A DNA stretch of 53,249 nt from Lysobacterales bacterium (lineage in GTDB: Bacteria > Pseudomonadota > Gammaproteobacteria > Xanthomonadales > SZUA-36): assembly GCA_013042915.1 (NCBI GenBank), contig JABDPF010000027.1, forward strand, positions 1 to 53,249, given 5' to 3'. Positions within the stretch are counted from its first letter, which is position 1; every line of letters starts with the position of its first letter. The notes under the pieces were generated by a model that was not told where the DNA came from, did no database searches, and was given only the letters and a program-made list of their open reading frames with translations. The position numbers were made by a program, and so were the translations under genes. Below are positions 1-53,249 of this stretch, one piece after another.

Positions 1-2188
1 CGTCCAGGATGTAAACGCCACGGCCAAACGTTCCGACCACCAGGTCCGTCTCCCGGCGCTGGATTTCGAGGTCGCGTACGGCGATGGTCGGCAGCGACGT
101 CAGTTCGCTCCAAGCCTCACCCCCGTCATTGCTGAAAAACACGCCGAACTCGGTACCGACGAACAACAGGTCCGGGTCCACGTGGTCTTCGGCGATCGTG
201 TGCGCGCTGCCGCGTGGCGGCAGGTCACTCGAAATCAACCTCCAGCTCGCACCCCGATCCGTCGTCTTGAGCACGTACGGCGTGTAGTCGCCGCGCTTGT
301 GGTTATCGATGACGGCATAGGCCACGTCGGCGTCGTGCCGGGAGGCGATGATGTCCTCGATCAGCGACATATCCGGGACGCCGCGGAACGAATCCACGGC
401 GGACCAGTTCTCGCCACCGTCACTACTGACGTGGATGAGACCGTCATCCGTGCCGGCGTACAACAAGCCCTCGACCAGAGGACTTTCCGAGACAGCAATC
501 AGGGCGCCGTAAATGGAGGTCGACATGTTCTTCGCAATGGTATCGACGCTCCAGACCCGCCCCATGACCTCGAGCTTGTTGCGATCCAGGCCACGGCTGA
601 GGTCCGGGCTGATCACCGTCCAGCTTTCGCCGCGATCGTCCGAGCGAAACAGCTTCTGGGCCCCGTAATACAGCCGGTGCGGGTCATGCGGGGAAATGAT
701 CAGCGGCGCGTTCCAGTTCCACTTGTAGGCATTTTCATCGGCACCCGGCTGAGGCGTAATCGTCAGGCGCTCGCCAGTCACCTTGTCAAAGCGCGCCAAC
801 CCCCCGTACTGGTACTGGGCGTAGATGATGTTCGGGTCGGTTGGATCGATCTGCGCCTTGAAGCCGTCGCCGAACTGGACGAACCACCAGTCGGCGTTGG
901 TGATGCCGTCGGTGTACGTGGTGCGGCTTGGGCCGCATTGCGTGAGGTTGTCCTGGGTGCCGGCGCAAACGTTGTAGAACGGCGCATCGTTGTCCGGGGT
1001 CGCCCGGTAGTACTGCACGGTGGGCAGATTGCCGACGTGGCGCCAGGTCTCGCCGTAGTCCCAGGACTCGTACACGCCACCATCGCCGCCGATATAGAGG
1101 TGGTCCGAGTTGGCCGGGTCGATCCACAAGGCATGGTCGTCGACGTGGCGGCTGTTGAGCGGGACCCTGCTCCAGGTTTTACCGCCATCCTCGGAGCGAT
1201 GAGTGAAGGTATCCATCGAATACAGTACATCGGCATCGTTCGGGTCGACGTACAGCTCGTTGTAGTACTGGGGACTGGTGGTCATGTAGTCCGAACGTTT
1301 CTCCCAGCTTTCACCGAAGTCGGTGCTGCGGTACACGCCCTTGCCCTCTTTATCGGCTTCGATAATCGCGTACAGCACGTTGGGCGCAGAGGGCGCCATC
1401 GCCAGGCCGATGCGGCCGAGGTCACCTTCCGGCACACCCTGGGTCACTTCCCGCCAGGTCTTGCCGCCGTCGGTGGTTTTGTGGATACCACTGCCCGGTC
1501 CGCCGTTGATCAGCGTCCACACGTGACGCCGGCGCTGATAGCTGGAGGCGACCATGACGTCGGGATCAGCTGGATGCGCGACAAATTCGTTCACCCCGGT
1601 GTCCTCGTCGACAAACAGAATGCGTTCCCAGTTTTCGCCGCCGTCGGTGGTCTTGTAAAGGCCGCGATCTCCTCCCGAATCCCATAACGGGCCCTGCGCG
1701 GCCACCCAGACCACGTTGCTGTCTTCGGGATGAATCCGGATCGTGGAAATGTGGCCGGAATCCTTGAGTCCCATGTTCTTCCAGCTCTTACCGCCGTCCA
1801 TCGACTTATAAACGCCATCGCCGTAACCCACGCTGCGCTGGCTGTTGTTTTCACCGGTGCCGACCCAGACCGTGCTCGGACTCGCCGGGTCCAGTTCCAC
1901 GACACCCAGCGCATAGGCGCCCTCGTGCTCGAACACGGGAGTCCAGGTGACCCCGTTGTTTTCGGTCTTCCAGAGGTTGCCGCTGGCCATCGCGACATAA
2001 TGCTTCTGCCACTGGCCGGGCAGGAACGCGAAATCGGCCACGCGGCCGGTAGTCAGTGCAGGGCCGATCGAACGCAGAGGCATGCCGGCCAGGGGATGGC
2101 CCGTGTCATCGTCAGCGGCGAAGGACTGGCCCGCGGCGGAGAACAGGACGGCAGCGCAAAGTACCAGGAGGGACTTGGAGAATCGCAT
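1..2188 (-). CDS. Secreted BNR/Asp-box (VPS10/sortilin-like) beta-propeller protein, partial
   Basis: The reading frame is open from the ATG at 2188 to the window edge (729 codons), so the C-terminus is missing. An N-terminal signal peptide (MRFSKSLLVLCAAVLFSAAG, cleaved near QSFA) points to export. At least eleven Asp-box motifs of the form S/T-x-D-x-G-x-x-W are visible (for example KSMDGGKSW, KTTDGGENW, RSEDGGKTW, FSNDGGEAW), spaced as in seven- to ten-bladed sialidase/sortilin-type propellers. Proteins of this family are often annotated as 'glycosyl hydrolase, BNR repeat', but no catalytic residues can be assigned, and a binding or scaffold role is as likely. It is the last gene before a terminator-like hairpin at 2267-2293, so it probably has its own promoter. 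Confidence 0.85.
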   Translation of the reverse strand, partial: MRFSKSLLVLCAAVLFSAAGQSFAADDDTGHPLAGMPLRSIGPALTTGRVADFAFLPGQWQKHYVAMASGNLWKTENNGVTWTPVFEHEGAYALGVVELDPASPSTVWVGTGENNSQRSVGYGDGVYKSMDGGKSWKNMGLKDSGHISTIRIHPEDSNVVWVAAQGPLWDSGGDRGLYKTTDGGENWERILFVDEDTGVNEFVAHPADPDVMVASSYQRRRHVWTLINGGPGSGIHKTTDGGKTWREVTQGVPEGDLGRIGLAMAPSAPNVLYAIIEADKEGKGVYRSTDFGESWEKRSDYMTTSPQYYNELYVDPNDADVLYSMDTFTHRSEDGGKTWSRVPLNSRHVDDHALWIDPANSDHLYIGGDGGVYESWDYGETWRHVGNLPTVQYYRATPDNDAPFYNVCAGTQDNLTQCGPSRTTYTDGITNADWWFVQFGDGFKAQIDPTDPNIIYAQYQYGGLARFDKVTGERLTITPQPGADENAYKWNWNAPLIISPHDPHRLYYGAQKLFRSDDRGESWTVISPDLSRGLDRNKLEVMGRVWSVDTIAKNMSTSIYGALIAVSESPLVEGLLYAGTDDGLIHVSSDGGENWSAVDSFRGVPDMSLIEDIIASRHDADVAYAVIDNHKRGDYTPYVLKTTDRGASWRLISSDLPPRGSAHTIAEDHVDPDLLFVGTEFGVFFSNDGGEAWSELTSLPTIAVRDLEIQRRETDLVVGTFGRGVYILD

Positions 2189-2266
2189 AATGAATCCTTG
2201 TGAAAAGATGCCCGAGTAGGCAGTCCAGTTTAAGCGATTCGACGTTTTGACGCATCCGCCCCGGGC

Positions 2267-2293
2267 AAAAAAAAACCCTCTCAAGGGGTTTTG
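2267..2293 (-). terminator. Rho-independent terminator of the 2343-2729 gene
   Basis: Read on the minus strand, an AAAACCC stem pairs with GGGTTTT around a CTTGAGA loop and is followed by a run of T. A second, GC-only hairpin (GCCGGGGC / GCCCCGGC, loop AAGC) lies just upstream at 2311-2330, directly after the stop codon of the small gene. Together they separate that gene from the propeller gene. Confidence 0.7.
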
Positions 2294-2342
2294 CTACTGG
2301 GTGCCAGAGAGCCGGGGCAAGCGCCCCGGCCTCGGCTTGTGC

Positions 2343-2729
2343 TTAGCCTTCGGCAGCCGCCTTGCGCTCCTTGTAATCACGCACGGCCTCGTTGAAACGG
2401 GCCGCAACGCGCTCTTCCATCTCAACCGAATAGTTGTAGGAATCGACAATGGCCGCCTTGTTGCCCGTCGTATTGTCCTCGTTTTTTTCGGCATTCCCCA
2501 GGCAGGTACGAAACTCGGTGACCTTGGCCTGGAATTCACCTACCTGTGCCTTGGCAACCTTGAGCTGCTCGAGATCGGCGTTCTCGGGAATCGCGTCGGG
2601 TGCGGCAGGCAGCACGCATTCTTGAGCATCTTCAGGCAGGATTACGATCAGGTCGTCCGGGTCGGCCTCCTGGGCTTGCGCAGAAACTGCCATCGAGGCG
2701 GCAGCGATAAACAAAAGTAGTCGTTTCAC
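2343..2729 (-). CDS. Small periplasmic protein of unknown function
   Basis: 128 residues. A signal peptide (KRLLLFIAAASMAVSAQA) is followed by an acidic, helix-rich mature part with two cysteines (ECVLP and RTCLG) that could form a disulfide. The GTG at 2729 is chosen because a strong GAGGAG ribosome binding site (2739-2744) sits 9 nt upstream; the TTG two codons earlier would be too close to it. No family is recognised. It is divergent from aceK and followed by two hairpins, so it looks like a single-gene transcription unit. Function unknown. Confidence 0.7.
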   Translation of the reverse strand: MKRLLLFIAAASMAVSAQAQEADPDDLIVILPEDAQECVLPAAPDAIPENADLEQLKVAKAQVGEFQAKVTEFRTCLGNAEKNEDNTTGNKAAIVDSYNYSVEMEERVAARFNEAVRDYKERKAAAEG

Positions 2730-2738
2730 GTTCAAAAC

Positions 2739-2766
2739 TCCTCGAAAGTTGAACGGCGATTATACT
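2739..2766. promoter_or_regulatory. Divergent promoter region with overlapping -10 boxes
   Basis: On the minus strand 2764-2759 reads TATAAT, a consensus -10 for the small periplasmic gene. On the plus strand 2761-2766 reads TATACT, a possible -10 for aceK. The two boxes overlap, which would make the promoters mutually exclusive. No good -35 box is seen for either, so this is a prediction from the -10 elements only. The GAGGAG site of the minus gene is included. Confidence 0.4.
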
Positions 2767-2800
2767 ATGGTTTTCCCGCGCATCGAGAGTCGCCATCGCC

Positions 2801-4558
2801 ATGAACCCGGATACCTGGTCCGGCATTGCCCAATCCATACTTGACGGCTTCGACCGTCATTACGCGTTGTTCCGCACGTACAGTCGGTCCGGCAAAACAC
2901 ATTTCGAGCAGGCCGACTGGAAAGGCGCCGCCGAGGCCAGCCTGGAACGCATCCAGGGCTACGAGCAACGGGTTCGGGATACCGTTGCGACCATCCAGGA
3001 AACCTACGGAGAAGTCGCCCAACGATCAGATTCCTGGCCGCGCATCAAAATCGCCTACACCGGGAAACTGCTCAATCATTGGCAGGCTGAATGTGCTGAA
3101 ACATACTATAATTCAGTAGCTTGTAGAGTTCTACACAGAGATTACTATAAAAGCGATTACATTTTCTGGCGACCGGCCATCAGCACCGAATACCTCGAAG
3201 CCGCCCAGCCGACCTACCACAGTTTTTACCCGGGCACCCGGGGTCTGCGCCGATGCCTGCTGGACCTGCTGGCCAGCTACGGACTGAAAACACCCTTTGA
3301 AAACCTGCGCCGCGATCTGCGTTGGCTGGAGCGTGCGCTAATCGACCATCGCAAACAGGGCTGGAAGGAACACCCCAATTACCAGGTGCAGGTGCTGCAC
3401 AGCCTGTTCTTTCGCAACAAGGCCGCCTACATCGTCGGTCGCCTGATCAACGGGGCCGACCGTCAGCCTTTCGTCATTCCCCTGCTGCGCAATCCAGACG
3501 GCACGATGACCGTGGACGCCCTCTTGATGAGGCAAAAAGACGTTGCCGTACTGTTCAGCTTCTCGCGAGCCTATTTCCTGGTCGACATGGAGGTACCGTC
3601 CGCCTACGTTCGCTTCCTGATGACCATCATGCCGCGCAAGTCCCCGGTCGACCTGTACGCAATGCTGGGGCTTCAAAAACAGGCCAAGACCCTGTTTTAC
3701 AGACAATTGCAGTACCATCTTCGCCACTCGCGCGACAATTTCCAGGTGGCGCCCGGCGTGCGGGGCATGGTGATGCTGGTGTTTTGCCTGCCCTCGTTCC
3801 CATTCGTGTTCAAGATGATCAAGGACCGTTTCGATCCGCCCAAGACGTCCACCGAGAAGGAGGTCCGGGAAAAATACCAGCTGGTCAAGAACCACGACCG
3901 CGTCGGGCGGCTGGCCGACACACTGGAATATTCCAACGTGGCCATACCGCTCGACCGCATCGAGCCCGAGCTGATGGAACAGCTCAAGCAGCGTTGTGCC
4001 GGCTCGATCGAATTCGACCGCGACCAGATGGTGATCCGGCACATCTACATCGAGCGACGCATGGAACCGCTCGACAACTACCTCGCCAACGCATCCGCAG
4101 CCGAACGCCGCGCCGCGATCAAAGACTACGGGAACTCGATTCGCGACCTCGCCGGCGCCAACATCTTTCCGGGTGACATGCTCAAGAAGAACTTTGGCGT
4201 TACGCGGCACAACCGGGTGGTGTTCTATGATTACGACGAGATCTGCTACATCACGGACTGCAATTTCCGCAAGGTTCCGCCCGCCCGCGACTACGATGAC
4301 ATGATGTCGGATGTGCCGTGGTACTCCGTCAAGGAGGACGACGTGTTCCCCGAAACGTTCGGCCCGTTCTTTTTCGCTGACCCCGACGACATGACCGAAT
4401 TCCGAAAAAACCACGCGGAGCTGATGACACCGGAGTGGTGGAAGAAGACCAAGCAACACATCCTGGAGGGTGGCCAGGCCGATATATTCCCCTATTCCGA
4501 CCCGGTGCGCTTCTGCAACTGTTACGCCGGCGAAGACGACGCCGCTGCGCGCCGCTGA
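2801..4558 (+). CDS. aceK: Isocitrate dehydrogenase kinase/phosphatase AceK
   Basis: Bifunctional cytoplasmic enzyme that phosphorylates isocitrate dehydrogenase (inactivating it) and removes the phosphate, setting the split between the TCA cycle and the glyoxylate shunt. The 585-residue length matches the family (about 580). The ATP-binding stretch APGVRGM is at residues 317-323, the nucleotide-contacting Lys at K338 (VFKMIKD) and the Asp needed for both activities at D373 (RLADTLEY). These sit two residues later than in the E. coli protein. No aceA or aceB lies next to it, so aceK is an orphan here. The 3' end overlaps the convergent msrQ by 37 bp. Oddity: 3098-3166 is sharply AT-rich with rare codons although the protein stays family-like. 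Confidence 0.97.
   Translation: MNPDTWSGIAQSILDGFDRHYALFRTYSRSGKTHFEQADWKGAAEASLERIQGYEQRVRDTVATIQETYGEVAQRSDSWPRIKIAYTGKLLNHWQAECAETYYNSVACRVLHRDYYKSDYIFWRPAISTEYLEAAQPTYHSFYPGTRGLRRCLLDLLASYGLKTPFENLRRDLRWLERALIDHRKQGWKEHPNYQVQVLHSLFFRNKAAYIVGRLINGADRQPFVIPLLRNPDGTMTVDALLMRQKDVAVLFSFSRAYFLVDMEVPSAYVRFLMTIMPRKSPVDLYAMLGLQKQAKTLFYRQLQYHLRHSRDNFQVAPGVRGMVMLVFCLPSFPFVFKMIKDRFDPPKTSTEKEVREKYQLVKNHDRVGRLADTLEYSNVAIPLDRIEPELMEQLKQRCAGSIEFDRDQMVIRHIYIERRMEPLDNYLANASAAERRAAIKDYGNSIRDLAGANIFPGDMLKKNFGVTRHNRVVFYDYDEICYITDCNFRKVPPARDYDDMMSDVPWYSVKEDDVFPETFGPFFFADPDDMTEFRKNHAELMTPEWWKKTKQHILEGGQADIFPYSDPVRFCNCYAGEDDAAARR
3098..3166 (+). other. AT-rich, rare-codon patch inside aceK
   Basis: About 30% GC by hand count (21 of 69) within a gene that is otherwise GC-rich. 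Codons include AGA twice, CTA, GTA, TCA and AAT, which are rare elsewhere in the window. The encoded residues (around AETYYNSVACRV) still fit the AceK family, so the shift is mostly synonymous. A perfect TATAAT occurs at 3107-3112 but has no matching -35. Confidence 0.6.
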
Positions 4559-5145
4559 CGCCAGCGCCACCACGCACGCATGCCGAGCAGCAGGGCCAGG
4601 CCCGCTGCGTAAAGCAGCGGCTCGAGCAGATCGGCCTTTACCAGCCAGTAGTAGTGCCAGACCCCCAGGATTGCCGCCGGGTAGACCAGGCGGTGCAGCT
4701 TCTTCCAGCGAGGGCCCAGCCGGCGCACCATGCCGCGCGTGGACGTGAGCGCCAGGGCGCTCAGCATCAGGAAGGCCGTGAATCCCAGCGTGATGTAAGG
4801 CCTATCGGCGATGTCCTCGAGGATGAATCCGAGCGCAAATCGTTGGTCGATGCCGGCATAGGACAGAAAGTGCAGCACGAGATAGAAATAGGCGAACAGT
4901 CCGAACATGCGCCGAAAGCGGACCAGCCAGGCCTGACCCGTCAGGCGCCGTAGCGGCGTGATCGCGAGCGTGATCAACAGGAAATTCAGACCCCAGGTAC
5001 CGGTGAAATGGATCAGCGCCTCGACCGGGTTGGTTCCCAACGACAGGCCCCAGAGGCCAAGAATTTCGGCCACCAGGATGGCGAGGGGAATGAGGCTCAG
5101 GCCGAAGACCGGGACTTTCAGCAAGCGAACGTGTTTTGCCTTCAT
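4522..5145 (-). CDS. msrQ: MsrQ, haem-binding membrane subunit of the periplasmic methionine sulfoxide reductase
   Basis: Inner-membrane b-type cytochrome (YedZ family, ferric reductase-like fold) that passes quinone-pool electrons to MsrP. About six hydrophobic helices are visible. Candidate haem-ligand histidines are in LIHFTGTW, LVLHFLSY, KLHRLVY and GVWHYYW. The ATG at 5145 (207 residues) is preferred: GGTGAG lies upstream, whereas the in-frame TTG at 5163 has no ribosome binding site. It follows msrP by 23 bp in the same direction, the usual msrPQ order. Its 3' end overlaps the convergent aceK end by 37 bp. Confidence 0.93.
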   Translation of the reverse strand: MKAKHVRLLKVPVFGLSLIPLAILVAEILGLWGLSLGTNPVEALIHFTGTWGLNFLLITLAITPLRRLTGQAWLVRFRRMFGLFAYFYLVLHFLSYAGIDQRFALGFILEDIADRPYITLGFTAFLMLSALALTSTRGMVRRLGPRWKKLHRLVYPAAILGVWHYYWLVKADLLEPLLYAAGLALLLGMRAWWRWRQRRAAASSSPA

Positions 5146-5168
5146 CCAGGCGTGCTCACCCAAAAATC

Positions 5169-6116
5169 CTAGTAGTTTTTGCGCAGATCCAGCCCAGCGT
5201 AGAGGTGCGCGACCTCCTCGCCGTAGCCATTGAACATCAGGGTCGGCTGCTTGGGTGCGAACAGGCCCGCACCGATACGGCGCTCACGCGCCTGGCTCCA
5301 ACGTGGATGATCGACCTCCGGGTTTACGTTCGAATAAAAACCGTATTCCCTGGACGCGGACATGTTCCACGAGGTCCGGGGACGCCGCTGGGTGAATTCG
5401 ATCTCGACGATCGACTTGATCCCCTTGAAGCCGTATTTCCAGGGCACGACGAGGCGCATCGGGGCGCCTTTCTGGTTCGGCATCTCACGGCCGTAGACAC
5501 CCACCGACAGGATCGTCAGCGGATGCATGGCTTCCTCGATGGTAAGGCCCTCGCGGTAGGGCCAGCGCAAGACCGGGCGCCGCTGCCCGGGCATCCGGTC
5601 TGGATCGTAAAGCGTCTTGAACGCGACGTACTTCGCGTTCGAATTCGGCTCGAAGCGTTTCAGCAGGTCGCCCAGCGGAAAGCCGACCCAGGGAACGACC
5701 ATCGACCAGGCCTCGACGCACCGATGACGGTACACGCGGTCTTCAAGCGTATGCGGCTTCACGATGTCCTCGTAAGCGTAGTCCCCGGGCCGGTCGCATT
5801 CACCCGACACGCGCACCGTCCAGGGACGGGTAACGAAGTCCTGGGCGTTGCGATAGGGATCTTCCTTGGCGGTGCCGAATTCGTAGAAATTGTTGTAGGT
5901 CGTTATGTCTTCCCAGCTGTTGGGGGCCTCGTCCGTGCTGCCCGGCCACGCTACGGTTTCGAGTTCCGGCGGCCGTGCTTCGGCCACTCGGGGTAATGCC
6001 GTCGCCGCCAGGGCGCCGCCCAGCGCGATGCCGGAGCCGCGCAGGAAGTCTCGCCGGTTCAGGTAGTTACTCTCGCTGGTGATTTCCCAGGCTCGTATGC
6101 GGTTTTTACTCGTCAT
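5169..6116 (-). CDS. msrP: MsrP, molybdopterin-dependent protein-methionine-sulfoxide reductase
   Basis: Periplasmic molybdenum enzyme (YedY, sulfite-oxidase fold) that reduces methionine sulfoxide in envelope proteins, notably after hypochlorite damage. A twin-arginine signal is clear: RRDFLRG at residues 21-27 followed by a hydrophobic stretch ending near VAEA. The Mo-coordinating cysteine is C133 in YRHRCVEAW. The length of 315 residues is close to the family's usual 320-335. msrQ follows directly, so the pair is presumably one transcript. No HprRS-type regulator is seen nearby. Confidence 0.95.
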
Positions 6117-6198
6117 TCGCTATTCCGTTTTCTGCTACACCTTCCAGACCGGCGCCCCGGCTGTTTCATTGCACCGGGTAGCCGATCGGCCCTGGACG

Positions 6199-7446
6199 TT
6201 ACAGAGGCCCCGGCATCCCCGGACCGCCCGTTAGGGTCTCGCAAAGCTCCACGTGGTCCGCCGCCAGGGGCTGGATTGGTATCTCGCCTGCCACCACGGG
6301 ATCGGTCAGGGCGTAATTCACGGTGCCCGACATGCAGTCGTCGAACTCCACGGTCATGGATCCGACGATTTCCTGCGGGTCGATCGCCGGGCTCGGCGAA
6401 TCGAATGCGCCCCCCTTGGCCAAGAAGACGTCGAGATCGCCGTTCGGGCCGTCGATCGGTCCAAACGCGGTCAACCAGCGATGCCCCGGCTCACCGAGCT
6501 GGGCGGTGCCGTCGACGGGGCGGGAGAGGTCGAAGGTATACCAGCCGACGAACATCTGATTGATATTGTCGTAGACGTCCATGAACAAGCCCTGTCCGGA
6601 GGTCTGGCTGTTGTACCAGGCCCCCGCCAGCGCCTTGTTGATGCGAAACGGTGCAGGCGGCGCGAGCACGTAGAAATACTCACCCGTATCCGAGAAGCTG
6701 CCTTCCAGGCTTTGCAGGACAAAATAATAATCCGTGTCTGCTTCCAGGTCGATCACTTCGAAATCGTCCAGCGCGCCACCGACACGATTGGCATCCGGCT
6801 CGCTGGGGTCGAACGGGGCGGTGTAGACCTGCAGGCAGACATCCACGTCATACTCCACGGAAATATCGGTGTAGTGGTAGGTACCGCTTCGCTGCACCCG
6901 GATCGGGCCGAATTCCTTGTAGAAGCCCGCCACGTTGCACTCGGTGGAGGCCACCGGGTCCGAATTGGTGAGTAGTCCCTGGGTCTGTTCCGGCACGGCT
7001 CTGACCAGGCCCGAGGTCACGTTGCCCGGACCCGAGAACGTCAGGGCCCAGGCCCCTTGCTGGTTCTGACACCAGTTCTGTACCACCAGGGTGTAGTCCA
7101 CGCCTGCCGTCAGATCGATCTGCTCCACCCAATCGATACCGATGGGGGTCACGGGCGATGCCGGGTTGGCGGGATCGAAGCCGCCCTCGTAGATCATCGC
7201 GGTTATATCGACACCCGTGAAATTGAACACGTCGAAGATGACGTACGTTCCGGTTGCCGCCACCTGGAAGGTTCCCGCGTTCTGGTAGGCCAGCGGATTC
7301 TCCGCAGAGCAAGCCGCCGGCAGTGGAGCAGTCCGCTCTTCAGCGCCGTCGAATTCACCAGCAATCACGGTGTTGGTGGCCAGGACCGCGCCCGGAGCCA
7401 TCGTCATGACGGCGAGTAACACGCCGACCGTCGTCTTGAAATTCAT
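6199..7446 (-). CDS. Secreted protein with two PPC-like beta domains and a C-terminal 'WY-SGQG' domain
   Basis: 415 residues with a signal peptide (cleavage near AVLA at residues 20-23) and a GGGAGAA ribosome binding site. Residues about 30-150 and 160-270 look like two copies of a bacterial pre-peptidase-C-like beta domain: both have a CxxE/CNVA start, a GTY-hxx turn and a DhTAGVDYTLVV or DLEADTDYYFVL strand. From about 275 a different domain begins (ALAGAWYNSQTSGQGLF, then QMFVGWYTFD), a type I associate with secreted proteins of Xanthomonadales-like bacteria. No protease or other catalytic motif is visible. An extracellular binding or structural role is possible; function unknown. Confidence 0.8.
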   Translation of the reverse strand: MNFKTTVGVLLAVMTMAPGAVLATNTVIAGEFDGAEERTAPLPAACSAENPLAYQNAGTFQVAATGTYVIFDVFNFTGVDITAMIYEGGFDPANPASPVTPIGIDWVEQIDLTAGVDYTLVVQNWCQNQQGAWALTFSGPGNVTSGLVRAVPEQTQGLLTNSDPVASTECNVAGFYKEFGPIRVQRSGTYHYTDISVEYDVDVCLQVYTAPFDPSEPDANRVGGALDDFEVIDLEADTDYYFVLQSLEGSFSDTGEYFYVLAPPAPFRINKALAGAWYNSQTSGQGLFMDVYDNINQMFVGWYTFDLSRPVDGTAQLGEPGHRWLTAFGPIDGPNGDLDVFLAKGGAFDSPSPAIDPQEIVGSMTVEFDDCMSGTVNYALTDPVVAGEIPIQPLAADHVELCETLTGGPGMPGPL

Positions 7447-7596
7447 TGTCTTCTCCCTTGAGTGAGGCGGAGGCCGTTCGGTTCAAGCCGATGCTGACCG
7501 ACCACCCCGATAGTGTACTGAAAGCCGTGGATATTGCATCCGGCGCCGAGCAGCCGGCCGCCGGACGGTCGTTCACGGCCGCGGGCGCGATTGCTG

Positions 7597-8361
7597 ATGG
7601 CTAAGTTCTTGAGACCACGAAAGTCGCCGGCTGTTCCAATTTCGGAGCAACCGTTCGATAATCCGTGGATGGATTTATCGCAGCCACGCAACGACGATGA
7701 CGTTCAATTCCAGTCCGGGGGGGCGCGGCGCTTTATCGCGATCGCCGGCAACATCGGGGCGGGCAAATCCTCCCTGCTCGAGTTCCTGACCTCAACCTAT
7801 CACGTCGCGCCATTCTACGAGCCCAACGACGACAACCCCTACCTGGAAGACTTTTACCGCGATATGAAACGCTGGGCGTTTTCCTCGCAGTTGTTTTTCC
7901 TCAGCAACAAGTTCCGTATCCACCAGGAAGCCGACCGCACGCCCGGCGTGGTGATCCAGGACCGGACCATCTTCGAGGACGCCGAGATATTTGCCACCGC
8001 GCTGCACCAAATGCGAAAAATCGACGCCCGTGACTGGGCGACCTATTGCGATTTCTACCAGTCTATCCTGCAGGCCATCCAGCCACCGGACCTGCTGATT
8101 TACCTGCGATGCCCGATGCGTACCCTGAGGCGGCGCATCCGCTTGCGTGGCCGCGCAATGGAGCAGGACATTCCGCTGTCCTACCTGAAACGGCTGGAGC
8201 GCCTCTACGAGGATTGGATCGAGCGTTACGACCTGGGCGAGAAGCTGGTGCTGGACAGCGACCGGCTGGACTTCGTCAGCGACCTGGTGGACCGACAGGA
8301 CGTGCGTGAGCGGATCGAACGCCTGCTGCCCTCCGCGCTTCAACGCCATTTCGCCGGGTAA
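7597..8361 (+). CDS. Deoxynucleoside kinase (dNK family)
   Basis: Phosphorylates a deoxynucleoside to its monophosphate in the salvage of dNTP precursors. The P-loop GNIGAGKSS, the DRTIFED motif (counterpart of the ERS/DRS motif) and the arginine-rich lid CPMRTLRRRIRLRGR are all present. Substrate preference (deoxyadenosine/deoxyguanosine or thymidine) cannot be read from sequence. The start is uncertain: the ATG at 7597 gives 254 residues, an in-frame TTG lies at 7534, and the ATG at 7669 would leave about 20 residues before the core. None has a clear ribosome binding site. The gene is divergent from the secreted protein upstream. Confidence 0.85.
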   Translation: MAKFLRPRKSPAVPISEQPFDNPWMDLSQPRNDDDVQFQSGGARRFIAIAGNIGAGKSSLLEFLTSTYHVAPFYEPNDDNPYLEDFYRDMKRWAFSSQLFFLSNKFRIHQEADRTPGVVIQDRTIFEDAEIFATALHQMRKIDARDWATYCDFYQSILQAIQPPDLLIYLRCPMRTLRRRIRLRGRAMEQDIPLSYLKRLERLYEDWIERYDLGEKLVLDSDRLDFVSDLVDRQDVRERIERLLPSALQRHFAG

Positions 8362-8411
8362 TCCGGGACCGGTTCGGGTTAGAATGCCCGCGTTGAAACG
8401 GGAGTTCCGCC

Positions 8412-8837
8412 ATGCCTTCGATCAAGCCGTTACTCATCCTCCTCGCCCTGTCCGCGCCTATCTCGGCCATGGCCGAAGACACCACGCTGACCGTCAATGT
8501 CGTCGACGCCGACCCGCCCTCGGGAACGGTCGAGGTGTCGATATTCGACTCTGAGGAATCGTTTCTCAATACCGCTCGCGCGCAGTATCCATGCGTGCCC
8601 GACGCGGTCGGCGCCTGCACCTCGCAGTTCGTGCGCATGACGCCCGGAGATTACGCGGTGGTGGTGGTTCATGATGCCAATGGCAACAACAAGCTGGACA
8701 ACGGCATACTGGGGTTCGGCGCCGAGAGTTTCGCTTATTCGAACGGCGCGAAAAACCCGCTGTTCGGCCGTGCGAGCTTCGATGACGTCAAGATCCGGGT
8801 CGAGGGTGAAACCGTGATCGAAATCAGCCTGGACTGA
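8412..8837 (+). CDS. DUF2141 family secreted protein
   Basis: 141 residues with a signal peptide ([15 protein letters not shown]). The mature part carries the DUF2141 hallmarks: [15 protein letters not shown], then KLDNG, then a [11 protein letters not shown]-type loop and a final beta strand. The family is periplasmic or outer-membrane associated, and its biochemical role is not established. A GGGAG site precedes the ATG by about 7 nt. It lies 5 nt before the flavoprotein gene, so the two are probably co-transcribed; no functional link is evident. Confidence 0.85.
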
Positions 8838-8842
8838 TCCCG

Positions 8843-9511
8843 ATGACGGACCACCCACAGCAATCGCTGGTGTTCGAGGGCAAGTCCCAAGAGGAGATGC
8901 TCGCCGCTGCCAGGGCCTTCTATGAGGAAGTGAAGACGCGCCGCTCGGTTCGTGATTTCTCCGCCAAGCCGGTCGAGAGAGCGGTCATCGAAAATGCCCT
9001 GCTGGCTGCCGGAACCGCGCCGAACGGCGCCAACCGCCAACCCTGGTATTTCGTCGCGGTCGCCGAAAACGATCTGAAACGGAAGATTCGCGAGGCCGCC
9101 GAGAGAGAGGAGCGCGCATTTTACGAACACCGCGCGGGCAAGGAGTGGCTCGAGGCCCTGGCTCCGCTGGGCACGGACCATCGCAAGCCGTTTCTCGAGA
9201 CCGCACCCTGGCTGATCGTGGTGTTTCTGCGCAAGTTCTCGTACGACGATCAGGGCCGCAAACTGAAAAACTACTACACCGCCGAGTCGGTCGGCATCGC
9301 CTGCGGCTTTTTGATCACCGCTCTGCACCAGGCCGGCCTGGCCACGTTGACGCATACCCCGAGCCCTATGAAGTTCCTCAACGAGGTACTGGATCGCCCG
9401 GGGGACGAGCGCGCCTACATGGTCATCGTCGCCGGCCACCCGGCGGACGGAGCGACCGTTCCGATCATCGACAAGAAATCGCTGGAGGAGATTGCCGAAT
9501 TCAGGGAGTGA
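8843..9511 (+). CDS. Nitroreductase-family flavoprotein of the iodotyrosine deiodinase type
   Basis: FMN enzyme of the nitroreductase superfamily, 222 residues. RRSVRDF (33-39) and the [14 protein letters not shown] segment (55-68) are the flavin-binding signatures. The segment after it resembles the active-site lid of iodotyrosine deiodinase. E90, Y94 and K115 have exactly the spacing (4 and 21 residues) of the Glu-Tyr-Lys triad that grips the zwitterion of halotyrosine in mammalian IYD. THTPSPM and a GHP near the C-terminus also fit the family. Predicted role: reductive dehalogenation of halotyrosines or a related substrate. Family membership is firm; the substrate is inference. Confidence 0.85.
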
Positions 9512-9524
9512 CCGGCTCACTCCC
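9504..9524. terminator. Symmetric hairpin shared by two convergent stop codons
   Basis: A perfect 8-bp inverted repeat, GGGAGTGA / TCACTCCC with loop CCGGC, contains the TGA of the flavoprotein gene in its left arm and the TGA of the convergent 77-residue gene in its right arm. It lacks a T-run on either side, so termination by this hairpin alone is uncertain. Confidence 0.45.
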
Positions 9525-9750
9525 GGCCCTGCCCCTCCTCGTCCTCTTCGTGCTGCTCCTGCCGGGCCTCCTCCGCCAAGCGGATGTTCTTTTCCAATTC
9601 CGGGTCAGGGGCGAACAGCGAAAGCAATGCGCCGGAAATCACCGCGCCTTTGCCTCCGCGCCGTGCCCATCGCGCGAGCACGACCATGATCGCGATCGCA
9701 CCGGCCAGTGAGACGGCGATGATGAGACCGAAGGCGAATGTCGGATCCAT
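9517..9750 (-). CDS. Small single-span membrane protein of unknown function
   Basis: 77 residues. One hydrophobic helix (LIIAVSLAGAIAIMVVLA) is followed by a positively charged WARRGGKG stretch and a highly acidic tail (ELEKN..EEARQEQHEEDEEG), consistent with N-out, C-in topology. No family is recognised. The ATG at 9750 has no good ribosome binding site. The sensible membrane topology and the stop codon placed symmetrically in the 9504-9524 hairpin support it being a real gene. Confidence 0.55.
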   Translation of the reverse strand: MDPTFAFGLIIAVSLAGAIAIMVVLARWARRGGKGAVISGALLSLFAPDPELEKNIRLAEEARQEQHEEDEEGQGRE

Positions 9751-9841
9751 GTTAATGAACTGGGTTCTCTCGCTCCGAAAGGCAATCGAATGCCGAATTT
9801 GCTGCTAGACTGCAGCGGTGATGTTCAGGAGACCCGAAGCA

Positions 9842-10303
9842 ATGACGAGAGCCATTCTTACAACGCTTTTACTTTGCCTGCTGGCCGGTTGCGCCACGTT
9901 GAACCCGAACTACGAAGAGCCCACCGTCGCCCTGACCTCGTTCCGCGCGCTACCCTCCGAGAGCATGGCGCCGTCCTTCGAGGTGGGCTTGCGCATCATC
10001 AATCCCAATCCTGAAGCGCTGTCGCTGGAAGGCATCGTGTACACCATCTCCCTGGAGGGCCGCGAGGTCGTCAAGGGCGTGGGCAAGGATTTTCCGGTCA
10101 TCGAGGGCTACTCTCAAGAAGACGTGCTGCTGACGGCCAGCGTGCAACTGCTCAGCGGCCTGCGCCTGATCGGCGACCTGGCACGCGCCGAGAACCCGTC
10201 CCTGCGTTACGAATTCAAGGCCAAGCTCGACCTGTCCGGGCTGTACCCGTCCATCCGGATCATCGAGGAAGGGGACTTCAACCTGTCCGGCTCACCAAGG
10301 TAA
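9842..10303 (+). CDS. LEA14-like (WHy domain) lipoprotein
   Basis: 153 residues. The lipobox LLAGC gives a lipidated Cys17. The rest matches the LEA type 2 / water stress and hypersensitive response domain: a beta-sandwich protein with a FEVGLRIINPNPEALSLEG signature. Role unknown, thought to be envelope-associated and stress-related in bacteria. The ATG at 9842 is chosen over the upstream in-frame ATG at 9818 because AGGAGA (9827-9832) sits 9 nt before it. The 3' end overlaps the convergent SDR gene by 12 bp. Confidence 0.85.
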   Translation: MTRAILTTLLLCLLAGCATLNPNYEEPTVALTSFRALPSESMAPSFEVGLRIINPNPEALSLEGIVYTISLEGREVVKGVGKDFPVIEGYSQEDVLLTASVQLLSGLRLIGDLARAENPSLRYEFKAKLDLSGLYPSIRIIEEGDFNLSGSPR

Positions 10304-10951
10304 CTCATAGCCTTCCTGGTGCCAGAACGACCCGCTCTGGTCGATTTCCAGGCGGTCCATCGTGCGGACCAGGCCGGCGGCCGATTCCTCTGCGGCAATG
10401 CCGGTCCCGCCGGTCATCTCGGTGGCCACCCAGCCCGGGTGCAGCAGGAACACGCCGATGCCGTCGTCTTGCAGGTCAACGGCGAGACTCTTGCCGGCCA
10501 TGTTGACCGCTGCCTTCGACATCCGATAGCCGTACGATCCGCCCGAGGTATTGTCCTCGATTGAGCCCATTCGGCTGGTCACGATAAAAACCTTCGATCC
10601 CTCGGCCAGGTTGCCCCGCAACGCGGCGGTCACCCGCAGCGGCCCAATCGAATTGACCTCGAACTGGCGCACCATTGCGCCCCAGTCGAGGTTGTCGAGC
10701 GCGGTGCGCTGCAGAATCCCGGCGTTGTTGACCAGGCGGTCCAGCCGCCGACCGCTCAGCGCCTTCACCAGCGTGGCAACGGACTCGTCGCTGCCGACGT
10801 CCACGCCCTCGATCACCTCGACGCCCAGGCCTTCGAGCTCCGGGCTGGCCCGGCGGCAGGCCGCGATGAGGGTGTCGCCGCGAGCCGATAGTTGCCGGGT
10901 CATCTCGAGGCCGATGCCGCGGTTGGCGCCGGTAATCAACGTGCTTGTCAT
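10292..10951 (-). CDS. Short-chain dehydrogenase/reductase (SDR family)
   Basis: Cytoplasmic Rossmann-fold oxidoreductase, 219 residues. The cofactor motif TGANRGIG (7-14), NNAG and the catalytic YRMSK with an upstream TSR serine are present. The arginine in NRGIG and CRR after beta-2 would suit NADPH. It begins 3 nt after the RND pump gene with a good AAGGAG site, so it is the last gene of the tetR-adaptor-pump operon; this suggests the pump's inducer or substrate may also be reduced. Substrate unknown. Confidence 0.88.
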   Translation of the reverse strand: MTSTLITGANRGIGLEMTRQLSARGDTLIAACRRASPELEGLGVEVIEGVDVGSDESVATLVKALSGRRLDRLVNNAGILQRTALDNLDWGAMVRQFEVNSIGPLRVTAALRGNLAEGSKVFIVTSRMGSIEDNTSGGSYGYRMSKAAVNMAGKSLAVDLQDDGIGVFLLHPGWVATEMTGGTGIAAEESAAGLVRTMDRLEIDQSGSFWHQEGYELPW

Positions 10952-10954
10952 GGC

Positions 10955-13900
10955 CTATGCTCCTTCGGAAGATACGATGTGTTCATTATCGATGGATTCG
11001 CCTCGCCGCGCAGCCCTCCGTTGAGCGAAACGCTGCACGCGGTGTTCGACCAGCGAATACAGGGCCGGCACGACCACCAGGGTCAGCAGGGTGGAACTGA
11101 CCAGTCCGCCGATCACCGCGATGGCCAGCGGCCCGTTGGTGTCCGCTCCGGCGCCAAGACCGGTGGCTGCCGGGGCGAGAGCCAGGATGATCGTGGCCGA
11201 GGTCATCAGGACCGGGCGCATGCGCACCGGGCAGGCACTCAGCAGCGCTTCGTCGATACACTGACCCTCCCGGCGCATCTGGTTGGTCAGGTCCACCAGC
11301 AGAATCGAATTCTTGGCCACCAGCCCAACCAGCAACACCAGGCCGATCATCGAGTAGATGTTCAGCGTGTTGCCGGTCAGCCACAGGGCACCCACCCCGC
11401 CGATGATCGCCAGCGGTTGGGCCACCATGATGACCAGCGGCTGGACGAAGGAATTGAACTGGCTGGCCAGCACCATGTACACCAGGATCATCGCCGTGAC
11501 AAAGGCGAACAGCATGTAATAAACGGTCTTGCCAAACTCCGACGACCGCCCGATCATGCGAACGCCGTAGCCCGGCGGCAGCATCGCCTCGGCGGTCTCG
11601 ATCACGTAGTCGATCGCGGCAGCCTCGGCCATTCGAGGCGTTCCCAGAAACTGGGCCGAGTACTGCAGGTCATAGCGCGAAACCACGGCCGGTCCCAGGC
11701 TGGTCTTCAGATCGACCAGGTTGTCGAGACGGACCTGTTCACCTGCTGGTGTGCGCAGGTAGATCCGACTCAGGTCGGGAGCCTGCTGCAAGGTTCCCTG
11801 CCCCGCTTTCAGACGGACGTCATAACGCTCGCCGTCGCCGGGTTCGTCGTTGTAGCGAGCCACGTCGAATCCGCCGGACAATACGTTCACGGCCAGCGCG
11901 ACGTCGCGAGTGGTCAGGCCAAGGTCGCGGATTCGGGCGCGGTGGGGTGATATTTCCAGCTGCGGCAGCTCCATTTGAAGCAGCAGGTCGAGGTTGCCGA
12001 TGCCAGGGTTCTGCATCAGTTCAGCGCGCAGGTCTTCGGCCAACTCGGCCACCCGCTCAAGGTCCGGGCCGCGCAGCACGAACTGCAGCGGGTCGCCGCG
12101 CATGCCGCCGATCTGCGGCACCTCGGTTACGAAAGTTTCCATCCCGGGGATGCCCGCGAACCGGCCGCGCAGCGATTCCATGATCTCTGCCTGGCTGCGG
12201 TTCCGATCGTCCCAATGCGCCAGGTTGACGACGACCGACCCCTGGCTTACCTGGCGCGCCTGGTCGTCACCGATGGTCGCGAAAGACGTCGTGACCTCGG
12301 GGTAATCGTCCAGCACCGATTCGATGGCACGGATGCGCGACTCGGTGTAGCCGATACTCGAGCCCAGCGGCGCCTTGACCGCCACCAGGAAGCGCCCCTC
12401 GTCCTCCTCGGGCATGAACCCCTTGTCAACCTGCGTGAAGAAAAACCCGCTACTCAGAACAGCGGCGAACGCCGCCAGCAAGACGAGCCCGCGCTTGCGC
12501 AAGCTCCAGCGGATCAATTCTCGATAGCCACGATCCAGCTTTTTGAAACCACGCTCGATGGAGCGGTACAGCGGTCCGTGCTCGTCCGAGAACCGCAGAT
12601 ATCGGGCACACAACGCAGGGGTGAGCGAGAGGGCAACGAACAGCGATACCAGCACGCCCACGGTAACAACTACCGCGAACGACATGAAGAAGCTGCCGAT
12701 GATGCCTTCCATGAAGATGACCGGCGCAAAAATGGAAACCAGGGTCATGGTCGCGGCCAGCACCGCGAATACGACCTGGCGACTACCCGTCGCGGCTGCC
12801 CGCATCGGGTCTCTCTCCCCGGCTTCCATCTGGCGGTAGATGTTTTCCAGCACGACGATGGCGTCATCCACCACGATGCCGATCAGCAAGAGCAATCCGA
12901 GCAGGGTCAAGCCGTTGAAGGTGAAGCCCGCAAAATACATCACGGCCACCGCACCGAGCAGGGAAACGGGTATCGCAGCCGCGATGATTAAGGTGCCGGG
13001 CAGGCTTTTAAGGAACAACAGCACCACCAGCGCCGTCAGCAGCGTACCCAGGACAATGTGTTCTTCCAGCGCGGCAACGATCTCTTCGATCAGGTCGGCG
13101 TCACTGTAGGCCACTTCCAGTTCCATGCCGGGTGGCAGCACCGGCAGCAGTTCTTCCTGCAGGCGGCGCTCCACCTCGTTGACGACGGCAACCGTGTTCG
13201 CGTTGTCCACCTTGACGATACCGATGCCCACGGTCGGCTGGCCGCTGAAACTGGCGAATTTGCGATGGTCTTCCAGGCCGTCCTCGATATCTGCGATATC
13301 GCCAAGCCTTATCGGTGCTCCCTGAGGATAGGCGACGATCAGCTGCTCCAATTCCACCGGGTCGTGGAACTCCAAATCCAGGTTGACCAGCTTTTCCTGC
13401 GAGTCACCGACCAGGAAGCCTCCCTGCAGGCGCAGATGCTCGGCCGAGAAGGCGCCGATGACGTCGTTCGCAGCTACGCCAAAGGCGGCCATGCGTTCGG
13501 GATCGAGGGCAACCCGGATAGTGCGCTTTCGCTCCCCACCCAAGCGAACTTCACCAACACCTTCAATGGTTTCGAGGCGTTTTTTAATATTGTTACGCGC
13601 ATACTGGTTGAGTTGCTGCAAAGTGCGGTTGCCGGTCAGCGCGAGCCACATCACCGGCAGTGCACCGAACTCGACCTTGGCCACCACGGGCGGGTCCGAT
13701 TCTCGTGGCAGATCGGGCAATATCTGGTTGACCTTGGCCTGGACCTCGTTGAAGGCGATGTCCACGTTCTTGTTCAGACCGAAGCGTATGATCACCAGCG
13801 ACACGCCGGGAGCCGACGTGGATTGGATGTACTCGATGCCCGGCACGCTGTTGACCGTGGTCTCGATCAAATTGGCCACGCTGGAGTCGACGATCTCCGG

Positions 13901-14137
13901 GCTGGCGCCGGGCAGCACGGTCTGCACCGAAATAATCGGAAAATCGATTTTTGGAAACCGATCGACGCCGATCCGGTCGTACGAAATCAAACCGAACAGC
14001 AGCAGAACACCCGACAGCATGTAGGCGAATACGTGACGTTGGATGAAGAACTCCGGCAGGCTGCGCCCCATGCGCTGCAGCGCCGGGACCTTGCGGTTTC
14101 TGTTGCTGGGCGATTCGTTTTGGTCAAGGCCAGTCAT
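10955..14137 (-). CDS. RND-family efflux transporter, inner-membrane pump subunit
   Basis: Proton-driven multidrug-type efflux pump of the AcrB/MexB superfamily (1060 residues, the usual length). The N-terminal helix (YMLSGVLLLFGLISY), two large periplasmic loops and twelve predicted spans are visible. The proton-relay pair D424-D425 lies in TM4 (GIVVDDAIVVLEN). It forms a tripartite system with the adaptor encoded upstream (ATGA overlap); no outer-membrane TolC-type channel is in the window, so one must be supplied from elsewhere. Substrate not predictable; the divalent-metal signature of CusA/CzcA was not seen. Confidence 0.95.
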   Translation of the reverse strand: MTGLDQNESPSNRNRKVPALQRMGRSLPEFFIQRHVFAYMLSGVLLLFGLISYDRIGVDRFPKIDFPIISVQTVLPGASPEIVDSSVANLIETTVNSVPGIEYIQSTSAPGVSLVIIRFGLNKNVDIAFNEVQAKVNQILPDLPRESDPPVVAKVEFGALPVMWLALTGNRTLQQLNQYARNNIKKRLETIEGVGEVRLGGERKRTIRVALDPERMAAFGVAANDVIGAFSAEHLRLQGGFLVGDSQEKLVNLDLEFHDPVELEQLIVAYPQGAPIRLGDIADIEDGLEDHRKFASFSGQPTVGIGIVKVDNANTVAVVNEVERRLQEELLPVLPPGMELEVAYSDADLIEEIVAALEEHIVLGTLLTALVVLLFLKSLPGTLIIAAAIPVSLLGAVAVMYFAGFTFNGLTLLGLLLLIGIVVDDAIVVLENIYRQMEAGERDPMRAAATGSRQVVFAVLAATMTLVSIFAPVIFMEGIIGSFFMSFAVVVTVGVLVSLFVALSLTPALCARYLRFSDEHGPLYRSIERGFKKLDRGYRELIRWSLRKRGLVLLAAFAAVLSSGFFFTQVDKGFMPEEDEGRFLVAVKAPLGSSIGYTESRIRAIESVLDDYPEVTTSFATIGDDQARQVSQGSVVVNLAHWDDRNRSQAEIMESLRGRFAGIPGMETFVTEVPQIGGMRGDPLQFVLRGPDLERVAELAEDLRAELMQNPGIGNLDLLLQMELPQLEISPHRARIRDLGLTTRDVALAVNVLSGGFDVARYNDEPGDGERYDVRLKAGQGTLQQAPDLSRIYLRTPAGEQVRLDNLVDLKTSLGPAVVSRYDLQYSAQFLGTPRMAEAAAIDYVIETAEAMLPPGYGVRMIGRSSEFGKTVYYMLFAFVTAMILVYMVLASQFNSFVQPLVIMVAQPLAIIGGVGALWLTGNTLNIYSMIGLVLLVGLVAKNSILLVDLTNQMRREGQCIDEALLSACPVRMRPVLMTSATIILALAPAATGLGAGADTNGPLAIAVIGGLVSSTLLTLVVVPALYSLVEHRVQRFAQRRAARRGESIDNEHIVSSEGA

Positions 14138-15225
14138 GATCCTTCCCGAACCTGCACCAGCGCGCCGTCACTGAGGTAGTGTGCACCTTCGTTCACGACG
14201 GTCTGCCCCGCCTCGAGGCCCGACAGTATTTCGGTCGTCCCGTTGAGGCGCTCCCCTTGTTCCACCAACTGCTGCCTGACGCGGTCCGTGCCGTCCAGCA
14301 CGTAAACCACGCGCCCCGCCGGACGATCGACGAGCGCCGCGCTGGGCACCACGAGCGAAGACGGTCGGCGGTCGACGATCACCTCCGCTTCGATGGTGGC
14401 GTCCGGTCGCCACGGGCCCGGGTTGCGAACGTTCGCAATGGCCACGACAGCACGGTTCAGACTTCCGACCTGCGGGCGTATGGCATCCAGCGTCGCCTCG
14501 ATCGTCAATCCCGGCGCCACCGGGCTTGCCAGCCTCACGTCCTGGCCCACCTGAAGCCAATGGGCGATGGTTTCGGGAAACGGCAGTTCGGCGCGCAAGG
14601 ATTGCGTGTCGACCAGGCTGAGCAGTGGTTCGCCGGTCCGGGCGTAGTCACCCACTGACACGTAACGGCGTTCCACGACCGCGTCGAACGGCGCTAGCAG
14701 GCGAGCCTTCTCCAGGCGGTCACGGGCGATATCCAGCCGTGCTTCCGCCGCTGTCAGCGCCGCCCGGTCCGCTGCCAGCTTGGCCTCGGCGTCATCCAGT
14801 CGTTCCTGTGACATGGCGTTCGTCGTTTTCAGGTCGCGGTAGCGCGCGACCCGGCGCTGCTCGTTCGCGATGCTGACCTTCAGTCCCTCGATCGCGGCCT
14901 CGGCCTCGCGCTGCGCCAGCGCGAATGCGGTCTCGTCCTGCTCGAGCAGGAGTTGCCCGGCCGCGACCGCATCGCCCTCTTCTGTGTGGACGGCCACCAC
15001 GCGCGCATTGACCTCCGAGGCCAGCATGGGCGCGTTTTCGCTGACCACGCGGCCGACCGTTTCCAGCCGGCTCTCAAGGTCGCGCAGGACCACCGGTGCG
15101 GTAGTCACGGCGATGGCCTCGCGCTCGGAGGCGCCTTCGATGTCTTCGTCACCGCAGCCCGTTGTCAGCACCAGTGCCAGCAGGCTGAACCCGCCGAACA
15201 GGGCACGCTGCGTCATTCGCCTCAT
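14134..15225 (-). CDS. RND efflux periplasmic adaptor (membrane fusion protein), lipoprotein
   Basis: 363 residues with a lipobox (LALVLTTGC) anchoring it to the inner membrane. The order is typical: lipoyl-like half (VVAVHTEEGDAVAAGQLLL), an alpha-hairpin coiled coil (about 100-170, rich in A/E/R), the second lipoyl half (APFDAVVERRYVSVGDYARTGEPL), beta-barrel and membrane-proximal domains. It bridges the pump to an outer-membrane channel. The start overlaps the tetR stop (ATGA) and its stop overlaps the pump start (ATGA), so the three are translationally coupled. Confidence 0.93.
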   Translation of the reverse strand: MRRMTQRALFGGFSLLALVLTTGCGDEDIEGASEREAIAVTTAPVVLRDLESRLETVGRVVSENAPMLASEVNARVVAVHTEEGDAVAAGQLLLEQDETAFALAQREAEAAIEGLKVSIANEQRRVARYRDLKTTNAMSQERLDDAEAKLAADRAALTAAEARLDIARDRLEKARLLAPFDAVVERRYVSVGDYARTGEPLLSLVDTQSLRAELPFPETIAHWLQVGQDVRLASPVAPGLTIEATLDAIRPQVGSLNRAVVAIANVRNPGPWRPDATIEAEVIVDRRPSSLVVPSAALVDRPAGRVVYVLDGTDRVRQQLVEQGERLNGTTEILSGLEAGQTVVNEGAHYLSDGALVQVREGS

Positions 15226-15902
15226 GATTTCACCTCGGCGACCGTCGGCGAGGCCACGGTTGGGGCCAGCATGCCGTGCAGGATGATATCCATCATCTCG
15301 CTACTGAATTGCTCGGCTGACTGCGCATAGCGGTCCAGCGGCGGGTACTGGTGCAGGTGCCGCGTCTGGAAATGGAACAGGTCGATTCCCAGGATCAACA
15401 GCGCACAAAGGCCGGGATCGACCCCCGGGCGCAGCAGGCCGGCTTTCTGACCGTTTTCAAAAATACCGATCAGGCGCTCGAAAATGCCGCCAACGACCTG
15501 CTCGACCATGATTTTCTGCCACCGCGAATCCCCCGTGAACACTTCGCGCAGCAGCAAACGCATCGTCATCGCGTTGTCGATAAGGTGAACCAGGTGAGCG
15601 AGCGCAAACTCGCGCAGGCGTTCGTCGAAGCCCCCCCTGCCCTCGGCCAGGTTTTCCACCATCTCGGCCAGGCTGCCGGCGCTGCTCTGCATGATCGCCA
15701 GGTACAGGGCCTCCTTCGAGGCAAAGTGATGATAGATATTCGACTTGCTGACACCTGCTTCCTGGGCGACGGCGCGCATCGAGACCCCCTCGAAGCCGTG
15801 CCGTGAGAACAACCGCACCGCGGCCTCGAGGATGGCGTTTTCGCCTGCGGACCGCCCTGGATCCGTGGCGTGTTTTAACGATTGGGACATATGCATTTCC
15901 AT
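15222..15902 (-). CDS. TetR-family transcriptional regulator of the efflux operon
   Basis: 226 residues from the ATG at 15902. The N-terminal helix-turn-helix is clear (ILEAAVRLFSRHGFEGVSM, then VAQEAGVSKSNIYHHF, SKEALY). The C-terminal ligand domain is variable. The frame extends upstream to 15947, but that start would place the operator palindrome inside the coding region. Further in-frame ATGs are at 15896 and 15890. It is the first gene of the operon with the adaptor, pump and SDR, so autoregulated repression relieved by a pump substrate is the simplest reading. Confidence 0.9.
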   Translation of the reverse strand: MEMHMSQSLKHATDPGRSAGENAILEAAVRLFSRHGFEGVSMRAVAQEAGVSKSNIYHHFASKEALYLAIMQSSAGSLAEMVENLAEGRGGFDERLREFALAHLVHLIDNAMTMRLLLREVFTGDSRWQKIMVEQVVGGIFERLIGIFENGQKAGLLRPGVDPGLCALLILGIDLFHFQTRHLHQYPPLDRYAQSAEQFSSEMMDIILHGMLAPTVASPTVAEVKS

Positions 15903-15910
15903 TGAGAAAC

Positions 15911-15938
15911 AATACTGACCGTCCGGTCGGTCAGTATT
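15911..15938. promoter_or_regulatory. Palindromic operator at the tetR promoter
   Basis: Two perfect 11-bp arms, AATACTGACCG and CGGTCAGTATT, flank a 6-bp centre (TCCGGT). Read on the minus strand, a CATAAT -10-like box at 15941-15936 overlaps the outer end of the palindrome, and the predicted tetR start is 9 nt downstream. This is the classic arrangement for autorepression by a TetR protein. A GACCG-type half-site repeats inside, allowing two dimers. Confidence 0.75.
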
Positions 15939-16011
15939 ATGCGCCAAGTGGACATGTTTTTACAGTGACCATCGTCACGGTACGGAGAGTGGCCCGCCCG
16001 GGTAAGGCGGC

Positions 16012-18750
16012 TCAGCCGGTGTTCTGGATGCCCAGCGCGATGCCCTTGGCCGTCGCTTTGAGCGCGTCCAGCAGCTCGTTGTCCTCGCTGCCGCTCTTGC
16101 GCCAGCGTCGCAACAGGTCGATCTGCAAGTGATGCAGCGGATCCACGTAAGGATTGCGGAGGCGTATGTTACGTTGCAGGACCTTCTGGTCATCCAGCAG
16201 CCGGTCGAGTTGCTTCAGCTCGAGGATGCGGCGGGTTGCGGTGTCGAATTCACTGCTGATCGATTCGAAAAACCGCCCGAGGCTCGGGGGAGCCAGCGAC
16301 GCGTAGCGCGCTCCGATCTCCAGGTCTGATTTCGCCAGCACCATCTCGACGTCGCTGACCATGGCCTGGAAGAACACCTGGTTTCGCAGAAGCCCGCGAA
16401 GCGATTCGATACCGAATTCCTCGATGGCGCGGTCCAGGGCGGTGCCGAACCCGAATACGCCGGGAAATCCCACGCGAACCTGCGCCCATGAAAACACCCA
16501 CGGTATGGCCCGCAGGTTTTCGATCCCCTCGCCGGAGCGGCGTGACGCGGGACGCGAGCCGATGTTCAACTGGCCGATAACGTCCAGCGGAGTGACGGCC
16601 CGGAAAAAAGCCGGAAACTCCGGGTCGTCATAAACCACGGAGCGAAAACGCTGGCGCGATTCGGATGCCATGAACTCCAGGATCCGTTGTTCTTCTGAAT
16701 TCAGCCCCTGAGCCGCGTAACCCATGGAATGGTACAGCGTGGCCGCGGTGACGAGTTCGAGGTTACGGAGCGCCAGGAAACGAACACCGTATTTTTGGTT
16801 GATCACCTCGCCCTGCTCGGTCAGGCGCAGGAATCCGTTCATCGTGTCGGGCGGCGCGCCGAGTATCCCGTTGACCAGGTTGCCACCGCCACGCGAGACC
16901 GTGCCGCCGCGGCCGTGAAAGAACACGATCTCGATGCCCTGGTCGTCCCCGGCGGCCACGAGTCGGCGCTGCGCTTCGTGCAGGGCCCAGCGTGAGGCCA
17001 CGATTCCGCTGTCTTTGCTGCTGTCGGAGTAACCGACCATGACAGCCTGCCGGCTACCCATCTTGGCCAGCTGCTTGCGGTAATACTCGAATCCGAGCAA
17101 TGCCTGCATGATGTCAGGGCCCGCCTGCAGATCGTCCACGGTCTCCAGCAGCGGGGCGACCTGCAGTTTCAGCCCGGCGCCGGTATGCGGGTTGGCGATT
17201 TCCGCGAGCGCCAAGGCGGTCAGCACGTCGTCGGCGCCCTGGGTCATGCTTATGATAAACAGCCCTATTGCAGAATCACCGTACTGCTTGCGTGCGGCAG
17301 AAATAGCGCGGAACACGGCCAGCGATTCACGGGCCGTATCGCTCATTGCCGTCTCGTCCGAAATCTCCGGCAGCCCCCCGTCCTCGAGCAATCGGGCCAG
17401 TACACCGGCCCGATTGTCGGGCGAGCGTTTTTCCCAGTCTTCGCAGCCAAGCAGTTCGCCCACGACGCGCCGGTGCAACAGCGCGTCCTGGCGAACGTCC
17501 AGCGTGACCAGGTGGAAGCCGAAGGTGTGGATGCGGCGCAAGAGTCGTTCTACGCCGAACAACCCGGCATGATCCCCCCGGTTTTCCCGCAAACTGTCGC
17601 CGATCAATTCGATGTCGGTAGCAAGGGCGGCAGCCGATTCGTAAGCATGCTCCCCGTCAGAGATCGTCGCGGTCAGGCGTGCCGCGACCATGCGCAGCAG
17701 GCAACGGTACGGCATGTCGTGATGGCGTTCGGGGATGGCGCGGCTGATGTCCGGAAAGCGGCGCCTGTAGGCCTCCAGGCGATCGAGTACCGGGCGCGAA
17801 AACGAAATTTCCGACAGCGACTGGCTGAGGAAGCGTTCAAGGCGTTTCAGTTCAGGAAGGTAACGGCGAATGATGACGGTTCGCTGACGGGTCAAAGTGG
17901 CCTGTATTGTCTCCGAGGTCACGTTGGGATTGCCGTCCATGTCGCCGCCTACCCAGGAACCGAAACGCAGGATGATGCCGCGCAACAGGCCGTCAGGACA
18001 GTCACCGAAATGCGTTGTCCACGCGGTCTGGAACGCCTCGTAAAACACCGGCGTGACGCGGTACAGGATGTCGGTCAGGTAAAACAGGATATTGTCCAGT
18101 TCATCCGCCACCGTGGGCCGTTGATGCGGCACCATTCGGGTTTGCCACGCCGACGTCAGGGACGCCCGGATTCGCTCCAGCGCCAAGCGCTCCTCGCCCG
18201 GAGTCTGCTCGGGATCGAGCATTTCGGCCAGGCGTAAGACAATCTCGTATTCTTTTTCCTGCAAGGTACGGCGGGTTGCCTCGGTGGGGTGTGCCGTGAA
18301 CACCGGCTGTATCAGCAACTCGTTGATCTCACGCGCGAGTTTGGACGGGTCAACGCCCTTTTGTTTCATCAGTCCAAGCGCGTGGTCCAGCCCGCCGGGC
18401 TGGGCGCCCACCTGGGCCCTCAGGTACACCCGGCGGCGGCGAAGGCGATGGACCTTTTCGGCCAGGTTGACCAGGCGAAGATAGGATGAAAAAGCCTGAA
18501 TGACCTGCATGGTACGGTCGTGATCGAGCTCTGCAAGCACGGTGTCCAGCCCATCGTGCGGGTGGTCCGGCTCGGCCTGACCGGCTTCCCGGCGGCGTAT
18601 GGCGGCTTTGCGCACGGCCTCCACGCATTGGAGCACGTCTTCACCGTGCTGTTCGGCCAGCACCTCACCGAGCAACGATCCGAGCAGGCTGACGTCCGCC
18701 CTGAGCGGGCGATCCTTGGGGGGAATGGCGACTCGTCTGATATCCGGCAT
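16012..18750 (-). CDS. ppc: Phosphoenolpyruvate carboxylase
   Basis: Carboxylates PEP with bicarbonate to oxaloacetate, replenishing the TCA cycle. 912 residues, within the family range. The catalytic histidine H154 lies in FTAHPTEATRRT, and the second signature FHGRGGTVSRGGG is present. The C-terminus QNTG is the usual allosteric-site tail. The start codon is 9 nt after the stop of the last poly-gamma-glutamate gene, so ppc could be transcribed with that operon; it would supply 2-oxoglutarate and hence glutamate carbon. The ATG sits in the loop edge of a GC-rich hairpin (18743-18759). Confidence 0.97.
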   Translation of the reverse strand: MPDIRRVAIPPKDRPLRADVSLLGSLLGEVLAEQHGEDVLQCVEAVRKAAIRRREAGQAEPDHPHDGLDTVLAELDHDRTMQVIQAFSSYLRLVNLAEKVHRLRRRRVYLRAQVGAQPGGLDHALGLMKQKGVDPSKLAREINELLIQPVFTAHPTEATRRTLQEKEYEIVLRLAEMLDPEQTPGEERLALERIRASLTSAWQTRMVPHQRPTVADELDNILFYLTDILYRVTPVFYEAFQTAWTTHFGDCPDGLLRGIILRFGSWVGGDMDGNPNVTSETIQATLTRQRTVIIRRYLPELKRLERFLSQSLSEISFSRPVLDRLEAYRRRFPDISRAIPERHHDMPYRCLLRMVAARLTATISDGEHAYESAAALATDIELIGDSLRENRGDHAGLFGVERLLRRIHTFGFHLVTLDVRQDALLHRRVVGELLGCEDWEKRSPDNRAGVLARLLEDGGLPEISDETAMSDTARESLAVFRAISAARKQYGDSAIGLFIISMTQGADDVLTALALAEIANPHTGAGLKLQVAPLLETVDDLQAGPDIMQALLGFEYYRKQLAKMGSRQAVMVGYSDSSKDSGIVASRWALHEAQRRLVAAGDDQGIEIVFFHGRGGTVSRGGGNLVNGILGAPPDTMNGFLRLTEQGEVINQKYGVRFLALRNLELVTAATLYHSMGYAAQGLNSEEQRILEFMASESRQRFRSVVYDDPEFPAFFRAVTPLDVIGQLNIGSRPASRRSGEGIENLRAIPWVFSWAQVRVGFPGVFGFGTALDRAIEEFGIESLRGLLRNQVFFQAMVSDVEMVLAKSDLEIGARYASLAPPSLGRFFESISSEFDTATRRILELKQLDRLLDDQKVLQRNIRLRNPYVDPLHHLQIDLLRRWRKSGSEDNELLDALKATAKGIALGIQNTG

Positions 18751-18759
18751 AGCGCCGGA
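18743..18759 (-). promoter_or_regulatory. Hairpin over the ppc start codon
   Basis: TCCGGC / GCCGGA form a perfect 6-bp stem with a 5-nt loop. The ppc ATG (18750-18748) spans the loop and the first stem pair, and the upstream stop codon is immediately outside the stem. This could limit initiation except when ribosomes translating the upstream gene melt it. No ribosome binding site is visible for ppc, which fits translational coupling. Inference only. Confidence 0.4.
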
Positions 18760-19779
18760 CTATACCAGCCGCCATCGCCTGTGTGTCAACAGAACCCCAA
18801 AAAACAGCGACAGGGCCAACAGGGCCCAAACGGGCTTGACCCGGAGCGGGGCCTTGGCCTGCACTCGAGGATCGAAGGCGATTCCAGAACGCGCGGCCAA
18901 TTCACGAACATTAAGCACGTGAACAACCGGTATGCCGTCCGACAGCGCCGCGCCGATCACGCCGTCGCCTGCCGGACTTCGTTCGCCGGGCACGTGGAAA
19001 CCCGGAGACAGGCCAAGGATTTCGGGGTCATTCCCGAGATTTGCCTGGGATCCCCCGATGCTGATCAGCAAGCGCGCGCCCCGGCGCTCCAACAGCTCGG
19101 TTTTTTGGATAATGACCTCCTCGAGGGTCACCGCCCGGAGCAGGGGAACACCCGCTGCCCGCGCCGCAGATCGCAGATCCTCGACCGTCTCGGGCGCCAT
19201 CCCACCCCCGGTCTCACTTCCCCCACCCAGCGTGTAGTAGTCCGCGCGGGTGGCGAGAAACCCGGCCCTGCGCAGCTCCAGCCCCAGCACCGGCCAGGGC
19301 AGATCGAGACGGTTCGCACCCCAGCTCGATGCCCCGAGCGACACGACCAGGAGCGGTTCGAGCCCGTACGCCTCGGCAGCGGCCACGGCGCTGAGCAGTA
19401 AACCGGGAAAAGAGGCCGATGAGTAGATCGCCACCGTGTCGCCGGCAACCAGGCCCGCTTTCTCGTACCAGCGATGGAAGCGGATCGCCCAGAGTGGGTC
19501 GCAGGCGGTTCGTTTTGCCTCCAGGCTGCCCAGCGTAGTCGTCAGCGCGCTCCATTCCACCCCAATCAGACCGCACCCGCCGGGATCGTGTTCATGCGTG
19601 GCGTTCGTGCCGTTGGCCGTTCTCCAGGCAGCGACGTGCTTTTGCGCGGCACGGACACGCTCAGCCAGGGCCTGCTCCTCCTCGGACGGCAGGGAGGATG
19701 CCGCCAAATGCCATAAGACGATCATGGCGACCGCCAACAACACGAATTTCAGGTGGGCAAGACGAGTCGGGTTCATCAT
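18760..19779 (-). CDS. Poly-gamma-glutamate system protein (PgsW-like, TIGR04332-type)
   Basis: 339 residues from the ATG at 19779, which overlaps the pgsC stop as ATGA; an upstream in-frame extension to 19914 would run through pgsC and is rejected. There is a TM helix near the N-terminus (FVLLAVAMIVLWHLA) and another at the C-terminus (ALLALSLFFGVLL), with a large soluble domain between that contains Gly-rich turns (LISIGGSQANLG) and an SSASFPGLLL segment. I recall this family as occurring with PgsB and PgsC in Gram-negative PGA loci; its biochemical role is not established. Most likely a periplasm-facing, membrane-anchored component of the synthase or exporter. Confidence 0.75.
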   Translation of the reverse strand: MMNPTRLAHLKFVLLAVAMIVLWHLAASSLPSEEEQALAERVRAAQKHVAAWRTANGTNATHEHDPGGCGLIGVEWSALTTTLGSLEAKRTACDPLWAIRFHRWYEKAGLVAGDTVAIYSSASFPGLLLSAVAAAEAYGLEPLLVVSLGASSWGANRLDLPWPVLGLELRRAGFLATRADYYTLGGGSETGGGMAPETVEDLRSAARAAGVPLLRAVTLEEVIIQKTELLERRGARLLISIGGSQANLGNDPEILGLSPGFHVPGERSPAGDGVIGAALSDGIPVVHVLNVRELAARSGIAFDPRVQAKAPLRVKPVWALLALSLFFGVLLTHRRWRLV

Positions 19780-20210
19780 GCGATCAGCCCGTGGAGCAGG
19801 TAAACGGACAGCGCCGCGGCGATACTCACTGAAATCGCGCCGGCCAACGTCGGAACGAGGCCCTGGCGTTGAACATCGGCGCCGATGAGACCCGGGACCA
19901 CCCAACCCAGCCACAGGGAGGTTTCACCCCACAGGCTGACAAGGGGATAGCGCAGCGCCAGGGCGATCAGCATCGCGGCCGCCAATCGCTGACGGCCGTA
20001 TACGCCGCTAACCCGCACCAGCGACTCCAGCAGCAGCCAGGTCACCAGTCCGCCCAACAAGGCGACGCCTATCCTCGCCGGGTCCGGCGCAACCATCGCA
20101 ATGACTCCGGGTGTGATGATGCCGCCGCAAGCCCATCCGGTACGCTGATAAAACAACATGCCCAACAGCATGCCGGCAGCCAGGCAAGCGGTTTCGTGGT
20201 CGTACGGCAT
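19776..20210 (-). CDS. pgsC: Poly-gamma-glutamate synthase membrane subunit PgsC/CapC
   Basis: 144 residues, almost entirely hydrophobic, with about four or five spans; family members are near 150. Features in common with CapC are the N-terminal half with QRTGWACGGIITPGVIA and a conserved charged-turn pattern. In Bacillus the PgsB-PgsC pair forms the membrane ligase that adds glutamate by gamma-amide bonds. The gene lies 12 nt after the racemase and overlaps the PgsW-like gene. No pgsA/capA homologue is found in the window. Confidence 0.85.
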   Translation of the reverse strand: MPYDHETACLAAGMLLGMLFYQRTGWACGGIITPGVIAMVAPDPARIGVALLGGLVTWLLLESLVRVSGVYGRQRLAAAMLIALALRYPLVSLWGETSLWLGWVVPGLIGADVQRQGLVPTLAGAISVSIAAALSVYLLHGLIA

Positions 20211-20222
20211 CGGGCCCGCGGG

Positions 20223-21272
20223 TCAGTCGAAGGTGCGTGAGACCAGGCTGCGCCATTCGAACAGGTCGTCGACCCGGTCGTAGTCGCGCAGCGCGGCCTC
20301 GGTGGCCGGTGAGACTCCGTGCAGCCAGCGGCCGATCGAATCGATGCTGGCGGCGGGAATATCCACCATGGAAACCACCTTCACGGTGACCGCCGTTTCG
20401 GGGTATCGCGCTTTCGAGCTTTGCGGCAGCAAGAAATCCACCATCTGCCGGTTGGGGTCCAGCCAGGCAGCGACGTCAACCCCGCGGTCTTCGAATGCCC
20501 TCTTCCAGGCCTCCAGCGAATAACCGAAGTGGGTGCAGTTGAAGCTCACGCTGAGCGGACCGTCCACCGGGCCCATCGTGGACAGCGCCTCGTCCACGTA
20601 GGCGTCGATCAGCAGTTCGGTGTCCATCGCGTCGAAGCCCTGTTCGATGTACTGGGTCAGTTGCGGACAGGCTTGAGCCGCGACCCGGGATTGCGCGATG
20701 CCGAGTCGTTCCAGCTGCGCGACGTGATCGCCTTCCTCCACCGTGGTGCGGGTTGCGAACATCACATTGGTCGCATCCGGGTGGTCGGCGAGGAACGCGG
20801 CAATTTGCTGCGCCCCGGTCTCCACGATGCCCGCCAGGGGCGTGGATTCGACCCGGGCGAAGGGTGTGTCGTCGGCCAGCACCGACAGCGTGTTGCAGGC
20901 AACCAGGATCAGGTCAGGATCGAATCGATCCTCCATGGCCTGCAGCGCGCTGTTCAGAACCGCCCGTTTCTCGTCTCGATCGGGCAGGCCGTTGTACCCT
21001 CCCCGATTGGTGAACAGCGCGTTCACGAACACCAGGTCGACCTCGCGGAACCCCCCGTGCCGGCGAAGTTTTTCCGCCGCGTCGGCCACCACCGACAAGC
21101 CTCCGAGACCGGAATCGGTGATCACGACGGTCATCCGCTCTTGTTCGAGCAAACCCGCCAGCCTCTCGGGACTCTCGTCCGCGAACAAGGGTAGTGCCGC
21201 CGACAGCGCCAGCACCAGGCAAACCCTGAACAACGGGCCCAGCAAAGGTCGACCCAACGTCGACACGCTCAA
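20223..21272 (-). CDS. Glutamate racemase-family protein with a signal peptide
   Basis: Asp/Glu racemase fold, cofactor-independent. Both catalytic cysteines are present: C126 in ACNTLS and C246 in NCTHFGYS. The substrate loop DSGLGGLS (53-60) is also intact. Unlike cytosolic MurI, the protein begins with a hydrophobic leader (residues about 14-31, PLFRVCLVLALSAALPLFA, then DES), so the enzyme should act in the periplasm. The TTG at 21272 overlaps the GGT stop; a GTG at 21266 keeps the leader too, while an internal ATG (residue 47) would remove it. The gene sits between GGT and pgsC, suggesting D/L interconversion of glutamate released from, or destined for, PGA. Confidence 0.85.
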   Translation of the reverse strand: MSVSTLGRPLLGPLFRVCLVLALSAALPLFADESPERLAGLLEQERMTVVITDSGLGGLSVVADAAEKLRRHGGFREVDLVFVNALFTNRGGYNGLPDRDEKRAVLNSALQAMEDRFDPDLILVACNTLSVLADDTPFARVESTPLAGIVETGAQQIAAFLADHPDATNVMFATRTTVEEGDHVAQLERLGIAQSRVAAQACPQLTQYIEQGFDAMDTELLIDAYVDEALSTMGPVDGPLSVSFNCTHFGYSLEAWKRAFEDRGVDVAAWLDPNRQMVDFLLPQSSKARYPETAVTVKVVSMVDIPAASIDSIGRWLHGVSPATEAALRDYDRVDDLFEWRSLVSRTFD

Positions 21273-22987
21273 TACCCCATGGCCTGGCCGTCGCGCCGCG
21301 GATCGGCGCCACCGTGGCGCAGCCCCGTCTCTGGGTCGATGACGATTCCCTGGGCGCCTCCAAAGTACAGATCGAAAGACTTCTTGACCTCCAACTCGTG
21401 GCCTTTTTCGACCAGCGAAGCCTGCACGTCCGCTGAGAACCTGTCCTCGATTTTCAGCGGCCCGTCACGGTAGTTGTTGATGCGCGGCGCCTCGATGGCG
21501 CTCTGGATATCCATGCCGTGATCGACCAGGTTGCTGATCAACAAAGCCATGGTCGAGATGATGCGCTTGCCGCCGGGGGATCCCAGCGTGGCGAACGGCC
21601 GGCCGGTTTTCATCAGCAACACCGGGCTCATGCTGCTCAGCGGTTTCTTGCCCGGTTCGATCGAGTTGGCCAGCCCCGGGCGCTTGTCGAAATCGTCCAT
21701 CTGGTCGTTCAGCAGCACGCCGGTGCCCGGCGCGGTTATCCCGGAACCGAAAAAGTGATTGATGGTCTTGGTGCAGGCGACCATGTTGCCGTCGGCGTCC
21801 ACCACCGAGAAATGCGTGGTGCTACCGCTGTCGCCCGCCGCGGCGGATGTGGTGGGATTGCCGGCCTCGAAGCGCTCTGCAGCTCTGTCAGGATCGATTA
21901 ACGCCCTCCGCTGACGAGCGTAAGCCTTGGAAGCGAGGGCATCGACGGGAACGAGCACGTAATCGGCGTCGCCCATGAACCGGGCGCGATCGGCGTAAAC
22001 GAGTTTCATTGCCTCGGCCCACAGGTGCAGGCTCGGCGCGGTGTTCAAACCCATGCCGGCAACGTCGTAGTGCTCCATGATGTTGAGGAGTTCGATCACG
22101 TGCACACCACCCGAACTGGGGGGCGGCGCGGAGATGATGTCGTAGCCGCGGTAGCTGCCCGTCACCGGGCGTCGATAACTGACGAGGAATCCCTCGATGT
22201 CCTCCTGGGTCATCGTGCCACCGCTGGCCCGCACCGCCTGCACGATACTCCGGGCCACCGGACCGGTGTAAAAAGCGTCCCGGCCCTGATCGGCAATCAT
22301 TCGAAGCGTTTTCGCAAGGTCGCGGTTGACCACTTTTTCGCCCGGCATCCGTGGAAAATCGTCGTTGAGGTAAATCGCGGCGGTTTCAGAGTGACTGCTG
22401 AGCGCGTCGTAGTGGTCGGTCATCATGGCGGAGAGCACCTCGGAGACCACCACGCCGTCCTCGGCGTGATCGATGGCCGGCTTCATCACCTGCCGGCGGT
22501 TCAGTCGGCCGAATTCCTCCTGCGCCAGCAGCAGGCCGGCCACTTCGCCCGGCACCGCAACGGATTTCCCGCCGATGACCGCAGGGTTAAATCCACGCTT
22601 GTCGAGCGTGACCTCATCGTCCTCGTTCAGAACGAACATGTCCGGGGTCGTGCCGGACGGCGCCTTGCCCCGAAAGTCGATGTACACCGGCAGGCTGCGC
22701 TGCTTGAGCCAGATCAGCATGAAGCCGCCGCCCCCCAAACCGGAAGCATTGGGTTCAACCACGCCGAGCGCGAATCCCACCGCGACCGCGGCATCCACCG
22801 CGTTGCCCCCGGCTTTGAGAATGTCCACACCGACCTGCGAAGCGAGCGGATGCGCTGAAGCCACCATTCCGTGCTTTCCGCGCGCATCACGGGACGCCTC
22901 GGACGCCATTGCCGTCGCGCTGATCAGCAGCAATAGCAGTGAGCCGAACCAGAGCCCGGGATGAAGTCGTCTTGCCAGGGGATTCAT
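21269..22987 (-). CDS. ggt: Gamma-glutamyltranspeptidase, classical motif set
   Basis: 572 residues, secreted (signal LLLLLISATAMASEA). GGT proenzymes cleave themselves before a threonine; here the TTHFSVVD motif puts the nucleophile at T390. The gamma-glutamate-binding arginine (DFRGKAP), the SSMSP serines and the oxyanion GSPGG are all conserved, so activity is expected. In PGA systems GGT homologues (CapD/PgsD, YwrD/Ggt) cut or transfer gamma-glutamyl chains. The ATG at 22987 is chosen for its GAGAGGA site; the gene starts 11 nt after pgsB and its stop overlaps the racemase start. Confidence 0.92.
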   Translation of the reverse strand: MNPLARRLHPGLWFGSLLLLLISATAMASEASRDARGKHGMVASAHPLASQVGVDILKAGGNAVDAAVAVGFALGVVEPNASGLGGGGFMLIWLKQRSLPVYIDFRGKAPSGTTPDMFVLNEDDEVTLDKRGFNPAVIGGKSVAVPGEVAGLLLAQEEFGRLNRRQVMKPAIDHAEDGVVVSEVLSAMMTDHYDALSSHSETAAIYLNDDFPRMPGEKVVNRDLAKTLRMIADQGRDAFYTGPVARSIVQAVRASGGTMTQEDIEGFLVSYRRPVTGSYRGYDIISAPPPSSGGVHVIELLNIMEHYDVAGMGLNTAPSLHLWAEAMKLVYADRARFMGDADYVLVPVDALASKAYARQRRALIDPDRAAERFEAGNPTTSAAAGDSGSTTHFSVVDADGNMVACTKTINHFFGSGITAPGTGVLLNDQMDDFDKRPGLANSIEPGKKPLSSMSPVLLMKTGRPFATLGSPGGKRIISTMALLISNLVDHGMDIQSAIEAPRINNYRDGPLKIEDRFSADVQASLVEKGHELEVKKSFDLYFGGAQGIVIDPETGLRHGGADPRRDGQAMGY

Positions 22988-22998
22988 ATTCGTTCCTC

Positions 22999-23979
22999 TC
23001 AATACAGTGCCAGCGGATGGCCGGCAATGTTGCCGCAACCGAATGCGCTGTCGCCCGGCTGCAGCAATCGTAACAGAGACGACGCGCCGTCAAGCCTCAG
23101 GTAATGTGAACCCGCCGGCCGGCTCACGGGACGGTCGCCGATGATCACTACCTCGCGCCAGCGGCCCCGGGACAGCCAGTCCCCGAAACTGCGAAAACGC
23201 CCGGGCCGGTCCGCTCGGTGGTTATAGACCAGCCGTGTCGATTCCTCGCGCCAACGCAGACTTCTGAATAAGGCACGGGTGCTCGCGATGTCGTTTACCG
23301 AGAACGCCAACGCCAACTCGGCGCCGCGGTGCCGGAGAACCCGGAAATCATAGCGATCCTGACCCAGCCCCTGCACGGCCCGGCGTGCCTCGGTGGCAGG
23401 CAGGCCCAGGTGCTCGAGCGCCGCAAGGGCAAGCCCGGCGTTGACCGACTGGTGGGCGGGCCCGCCAGAGTCTTCCGCCGTTGCGAACACCGCGGTGCAG
23501 CCGCGCTTTTCAAGAAGCGAACGCAGGCTTTTGTCGTGTTCGAGATGTTCGGGCATCAGAACGCGCCCGTCCGGATGCAGCCCCGCCGCCAGCGCTTCGG
23601 CAGCGGCGGCAGGTCCCGGCCCCCAGGCTTCCTGGTGATCGGGCAGCACGTTGGTGAGGATCGTCAGATGCGGACGCAGCCAGCGCGCGGCCAGCGGCTG
23701 GAGCTCGGGGGTAATCGAGCTGTTTTCGAGTACGATGGCCTGCGCCTTCTGGGGCAATGACCGCAACCACCAGCGCATTTCCTCGACGTGTGCGCCCGAG
23801 GTGCGCAGGATTTCTCGTGTGCCGCCGGGTCCGAGCTGCCTGGGCACCACCCCGGTGATTCTCGTCCAGGCTTCCAGCCCACAGGCTTCAAAGGCCGCGT
23901 GAAGCAGGCGTGCAACGCTGCTCTTGCCCCGGCTTCCGGTCACCAGGACACGCAGCGAACCGTCCCCGATCGATCTCAT
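22999..23979 (-). CDS. pgsB: Poly-gamma-glutamate synthase ligase subunit PgsB/CapB
   Basis: Mur-ligase-like ATP-dependent amide ligase that activates the gamma-carboxyl of glutamate as an acyl phosphate. The P-loop TGSRGKSS is at residues 14-21, close to the N-terminus as in CapB. Further Mur-like features are VLENSSITPELQ, LTNVLPDHQEAWG and an H-rich RLVYNHRADRPGR turn. At 326 residues it is shorter than the Bacillus protein (about 390). A GGAG site lies 6 nt before the ATG. It is separated from its partner pgsC by the GGT and racemase genes, an unusual order. Confidence 0.85.
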   Translation of the reverse strand: MRSIGDGSLRVLVTGSRGKSSVARLLHAAFEACGLEAWTRITGVVPRQLGPGGTREILRTSGAHVEEMRWWLRSLPQKAQAIVLENSSITPELQPLAARWLRPHLTILTNVLPDHQEAWGPGPAAAAEALAAGLHPDGRVLMPEHLEHDKSLRSLLEKRGCTAVFATAEDSGGPAHQSVNAGLALAALEHLGLPATEARRAVQGLGQDRYDFRVLRHRGAELALAFSVNDIASTRALFRSLRWREESTRLVYNHRADRPGRFRSFGDWLSRGRWREVVIIGDRPVSRPAGSHYLRLDGASSLLRLLQPGDSAFGCGNIAGHPLALY

Positions 23980-24009
23980 CGAACGCTCCGGAAGCGGGCC
24001 GGGCCCGTT

Positions 24010-25158
24010 TCAATCCCTGAGGTACGCACCGACGCCCTCCTCGGAAAGGGAAGTGTAGGCGGGCAATCCCTCGATGACGATGCCCGCGTCATCGCGCACG
24101 AACTCGAGGTTTTCCGCCAGCAGTTTCACGGACGTCACGTGCCGGCCCACGCGCTCGGCGATGCGCTTGTCCCAACTCTCCCACGGCACGTACAGGCGGC
24201 CCAGCTCGGCTGCCTTGTCGTACGCCTTGTCCTCACCGGTCAGAACCAGGGCCTCGCCCGTGCGTCCGCGGAAGCGGCCGGCGCTGGCGTTGCAGGTTTC
24301 CATCAGAATCGCCAGCACGTCGGTCTGATCGCCCCACTCGCGGTGACTGAGACCCCGCAGATTCTTCGGTGACGGCTCGAGCCGGATCGGTATGCCTTCA
24401 AATTCCAGCTCCATGGTCACCATGGCGGCCAACTCCATGGCGCGCTCGTGCGCGACCAGCGCGTCGACCACCGGGTATTCGGGTGAGGCCTCGTGAAGGT
24501 CGATGGCCAGGTCGACGTCCTCCTGCTTGATCAGCTGCATGAACCCGTAAGCCAGTTGTTCAGTCATGCCGCCGTCTGCGACGCCCGGGTGCGCTCGGTT
24601 CAGATTACTCCGCTCCACCCCGGCCATCGTCTGACCGGACGCAGGGTGGATGTAGATGTCCGGATTGGGCCATTCGTTGACAGGGTTGGTGGTTCGCGCA
24701 CCGTAGCGGAAGGTTCTGCGCACGCCCCCGGAGGTCTCGAACCCAAAGGTTTGCGGATGGGCGTCCTGTGGAAAGGTGTGCGTGCGCGCCATCAGGTTCG
24801 CATACGGCGCGATGATCAGCCGACCGCGCTTGACGTCTGCGTTTTCCAGCAACACCACGGCGGCCACGACGCCGGCAGGCTCGTTGGCGTGGGTTCCGCC
24901 GAGCACCAGCAGGGTCCCGCCGGGCTGTTCGCCCTCCTGCACGTAGACATCGGTATCCGCTGGCGTGTCCTGAAGGCCTTGAAAGTAGTCGCTCAGGCGC
25001 TTGTGAACAAAACCCTCGCGTGGCACGACGCGATCGACGTCGGGCCCCGGGTGGTGCATGCGGAGGTAACTGTGCGCACTGATCGCCGCAACCGCCACGG
25101 CGCCCAACAGCAACAGCGTGGCCGAAAAGCGGGAGGCAAGGTAGCGCTTTTCGAACAT
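24010..25158 (-). CDS. Membrane-anchored AstE/aspartoacylase-like zinc peptidase (M14 fold)
   Basis: 382 residues. An N-terminal hydrophobic anchor (SATLLLLGAVAVAAISA, residues 12-28) places the domain in the periplasm. The zinc triad is H90 and E93 (GGTHANEPAG) and H222 (DLHEASP), with the substrate-binding R-S-N-L-N-R segment at 184-188 and a VLAILMETC strand near the usual catalytic glutamate. The fold releases amino acids from N-acyl or peptide carboxyl ends; in this context a gamma-glutamyl or PGA-end substrate is plausible. It lies between a 49-residue membrane protein and pgsB, 30 nt before the latter. Confidence 0.82.
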   Translation of the reverse strand: MFEKRYLASRFSATLLLLGAVAVAAISAHSYLRMHHPGPDVDRVVPREGFVHKRLSDYFQGLQDTPADTDVYVQEGEQPGGTLLVLGGTHANEPAGVVAAVVLLENADVKRGRLIIAPYANLMARTHTFPQDAHPQTFGFETSGGVRRTFRYGARTTNPVNEWPNPDIYIHPASGQTMAGVERSNLNRAHPGVADGGMTEQLAYGFMQLIKQEDVDLAIDLHEASPEYPVVDALVAHERAMELAAMVTMELEFEGIPIRLEPSPKNLRGLSHREWGDQTDVLAILMETCNASAGRFRGRTGEALVLTGEDKAYDKAAELGRLYVPWESWDKRIAERVGRHVTSVKLLAENLEFVRDDAGIVIEGLPAYTSLSEEGVGAYLRD

Positions 25159-25167
25159 GGCGGAAAC

Positions 25168-25317
25168 CTACTTGATGAACAGAACCCGAAGCAGCAACGG
25201 CACCAGCACCATCGCCGCGACGAATTGTTCGCGTAAGGATTTTTCACGGTACAGGCTTCGCACCACCAGCACGATGACGAACACCGTGATCGCCCAGTAT
25301 ACCCATGTCAGGATCAT
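25168..25317 (-). CDS. 49-residue two-span membrane protein
   Basis: Short gene between the TRAP permease and the M14-type peptidase. The ATG at 25317 has a strong GAGGAGG-type ribosome binding site about 7 nt upstream. The product has a first hydrophobic helix (WVYWAITVFVIVLVVRSLY), a polar hinge (REKSLREQF) and a second helix (VAAMVLVPLLLRVLF), ending with IK. Gaps of 13 and 9 nt to its neighbours and the good ribosome binding site argue for a real gene. It could be a small subunit of the transporter or a membrane adaptor; no family is recognised. Confidence 0.75.
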   Translation of the reverse strand: MILTWVYWAITVFVIVLVVRSLYREKSLREQFVAAMVLVPLLLRVLFIK

Positions 25318-25330
25318 GTCGATTGCCTCC

Positions 25331-26626
25331 TCAAAACCAATCGGCCCCGATAATAATAAGGATGCCCCAGGCCGCGGTTACGACCGCCGGCAGCAGGCAA
25401 ACCTTCAGAACCTTGAAATAGTTCTTGACCCCCACGACCTGGGCCGCGAACAGTCCGGCCAGCGCGGTCGGCGGCATCAGGTCACCCAGGCCGGCAATCA
25501 GGCTCAGGGCGGAACCGACCACGATTTCATCGCGCCCCAGCAGGGCCAGCAGAAACGGCACGCCAAGTACGGTGGCCGAACCATAGGCGGAAACCGCCCC
25601 GAACAGCGGCAGCGACGTGGCGATACCGACGTAGAGCAGCCAGGCCGGCAAGGCCAGAGCCGACACGACGAAAAACCCTCGCACGCCGGTCAGGGTCATG
25701 ATCTGTATAAACATGCCCACCCCGACGAGGATGCCCGCCACCGGCAGCGCAGCCTGAACCGCCTCCGTTGCCGCTTCCATCGGATTCCATTTCTGCCCCG
25801 TCAGCAGGCCGCTGGCCGCTGCCAGCAGGAAGGCGAGCGGCATGCCGAGCGACGGGGCGATCTGTGGGAACAGGCGCTCGCCCCCCAGCAATACCACCAG
25901 TACCAAGAACGGCAGCATCAACCGCGGTGTGAGCCGGACTCGGGCCATGCGGTCAAGCTCGACTTCCAGTTCCTTGTCTTCGCCGCCGGGGCCGATGGCC
26001 GCTGACTGCTTGAGCGAAGGGTAGACCAGCAGCATGCCCGTGAAAATCGCCAGCGGCACGGTGCAGATCAGCAGCGGAATGCCGAAGCCGACGTAGGGCA
26101 TATCGATGCCGCCGCCGATGATCATCGCAGGGATGTTGATCGGCGGCGCCGTCATCCCGTAAATGGCGGCCAATGCGATGGCGGCGGCAGCCTTTACCGG
26201 CGGCACGCCGAGGCGCAACAGCGTGGGCGTAACGATGGCGCCTGCCGTCAACACGGCTGCCGAAGAAGAGCCCGTGATCATGCCCGGTAGCATCAGGAGC
26301 GCGGTGATACCCATCGTCAGCCGGAACGGCAGCACCCGGAACCGGCGGATCATCCAGGCCGCGGCGGATTCCATCAGGCCGATGTGCTGCACCGTTTTCA
26401 TGAAGATCATCGCGCAGACGATGATCAGGATGGTGTCGAGGTAGCCGAAAGCGCCCTCGATCAGGTGATCGACGGGCACGCCGTTGCCCGAAATCAACGC
26501 GCCGACGATGGCCGCGATGGCCAGCGCCACCGCGATCGGCTGGCGAAATGCGAACGAGGCCAGGGCGAATACGCCGACCATCACCAGCGTGTAAAAACCT
26601 TCAGGCCAGAACCACTCCACCGTCAT
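25331..26626 (-). CDS. TRAP-type large permease (DctM-like)
   Basis: 431 residues with about twelve hydrophobic segments. It shows the large-subunit features MLPGMITGSSSAAVLTAGAI and, in the second repeat, SLIAGLGDLMPPTALAGLF, with the inverted-repeat hairpin pattern of the ion transporter superfamily. TRAP systems take up carboxylates (C4-dicarboxylates, sialate, glutamate) using a periplasmic binding protein and a small membrane subunit. Neither is encoded beside it unless the 49-residue protein or the DUF6305 protein replaces one. In this operon the natural candidate substrate is glutamate or gamma-glutamyl oligomers (inference). Confidence 0.85.
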   Translation of the reverse strand: MTVEWFWPEGFYTLVMVGVFALASFAFRQPIAVALAIAAIVGALISGNGVPVDHLIEGAFGYLDTILIIVCAMIFMKTVQHIGLMESAAAWMIRRFRVLPFRLTMGITALLMLPGMITGSSSAAVLTAGAIVTPTLLRLGVPPVKAAAAIALAAIYGMTAPPINIPAMIIGGGIDMPYVGFGIPLLICTVPLAIFTGMLLVYPSLKQSAAIGPGGEDKELEVELDRMARVRLTPRLMLPFLVLVVLLGGERLFPQIAPSLGMPLAFLLAAASGLLTGQKWNPMEAATEAVQAALPVAGILVGVGMFIQIMTLTGVRGFFVVSALALPAWLLYVGIATSLPLFGAVSAYGSATVLGVPFLLALLGRDEIVVGSALSLIAGLGDLMPPTALAGLFAAQVVGVKNYFKVLKVCLLPAVVTAAWGILIIIGADWF

Positions 26627-26639
26627 AGCCCGCTGACCA

Positions 26640-27710
26640 TCAATTCAGAAACCGCCCGATGGGGCCTGCCATGAGTTCTTCGTACTCCGGGATTCCCCTC
26701 ATTTCCAGGCGTTTGCCCGTGGCATCACCGTGGGCGTCGGCCAGGTGCTTGAACAGGCGGAGGTGCAGGCCGGCGCGGTGCGTAAGCGGGTATCTCGTAT
26801 CGCTCACCACGTCAGGGTCGTCCCGCCAGCGATCCTGGCCCGGGTTGGGGCTCTCGCTGAGGAACGAGACGGCGGGCGAGTTGTCGCCGATCTCGATGTG
26901 GCTGAGCCCTCGGTATGTCGAATTCGATTCTTCCAGCTTCATGCTGATGCCCGTATCGGCATCCATCTCCAACAGCGCAAACGCGGCCGTCTCCAGTCCC
27001 CGGGGGTGGGCCACCAGGGTGTAGGCCAGGCGCCTGTTACCGCCGGGCCGGTAGTCTGCCTCGCCGGTGGGTTTGCGCTCCGGCGTGTCTGCCTCGTGCA
27101 TGTCCAGGGCGAAATCGATGGCCTCGGCGCGGACCAACTGCATGACCGCCCAGGCCAGGCGCTCGGTTGGCGTACCGTCCGCCTTGCCAGGATACGTTCG
27201 GTTCAGGTTGCGCGACTCGGCGCCGTTTTCTAGCGTGTAGCCCGGCGGGTTCGTGTACCGCCCGGGGTCCGGGACGCCCTGGTCCGCCGGGTCGGTGCGG
27301 CGGTCTCCGTAAGGCAGGTACCTCTCCCCGCTTCGACTCTCGATACGGTGATGCCGCGTCACCGCGTTTCGACTGTCCGGCATCGACATCGCGCTTCGAT
27401 TGACGTACGGGATGACCACCAGCTTGCCCCGAATTGCGGTGACGTTCTCGACCGCCAGCAAGGCCGCCACTTGCCCTGCCAGTTCGTTACCGTGGGTACC
27501 GCCGATCATCAGGCCCACCGCACCGGGCACGCCGCTGTCGAGGACGAAAACCTCGCTATCCATCGCCGTATCCGCCAGCGGTGCGAAATAGTCCGAGAGC
27601 AGGCGCTGTTCGGTGACACCGGCCCCGGGACGCACGTCGGGGGAGAACTCCGCCGCAGCGGCGGTCAGGGACAGCAGCAGGCAAATGCCCGACAACAGGT
27701 TCCGCGTCAC
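26640..27710 (-). CDS. Secreted AstE/aspartoacylase-like zinc peptidase (M14 fold)
   Basis: 356 residues with a cleavable signal peptide (LLSGICLLLSLTAAAA). The zinc ligands are H73 and E76 (GGTHGNELAG) and H205 (LDMHEADTP), and the R-N-L-N-R segment is at 167-171. It is paralogous to the protein at 24010-25158 (same motif spacing) but soluble and with a longer loop before GNRRLAYT. A GTG start at 27710 overlaps the GGT stop (GTGA). Likely cleaves a carboxyl-terminal or N-acyl amino acid in the periplasm; gamma-glutamyl substrates are an inference from context. Confidence 0.82.
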   Translation of the reverse strand: MTRNLLSGICLLLSLTAAAAEFSPDVRPGAGVTEQRLLSDYFAPLADTAMDSEVFVLDSGVPGAVGLMIGGTHGNELAGQVAALLAVENVTAIRGKLVVIPYVNRSAMSMPDSRNAVTRHHRIESRSGERYLPYGDRRTDPADQGVPDPGRYTNPPGYTLENGAESRNLNRTYPGKADGTPTERLAWAVMQLVRAEAIDFALDMHEADTPERKPTGEADYRPGGNRRLAYTLVAHPRGLETAAFALLEMDADTGISMKLEESNSTYRGLSHIEIGDNSPAVSFLSESPNPGQDRWRDDPDVVSDTRYPLTHRAGLHLRLFKHLADAHGDATGKRLEMRGIPEYEELMAGPIGRFLN

Positions 27711-29464
27711 TCGCCTGCGTCCCCGGGGGCCGCGGCCCCGCCGTTGCGCCGAATCGAACCCACGCCGGTGAGCAGGCCGTCGGCGGCGATCGAGATCGCG
27801 TTTGGGCCGCCGAAATAGAGGTCCGGGTGATCGTATTCGGTCACGACGTGGCCCATGGTTTCCAGCAGTTCAACGGTTTTTTGAGGGAATTCGTCCTCCA
27901 GCTGAATTTCGCGGTAGGCGTCGTAGCCCGTGAACTTGGGCGTTCGAATCGCCGCTTCGAGGTTCATTTCGAAATCGATCAGGTTGACCAGGATTTCGAC
28001 GAGCGTGGAGCCGATCCGGCCCGCTCCGGGCGAACCGAGCACCCAGCGGACCTGCCCGTCCTTTTTCACGATCATCGGGGCGATCGTCGTACGGGGACGG
28101 CGCCCGGGTTCCAGGTTGATTGGACTGCCTTCCACCCGCTGCGCCTTGAAATTGCCCAGCTCGTTGTTCAAAAAATAACCGTCGACCTGGTGGCCGGTGC
28201 CGAAGAAGCTGGAAACGGTTTGCGTCCAGGCCACGGCGTTGCCTTTCTTGTCGACCACCGAGAAGTGCGTGGTCGAGGGCGGCACGTCGGTCAGTTCGCC
28301 TTCGACCGAGGCCCGACGTCTCGCCTCGAGCACGACATCAACGTATTCAGTCTCGGCGTCCTGGTAGGGACCCGGATCGCCCACCCGGTGGCTGTGCCAC
28401 AAGGAGGGGTCGGAGGCCCGTGCAAGATTGATCAGCAGGGTGCGTTCGCGCGCATACTGCTTGCTGATGAAACCCGTCTCGGGGATGTATTGATTGGTCT
28501 CCGGATCGCCCATCCATCGGCGCTGGTCCAGCGCGGTGAGGATCATGGCTTCCTGCATCAGATGAATGGCCAGGGGATCGTCCCAGCCCATCAAGCCGAG
28601 GTTGAAATGCTCGAGGATGTTGAGCGTTGCAAGTATTCGGGGCCCGCCCACCGGGCTTCCGGGCACGCTGAGCTCGTAACCGCGATAGTGGCCTTTGACC
28701 GGTTCACGCACCAGCGCGCGGTAGGCCTCCAGGTCGGACTTGCGGGTCCAGCCGCCGTTCTGGCGCATGAAGCGGTCCAGGCTGTTGGCCAGTTCGCCTT
28801 CGTAAAATACCCGGACACCCCCCGCCGCCATGCGCTTGAGTGTGTGTGCCAGGGCCGGGTTGCGAAACGTTTCTCCAGCGCTCCAGGGCATGCCGTCGTT
28901 GAGGAACTCCGGCGCGTTCTCGTACAGCACTTCCCAGCGGTCCATCGTCACCGCGGAGAAGGTTTCATTGACCACGAACCCGTCCTCCGCCAGACGGATG
29001 GCGGGCGCCGCCAGCTTTTCAAGCGGAAGGGACCCCATCGTCAACGCCTTGCCGATCCCGGCAGGCACGCCGGCCACGCAGAATGCCTTGGGCGTGTAGC
29101 GAAGATCGCGCAGTTTTCCCGCCTTCGCCAGATTTTCGTAGGTCGCGAGGGCCGGCGCCGTGCTGCGGAAATCGATGGCGGTCTCGCGACCGTCCGCCAT
29201 CACCGCCACCAGGTAACCTTCGCCACCCAGACCGGATGCATAGGGCTCCACAACACCAAGCGCCAGGCTGACCGCGATGGCCGCATCGACGGCGTTGCCA
29301 CCCTGCTCGAGGATTTCCGCGCCGGCTTCGGCGGCCAGCGGGTTGGCCGCGGTGACCATGCCCTCGCGCGATTGCAGGACGGGTGAGACGGTCACGCCAT
29401 GCGCGGCCGGGACCAGCGCGAGCGAGAGAAGAATCGGAAGAAACCGCTTGGCAGGGGACTTCAT
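27707..29464 (-). CDS. Gamma-glutamyltranspeptidase homologue, divergent
   Basis: 585 residues, secreted (signal FLPILLSLALVPAAHG). The self-processing motif STTHFSVVD is intact, with the nucleophile at T398, and the DFRSTAP arginine is present. However the SSMSP pair is TTIAP and the oxyanion segment is GSPGAGR rather than GSPGG. It may hydrolyse or transfer a different gamma-glutamyl substrate than its paralogue at 21269-22987. The ATG at 29464 has a GGAGG site; the gene follows the DUF6305 gene by 56 nt and its stop overlaps the M14-type peptidase start. Confidence 0.88.
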   Translation of the reverse strand: MKSPAKRFLPILLSLALVPAAHGVTVSPVLQSREGMVTAANPLAAEAGAEILEQGGNAVDAAIAVSLALGVVEPYASGLGGEGYLVAVMADGRETAIDFRSTAPALATYENLAKAGKLRDLRYTPKAFCVAGVPAGIGKALTMGSLPLEKLAAPAIRLAEDGFVVNETFSAVTMDRWEVLYENAPEFLNDGMPWSAGETFRNPALAHTLKRMAAGGVRVFYEGELANSLDRFMRQNGGWTRKSDLEAYRALVREPVKGHYRGYELSVPGSPVGGPRILATLNILEHFNLGLMGWDDPLAIHLMQEAMILTALDQRRWMGDPETNQYIPETGFISKQYARERTLLINLARASDPSLWHSHRVGDPGPYQDAETEYVDVVLEARRRASVEGELTDVPPSTTHFSVVDKKGNAVAWTQTVSSFFGTGHQVDGYFLNNELGNFKAQRVEGSPINLEPGRRPRTTIAPMIVKKDGQVRWVLGSPGAGRIGSTLVEILVNLIDFEMNLEAAIRTPKFTGYDAYREIQLEDEFPQKTVELLETMGHVVTEYDHPDLYFGGPNAISIAADGLLTGVGSIRRNGGAAAPGDAGE

Positions 29465-29520
29465 GCGCCGGGCCTCCGCTTTTGAGGGCGCCGCGTCAGC
29501 GGACACGGCGCCGTTGAAAA

Positions 29521-30075
29521 TCAGGGCAGAACACCCCACTCGGTCAGAATAGCTTCCAACGGCCCGGACGTCTCGCGGACTGAAGGCGCCGGAATCATTT
29601 CAACATCGGCCTCCTGGGCCAGGCGAGTGAACAGGCCATCGAAATCGCCCCCTTCGACAACCAGCAGCTTGTCCGCCATCGGCACCGCCTCGACGATGAA
29701 CAGGTCGGTCAACGTGCCGCGGCGGCCTTTGCCGCCGATGTGCATCACCAGCGTTTTCATGCCGGCTTGCCTGGCCGCCGCCACGACGGAATTCATGCGG
29801 GCAATTTCGGCATCCTTGTCGATGCCGGCCTCGCCCAATCCCTTGGAACTGCCTGCCACAACGGTGATCAACACCTGCTCACCCTGCAGGCCGTCCGCTT
29901 CGAGCAGCTTGTCCAGGCGCCCGTCGACACCCAGCTTCTTTAACACCACCCGAACCATCATAGCGTCCGGGCTTTGGCCAAATGGCGTGAGCACGACCCC
30001 GTCCGCCAGTGCCGCGCCAGAGACAGCGACGCATAGGACCAGGGCAAGAAGGATTCGACGAACTCGGTTCTTCAT
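29521..30075 (-). CDS. DUF6305-like secreted protein
   Basis: 184 residues with a signal peptide (LLALVLCVAVSGAALA). The mature protein has a Rossmann-like alternation of strands and helices: LTPFGQSPDAMMVR, then VLITVVAGSSKGLGEAGID, then KTLVMHIGGKGRRGTLTD and DKLLVVEGGDFDG. I recognise these as the signature of the DUF6305 family, whose function is unknown; the Gly/Ser-rich loops suggest small-molecule binding. It is the first gene of the PGA run, with a GAGGAG site, and could act as a binding protein for the TRAP-type permease (inference). Confidence 0.75.
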   Translation of the reverse strand: MKNRVRRILLALVLCVAVSGAALADGVVLTPFGQSPDAMMVRVVLKKLGVDGRLDKLLEADGLQGEQVLITVVAGSSKGLGEAGIDKDAEIARMNSVVAAARQAGMKTLVMHIGGKGRRGTLTDLFIVEAVPMADKLLVVEGGDFDGLFTRLAQEADVEMIPAPSVRETSGPLEAILTEWGVLP

Positions 30076-30206
30076 AGCTACTCCTCAGTTTGAAGCTTAC
30101 CGTATTCTGACCGCTACAGTGTTTCGCAAGCCAACGGCTTTGTAAACAAATTTTCTCTATTTTTTAATAAGTTATACCGCCATCCGAATGAACACATAAC
30201 CGGGGG
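30076..30206 (-). promoter_or_regulatory. AT-rich intergenic region, likely promoter of the poly-gamma-glutamate operon
   Basis: The gap between the serA stop and the DUF6305 start is markedly AT-rich compared with its surroundings. It holds an inverted repeat TTTGT-AA-ACAAA (30139-30150), AT tracts around 30150-30175 and, on the minus strand, TATAAC as a weak -10. No clear -35/-10 pair and no convincing serA terminator were found. A regulator-binding site is plausible but not identified. Confidence 0.4.
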
Positions 30207-31376
30207 CTATAGGACGCGAACGTGCTTCACCCCCTCCACGGCCGCGATGGCCTCGACGATGTCGGGGGTCGGCTCGCTTTCCACGTCGATGATGTTGTAC
30301 GCCACGTTGTGCAGGCTCTTGTTGACCATGTCGCAAACGTTGTAGTCGTGGTCAGCCAACACCGACAGCACCGAGCCGAGCACCCGGGGCACGTTGTCGT
30401 TGGAAAACGTGATGCGGAAACCTCCCTCCCGGGCCATCCGCGTGCGCGGGTAGTTCACCGAGTTGTGGATGTTGCCGTTCTCCAGAAAATCCTTGAGCTG
30501 CTCGGCTGCCATCACAGAGCAGTTCTCCTCGGCTTCCGCCGTGCTGGCCCCCAGGTGCGGGAAGACGAGGCAGTCCTGGCGGCCCAACATCGCCGGGATC
30601 GGAAAATCGGTGATGTGTCCGCTCAGCCGCCCGTCCTCGAGGGCGGCCACGACCGCTTCGGCGTCGACGATGGAGGCCCGGGCGAAATTGAGCAACTTCG
30701 CGCCCGGCTTGAACCGCGACAGCGCCGTGGCATCGATCAGGTGATGCGTGGCTTCGACGGCGGGCACATGCAAGGTGATGAAATCGGCGACTTTGAGCAG
30801 GGCCTCGAGGCTTTCCATGCGCTCAACGCGGCTGGACAATCGCCAGGCGCCCTCCACCGACAGGGCCGGATCGAAACCGACCACGTTCATGCCGAGATCC
30901 AGTGCCGAATTCGCCACCAGCGACCCGATCGCACCCAGCCCGATCACGCCCAGCGTGCGGCCCGCAATTTCGCTGCCGCCAAACGCCTTCTTTTCCTTTT
31001 CCATCTGCTTGGCCATGACCTCGGGTTCATCGATATCGGTCATCTCCTGAACGCGATTCATGCCCTGCAGAAGGCCCCGCGAGGACAGCAGCAGGGCCGC
31101 CGTGACGATTTCCTTGACCGCATTTGCATTGGCGCCCGGCGTGTTGAACACCACGATTCCGCGCTGGGTGTAATCATCGACGGGAATGTTGTTGACGCCG
31201 GCCCCGGCGCGGGCGACGGCCAGCACCGAGTCCGGAATGACCTCGTCGTGCAGTTTGTGGCTGCGCAGGATCAGGGCGTGTGGCTCTTCGATGTCGGGGC
31301 CCACCTGGTAGTGTTCGAGCGGCAGTCGACCGAGGCCGATATCGGAAATCTGGTTGTAGGTTTGAATTTTGAACAT
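30207..31376 (-). CDS. serA: D-3-phosphoglycerate dehydrogenase
   Basis: First step of serine synthesis: 3-phosphoglycerate to 3-phosphohydroxypyruvate with NAD. 389 residues. The NAD fold shows GVIGLGAIGSLVA, catalytic arginine in NFARAS, glutamate in VAALEDGRLSG and the FPHLGASTAEAEENC histidine. A C-terminal ACT domain (FRITFSNDNVPRVLGSVLSV) suggests feedback control by serine. The ATG at 31376 (7 nt after the serC stop) is preferred; an upstream in-frame start at 31406 would overlap serC. Same transcript as serC. Confidence 0.93.
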   Translation of the reverse strand: MFKIQTYNQISDIGLGRLPLEHYQVGPDIEEPHALILRSHKLHDEVIPDSVLAVARAGAGVNNIPVDDYTQRGIVVFNTPGANANAVKEIVTAALLLSSRGLLQGMNRVQEMTDIDEPEVMAKQMEKEKKAFGGSEIAGRTLGVIGLGAIGSLVANSALDLGMNVVGFDPALSVEGAWRLSSRVERMESLEALLKVADFITLHVPAVEATHHLIDATALSRFKPGAKLLNFARASIVDAEAVVAALEDGRLSGHITDFPIPAMLGRQDCLVFPHLGASTAEAEENCSVMAAEQLKDFLENGNIHNSVNYPRTRMAREGGFRITFSNDNVPRVLGSVLSVLADHDYNVCDMVNKSLHNVAYNIIDVESEPTPDIVEAIAAVEGVKHVRVL

Positions 31377-31383
31377 GGTTGGA

Positions 31384-32502
31384 TTACTCGGTTTTAACGG
31401 ATTCATAGGCCCACTTAATCCAGGGCATCAAGGCCGCGACGTCTTCAGGATCGACGGTAGAGCCGCACCAGATGCGCAGCCCCGAGGGTGCATCGCGGTA
31501 GGCGCCGATGTCGTAAGCCACCGCTTCCGACGCCAGCAGTGCGACCATCTCCTTGACCTTGTCCGCCGGCAGGTCGACCGCCAGGCAGACGCTGGTGCTG
31601 GAACGCTCGTCCGGGTTCGAGGCCAGGAAACGAATCCAGTCGTTGGCTTCGGCAAAATCGCTGATGATGGCCAGGCTCTTCTCGGAACGCGCGACCATGC
31701 CTGGAACCCCGCCGACTTCCCGCACCCAGCCGAGGGCGTCCAGGTAGTCGGCCACGCACAGCATGGACGGCGTGTTGATGGTGGCGCCGCGGAATACGCC
31801 TTCGATCAGCTTGCCGCCTTTGGTCAGGCGGAAGATTTTCGGCAGCGGGCGCGGCGGATCGTAAGTTTCCAGGCGTTCCACCGCCCGCGGGCTGAGGATC
31901 AGCATACCGTGCGCGCCTTCCCCGCCCAGGACTTTCTGCCAACTGTAGGTCGTCACGTCGAGTTTTTCCCAGGGCAATTCCATCGCGAACACGGCTGAGG
32001 TCGCATCGCATATCGTCAAGCCCTCGCGCGCGTCGCTGATCCAGTCGCCGTCGGGCACCTTGACACCGGAGGTCGTCCCGTTCCAGGTGAATACGATGTC
32101 ATGCGCGGGGTTGGCCTGGCCCAGGTCGGGCAACCGGCCGTAATCGGCGGTATAGGCGTTGACCTCGTCCAGTTTTAACTGCTGGGTCACGTCGACCAGC
32201 CACCCTTTTCCAAACGATTCCCAGGCAAACACGTCGACCGGCCGTGGACCCAGCAGGGACCACATCGCCATCTCGACCGCTCCGGTGTCGGAGGCCGGAA
32301 CCACGCCGACCCGGTAGCCCTCGGGCAAGCCCAAAAGTCCGGCCGTCTCGTCACAGACCCGCGCGAGCACGCTTTTGCCAAGGGCCGAACGATGGGACCG
32401 CCCCAAAGTCTCCACGTCGAGCGCCTTCACATCGTAGCCGGGCCGTTTCCGGCACGGACCTGAAGAAAAATTGGAATTTTTCGGTTTATCAACGGGTTTC
32501 AT
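31384..32502 (-). CDS. serC: Phosphoserine aminotransferase, alphaproteobacterial/methanogen type
   Basis: Second step of serine synthesis: transamination of phosphohydroxypyruvate with glutamate. 372 residues. The PLP lysine is K190 in [14 protein letters not shown], and the N-terminal [11 protein letters not shown] and [13 protein letters not shown] segments are typical of the TIGR01365-type SerC rather than the E. coli-type enzyme. An AGGAG site lies 6 nt before the ATG at 32502. serA follows directly. A divergent gene (32663) shares the upstream region of about 160 bp, in which I see no clear promoter. Confidence 0.92.
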
Positions 32503-32662
32503 CGGGCTCCTCTCAGAGGGAATTACGAGGCCTGGAACATTGCTTTTCCTGATCCCCAAGTTTCGCCGATCCGGATTCTGAAAACCACCGTTGACCGCAA
32601 TTTATCGACCCTCCGACGCGTTATTATGGAACTCGCGGACCGCACCGGGCTCGAATAGTGAC

Positions 32663-33799
32663 ATGATCTTCCGTAAGCACAGGCTGAGACCCTCCCTGTT
32701 GGCGCTGCTGGTGCTGGCCTCGATGCTCTCGGCCTGTGCCAACCGGCCCGCCATCGAGACACCGCGCGTTCCGCCGTTGGTCGGCCATCCACCCTACACG
32801 ATCGACGATGTCGATCCGCTTGAGTTGTCCGACGAGATGAAACAATTCGTCGACACGCACCTGGGGGGCCTCGGTGGCGACGACAACCGTTCGTGGCGGC
32901 TGGCCTGGGCAATGCTTGACCGTAACGTGTTCGACTTTCAGTACGACCCCCACATCACACTGACCGCGAGCGATGCCTTCCGGGCCCGGCGCGGTAATTG
33001 CCTGACGTTTTCCAACATGGTCATCGCCATGGCCCGCGAAGCCGGCATGCGGGCATGGTACCGCGAGGTGGAAATTGAACCGGAGTGGAACAGTCTCGAC
33101 GAGACCCTGTTGGTGAGCATGCACGTGAACGCCGCGACTTCTGACCGAAACCGCGAGTACATCGTCGATGTCAGCGGCCGAACCCCGCGCCCGGACGAGC
33201 GACACCGTCGAATTTCCGACGAGGAAGCAAAAGCCCAGTACTACAACAATCTCGGCGCACAGTCCCTGGTCGTCAACGACCTGTCAAAAGCCTATGCCTA
33301 TCTGCGCAAAGCCGAGCAAACCCGGCCCGGGCTGGCCTTCGTCTGGTCCAACCTGGGCGTGGTCTACCGCCGTAACGGGCAGACCGATGATGCCGTGTTG
33401 GCCTACGAAACGGCGCTTGCCCTGGACGGGCGTCACTCGGTCGCGCTCAATAACCTCTACACGATTTACGACGAGGACGGCGACTTTGAGAAGGCAGAGG
33501 CCATCCAGGCGAAGGTCGAGAAGAACCGCCGCCGCAACCCGTATTACCTGCATTACCTGGCCGAGACAGCATTCGCCGAGCGCGATCTGGAAGAAGCCAT
33601 AAACTACGCCAAGCGCGCGATTCGACTCGAGGACGACGAGTACCGTTTTCACTACACGCTCGCCCAGTTGCGTTACCAGGAAGGTGAAACACAACGGGCC
33701 CGCGAGGCCCTCGATCGCGCGTTGCGACTCGCGCCCGAATGGGTGGACACCGGCACCTTGATACTGCCCGGAAAAATCCCGGAGCCCACCGCGCAGTAG
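32663..33799 (+). CDS. Lipoprotein with transglutaminase-like and TPR domains
   Basis: 378 residues from the ATG at 32663. The lipobox LASMLSAC anchors it to a membrane. Residues about 85-175 look like a transglutaminase/cysteine-protease-like core (RRGNCLTFSN supplies the Cys, VSMHVNAA the His, EYIVDVSG the Asp). From about 195 there are several tetratricopeptide repeats (NNLGAQSLV, SNLGVVYRRNG, LAETAFAERD, LAQLRYQEGE). The architecture suggests an envelope protein that binds partners through the repeats. No assigned function. It is divergent from serC and convergent with alaA. Confidence 0.82.
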   Translation: MIFRKHRLRPSLLALLVLASMLSACANRPAIETPRVPPLVGHPPYTIDDVDPLELSDEMKQFVDTHLGGLGGDDNRSWRLAWAMLDRNVFDFQYDPHITLTASDAFRARRGNCLTFSNMVIAMAREAGMRAWYREVEIEPEWNSLDETLLVSMHVNAATSDRNREYIVDVSGRTPRPDERHRRISDEEAKAQYYNNLGAQSLVVNDLSKAYAYLRKAEQTRPGLAFVWSNLGVVYRRNGQTDDAVLAYETALALDGRHSVALNNLYTIYDEDGDFEKAEAIQAKVEKNRRRNPYYLHYLAETAFAERDLEEAINYAKRAIRLEDDEYRFHYTLAQLRYQEGETQRAREALDRALRLAPEWVDTGTLILPGKIPEPTAQ

Positions 33800-33874
33800 C
33801 GGGGCGGCTGGGGACTGACGTACCGAGAATGACTGGCGTGTCTGCGGTGTCCGACGAAACCGCGCCGTCAACCT

Positions 33875-35095
33875 TCAGGCTGTGAACGATTCCAAAACGT
33901 GCTCCATTCGCTCGAAGACCGCGGCGATGGTGCGGTTGTCGGGCAACGTGGTCAACCTGAAGTGATCCCGGTACGGCACATTGAAACTGCTGCCGGGAGC
34001 AATCAACACGTGTTGTTTCTCCAGCAACTCCAGGGCGAATGCCTGGTCGTCGAAATCGGGGAAGTGGTCGGCGTTCACCTTGGGAAATGCATACATCGCG
34101 CCCTCGGGGCGCTGTAGCTCGAGGAAATCGCTGGCCTCGACACCGTCGATGATGGCCTGCCGGGACTGGTAAAGCCGCCCACCGGGCGCGGTCAGCTGGG
34201 CAATACTCTGGTGACCGCCAAGTGCGGTCTGCACGGCCCATTGCCCCGGAACATTGGCGCACAGGCGCAGGGAAGCGAGCAATTCCACGGCGTGCAGGTA
34301 ATCGGCCGCATGCTCCCGGTCTCCGTTGAATGAAACCCAGCCCACGCGGTAGCCGCAGGCCCGGTAGATTTTCGACAATCCGTTGAAGGTAGCGCACAGC
34401 GTGTCGTGCACCAAAGTAGCCAGCGGTACGTGCTCTACCCCGTCGAACAGCATCTGGTCGTAGATTTCATCGGCAAACACGATCAGCTGGTTTTCCTCCG
34501 CGATGGCCACGAGCGCTGCCAGCAACTCGCGCGGATAGACGGCGCCGGTCGGGTTATTGGGGTTGATCAACACGATACCGCGCGTGCGGGGGGTCACGAG
34601 GGCTTGAATCTCGTCCGGGTCCGGCAGAAAACCGCGATCGGGTCGGCAGCCATAATAGACGGGTGTGCCGTGGTTCAGCGACACCGAGGCGCTCCACAGC
34701 GGGTAGTCCGGGCTCGGCAGCAAGATTTCGTCGCCGCTGTTGAGCAGGGCGCGCAAAACCAGATCTATGCATTCGCTGACGCCATTGCCCATGAACACGT
34801 GATCCGCGCTGACGTCCATCACGCCGCGGTCCTGCTGTTGCATGACCACCGCCTCGCGCGCAGGAAAAATGCCCTTCTGGTGGCAATAGGCCTCGCTCTG
34901 CCCGAGGTTCTCTATCATCGCCAGCCGCATCGTTTCGGGTGTGCGGTAACCGAAAAGACCGGGATTGCCGATGTTCAGCGAAATGATTTCGTAACCCTGG
35001 CGCTCCATTTCGTGGGCGCGGTGCGCCAGTTCACCACGGATTTCGTACCGGACGTCTTCGAGAATCGAGTTGGTGCGGATCGGCTTTTTGTTCAT
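33875..35095 (-). CDS. alaA: Alanine aminotransferase AlaA
   Basis: PLP aminotransferase that makes alanine from pyruvate and glutamate. 406 residues, like E. coli AlaA (405). The PLP lysine is K242 in NGLSKIYRACGYRVGW, and the family marks NPNNPTGAVYP, SPDYPLWSASV and FADEIYDQM are present. The ATG at 35095 follows a GGAGGGAG site; an upstream in-frame extension to 35254 is rejected because it would run through the shared promoter region with the divergent cysteine-synthase-family gene. Confidence 0.93.
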   Translation of the reverse strand: MNKKPIRTNSILEDVRYEIRGELAHRAHEMERQGYEIISLNIGNPGLFGYRTPETMRLAMIENLGQSEAYCHQKGIFPAREAVVMQQQDRGVMDVSADHVFMGNGVSECIDLVLRALLNSGDEILLPSPDYPLWSASVSLNHGTPVYYGCRPDRGFLPDPDEIQALVTPRTRGIVLINPNNPTGAVYPRELLAALVAIAEENQLIVFADEIYDQMLFDGVEHVPLATLVHDTLCATFNGLSKIYRACGYRVGWVSFNGDREHAADYLHAVELLASLRLCANVPGQWAVQTALGGHQSIAQLTAPGGRLYQSRQAIIDGVEASDFLELQRPEGAMYAFPKVNADHFPDFDDQAFALELLEKQHVLIAPGSSFNVPYRDHFRLTTLPDNRTIAAVFERMEHVLESFTA

Positions 35096-35244
35096 CGTAT
35101 GGCTCCCTCCCCCTCCATCGGAGCATACACAAACCGTTGACAGCCGCAACAATCGCACGATACAAGGGACCCATAAAGACAGGAACCCGGCGGAAGATTT
35201 CAACGTTCCACTCGGTCTCCTGTCACATACTGGAGAGCCATTCA

Positions 35245-36267
35245 ATGAACCCATCGGAAAAAGCCGAAGTGTTGGACGTCGCCTCGCGACCGGAAGACGG
35301 ACCCCCGAAACGCGTGTACGAGAACGTCACGGAACTCGTGGCGGACCCCGAGAATCCTACTCCGATGATCCGGATTAGCCGACGCTTCAACCCCCACAAG
35401 CAGTATGAGTTGTTCGTCAAGCTGGAGCGGAATAACCCGTTCGGATCGATCAAGGACCGGACCGCGCTGTTCCTCCTCAACGGACTGGAGCTCGAGGAAG
35501 GCCAGGTGTTGGCCGAGCCCACGGCCGGCAACACGGGCATCGCGCTGGCTGCGCTGGCCAACGCCCGGGGGATGCCAATCGAACTGGCCCTTCCCGAAGG
35601 CACACCCGAGGAAAAAAAGGCCTTGCTGCGTTTTTTGGGTGCCGAGCTGTTGGAAGTCGAAGACGAGCTGTGCCCGCTGTTTCCCACCGAGGGCGCACGC
35701 GGCGTGGTCAAGAGCCTGGTGGAGAGCGAGGCCTACAACGGGCGATACGTCAGCCCCAACCAATACGAGAACGAGCTCAACGTGGAGGCGCACTATCGCA
35801 CGACCGGCCCCGAAATCTGGAACCAGACCGGCGGCGAGGTCGAGTATTTCTTCGCGGCTTTCGGCACCTGCGGCACCATCACGGGTGTCGGCCGTTACCT
35901 CAAGGAGCGCAACCCGAAGGTGAAAATCATCGGCATCGAGCCGGCTTCGCGCAACCACCGCCTGTCCGGCATCAAGAAAATCTCGAACCTTCCCGACGAG
36001 CACAAACCCAAGATTCTCGATTACTCGCTGCTCGACGACATCATCGAGGTCGAAGACCACGAGGCTTTTGACGCGGCCATCGAGGCGGCCCGTTCCGAGG
36101 GTCTGATGGTGGGGCCGACGACCGGCGCGTTACTGCACGCGGCGAGGGTAACCGGTGCCACGAACAACGGCACCGCGGTGGTCATCTCACCGGACGACGC
36201 AACCAAGTACATCAGCCAGTACGGCCAATACCTCGCTGAAAAGGCGGCCGGTCAGGAATCCAGATAG
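35245..36267 (+). CDS. PLP-dependent cysteine synthase family enzyme
   Basis: 340 residues, fold type II. The PLP lysine K70 is in GSIKDRTA; the substrate loop reads PTAGNTG where most members have PTSGNTG; the phosphate-binding loop is GTCGTITGVG. It joins sulfide (or another nucleophile) to an activated serine. Membership in the O-acetylserine, O-phosphoserine or cystathionine beta-synthase-like branch cannot be fixed by eye. GGAGAG lies 8 nt before the ATG at 35245. It is divergent from alaA and near serCA, whose pathway makes O-phosphoserine. Its end overlaps the next gene's by 16 bp (convergent). Confidence 0.88.
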   Translation: MNPSEKAEVLDVASRPEDGPPKRVYENVTELVADPENPTPMIRISRRFNPHKQYELFVKLERNNPFGSIKDRTALFLLNGLELEEGQVLAEPTAGNTGIALAALANARGMPIELALPEGTPEEKKALLRFLGAELLEVEDELCPLFPTEGARGVVKSLVESEAYNGRYVSPNQYENELNVEAHYRTTGPEIWNQTGGEVEYFFAAFGTCGTITGVGRYLKERNPKVKIIGIEPASRNHRLSGIKKISNLPDEHKPKILDYSLLDDIIEVEDHEAFDAAIEAARSEGLMVGPTTGALLHAARVTGATNNGTAVVISPDDATKYISQYGQYLAEKAAGQESR

Positions 36268-37508
36268 CGCAGGATTTCCAGCAGGAAACCGTGGCCGTCG
36301 AGCCGGCCCAGAGAGCCGGACCGGCAGGCGGTCTCACCGAAATTGGGCGGATCCCCGCCGTCCCGGGCATCGAATGTGTCCGGCGCACACAGCAGGACCG
36401 GCACCGGGTCGGACGTGTGGGCGCCGGTATTGCTGTCGGTCGTGTGATCGGACGCCAGCGCAATCGCGGCCCCCGAGTCTTCCAGCACGACCAAAGCACG
36501 GTCCAGGCGTTCGATGAAATCTCGTTTGCCTTCGGGCTGAAAATCATGCGAAAAGAGGTCGGTGGCCTTGATGTGCACGTAGACCAATGGGAAATCTGCC
36601 AAGGTGTCCCGGGCCGCTTTCAATTTGCCCTTTAGAGCGGTGCTCGCGTCGGCCGTGAACCCCGGTTGGCGGACGATATGGAGTCCGAATACCCTGCCCA
36701 GGCCTGCCACCGTGTTACAGCCCACCACCAGAGCCGCCGGGATTTGCCGCTCGTCGAGGACGCTGTCCAGGTCGAACCAGGCCCCGGCGCCTCTTGTAAT
36801 CACCCCGGTAACCGGGAGTTTTCCATCGGCTTCCCGCTTTGAATTCAGCGGATGGCGAGCGAGTATCTCATGAGCCTCCTGCACGTATTGATTGACCAGT
36901 TCAGCGGTTGCGGCCGAGCCGGGGTGCAGAGGCTCGCAGGGTTTGAGGGCGGTCGGCATCGATCCGTCACCGGGGTCGGTATCCGAAAGCGCGGCGCCGA
37001 GACCGGGCCCGCTAAACACCAGCGCTCCGCGGTGCTGATCGGTGGTCCGGAAACGCGCAGTAACGCCGTTGCCCAGGGCGACCTCTTCGATGGCCTTGGC
37101 AAACTCAGGCGCGTCGCCAATGACACGCCCCGCGCGCCGGTCGCGCACCCGGAAGCCGTCCCCTGCCCTCTCGAGGGTCGCCAGGTTGGCCCGAAAAGCA
37201 ACGTCCCCGGGTTCGAGGTTGAGCCCTGCCCCGGCGGCCTCCACCGGGCCGCGCTTGAGCAATTTCCTTTGGCGCGGCCGCAGGCCAAACAGAATGCCCA
37301 CACCGGTGTGCGTGTTGGGAACGACCCCGCGGGCAATCGGGTCGACCAGCCCACACCGCCCTGCCGAGGCAAGACGGTCCAGCCGTGGCGTTCGTGCAGC
37401 CTCCAGGGGCGTTTGTTGCCCCAGCGCCGGGATGGGCTGGTCACCCAGCCCGTCGAGAATCAGGACGACGCAACGGCGATGCCTCTTGCGGTCTCGATCG
37501 CCCTTCAT
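36252..37508 (-). CDS. Archaeal-type phosphoglycerate mutase-like metalloenzyme (alkaline phosphatase superfamily)
   Basis: 418 residues. The metal-binding start VVLILDGLGD (14-23) and the late ligands ATDLFSHD and ASDHTTDSNTGAHTSDP mark the ApgM / BPG-independent mutase branch. Where the nucleophile is expected the sequence is VPNTHTGVG (T66 or T68), a threonine rather than the serine of standard mutases. The ATG at 37508 overlaps the stop of the upstream kinase-like gene (ATGA), so both are coupled. It could interconvert 3- and 2-phosphoglycerate or act on the kinase product; the reaction is not certain. Confidence 0.8.
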   Translation of the reverse strand: MKGDRDRKRHRRCVVLILDGLGDQPIPALGQQTPLEAARTPRLDRLASAGRCGLVDPIARGVVPNTHTGVGILFGLRPRQRKLLKRGPVEAAGAGLNLEPGDVAFRANLATLERAGDGFRVRDRRAGRVIGDAPEFAKAIEEVALGNGVTARFRTTDQHRGALVFSGPGLGAALSDTDPGDGSMPTALKPCEPLHPGSAATAELVNQYVQEAHEILARHPLNSKREADGKLPVTGVITRGAGAWFDLDSVLDERQIPAALVVGCNTVAGLGRVFGLHIVRQPGFTADASTALKGKLKAARDTLADFPLVYVHIKATDLFSHDFQPEGKRDFIERLDRALVVLEDSGAAIALASDHTTDSNTGAHTSDPVPVLLCAPDTFDARDGGDPPNFGETACRSGSLGRLDGHGFLLEILRYLDS

Positions 37509-38761
37509 TCCGTCGCCAGTCGGGTCACGGCCTGCTGCCACGAATCGTCGACGGCCTCGCCACCAACCCGATCCACGACGGCACCGAATACCTCACGGGG
37601 GCTGGAGTCGAAATGCTTGGACAACTCCACGATGACCTGCAGGATTACCTGCTGCACGGCTTTTTCTTTGTCGTGGTTGGTGATGATGGCCGCATCGTAG
37701 CGATCGGCTTCAGACAGCAGGAAAGACTGCAGGCTCCAGATCGCATCGAACTTGTTCAGATAGCGCTTGGCCCGGCGTGCCGGCACCTCCTTGCCCCGCC
37801 CCTTGAGCCGGGACTTGAGTTCCTTGGCTTTCAACACGGCCAGCGTGGTATGCACGGCGATCGGCCTGGGGTCATCCGGCAGGCGTTCGAGTAACTCGGG
37901 ATGGGCATGCACACCCTCCAGGATCACCGGAACCGATTCCTCGAACGCGCGCTGCAAAACGGCCTCGCAGGCGACCGCCAGCAAGTCGGATTGGCTTCGA
38001 AAGCCGTCGGCCACCAGCTGGTCCGGATCCCGCTCACGGGCATCGCGGATGGGCAGGGCCTTCCAGGCTTCGAAAGAAGATGTGTGCAACATCGGCAGCA
38101 AGCGATCGGGAATCATCATTCGCATCACCTCGCGCAGCATGTCGGTGGACTGGATGCGCACGATGTCCAGCACGTGGGCCACCTCGGTGGCGACCGTGCT
38201 TTTTCCGCTACCCACGGCGCCGCAAATCAAGAGCATCAGCGAACGCGAGCTCTGTCGGTACTCGGACCAGATCAGGAATCTCCGCGCCATCTTCTTCGAG
38301 ACTTCCTGGCGAAGATACAGGTAGGTCACGTAGCCCAGCTGGCGGGTGGTGACCGTGGTCACGCCATCCACCAGCAAGCGCTCGTAAATGGCATCGGTGA
38401 CCTGTTCCGCCTTCTCAGCTTTCATGCCACTGGCCTGCAAGAACCGCTCGTGCCGGCTGCGAGAAAATGCGCTCTTGTTGCCCTTGCGGCTGTTGACCTC
38501 GATGCGCATCGTGCTGGTAAGCGGCAGTCCGTAGGGGTCGACCGCGCCCAGATGACCCCGCGATTCGAGCAGGGCGGAGATTCTTTCACGGACTTCGCTG
38601 GCCGAGATTTCCTCCGTGTCGTCCAGTTCCTCCCTGAGTTCCGTTGCCAGGCTGTGCGCGTCGTCGAACTCCAGCCCGGCATCGAGCAGACTGCGCACCA
38701 GGATTCCCCGCAGAAACGGTATTTTCGTTTGGTCTTTGTCATTGACGACGATGGTTTTCAT
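37505..38761 (-). CDS. 2-phosphoglycerate kinase-like protein with N-terminal ATP-cone
   Basis: 418 residues. An N-terminal ATP-cone-like domain (residues about 1-90, TKIPFLRGILVRSLLDAGLE) is followed by a P-loop kinase domain with GAVGSGKST at 181-189 and RIQSTDMLREVMR after it. This matches 2-phosphoglycerate kinase-like proteins; the archaeal enzyme makes 2,3-bisphosphoglycerate en route to the cyclic compatible solute. The bacterial homologues lack an established role. It is translationally coupled to the mutase-like gene and divergent from pap, with 223 bp between them. Confidence 0.82.
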   Translation of the reverse strand: MKTIVVNDKDQTKIPFLRGILVRSLLDAGLEFDDAHSLATELREELDDTEEISASEVRERISALLESRGHLGAVDPYGLPLTSTMRIEVNSRKGNKSAFSRSRHERFLQASGMKAEKAEQVTDAIYERLLVDGVTTVTTRQLGYVTYLYLRQEVSKKMARRFLIWSEYRQSSRSLMLLICGAVGSGKSTVATEVAHVLDIVRIQSTDMLREVMRMMIPDRLLPMLHTSSFEAWKALPIRDARERDPDQLVADGFRSQSDLLAVACEAVLQRAFEESVPVILEGVHAHPELLERLPDDPRPIAVHTTLAVLKAKELKSRLKGRGKEVPARRAKRYLNKFDAIWSLQSFLLSEADRYDAAIITNHDKEKAVQQVILQVIVELSKHFDSSPREVFGAVVDRVGGEAVDDSWQQAVTRLATE

Positions 38762-38984
38762 GGATTTTTAGCTCGCCCCGGCCCTTCACTGGACACGCAT
38801 TGTACCAACAAGAAGGCTTGCCTCCCTCCTGCCGCAGCTGGCGAAAGTCGGCGGCGCGCGCACAGGCAACCGACACGCGCTCCCCGGGCAGCCTCGCGCT
38901 TTTCGGAATCGAAGCCGCCAAATCATCAGGTTTCGGGCCCGAATGTGTTATCTTTTGCGCCGTTGAGGAATCGCAGGAAGAACG

Positions 38985-40517
38985 ATGTTCCAAACAGCGG
39001 AACTGGGTCAAAAAGTCCTTAAAAAAGAATTCAAAGATCAGGAACTGGTTCTCAGGACCAACCTGCTCGCCTTACAGCAGCAATTGCTCAAACAAGGCGA
39101 TTATTCGGTGCTGATCGATTTCGCCGGCGTTCGAGGTGCCGGCAAGGGCACATCGACCAACCTTTTGAACAAGTGGATGGACGCGCGCTGGATTCTCACG
39201 CACGCCTACGATAAGCCAACCGACGAGGAATCGGGGCGCCCCCGGTTCTGGAAGTTCTGGCGCTTCATGCCGCCCAAGGGCCAGATCGGCATCCACCTCA
39301 GCGGCCGATACTCCCGCCCGCTGCTCGATTACGTGTACGGCAACATCGACCTCAGCCAATTTAGACACCAGCTGGACCACATCAACACGTTCGAGAAAAC
39401 ACTGGCCGATGACGGCACGATGGTCCTCAAGTTCTGGATGCACATCAGCAAGGAGGCCCAGAGAAAGCGGCTGGAAAAACTGGAAAAGGACCCGCTGCGC
39501 AGCTGGCGCATGTCCGAAATCGACTGGAAGCACTACGAAATGTACGACCAGTTCATCGAGGCGGCCGAACTGATCGTCATGCAAACCAATACCGGGCATG
39601 CCCCCTGGGAAATCGTGGAGGGCGGCGACAAGCGCTACCGCGCCCTGCGGGTAGGAGAGTTGGTCCAGGAAAACCTCGAACGACACATGGTCAGCGAGGA
39701 AATCCGTCAGAAGTACCTGTCCGAGATGCGCGCCAAGCTGGAAGAGAAGACCGAGGAGCAGGAAGCGGAGGGGCTCAACCTGCCGAAGACCATCCTCGAC
39801 AAACTCGATTTTTCCAAGACGGTCAGCAAGTCCACGTACCGCAACAAATTAGTACAGGGCCAAGCCCGCCTGGCGGCGCTTCACGGTGAGATGATCAAGC
39901 GGGGGCGCTCGACGATACTGGTGTTCGAAGGCCCCGACGCAGCCGGCAAGGGAGGCACGATTCGCCAGATTACCGAGGCCCTGGACGCGCGCTATTACAA
40001 GGTCTACCCCTTTGCCGCGCCGACCGAGACCGAGCGCGCGCACCACTACCTCTGGCGCTTCTGGAACTGCATCCCGATGGCCGGCCGAATGACCATTTTC
40101 GACCGCAGCTGGTACGGACGGGTGCTGGTGGAACGCATCGAAGGCTTCGCCGGCGACGACGAGTGGCGCAGGGCCTTCGCCGAGATCAACGATTTCGAAG
40201 ACCAGCTGATCGACGACGGTCTCGTTCTGTTGAAGTTCTGGCTGCAGATCAGCAAGGACGAACAACTCGCCCGCTTCAAGTCACGCGAAGTGACGCCTCA
40301 CAAGCGCTGGAAGCTGCAGGACGAGGACTGGCGAAACCGCGAGAAATGGGACGAATACAACGTCGCCGCCCACGAGATGATCCAGCAGACCTCGGTCAAG
40401 AACTCACCCTGGGTGCTGGTTGAGAACGAGAGCAAGCACTACGGCCGCATCGCGGTGCTCGAATCAGTCTGCGATGCGCTAGAAGCGGCCCTGGAAAACC
40501 AAGACCACGTCAGTTAG
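38985..40517 (+). CDS. pap: Polyphosphate:AMP phosphotransferase (PPK2 class II, two-domain)
   Basis: Uses polyphosphate to phosphorylate AMP to ADP. 510 residues, with tandem PPK2 domains. The second has a full set: Walker A GPDAAGKGG (K322) and Walker B DRSWYGRVLVERIE. The first keeps a P-loop (GVRGAGKGT, 48-56) but has HLSGRYSRPLLD in place of the DRSWY motif, so it is probably not catalytic, as is usual for this class. AGGAAG lies before the ATG; GTGTTATCTTTT upstream could be part of a promoter. The next gene follows after 19 nt. Confidence 0.93.
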   Translation: MFQTAELGQKVLKKEFKDQELVLRTNLLALQQQLLKQGDYSVLIDFAGVRGAGKGTSTNLLNKWMDARWILTHAYDKPTDEESGRPRFWKFWRFMPPKGQIGIHLSGRYSRPLLDYVYGNIDLSQFRHQLDHINTFEKTLADDGTMVLKFWMHISKEAQRKRLEKLEKDPLRSWRMSEIDWKHYEMYDQFIEAAELIVMQTNTGHAPWEIVEGGDKRYRALRVGELVQENLERHMVSEEIRQKYLSEMRAKLEEKTEEQEAEGLNLPKTILDKLDFSKTVSKSTYRNKLVQGQARLAALHGEMIKRGRSTILVFEGPDAAGKGGTIRQITEALDARYYKVYPFAAPTETERAHHYLWRFWNCIPMAGRMTIFDRSWYGRVLVERIEGFAGDDEWRRAFAEINDFEDQLIDDGLVLLKFWLQISKDEQLARFKSREVTPHKRWKLQDEDWRNREKWDEYNVAAHEMIQQTSVKNSPWVLVENESKHYGRIAVLESVCDALEAALENQDHVS

Positions 40518-40536
40518 CGTGAACAGGCCGTAGACC

Positions 40537-41427
40537 TTGAACAGAACCCGATTCCCCGGCCACGAGCACTACCAGACTTTTCCGGAGATCGACCCTGCCG
40601 ATTCGCTGATCGGGCCGGGTGACCCCCCGCCTTACATGACCTACAACGATCATGGTCGAGCGCCGGTGCTGCTGGTGGCTGACCACGCCAGCCCGTTCTT
40701 CCCGGCGGCTCTCAGGCAGCTGGGCCTCGCCGACTGGGTGCTGGACAAACACGTTGCCTGGGACATCGGCGTGGACGAACTGGTGCGTTGCCTGGCCGAC
40801 GAGCTCGACGCGCCGGCCGTACTGGCCGGTTTTTCACGCCTGGTCGCCGATCCCAACCGACGACCGGACGACAAGGGCGTGATTCCGGACATCAGCGACG
40901 GCATCGCGGTTCCCGGCAACATGGACCTGACCGCGGACCAGCGCCGGCAGCGTTTCGAGTCGTTTTTCTGGCCGTACCACGACGCCATCGACGCGCGTCT
41001 CGATACCTTCCGTAACCAAGGCATCGTGCCGGCCATGATCGCGGTGCACACCTGCTCGCCGGTCTTCGACCGCATCGTTCGCCCCTGGCACGTGGGGGTG
41101 ATGTGGGACAAGGATCCGCGCATCCCGGTTGCCCTGTTGCAACATTTCAATGCGCAGGCTGAGGTCTGCATCGGCGACAACGAGCCGTATTCGGGTCGCC
41201 ACCCGCACGATTTCACGATCGATTTCCACGCCGAGGCCAACGGGCTGCCGCACGTGGGCTTCGAAGTTCGGCAGGACCTGGTGGCGACGCATCAAGGCGC
41301 CCGCTACTGGGCGGGCATCCTGGCAAAGGCGCTGAAACCGATACTTGCCGACCCGAAGCTGTATACCCTCTGGGACGGCGCTGCTGAGCTGGAAAACGGC
41401 TCGCAACCGAGGATGGCTGCCCCGTGA
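40537..41427 (+). CDS. N-formylglutamate amidohydrolase family protein
   Basis: 296 residues, zinc-dependent amidohydrolase fold related to HutG. Visible family marks are [10 protein letters not shown] (near the N-terminus), [24 protein letters not shown] and the C-terminal [18 protein letters not shown]. Members hydrolyse N-formylglutamate or related acylated amino acids. The start is a TTG at 40537 without a clear ribosome binding site; the next ATG (residue 34) would cut conserved sequence. It overlaps the following membrane protein gene by GTGA, but no histidine-degradation genes are near. Confidence 0.87.
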
Positions 41428-42158
41428 TTGCCGTCCTCAAACAGTTCCTTCGCTCGCTGCTGGCAAGCTTCAAGGATCTTCTGCCCATCATCCTGGTGAT
41501 CAGTTTTTTCCAGTTGGTGGTGTTGCGACAACCGGTCCCCGACCTTGGCCAAATACTGGCCGGCGGCGTGATGGTACTGGTCGGCCTGAGCCTGTTCGTG
41601 CAGGGCCTGCAGCTGGCCCTTTTTCCGCTGGGCGAAGAAATGGCCTACAGCTTCGTTCGCAAAGGCAACCTGTGGCTGCTGCTGCTGTTCGCTTTCACCC
41701 TCGGCTTTGGCACCACCGTGGCCGAACCGGCCCTGATCGCCATCGCCCAGGAGGCCTCTGAAATAGCAGCTTCCGGTGGCGTCATCGCCGACGTCGAAGA
41801 GGCGCGCCAACGGTATGCCACCGGCCTGCGCCTGGTCGTCGCGCTGGCCGTTGGGTTCGCACTGCTGGTCGGCGTCATCCGCATTCTGAAAGGCTGGCCG
41901 GTTCAGTACCTGATCATCGGCGGCTATATCGGCGTCGTGGTCATGACGGGCTTCGCGCCGAAGGAAATCATCGGCATCGCTTATGACTCCGGCGGCGTCA
42001 CAACGTCCACGGTCACCGTTCCCCTGGTCGCCGCCCTGGGCATCGGCCTGGCGAGCAGTATTCGCGGCCGAGATCCGCTGATCGACGGTTTCGGGTTGAT
42101 CGCGTTCGCGTCCCTCACCCCCATGATTTTCGTCATGGGCTACGGCATGTTGTTCTGA
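41424..42158 (+). CDS. DUF1538 membrane protein A
   Basis: 244 residues with about six hydrophobic helices. Two signature motifs are seen: [15 protein letters not shown] and [22 protein letters not shown]. The same two motifs occur in the next gene. The family is an uncharacterised, probable transporter, often as adjacent paralogues. GTG start at 41424 overlapping the previous stop. With the next three genes it forms a tight unit (gaps of 9 and 14 nt, then a GTGA overlap). Confidence 0.85.
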
Positions 42159-42167
42159 GGCGGCCCG

Positions 42168-42962
42168 ATGGATGCATTGATCATTTTTGGCGAAACCGTG
42201 CTGGGCATGCTGATCGACGTTCTGCCGATCGCGGCCATTCTGATCGGTTTCCAGGTCTTCATCCTGCGTCGCCCAATTCACCACCCGGGCCGGGTCATCT
42301 TCGGCCTGATCCTTGTGCTGTTTGGCCTGGCGCTGTTCCTGCAAGGCCTGGAATTAGCGCTGTTCCCGCTGGGACGGTTGATGGCCGAACAATTGACGCT
42401 GCCCTCGTTCATCCTGGGCGAAGGGGTCGAAGCCATCACCGCATTCACCTGGAGCGACTACCTCTGGGTCTACATATTTGCCGCCGCGATCGGCTTCGCG
42501 ACCACGGTGGCCGAGCCCGCCTTGATCGCCGTTTCGATCAAGGCCAACCAGGTATCCGGTGGCACGATCACGGTCAACGGTTTGCGCTTCGCCGTCGCGG
42601 TAGGCGTCGCCCTGGGCGTCGCCCTCGGAACGTTCCGCATCGTTACCGGCACGCCGCTGCACTGGTACATCATCACCGGCTACGTGGTGGTCATCGTGCA
42701 AACCCTGCGCGCGCCCCGTGCCATCATCCCCCTGGCCTACGATTCCGGCGGCGTCACGACATCGACGGTCACCGTTCCCCTGGTTGCGGCCCTGGGGCTG
42801 GGGCTGGCCGAAACCATCCCTGGGCGCAGCGCCTTGCTGGACGGATTCGGCCTGATCGCCTTTGCCAGCCTGTTCCCGATGATCTCGGTAATGGCCTACG
42901 CCCAAATCAGCGAATGGCGCACCCAACGAAGCCGTCGAAAGAACTCGGAAAATTCATCCTGA
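42168..42962 (+). CDS. DUF1538 membrane protein B
   Basis: 264 residues, a paralogue of the preceding protein. It carries [14 protein letters not shown] and [22 protein letters not shown] and ends with a hydrophilic, basic tail (SEWRTQRSRRKN). The duplicated motifs suggest the two proteins assemble as unequal halves of one transport unit. It lies 9 nt downstream of its partner and 14 nt before the P-II-like gene. The substrate is unknown. Confidence 0.85.
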   Translation: MDALIIFGETVLGMLIDVLPIAAILIGFQVFILRRPIHHPGRVIFGLILVLFGLALFLQGLELALFPLGRLMAEQLTLPSFILGEGVEAITAFTWSDYLWVYIFAAAIGFATTVAEPALIAVSIKANQVSGGTITVNGLRFAVAVGVALGVALGTFRIVTGTPLHWYIITGYVVVIVQTLRAPRAIIPLAYDSGGVTTSTVTVPLVAALGLGLAETIPGRSALLDGFGLIAFASLFPMISVMAYAQISEWRTQRSRRKNSENSS

Positions 42963-42976
42963 AGAGAGGATAAAGC

Positions 42977-43327
42977 ATGCATTTCAAACTTATTATCGCC
43001 ATGGTCGAGGACCACCACACCGAAGAAATCCTGGCCGCGTCACGCGACGAGGGCGCCACCGGCGCCACGGTTCTCAACCAGGCACGTGGCGAGGGGCTCA
43101 GCCCGGCCAAGACGTTCATGGGCCTGAGCATCGGCAACCAGGTGGACGTGGTCCTGATGCTGGTGGAGGAACACCTGAGCCGGCACGTGCTCGAACGGAT
43201 CGCCGAGGTCGGACAATTCGACGAAACGCCCGGCACGGGCATCACTTTTCAAATCGACGTCGAGGACGCGATCGGTGTTCGGCACCAGATCAGCGCGCTG
43301 ACCGAAACCGTGGAGGACATCCTGTGA
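42977..43327 (+). CDS. P-II-like signalling protein
   Basis: 116 residues with the P-II ferredoxin-like fold (MHFKLIIAMVEDHHTEEILAASRDEGATGATVL) and a C-terminal TPGTGITFQIDVEDAIG turn. The T-loop region differs from GlnB/GlnK, and the uridylylated tyrosine is not evident, so it belongs to a non-canonical branch. P-II relatives bind nucleotides and plug or gate membrane transporters. GAGAGGA is upstream. Next to the DUF1538 pair it is the natural regulator of that putative transporter. Confidence 0.85.
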   Translation: MHFKLIIAMVEDHHTEEILAASRDEGATGATVLNQARGEGLSPAKTFMGLSIGNQVDVVLMLVEEHLSRHVLERIAEVGQFDETPGTGITFQIDVEDAIGVRHQISALTETVEDIL

Positions 43328-43731
43328 AACCCAAAAAACCCATCGTTCGCGTACGCGAAGTCATGAAGAAGGAACTCGACATCGTCGACGGCATGGACAC
43401 CGTGTCAAATGCAATTCGCGCCATGAAATACCCGGAGACCCGGACGCTGATCGTCGACAAGCGTTACGAAGACGACGAGTACGGCGTGGTGATGTTCCGC
43501 GACGTGGCCAAGCGCGTTCTGGCGCCGGATCTCTCGCCGGACCGGGTCAATATGTACGAGATCATGTCGAAACCGGTCCTGGGCGTCGACCCGGAGATGG
43601 ACGTGCGTTACTGCACCAAGCTGTTTGACCGCTTTGGATTGTCGCGTGCACCGGTGATTGAAGATGGTAAGATCGTCGGCCTCGTGAGCTACACAGACAT
43701 CGTGCTGAAGGGTGTGATGCTGCAGGACTGA
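43324..43731 (+). CDS. CBS-domain protein
   Basis: 135 residues comprising a CBS pair (VREVMKKELDIVDGMDTVSNAIRAM and MSKPVLGVDPEMDVRYCTKLFDRFGLSRAPVIEDG). CBS pairs bind adenine nucleotides. GTG start overlapping the P-II-like stop (GTGA), so the two are coupled. Both a P-II-like and a CBS protein in the unit suggest that transport by the DUF1538 proteins is tuned to cell energy or nitrogen state (inference). glgP begins 3 nt after the stop. Confidence 0.88.
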   Translation: MKPKKPIVRVREVMKKELDIVDGMDTVSNAIRAMKYPETRTLIVDKRYEDDEYGVVMFRDVAKRVLAPDLSPDRVNMYEIMSKPVLGVDPEMDVRYCTKLFDRFGLSRAPVIEDGKIVGLVSYTDIVLKGVMLQD

Positions 43732-43734
43732 TCA

Positions 43735-46173
43735 ATGAACAGCGTTCTCGCCAAAGAAGATCTTAAACGCAAGATACTGAAACGGTTAGTGTATTCCGTG
43801 GGCAAAGACCCGGAATTCGCCGTGCCGCGCGACTGGTGCGTTGCCCTCACCCTGGCCATTCGTCAGTTCGTCATGGACCGTTGGATGGAGACGACCAAGC
43901 GCATCTACGACACGGATGTGAAACGCGTCTACTACCTGTCTATGGAGTTCCTGATCGGCCGGCTTCTGCGCGATACGCTGTTGAACCTCCACATGACCGA
44001 CCTGGCGCGTGACGCGCTCGCAGACATGGGTATCGACCTGGACGAGATTATCGTCGAGGAGCCGGACGCCGCGCTCGGCAATGGTGGCCTGGGCCGCCTC
44101 GCCGCCTGCTTCATGGATTCGATGTCCACGCTGGGAATCGCCGCCTACGGCTACGGTATCCGCTACGAACACGGATTGTTCCGGCAGCACATCCACGAGG
44201 GCTGGCAGATCGAGGAAGCCGAGGAATGGCTGATCCAGGGGGACGACCCCTGGTCCCTAAGCCGCCTCGAATCACGCTACCTGATCCCCTTCGGCGGGCA
44301 CGTGGAAGACGGGCTCGGTGCATCTTGCATTTGGCACCCCGTCGAACAGGTCGAGGCGATCGGCAACGACACCGCGATACCCGGCTGGAACACGAGGCAC
44401 GTCAATACCCTGCGCCTCTGGTCCGCCAAGCCGCACCAGACATTCGATCTTTCCCAGTTCAACGAGGGCAAGTTCCTCGCCGCCGCGCACCACGAGGTGT
44501 TGGCGGAAACGCTCTCGCGGGTTCTGTATCCGGACGATTCGACGCCACAGGGCCGCGAACTCCGGCTCAAGCAGGAGTTCTTTTTCACGTCCGCATCGCT
44601 GCAGGACCTGGTGCGGCGCTACCTTCTCACCCACGACGATCTGAACGATCTGTCGAGCCACGTATCCATCCAGCTCAACGACACGCATCCCGCGGTGGCG
44701 GTGCCGGAACTGATGCGCTTGCTGGTCGATGGGCACGGCATGGAACTGAGACAGGCGTTCGATATCACCCGGGGCTGCATTTCCTACACCAACCACACTC
44801 TGCTGCCCGAAGCCCTGGAGCGCTGGCCGCTGGACTTGTTTGGCAACTGCTTGCCCCGCCATCTGCAGATCATCGAGCAGATCGATTCGTTCTTTGTGGA
44901 CGAAGTCCGTACGGCAAGCCCCGAGGTGCAGCCCGAGACCGTGCAGGCCATCGACAGGGACGACGGTAACGGCGGCTCCGTGCGCATGGGCAACCTCGCA
45001 TTCATCGGCGCCAACAAGGTCAACGGCGTGTCGGAACTGCACACCGAGTTGATGGCGAAAACGGTGTTCAACGAACTCCATCAGATTTACCCCGGCCGCA
45101 TCGTCAATATGACCAACGGCGTCACGCCGCGCCGCTGGCTTTACAACTGCAATCCTGCGCTATCCGGGCTGATTACCGAGACCATCGGCGACCGCTGGGT
45201 AGGCGAGTTGGACCGGCTCGCAGATCTCAGACCGTACGCCGATGACGCGGCTTTTCGCGATGGTTTTGCCGCGGCCAAGCGAGGCAACAAGGGCTCACTG
45301 GCCGGGTACATCCAAAAACACACCGGTATCGTCGTGGATCCGGACGCCCTTTTCGATGTCCAGATCAAGCGCATACACGAGTACAAGCGCCAATTGATGA
45401 ATGCGCTGCAGACGATTGCGCGCTACCAGGCCATCCTGGCCAATCCCGATGCCGATTGGCTACCGCTGGTCAAAATCATCAGCGGTAAGGCTGCTCCGAG
45501 TTACATCACGGCCAAACTTATAATTAAACTTATCAACGATATAGCATATAAAGTTAATAATGATCCTGTTATTGGTGACCGCCTGAAAGTGGTATTCATA
45601 CCCAATTACAACGTCAGCCGTGCGGAAATCATCATTCCCGGCGCCGACCTCTCCGAGCAGATTTCGACCGCCGGAATGGAGGCCTCCGGAACGGGCAACA
45701 TGAAACTGTCCTTGAACGGCGCCCTGACCATCGGGACGCTCGACGGCGCCAATGTCGAAATCATGCAGCAGGTCGGCGATGAGAATATTTTCATCTTCGG
45801 CATGACCGCGGACCAGGTGGCCGCCCGCCGGGCCGAGGGTTATGACCCGGCCGCCGTCATCGAGGACAGCCCACGACTCAAAGCCGCTCTGGACTCAATC
45901 GCCGCCGGTGACTTCTCGGACGGAGACGGCAGCCGCTACGCGCCGTTGCTGGACGGCCTGTACCACGGCGACTACTTCATGCTGGCGGCCGATTTTGACG
46001 CCTATCTGCGCGCCCAGCGAGACGTCGGCGCAGCCTACCGGGACAAGGACCGCTGGTTCCGCTCGGCCGTGCTGAACACCGCCGGCATGGGCTATTTTTC
46101 CTCCGACCGCACCATCCGCCAATACGATGCCGAGATCTGGCACGCGGCGCCCTGGCTGCACGGGGAAGACTGA
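43735..46173 (+). CDS. glgP: Glycogen phosphorylase
   Basis: Releases glucose 1-phosphate from alpha-1,4-glucan. 812 residues, the usual length. The PLP lysine is K657 in SGTGNMKLSLNG, with ALGNGGLGRLAACF and a QLNDTHPAVAVPE segment present. It starts 3 nt after the CBS gene, so may share its transcript, and ends at a hairpin with a T-rich tail (46203-46229). Odd: 45514-45577 is strikingly AT-rich with rare codons (ATA, CTT, GTT, AAT) while the encoded segment AKLIIKLINDIAYKVNN still fits the family. Confidence 0.96.
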   Translation: MNSVLAKEDLKRKILKRLVYSVGKDPEFAVPRDWCVALTLAIRQFVMDRWMETTKRIYDTDVKRVYYLSMEFLIGRLLRDTLLNLHMTDLARDALADMGIDLDEIIVEEPDAALGNGGLGRLAACFMDSMSTLGIAAYGYGIRYEHGLFRQHIHEGWQIEEAEEWLIQGDDPWSLSRLESRYLIPFGGHVEDGLGASCIWHPVEQVEAIGNDTAIPGWNTRHVNTLRLWSAKPHQTFDLSQFNEGKFLAAAHHEVLAETLSRVLYPDDSTPQGRELRLKQEFFFTSASLQDLVRRYLLTHDDLNDLSSHVSIQLNDTHPAVAVPELMRLLVDGHGMELRQAFDITRGCISYTNHTLLPEALERWPLDLFGNCLPRHLQIIEQIDSFFVDEVRTASPEVQPETVQAIDRDDGNGGSVRMGNLAFIGANKVNGVSELHTELMAKTVFNELHQIYPGRIVNMTNGVTPRRWLYNCNPALSGLITETIGDRWVGELDRLADLRPYADDAAFRDGFAAAKRGNKGSLAGYIQKHTGIVVDPDALFDVQIKRIHEYKRQLMNALQTIARYQAILANPDADWLPLVKIISGKAAPSYITAKLIIKLINDIAYKVNNDPVIGDRLKVVFIPNYNVSRAEIIIPGADLSEQISTAGMEASGTGNMKLSLNGALTIGTLDGANVEIMQQVGDENIFIFGMTADQVAARRAEGYDPAAVIEDSPRLKAALDSIAAGDFSDGDGSRYAPLLDGLYHGDYFMLAADFDAYLRAQRDVGAAYRDKDRWFRSAVLNTAGMGYFSSDRTIRQYDAEIWHAAPWLHGED
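45514..45577 (+). other. AT-rich, rare-codon patch inside glgP
   Basis: About 23% GC by hand count (15 of 64), far below the surrounding coding DNA. The residues are conserved in phosphorylases, so the change is largely in synonymous codons. It resembles the patch inside aceK at 3098-3166. Confidence 0.6.
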
Positions 46174-46202
46174 AGTATCAACCAGATACCCCCCGATGAT
46201 GG

Positions 46203-46229
46203 AGGCTGCGGGCCAGCCTTGTTTCTTTA
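46203..46229 (+). terminator. Terminator of glgP
   Basis: AGGCTG / CAGCCT stem with loop CGGGC, followed by TTGTTTCTTT. Correct orientation for the glgP transcript, 29 nt after the stop. Confidence 0.65.
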
Positions 46230-46235
46230 AACACC

Positions 46236-46261
46236 GGGTCGGCTCCATTGGCCCCCGACCC
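46236..46261 (-). terminator. Hairpin after glgB
   Basis: GGGTCGG / CCGACCC inverted repeat with a 12-nt loop, just past the glgB stop on the minus strand. No clear T-run, so it may act as an mRNA 3' end stabiliser rather than an intrinsic terminator. Confidence 0.4.
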
Positions 46262-46268
46262 TATCGGG

Positions 46269-48458
46269 CTATGCTTTCCTGAGAATCACGCACGACAACG
46301 GGGGGATATCCAGAACCAGGCTGCAGGGGCGGCCATTCATGCCGTGGTGCTCGGTGTGCAGCTGATCGCGGTTGAGCATGTCGGATCCGCCGAAGGCGCC
46401 GCCGTCCGAGTTGAACAACTCCCAGTAGGCGCCCTCCTCCGCCATCGGAATCCGGTAACCGTAGCGCGGAATCGGCGTGAAGTTCAGCACCACGACCAGC
46501 GCCTCGGACTCACTGCGGCGCAGGTAGGCGATTACCGACTGCGCGCTATCTTCGCCGTTGAGCCATTCAAACCCGCGCCCGTCGACATCCCACTCGTACA
46601 GGGCCGGGTGTGCGGCCTGCAGGTGATTCAGATCGCCGACCAGCCGGGTAATGCCCTCGGGCATCTTTTCGCGGCTGCGCTCCCACGGCAGCGCCGTTTT
46701 GCAGTTCCACTCGGTGGTCTGGGCGAACTCACCGCCCATGAACAGCAACTGCTTGCCGGGGTAGGTCCACTGGTAGCTCAGCAACAGCCTCAGGTTGGCG
46801 AATTTCTGCCATTCATCGCCGGGCATCTTGGAGAAGAGTGATTTCTTCAGGTGCACCACCTCGTCGTGAGACAAGGGCAGCATGAAGTTCTCATCGAACG
46901 CGTACATCGGGCCGAAAGTCAGCAGGTCGTGGTGATACTTGCGGTGAATCGGTTCGCGTTCGAAGTATTCCAGCGTGTCGTTCATCCAGCCCATGTTCCA
47001 CTTCAGGCCGAACCCCAGGCCGCCGCTGGAGGTGGGCTGGGTAACCCCGGGCCAGGCACTGGACTCCTCCGCCATGGTCACGCAGCCGGGGCACTCGTAG
47101 CCGACGGCCTCGTTGAAGGCACGAAGAAAGTCCACGGCCTCCAGATTTTCATTTCCTCCGTACCGGTTCGGCAGCCACTGTCCCTCTTTGCGTGAAAAAC
47201 TGAGGTACAGCATCGACGCCACGGCGTCCACTCGCAGGCCATCCAGGTGAAATTCCTGCAGCCAGTAAATCGCGTTGGATACCAAGAAGCTGATTACCTC
47301 GTTGCGCTCGAAATTGAACACCAGCGTGCCCCAATCGGGATGGCCCGCCTTGAGCGGCTCGTGGTACTCGAACAGGGCCGTGCCGTCGAAGTTGGCCAGC
47401 GCGTGGCCGTCTCTCGGGAAATGCGCCGGCACCCAGTCGAGAATCACTCCGATTCCGTTGCGGTGAAAATGATCCACGAAATAACGGAAATCGTCCGGTG
47501 AACCGAAGCGGCTGGTCGGCGAAAAGTAACCCGTCGCTTGGTAGCCCCAGGACTCGTCCAGCGGATGTTCGGTGATCGGCAGCAGTTCGATGTGCGTGAA
47601 GCCAAGGTGCTTGACGTACGCGCACAGTTCCTCTGCCATGCGTCGGTAGCCCATGAAACTACCGTCCTCGTTCCGCCGCCACGAACCGGCATGCACCTCG
47701 TAGACCGACATGGGGCGTTTGTGCCAGCCGCCCGCGGACTTGGCGCGCTGCCAGGCATCGTCCAGCCAGGTGTGGCCGGGCGGGCCGGTGATCACGCTGG
47801 CGGTGCCGGGGCGAAACTCGCTGGCCCGCGCAAAAGGGTCTGACTTGGTCAGCAGTTCACCGCTTTTGGCGTTCACGATCTCGAACCGATAATGGCCCTG
47901 GTCGATATCGGGAATGAACAGTTCCCAGATGCCCTGGTCGGCGTGGAAACGCATCGGGTGAAACCGACCGTCCCAGTCGTTGAAATCACCGACGACACTG
48001 ACCCGTCCGGCGTTCGGCGCCCAGACCGAAAAAAGGGTCCCGCGGACGCCGTCGACTTCGTGCCATTTCGCGCCCAGCACATTCTGGGCGTGGCGATGGC
48101 GGCCGAAGTTGAACTCTGCCATTTCGCCAATGTCGAGCTGGGGCCAGAAAGCGTACGGGTCGTGGCGATCGTACTTGATGCCAGAGTCCATCTCCCGGAT
48201 CACGCGGTAATGCGACGGTACCTCACCCGGCTTGGTCCGGTACTCGAACAGGTCCGTTCCGGCCAGGCGGTCCATCGGCCTGGACTCGTCTTCGATCCAG
48301 AGATTGAGCGTGCGCGGCTGAAAGCATCGGATGACTTCGCCCCCCTCCACGGCATGCCGACCCAGGACTGAAAACGGGTCGCCGTGGCGGCCGGCAGCGA
48401 GGTCGTTAACGTGCCCCGAATCGGCCGTCAAGGTAAAAGAATTCTTACTTGATTTCAT
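46269..48458 (-). CDS. glgB: 1,4-alpha-glucan branching enzyme
   Basis: Introduces alpha-1,6 branches into glycogen; GH13 family. 729 residues with an N-terminal CBM48 pair (AAGRHGDPFSVLGRH) and the catalytic barrel. Active-site residues are D411 (GLRVDAVASMLY), E464 (TMAEESSAWPG) and the downstream Asp in PLSHDEVVH. Their spacing equals that of the E. coli enzyme. It is divergent from glgC and convergent with glgP; glycogen synthase glgA is not in the window. Confidence 0.96.
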   Translation of the reverse strand: MKSSKNSFTLTADSGHVNDLAAGRHGDPFSVLGRHAVEGGEVIRCFQPRTLNLWIEDESRPMDRLAGTDLFEYRTKPGEVPSHYRVIREMDSGIKYDRHDPYAFWPQLDIGEMAEFNFGRHRHAQNVLGAKWHEVDGVRGTLFSVWAPNAGRVSVVGDFNDWDGRFHPMRFHADQGIWELFIPDIDQGHYRFEIVNAKSGELLTKSDPFARASEFRPGTASVITGPPGHTWLDDAWQRAKSAGGWHKRPMSVYEVHAGSWRRNEDGSFMGYRRMAEELCAYVKHLGFTHIELLPITEHPLDESWGYQATGYFSPTSRFGSPDDFRYFVDHFHRNGIGVILDWVPAHFPRDGHALANFDGTALFEYHEPLKAGHPDWGTLVFNFERNEVISFLVSNAIYWLQEFHLDGLRVDAVASMLYLSFSRKEGQWLPNRYGGNENLEAVDFLRAFNEAVGYECPGCVTMAEESSAWPGVTQPTSSGGLGFGLKWNMGWMNDTLEYFEREPIHRKYHHDLLTFGPMYAFDENFMLPLSHDEVVHLKKSLFSKMPGDEWQKFANLRLLLSYQWTYPGKQLLFMGGEFAQTTEWNCKTALPWERSREKMPEGITRLVGDLNHLQAAHPALYEWDVDGRGFEWLNGEDSAQSVIAYLRRSESEALVVVLNFTPIPRYGYRIPMAEEGAYWELFNSDGGAFGGSDMLNRDQLHTEHHGMNGRPCSLVLDIPPLSCVILRKA

Positions 48459-48479
48459 CCCGGATTTCCCGCGTTTTCA

Positions 48480-48508
48480 CTGGCATGTCATAACGATCTG
48501 CGTATGAT
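48480..48508 (+). promoter_or_regulatory. Candidate sigma-70 promoter of glgC
   Basis: CTGGCA, 17-nt spacer, TATGAT. A transcript starting near 48515 would carry an AGGAG ribosome binding site before the ATG at 48550. The short glgB-glgC gap must also hold the divergent glgB promoter, which I could not identify. Confidence 0.5.
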
Positions 48509-48549
48509 GGATGGTACAGGAATGTAGGGTATGTCTACAGGAGCGACAC

Positions 48550-49818
48550 ATGATTCCGAGAAGATCTGGGCGTTTCGTAAGCCGCCTGACACGAAGCACG
48601 ATGGCCATGATCATGGCCGGGGGGCGCGGCTCACGGCTTGAGGACCTGACCGCCATTCGAGCCAAGCCCGCCACCCCGTTCGGCGGCAAGTTCCGGATCA
48701 TCGATTTCCCCCTGTCTAACTGCGTGAATTCGGGTATCCGCCAGATCTTCATTCTGACGCAGTACAAGGCTCACTCGCTGATCCAGCACATCCATCGTGG
48801 CTGGGGCTACCTGCGTGGCGAGTTCGGCGAGTTCATCCAGATCATCCCCGCGCAGCAACAAGTGGGTGAGCACTGGTACCGGGGCACCGCGGACAGCATT
48901 TACCAGAACATCAACGAGATCCGCGAACACAATCCGGAGCATGTCCTGATCCTCGCCGGAGATCACATCTACAAGATGGACTACGGCCCGATGATCGCGG
49001 CACATTCCGAGAATAATGCCGACGTCACCGTGGGCGTCATCCAGGTCCCTCTGCACGAGGCGACGGGGTTCGGCGTGATGTCCATCGACACAGACAACCG
49101 TGTGAAGAAATTCAGCGAAAAACCGGTCAACCCGGAACCGGTCCCGGGCAATCCGGACGCGGCCATGGCCTCGATGGGTATTTACGTGTTTGACAGTGAA
49201 TTCCTGATCGAAATCCTGCAGGCCGACGCAGCCGACCCGAACTCCTCACACGACTTCGGTCACGACATCATCCCCAAGATGATCGATTCGCAACGCGTTT
49301 TCGCCTACCCCTTCCACGATGTCAAAACACGAGCACAAAGTTATTGGCGGGACGTGGGCACGGTGGATGCCTATTTTCGGGCCAACCTCGAACTGGTCTA
49401 CGTGCACCCCGAACTGAACCTCTACGACGAAGACTGGCCGATCTGGACCTATCAGGAGCAGCTTCCGCCTGCGAAATTCGTACTCGACGACTCAGGCCGT
49501 ATCGGCATGGCCACCAATTCGATGGTGTCCGGAGGTTGCATCGTCTCGGGCGCCTACGTGAAACAGTCGCTGCTGTTTTCCAGCGTCACGGTGGACGAGG
49601 GCAGCGAGGTCATCCAGGCCGTGGTGCTGCCGCAGGTCAGCGTCGGCAAGCATTGCCGCATCACGCGAGCGGTAATCGACAAGCGCTGCGTCATTCCCGA
49701 CGGAACGATCATCGGCGAGAATCATGCCGATGACGCCAAGCGGTTCACCGTGACCTCGGAAGGGGTTGTGCTGGTCTGCCCACACATGCTCGGACAGGAA
49801 ACCAAGCACAGCGAATAG
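48550..49818 (+). CDS. glgC: Glucose-1-phosphate adenylyltransferase
   Basis: Makes ADP-glucose from glucose 1-phosphate and ATP, the committed step of glycogen synthesis. 422 residues. The nucleotide-binding [14 protein letters not shown], the [10 protein letters not shown] segment, the GDHIYKMDY motif and the SEKP lysine are present; the C-terminal left-handed beta-helix ([20 protein letters not shown]) is complete. The ATG at 48550 is preferred to the upstream in-frame start at 48511 because AGGAG lies about 8 nt before it. Confidence 0.95.
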
Positions 49819-49823
49819 GGTGC

Positions 49824-49839
49824 CGCCCGGAGCCGGGCG
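49824..49839 (+). terminator. GC-rich hairpin after glgC
   Basis: CGCCCG / CGGGCG stem with loop GAGC, starting 5 nt after the glgC stop. Lacks a T-run; a weak terminator at best. Confidence 0.4.
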
Positions 49840-49883
49840 ACGGTTAACGGGTTCTTAATCCCCGGCAAGGCATAATTCCGTCC

Positions 49884-50573
49884 ATGGAAGGGGTTTCGAC
49901 AGTCGATCGGATGACGTTGCGCCGACGTGACGGGGTCTGGTTTGGCGTCGCGCTCGCGTTGCACGTGGCGATACTGGCGCTGCCCGTGAGCCAGCGATTC
50001 ACCGATCCGGATACGCCCGTATCCGTGGCGGTTTCACTGCTGCGTCCCGCACCCGCCAGGGTCGCCAGCCCTGCCAATGAGCTGTCCGTGCCTGAACCGG
50101 TGACGGTCAGCGCCGGCAAACGGCCGCCGGTAGTCGTCCCCATGCATTCCAGGTCATCGCCAGGGGCCATTGAGCCCGAAACACCCCGCGCCCCCAGCGC
50201 CTATGCGCTGCTCGAATCCGCCCGGGCGCTGAAGCCCGCACCGTCAGAGCCGCCGCCGCGCAGGCTCGGCGTGTTCAAACCGCCCCCCCCGCCCGCCAAC
50301 TGGAGGCCCTCGATAACGGTCGAGGACAACCGGTTCAGCGACAGCTACCTGCCGACCGAGACCGAAGTGGTCGACCGCTGGCTGGCCGCCGACGGTAGCC
50401 ACAACGTGGTGATCCGCACAGCGGGCGGCATGACCCTGTGCGGGCGGGCGCAGCAGTGGAACCCGATGCAGCCCCTGGTGGAGCATGTCATGATGTTTCG
50501 GCCATGCGGGGGGGGCGGAAAAAGGACGTTCACGATGCCCGAGCGCTATCTGCGCAACAGTCGGGCACGCTGA
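49884..50573 (+). CDS. Membrane-anchored, proline-rich protein of unknown function
   Basis: 229 residues. One N-terminal helix (FGVALALHVAILALPV) is followed by a long Pro/Ala-rich linker (residues about 60-135) and a C-terminal globular part with two cysteines (TLCGRAQQW and FRPCGGG) and a VDRWLAADGSHNVVIRTAGG segment. The layout resembles TonB-type periplasm-spanning proteins, but the C-terminal domain does not look like TonB. No ribosome binding site is clear at 49884; an in-frame ATG at 49911 is an alternative. Function unknown. Confidence 0.7.
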   Translation: MEGVSTVDRMTLRRRDGVWFGVALALHVAILALPVSQRFTDPDTPVSVAVSLLRPAPARVASPANELSVPEPVTVSAGKRPPVVVPMHSRSSPGAIEPETPRAPSAYALLESARALKPAPSEPPPRRLGVFKPPPPPANWRPSITVEDNRFSDSYLPTETEVVDRWLAADGSHNVVIRTAGGMTLCGRAQQWNPMQPLVEHVMMFRPCGGGGKRTFTMPERYLRNSRAR

Positions 50574-50638
50574 ACACGCACCCTTGCGCCTCTGCTAACA
50601 TTGACCCGAATCGCCTTTGCGCCCAACCTGGAATCCAG

Positions 50639-51064
50639 ATGTTCTACAAACCCTTGCTGATTCCCCTGCTCGTGCAGGTATTCCTCACTTTCGGAGTCTG
50701 GGTCTTTCTGTTTGCCCGGCGAATACCGGAAATCCTCAACCGGCGTATCGACGTTGAAAAACTCAAGGACCGCCAGGAAAGCCATCGCCTGCTGCCCGCT
50801 TCAGCAGCCGCATCCAACAACCTGAAAAATCTCTTCGAGATGCCCGTGCTGTTTTATCTCGGCGTGGTGCTGGCCCTGCTGCTGCTCCTGTCAGACCCCT
50901 TGTTGGTCGCCCTGGCCTGGGGCTTCGTCAGCCTGAGAATAGTGCACAGCCTGATCCACTGCAGTTACAACGACGTCAACCACCGCTTCGCCGTGTACCT
51001 GGCCAGCAGCCTATTCCTGTTGCTGTTCTGGATTCGCCTGGCGGCTTTCATTCTGGTCAATTAG
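50639..51064 (+). CDS. MAPEG-family membrane protein
   Basis: 141 residues, four hydrophobic helices. The MAPEG pattern is visible: an EMPVLFYLGVV segment after a polar loop (RLLPASAAASNNLKNLF) and RIVHSLIHCSYNDVNHR. Family members are trimeric membrane enzymes, some of which use glutathione, but many bacterial ones are uncharacterised. The frame is open further upstream, but the ATG at 50639 begins the first TM helix and is chosen for that reason. The following GFA-type gene starts 11 nt later. Confidence 0.85.
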   Translation: MFYKPLLIPLLVQVFLTFGVWVFLFARRIPEILNRRIDVEKLKDRQESHRLLPASAAASNNLKNLFEMPVLFYLGVVLALLLLLSDPLLVALAWGFVSLRIVHSLIHCSYNDVNHRFAVYLASSLFLLLFWIRLAAFILVN

Positions 51065-51075
51065 GAGCGCCCTGC

Positions 51076-51480
51076 ATGAGCGAAAAATCCAACGCGACGG
51101 GAGGCTGTCTTTGCCGAGCAGTCAGCTTCGAACTGCGGTTTCCCAGCAAGTGGTGCGCCCACTGCCATTGTGGCATGTGCCGCCGGGCGCACGGTGCCGG
51201 ATTCGTTACCTGGGCAGGTTTCGACGAGGGTCATTTCGAGGTGACCGCCGGCAACGACCAGTTGGCCTGGTATCGTTCATCGACGGCAGCGCAGCGGGGG
51301 TTTTGCCGACGCTGCGGCAGTTCGATGCTGTTCCAGTCGAGCCGTTGGCCGGGTGAAATGCACGTGGCGCTGGGCAGCATCCATGGTCCGATCGACCGGA
51401 AACCGGAGGCCAACGTCTGCATGGACAACCACGTCGATTGGATGCCGGTCGACCAGGACCTGCTCAGCGTCAAGCTCTAG
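51076..51480 (+). CDS. GFA/CENP-V family zinc protein
   Basis: 134 residues with the family's cysteine pattern: GGCLCRAV, then [14 protein letters not shown], and FCRRCGSSM later, which bind two zinc ions. Named after glutathione-dependent formaldehyde-activating enzyme, although most members have no proven activity. AGGAG lies 8 nt before the ATG. Its stop codon overlaps the convergent ung stop within CTAG. Adjacent MAPEG suggests a thiol or detoxification link, which is only inference. Confidence 0.88.
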
Positions 51481-52157
51481 GCCCAGCGAATCGGCTCCAT
51501 GCCGTGCCGTTCCAGCCAGGCGTTCGTTTTTGAGAAATGCCGGCAGCCGAAGAACCCGCGGTGGGCGGATAACGGAGAGGGATGAGGAGCGGTCAGCACG
51601 AGGTGCCGCTCGCGGTCGATGAACGCTCCTTTCTTCATGGCATAACTTCCCCACAAAAGGAAAACGAGGTTCTCCCGCCCTTCGTTAAGTTCAGCCGCGA
51701 CACGGTCGGTGAAACGTTCCCATCCCTTGCCCTGATGCGCGCTGGCGCGGCCCTGTTCCACCGTGAGCACCGCGTTCAGCAAGAGCACGCCCTGCTCTGC
51801 CCAACCGCGCAAGTTGCCTTGTGTAGGCGGCCTGAGGCCCAGGTCCTGTTGGATCTCCTTGTGAATATTCTGCAGGGACGGCGGCACCGCCACGCCTTCG
51901 GGAACGGAAAAACACAGCCCGTGCGCCTGCCCGTGGCCGTGGTAGGGATCCTGGCCGAAGATAACCACTTTGACTTGATCGAATGGCGTGGAGTCGAGCG
52001 CATTGAAGATCAGGCGTCCCGGCGGAAAGACCTGTGCCCCGGCCTGTTTGCGTTCCACCAGGAAGCGGCGTAGCGCGGTCATGTACGGCTGATTGAATTC
52101 ATCCTCGAGCCGGCGCTTCCACGATTCTTCCAGCTTGATTTCCCGTTGCTGTTGCAT
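51477..52157 (-). CDS. ung: Uracil-DNA glycosylase, family 1
   Basis: Removes uracil from DNA, starting base excision repair. 226 residues. The catalytic aspartate D70 is in GQDPYHG, and the DNA-intercalating loop [13 protein letters not shown] with the catalytic histidine is complete. The ATG at 52157 has an AGGAG site 8 nt upstream; a longer in-frame start at 52199 lacks one. Overlaps the GFA gene by 4 bp at the stops. Confidence 0.95.
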
Positions 52158-52258
52158 GAGGCTGGCTCCTGGCCCTTGAATACCGACGGACCGGCTCAAG
52201 GTATCAGATCAGTGGCCGGGGCAAAACCCGGCCTGGCCATCGACCAGGTAAACATTCC

Positions 52259-53249
52259 ATGACCGTAAAAACAGACGTCGTTATCATCGGTGCGGGTCCC
52301 AGCGGCCTGTTCCAGGTTTTCGAACTTGGCCTGCTGGACATCCGCGCACACGTCGTGGATTCTCTGAAGCAGGTCGGAGGTCAACTGGCCGAACTGTACC
52401 CGGACAAGCCCATCTACGATATCCCGGCGTTTCCTAAAGTCGGGGCGCGGGAACTGGTCGAACGCCTTATGAAACAGATCGAACCTTTCGATCCGACCTT
52501 TCACCTGGGACAGATGGTCACTCGCCTGGACCAGGGCGAAGACGGCCGGTTTCTGCTGGAGACGTCGGCAGGAACGCGCTTCGACACGGCCACGGTCGTC
52601 ATCGCCGCGGGGCTCGGCGCGTTCCAGCCCAGGCGCCTGCGCGCGAGGGGGGCAGACGGTTTCGAAAACGACCAGGTCCATTACCGTGTACGCGAGCCGG
52701 AACGCTTCGTCGGCAAGCACCTCGTGATCCTCGGCGGGGGCGACTCCGCGCTCGACTGGACGCTCGAACTGCACGACAAAGCCGAGCACATCACGCTGGT
52801 TCACCGCCGGGCCGAGTACCGCGCCCAGCCGGCTTCGGTAAAGAAAATGAAGGCCCTGGCGGAGGGTTCCGAATTGAGCGAGCGGCAAGGTAACGTGCGC
52901 GCCGTGATTTCCGAGAACGGAAAACTGACCGGTCTGGACCTCGTGGGGGCCGATGGCGAAAGTGAGCAGGTGGCCGCCGACGAGGTGCTCGTGTTCTGGG
53001 GGCTTTCCCCCAACCTGGGGCCGATCGCGGATTGGGACCTGGACATCGAGCGACGGCAAGTCCAGGTCGATACCGAGAAATTCCAGACCAGCGTTCCCGG
53101 CATTTTCGCCGTGGGCGACATCAATTCCTATCCCGGCAAGAAGAAACTCATCCTGAGCGGCTTCCACGAGGCGGCTCTCGCCGCGTTCGGCGTGCAGGCC
53201 CACCTCCACCCCGACCAGAAAGTCCGCGTCCAATACACCACCACCAGCA
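52259..53249 (+). CDS. Thioredoxin-reductase-like ferredoxin-NADP(+) reductase, partial
   Basis: Open from the ATG at 52259 to the window edge (330 codons), so only the last few residues are missing. The FAD motif VIIGAGPSGL and the GGQLAELYPDKPIYDIPAFP segment mark the type-2 FNR group; the NADP motif is LVILGGGDSALDW. The CxxC of true thioredoxin reductases is absent (positions near the second nucleotide domain read FWGLSPN and VGDINSYPGKKKL). It would move electrons between NADPH and ferredoxin or flavodoxin. Confidence 0.92.
   Translation, partial: MTVKTDVVIIGAGPSGLFQVFELGLLDIRAHVVDSLKQVGGQLAELYPDKPIYDIPAFPKVGARELVERLMKQIEPFDPTFHLGQMVTRLDQGEDGRFLLETSAGTRFDTATVVIAAGLGAFQPRRLRARGADGFENDQVHYRVREPERFVGKHLVILGGGDSALDWTLELHDKAEHITLVHRRAEYRAQPASVKKMKALAEGSELSERQGNVRAVISENGKLTGLDLVGADGESEQVAADEVLVFWGLSPNLGPIADWDLDIERRQVQVDTEKFQTSVPGIFAVGDINSYPGKKKLILSGFHEAALAAFGVQAHLHPDQKVRVQYTTTS

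Follow-up and report, generated by a model that had tools for sequence, protein, structure and literature searches.

A Lysobacterales gene run in which poly-gamma-glutamate synthase genes stand together with those for secreted gamma-glutamyl hydrolases, a permease and a racemase-like protein

When genes for a poly-gamma-glutamate (PGA) synthase lie interleaved with genes for secreted hydrolases, a racemase and a permease, the question arises whether they form one system that makes a polymer and takes it back, or neighbours with separate functions. Such a locus was analysed in the window (the whole stretch of DNA under study, 53,249 nucleotides of a contig from a draft Lysobacterales genome of 105 contigs), together with its relatives in other genomes. 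The reading we favour, to which we give an even chance, is that the locus is a synthesis-and-reclaim system for a gamma-glutamyl polymer, most simply PGA.

Layout of the locus

Eleven tightly packed ORFs occupy the minus strand between positions 18760 and 30075, and both the ORFs and their family matches agree with the eleven-gene run described at these coordinates in an earlier note on this DNA:

29521..30075, minus strand: DUF6305 protein, 184 aa, secreted; PF19823, 138.6 bits (cut-off 25), Rossmann-like model
27707..29539, minus strand: GGT1, secreted, lid-loop-less gamma-glutamyltransferase; TIGR00066, 364.8 bits (cut-off 357.85), alignments
26640..27710, minus strand: M14a, secreted AstE/AspA-type zinc hydrolase; PF24827, 38.3 bits (cut-off 25), catalytic residues
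25331..26626, minus strand: DctM-like permease; PF06808, 48.9 bits (cut-off 23.8), hydropathy, tree
25168..25317, minus strand: orf49, 49 aa, two hydrophobic segments, adjoining the permease
24010..25158, minus strand: M14b, membrane-anchored or secreted AstE/AspA-type zinc hydrolase; PF24827, 36.3 bits
22999..23979, minus strand: PgsB, short form, 326 aa, Mur-ligase-type ATPase; TIGR04012 equivalog, 91 bits (cut-off 222.7, not reached), Mur_ligase_M, 37.8 bits (cut-off 24, passed)
21269..23038, minus strand: GGT2, secreted, lid-loop-less, nucleophile Thr407; TIGR00066, 524.4 bits, alignment
20223..21272, minus strand: secreted glutamate-racemase-like protein (rac); TIGR00067 (MurI), 46.7 bits (far under the cut-off of 146.65), Cys126 and Cys246
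19776..20210, minus strand: PgsC membrane protein; PF14102 (CapC domain), 91.3 bits (cut-off 27, passed), TIGR04011 equivalog, 70.5 bits (below 96.45)
18760..19779, minus strand: PgsW, TIGR04332 poly-gamma-glutamate system protein; 305.8 bits (cut-off 100), longest ORF to 19914

The tight packing reported earlier stands, although the accompanying figure of gaps of at most 56 nt varies with the starts chosen: on the longest ORFs of the run, intergenic gaps are at most 30 nt and overlaps measure 4, 4, 19 and 40 nt. The pgsC-pgsW spacing of 139 nt on the longest ORFs reflects an over-long start choice, because an ATGA junction lies at 19779-19776. The genes ggt2 and rac are placed between pgsB and pgsC. 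On the two flanks, ppc starts 9 nt past pgsW and serA ends 131 nt before duf6305. A promoter scan, with no sigma-70-like sites against 2.8 expected, was uninformative. The run may be co-transcribed.

Synthase genes and the CapA question

A P-loop is present in PgsB, with its lysine in 83 of 88 aligned sequences (the remaining five are gapped at this site), and the hydropathy scan found no N-terminal transmembrane segment. PgsW, whose gene adjoins the PgsB- and PgsC-like genes, carries hydrophobic segments at both termini. Its confident predicted model (pLDDT 92.6) had no convincing PDB match, and a CapA entry was absent among the best 50 matches listed, which does not prove that the folds of PgsW and CapA differ; literature searches for PgsW/TIGR04332 returned hardly any relevant work among the matches listed.

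The earlier note had stated that no CapA/PgsA is present, and had named a capA homologue elsewhere in the genome, working with these genes, as evidence against its interpretation. Within the locus the statement holds for the 10 of 11 proteins scanned with PF09587, but the genome search revealed one unlinked CapA-domain gene (187.9 bits, at G000:C84), formally the contrary evidence that the note had named. We consider this gene an unlikely missing partner because the presence of CapA in family genomes does not follow that of pgs: PF09587 occurs in one of the five PgsW-positive family genomes (that of the window alone; the other four are drafts of 77-89% completeness) vs. 13 of 34 PgsW-negative ones. 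In B. subtilis, PgsBC has been reported to produce PGA without PgsA (PMC6029982, in the part consulted). PgsB, with PgsC and with PgsW replacing CapA, would polymerise glutamate at the inner membrane, and the product would be delivered to the periplasm or the cell surface.

Secreted hydrolases, racemase and permease

Among GGTs from ORFs of 480-680 aa, the catalytic Thr was found in all 41 aligned sequences (40 distinct, since L036 and L061 are one locus), and alignment of GGT2 with the E. coli and B. licheniformis enzymes gave Thr407 as its nucleophile. The lid segment is 12-15 residues long in 38 of the 40, i.e., the lid loop is absent, while a segment of 23 residues, as in E. coli, was seen only in two GGTs situated some 4 kb away from bare pgs genes. 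In excerpts of the literature, the B. subtilis GGT is a PGA hydrolase without a lid loop (PMC9073855) that takes single units off the N-terminal side of the polymer (PMC4497714), and the lid-less GGTs of the locus could likewise release gamma-glutamyl units at the amino end.

A GGT-family enzyme could instead serve a capsule, with a CapD-type GGT trimming PGA and anchoring it to the envelope, the M14 proteins setting chain length and uptake merely mopping up. CapD, a GGT-family member whose gene belongs to the B. anthracis cap operon, links PGA to the cell wall (excerpts of PMC4497714 and PMC3815933), and CapD chains were among the GGT matches; however, GGT2 is closer to the large chain of E. 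coli GGT (283.8 bits) than to that of CapD (165.5 bits), and neither a permease nor a secreted racemase is named in those excerpted accounts of the operon. We regard a capsule system as improbable.

Under the synthesis-and-reclaim reading, the carboxyl end of the polymer would be the target of the two M14 hydrolases. The catalytic residues H90, E93, N187, R188, H222 and E287 (M14b numbering) are invariant in 53/53 distinct M14 proteins (54/54 aligned, including the duplicate L036/L061; 54 of 56 sequences were taken, at 300-450 aa and at least 250 bits). Family profile scans matched the cassette M14 proteins to AstE/AspA models and none to MpaA. N-succinyl-glutamate, a known substrate of the AstE/AspA family, resembles gamma-glutamyl-glutamate, and release of glutamate by these enzymes is plausible on that ground.

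The racemase shares with MurI the Asp/Glu racemase superfamily, the DSG motif and a cysteine pair, but differs in its hydrophobic N-terminal signal segment and its low MurI score. Cys126 and Cys246, which we take to correspond to the two catalytic cysteines of MurI, are invariant in all five aligned proteins. Of five proteins designated rac in the hydropathy scan, two showed the N-terminal segment; L022 and L171 are MurI-like and lack it, and L160 had been read from a late start and was re-read as L197. High-scoring racemases were found in 6/8 cassette-bearing vs. 0/8 bare-pgs genomes (Fisher p 0.007, phylogeny ignored; the count leaves out G660, whose contig is too short to show a cassette, and includes G648, the source of a query row), and also in 6/43 genomes without PgsW. 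The secreted racemase might interconvert D- and L-glutamate.

Alternatively, GGT, M14 and racemase could recycle peptidoglycan fragments by acting on murein gamma-D-glutamyl peptides. Elsewhere in the genome, an MpaA murein tripeptide amidase gene overlaps the gene of a racemase paralogue that lacks a signal segment, and the genome search found no racemase above the MurI cut-off, both of which speak for murein as the substrate. Yet this leaves pgsBCW unexplained, and the AstE/AspA-type M14 proteins set the cassette apart from the paralogous racemase locus, so that we hold murein recycling to be very unlikely.

For uptake, the candidate is the permease, with 11 hydrophobic segments in a simple hydropathy scan. 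The earlier label of TRAP-type permease is borne out by the DctM family, which is common to TRAP transporters, but is too strong, because neither DctP nor DctQ was found beside it among the 30 window ORFs scanned with Pfam; the 49-aa protein and DUF6305 adjoin it or stand close instead. No family was matched by orf49 in the profile scans. A hydrophobic N-terminus is present in 55 of 57 DUF6305 homologues (one entered twice). The confident DUF6305 model (pLDDT 92.3) has one Rossmann-like domain, which speaks against a two-lobed binding protein. Foldseek gave weak matches, led by a designed protein at E 7.9e-04; VIA-align ranked a sugar kinase first (Z 10.8; 155 residues aligned at 3.4 A), closely followed by many unrelated folds. 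Therefore, no function can be assigned from the fold. The structure searches gave no functional match for either the DUF6305 or the PgsW model, and a literature search for DUF6305 found nothing. As a model, the product of cleavage would re-enter the cell through the DctM-like permease, with the 49-aa protein and DUF6305 as putative partners.

The cassette in other genomes and comparison with known systems

The gene-neighbourhood search around the pgs genes, which the earlier note had proposed with loss of conserved neighbours as the outcome that would count against it, showed an order recurring in other genomes beyond chance and gene neighbours recurring in three phyla. Gene order is kept in Lysobacterales relatives; in a sister MAG (n = 1), that of the window is spread over two contigs. 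The conserved block consists of DUF6305-DctM-orf49-M14, often followed by GGT. It lies next to pgsB-pgsC-pgsW, either before pgsB or after pgsW, in 20/40 regions from Synergistota and in 7/16 from the relatives of a Bacteroidetes MAG; it is absent from 18/40 Synergistota regions around PgsW. The cassette of the window was probably acquired laterally from a Synergistota-like source.

Across 185 Synergistota genomes, 71 carried PgsW and 69 DUF6305, with 62 carrying both. Seven of the 69 had no PgsW match (in one, DUF6305 scored below the cut-off) and nine of the 71 no DUF6305; therefore, the pgs and cassette modules are separable. One genome of 97% completeness (G007) has the cassette and no PgsW match, and the whole cassette was present in 18/20 DUF6305 loci picked outside the fetched pgs regions. 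The hydrolase-permease cassette is thus a module in its own right, at times without pgs, and the earlier interpretation stands as a conserved unit of PGA synthase genes, secreted gamma-glutamyl hydrolases, racemase and permease of which the hydrolase-permease part is separable.

Among 53 distinct cassette loci (54 counted, with L036 and L061 the same), 33 have GGT, 16 a C69 dipeptidase and none both; three of the four with neither (L169, L180, L181) stop near a contig end. The permease tree splits by hydrolase partner (GGT or C69). Some pgsBCW loci bear a C69-type cassette in place of GGT, an arrangement not expected of a pure PGA cycle.

Two adjacent, separate functions could also account for the locus, with pgsBCW making surface PGA and DUF6305-DctM-orf49-M14-GGT scavenging environmental gamma-glutamyl peptides or other amides. 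The cassettes outside pgs regions, the DUF6305-bearing genomes without PgsW and the replacement of GGT by C69 all favour this; against it, the cassette adjoins pgs in three phyla and on either side, ggt2 and rac sit between pgsB and pgsC in the window, and nearly all distinct GGTs (38/40) lack the lid loop. We consider separate functions unlikely, though less so than a capsule.

Extended to diderms of three phyla, the synthesis-and-reclaim reading becomes an extracytoplasmic glutamate-polymer cycle, which we put forward only tentatively and as a whole rather doubt: PgsBCW would build a periplasmic or surface PGA serving as a reversible reserve or osmotic polyanion, lid-less GGT and AstE/AspA-type hydrolases would dismantle it from both ends alongside a secreted cofactor-free racemase, and a minimal tripartite-like DctM/49-aa/DUF6305 importer, its permease specificity co-evolving with GGT or C69, would return the products. 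If true, PGA synthesis and reclaiming would go together in diderms of several phyla, a transporter-hydrolase cassette and a secreted glutamate-racemase family would be added to what has been described, and DUF6305 and TIGR04332 would gain a context. The locus offers candidate enzymes for PGA processing, with Acetomicrobium and other Synergistota as candidate hosts.

The PGA literature covered deals mainly with Bacillus capsules and fermentations. PgsBC systems and PGA-degrading GGTs are already known; for the combined cassette, no published description turned up in our search, and the earlier note knew of none for such a system either. The name "poly-gamma-glutamate system protein" is given to a Francisella capA in a table of PMC5362203 (seen in excerpt). 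Among Gram-negatives, bare pgsB-pgsC-TIGR04332 loci, as in Idiomarina, Wenzhouxiangella and others, share the three synthase genes and their order with the window, but the DUF6305-DctM-orf49 block is absent from the fetched DNA. A Cloacimonadota operon likewise places PGA genes in a non-Bacillus phylum, but is described, in the excerpted text of PMC13082233, as CapB, CapC and CapA in the typical Gram-positive organisation, from which the window differs. With the Bacillus pgsBCA/capBCAD operons the window shares a PgsB-type ligase, PgsC and, as with CapD in the excerpts of PMC4497714 and PMC3815933, a GGT-family enzyme; it differs in having PgsW instead of CapA in the locus and a short PgsB without a transmembrane segment, and it adds M14, permease, orf49, DUF6305 and the secreted racemase. 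The B. subtilis GGT, in the sources excerpted, is a PGA exo-hydrolase, secreted and without a lid loop like the GGTs of the locus. Its gene is unlinked to pgs, whereas in the window two GGT copies are embedded within the locus.

Gene content and genomic setting

The locus comprises eleven minus-strand genes (window 18760-30075): duf6305, GGT1, M14a, dctM, orf49 (49 aa, two hydrophobic segments), M14b, pgsB, GGT2, rac (a secreted glutamate-racemase-like protein), pgsC and pgsW (TIGR04332). This content, claimed in the earlier note, was confirmed, profile scores pointing to a family for every gene but orf49 (PgsB and rac scoring below the TIGR04012 and TIGR00067 cut-offs). The genome is a 2.69 Mb draft (105 contigs, 96% complete), with the window as its contig C16. 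Ordinary chromosomal genes on both flanks of the locus (AcrB-type efflux pump, phosphoenolpyruvate carboxylase, phosphoserine transaminase, glycogen genes) argue against a contaminating contig; G+C content was 64.5% in the locus vs. 61.5% in the rest of the window. Two flanking stretches were recorded:

16012-18750, minus strand: phosphoenolpyruvate carboxylase gene (NF000584), starting 9 nt past pgsW, with which it could share a transcript
38985-49818, at ~9-20 kb distance from the locus: a PPK2 polyphosphate kinase gene together with glycogen genes for a phosphorylase, a branching enzyme and a nucleotidyl transferase

Distribution of the cassette and the pgs genes

TIGR04332 was found in the window's genome only among 397 sampled genomes of its phylum, and in 5/39 genomes of its family; DUF6305 occurred in 6/398 genomes of an order-wide sample, all six from that family. 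In a Lysobacterales MAG (G457, coordinates matching those of G035), one contig carries duf6305-GGT-M14-dctM-orf49-M14-pgsB-GGT up to its end and another GGT-rac-pgsC-pgsW-GGT; joined, the two would give the window's order plus one extra GGT. Partial versions were present in G033 (the pgsB end, GGT, rac, pgsC and pgsW on one contig, duf6305-GGT-M14 on another), G036 (duf6305-GGT-M14-dctM) and G007 (duf6305-GGT-M14-dctM-orf49), the latter two running to contig ends. G033 and G007 show the first GGT as a short fragment, and no PgsW match was obtained in G007 (97% complete). A sister MAG (L015:1683-7020) carries two LysR regulator genes behind pgsC-pgsW, and between them a gene for a DcuC-family carrier, a weak esterase/lipase match and a gene for a DadA-like D-amino acid dehydrogenase.

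Among 43 loci collected with the PgsW alignment, Acetomicrobium hydrogeniformans and two Synergistales strains supplied the closest outside Lysobacterales (46-47% identity), the Acetomicrobium order being duf6305-dctM-orf49-M14-GGT, an M14 fragment and GGT-pgsB-pgsC-pgsW. TIGR04332 was detected in 71 of 185 Synergistota genomes, DUF6305 in 69 (68 above cut-off) and both in 62. The four-gene block duf6305-dctM-orf49-M14 (the cassette), placed before pgsB or in some loci after pgsW, was present in 20 of 40 regions fetched around PgsW in Synergistota (38 of the 71 genomes) and in 7/16 from relatives of a Bacteroidetes MAG. The neighbours recur together in Lysobacterales, Synergistota and the Bacteroidetes-MAG group, so the refuting outcome named in the earlier note, neighbours not conserved together in relatives, did not occur, and a conserved cassette coupled to PGA (poly-gamma-glutamate) synthase genes is well supported.

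The main rival explanation, scavenging separable from PGA synthesis, arises because the modules also occur apart. No block gene was seen in 18/40 Synergistota regions, in 9/16 regions of the Bacteroidetes-MAG relatives (one a 3-kb contig), or within the fetched DNA of 37/43 PgsW-alignment loci, several on short contigs; these 37 take in most Idiomarina-type, Wenzhouxiangella and Krumholzibacteria loci, as well as three early-ending Lysobacterales contigs of the window's family. Conversely, of 20 DUF6305 loci selected from outside the pgs regions fetched, one of them (in G499) at ~16 kb distance from a PgsW gene, 18 held the whole block, the remaining two being one cut by its contig and one divergent DUF6305 pair. 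DUF6305 is encoded twice in a Clostridia MAG (L022:2-11137), a few kb upstream of pgsBCW, where a glutamate-racemase-like gene and a weak M14 match also lie.

Within 4.5 kb of 53 distinct permease plus DUF6305 loci, GGT was found at 33, a C69-family dipeptidase (PF03577) at 16, neither at 4 and both at none. The permease tree splits GGT and C69 types (support 1.0) and groups the window and the G457 locus with five Synergistota permeases (0.945); in the PgsB-PgsW tree, too, the window falls among Synergistota (0.807, nearby nodes weakly supported). These placements support a putative lateral transfer of the locus, its donor not being proven by midpoint-rooted FastTree supports. In one clade of cassettes (L123:9286-10929 and 15 further loci), GGT is replaced by the C69 dipeptidase, and some members (L115, L130, L144) carry a PgsW paralogue without pgsB or pgsC. 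ORFs near the examined loci included histidine kinases at 16 and response regulators at 18; in Acetomicrobium (L018:10962-14239), genes for a histidine kinase, a response regulator whose DpiA-like HTH match scores under the cut-off, and a LarA-type racemase come after pgsW.

Racemase genes

In the window's rac, both Cys are present and the N-terminus carries a hydrophobic segment. Matches of at least 270 bits occurred in 13/60 genomes related to the Bacteroidetes MAG: 6/8 with a demonstrated cassette (one, G648, supplied a query row), 0/8 with bare pgsBCW and 6/43 without PgsW, the thirteenth being G660, whose contig is too short to show a cassette. In-frame stop codons interrupt the matched stretch in four hits, and the hydrophobic segment was found in 11/12 fetched rac loci. 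The sole other rac match in the window's genome is a paralogue lacking this segment, and its gene begins within the 3' end of one for an MpaA murein tripeptide amidase (L185:2865-4513, contig C33; NF007897, 244.6 bits vs. cut-off 157). Neither rac nor this paralogue, the only racemase matches in this genome, passed the MurI cut-off; portions of PMC8788868 describe Xanthomonas and relatives as making peptidoglycan via MurD2/MurL without D-Glu-forming genes. In one Synergistota locus (L171), a MurI above cut-off (175.5 vs. 146.65 bits) immediately precedes duf6305.

Predicted function and comparison with Bacillus subtilis

All 53 distinct M14 proteins aligned keep the positions matching the zinc ligands, Asn-Arg pair and general base, roles which we take from the AstE/AspA family. 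N-succinyl-glutamate is similar to gamma-glutamyl-glutamate, and the M14 enzymes may cleave from the C-terminal end. The nucleophile Thr is kept in 41/41 aligned GGTs (40 distinct), and 39/41 have a 12-15-residue segment vs. 23 in E. coli, the two exceptions (L150, L151) lying ~4 kb from bare pgs genes. The B. subtilis GGT, without the lid loop, is a PGA hydrolase (sections of PMC9073855) that works from the N-terminal side of PGA, releasing units (part of PMC4497714). A make-and-reclaim cycle formed by cassette and synthase is the best single explanation, with about an even chance of being right; no description of the combined cassette was found in open-access literature.

A CapA-domain (PF09587) protein of 675 aa is encoded on another contig of the window's genome. 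Such matches occurred in 14/39 genomes of its family and, among the five PgsW-positive ones, in the window's genome only. In B. subtilis, PgsBC without PgsA yielded 26 g/L of L-rich PGA (abstract of PMC6029982), and by this precedent CapA would not be required.
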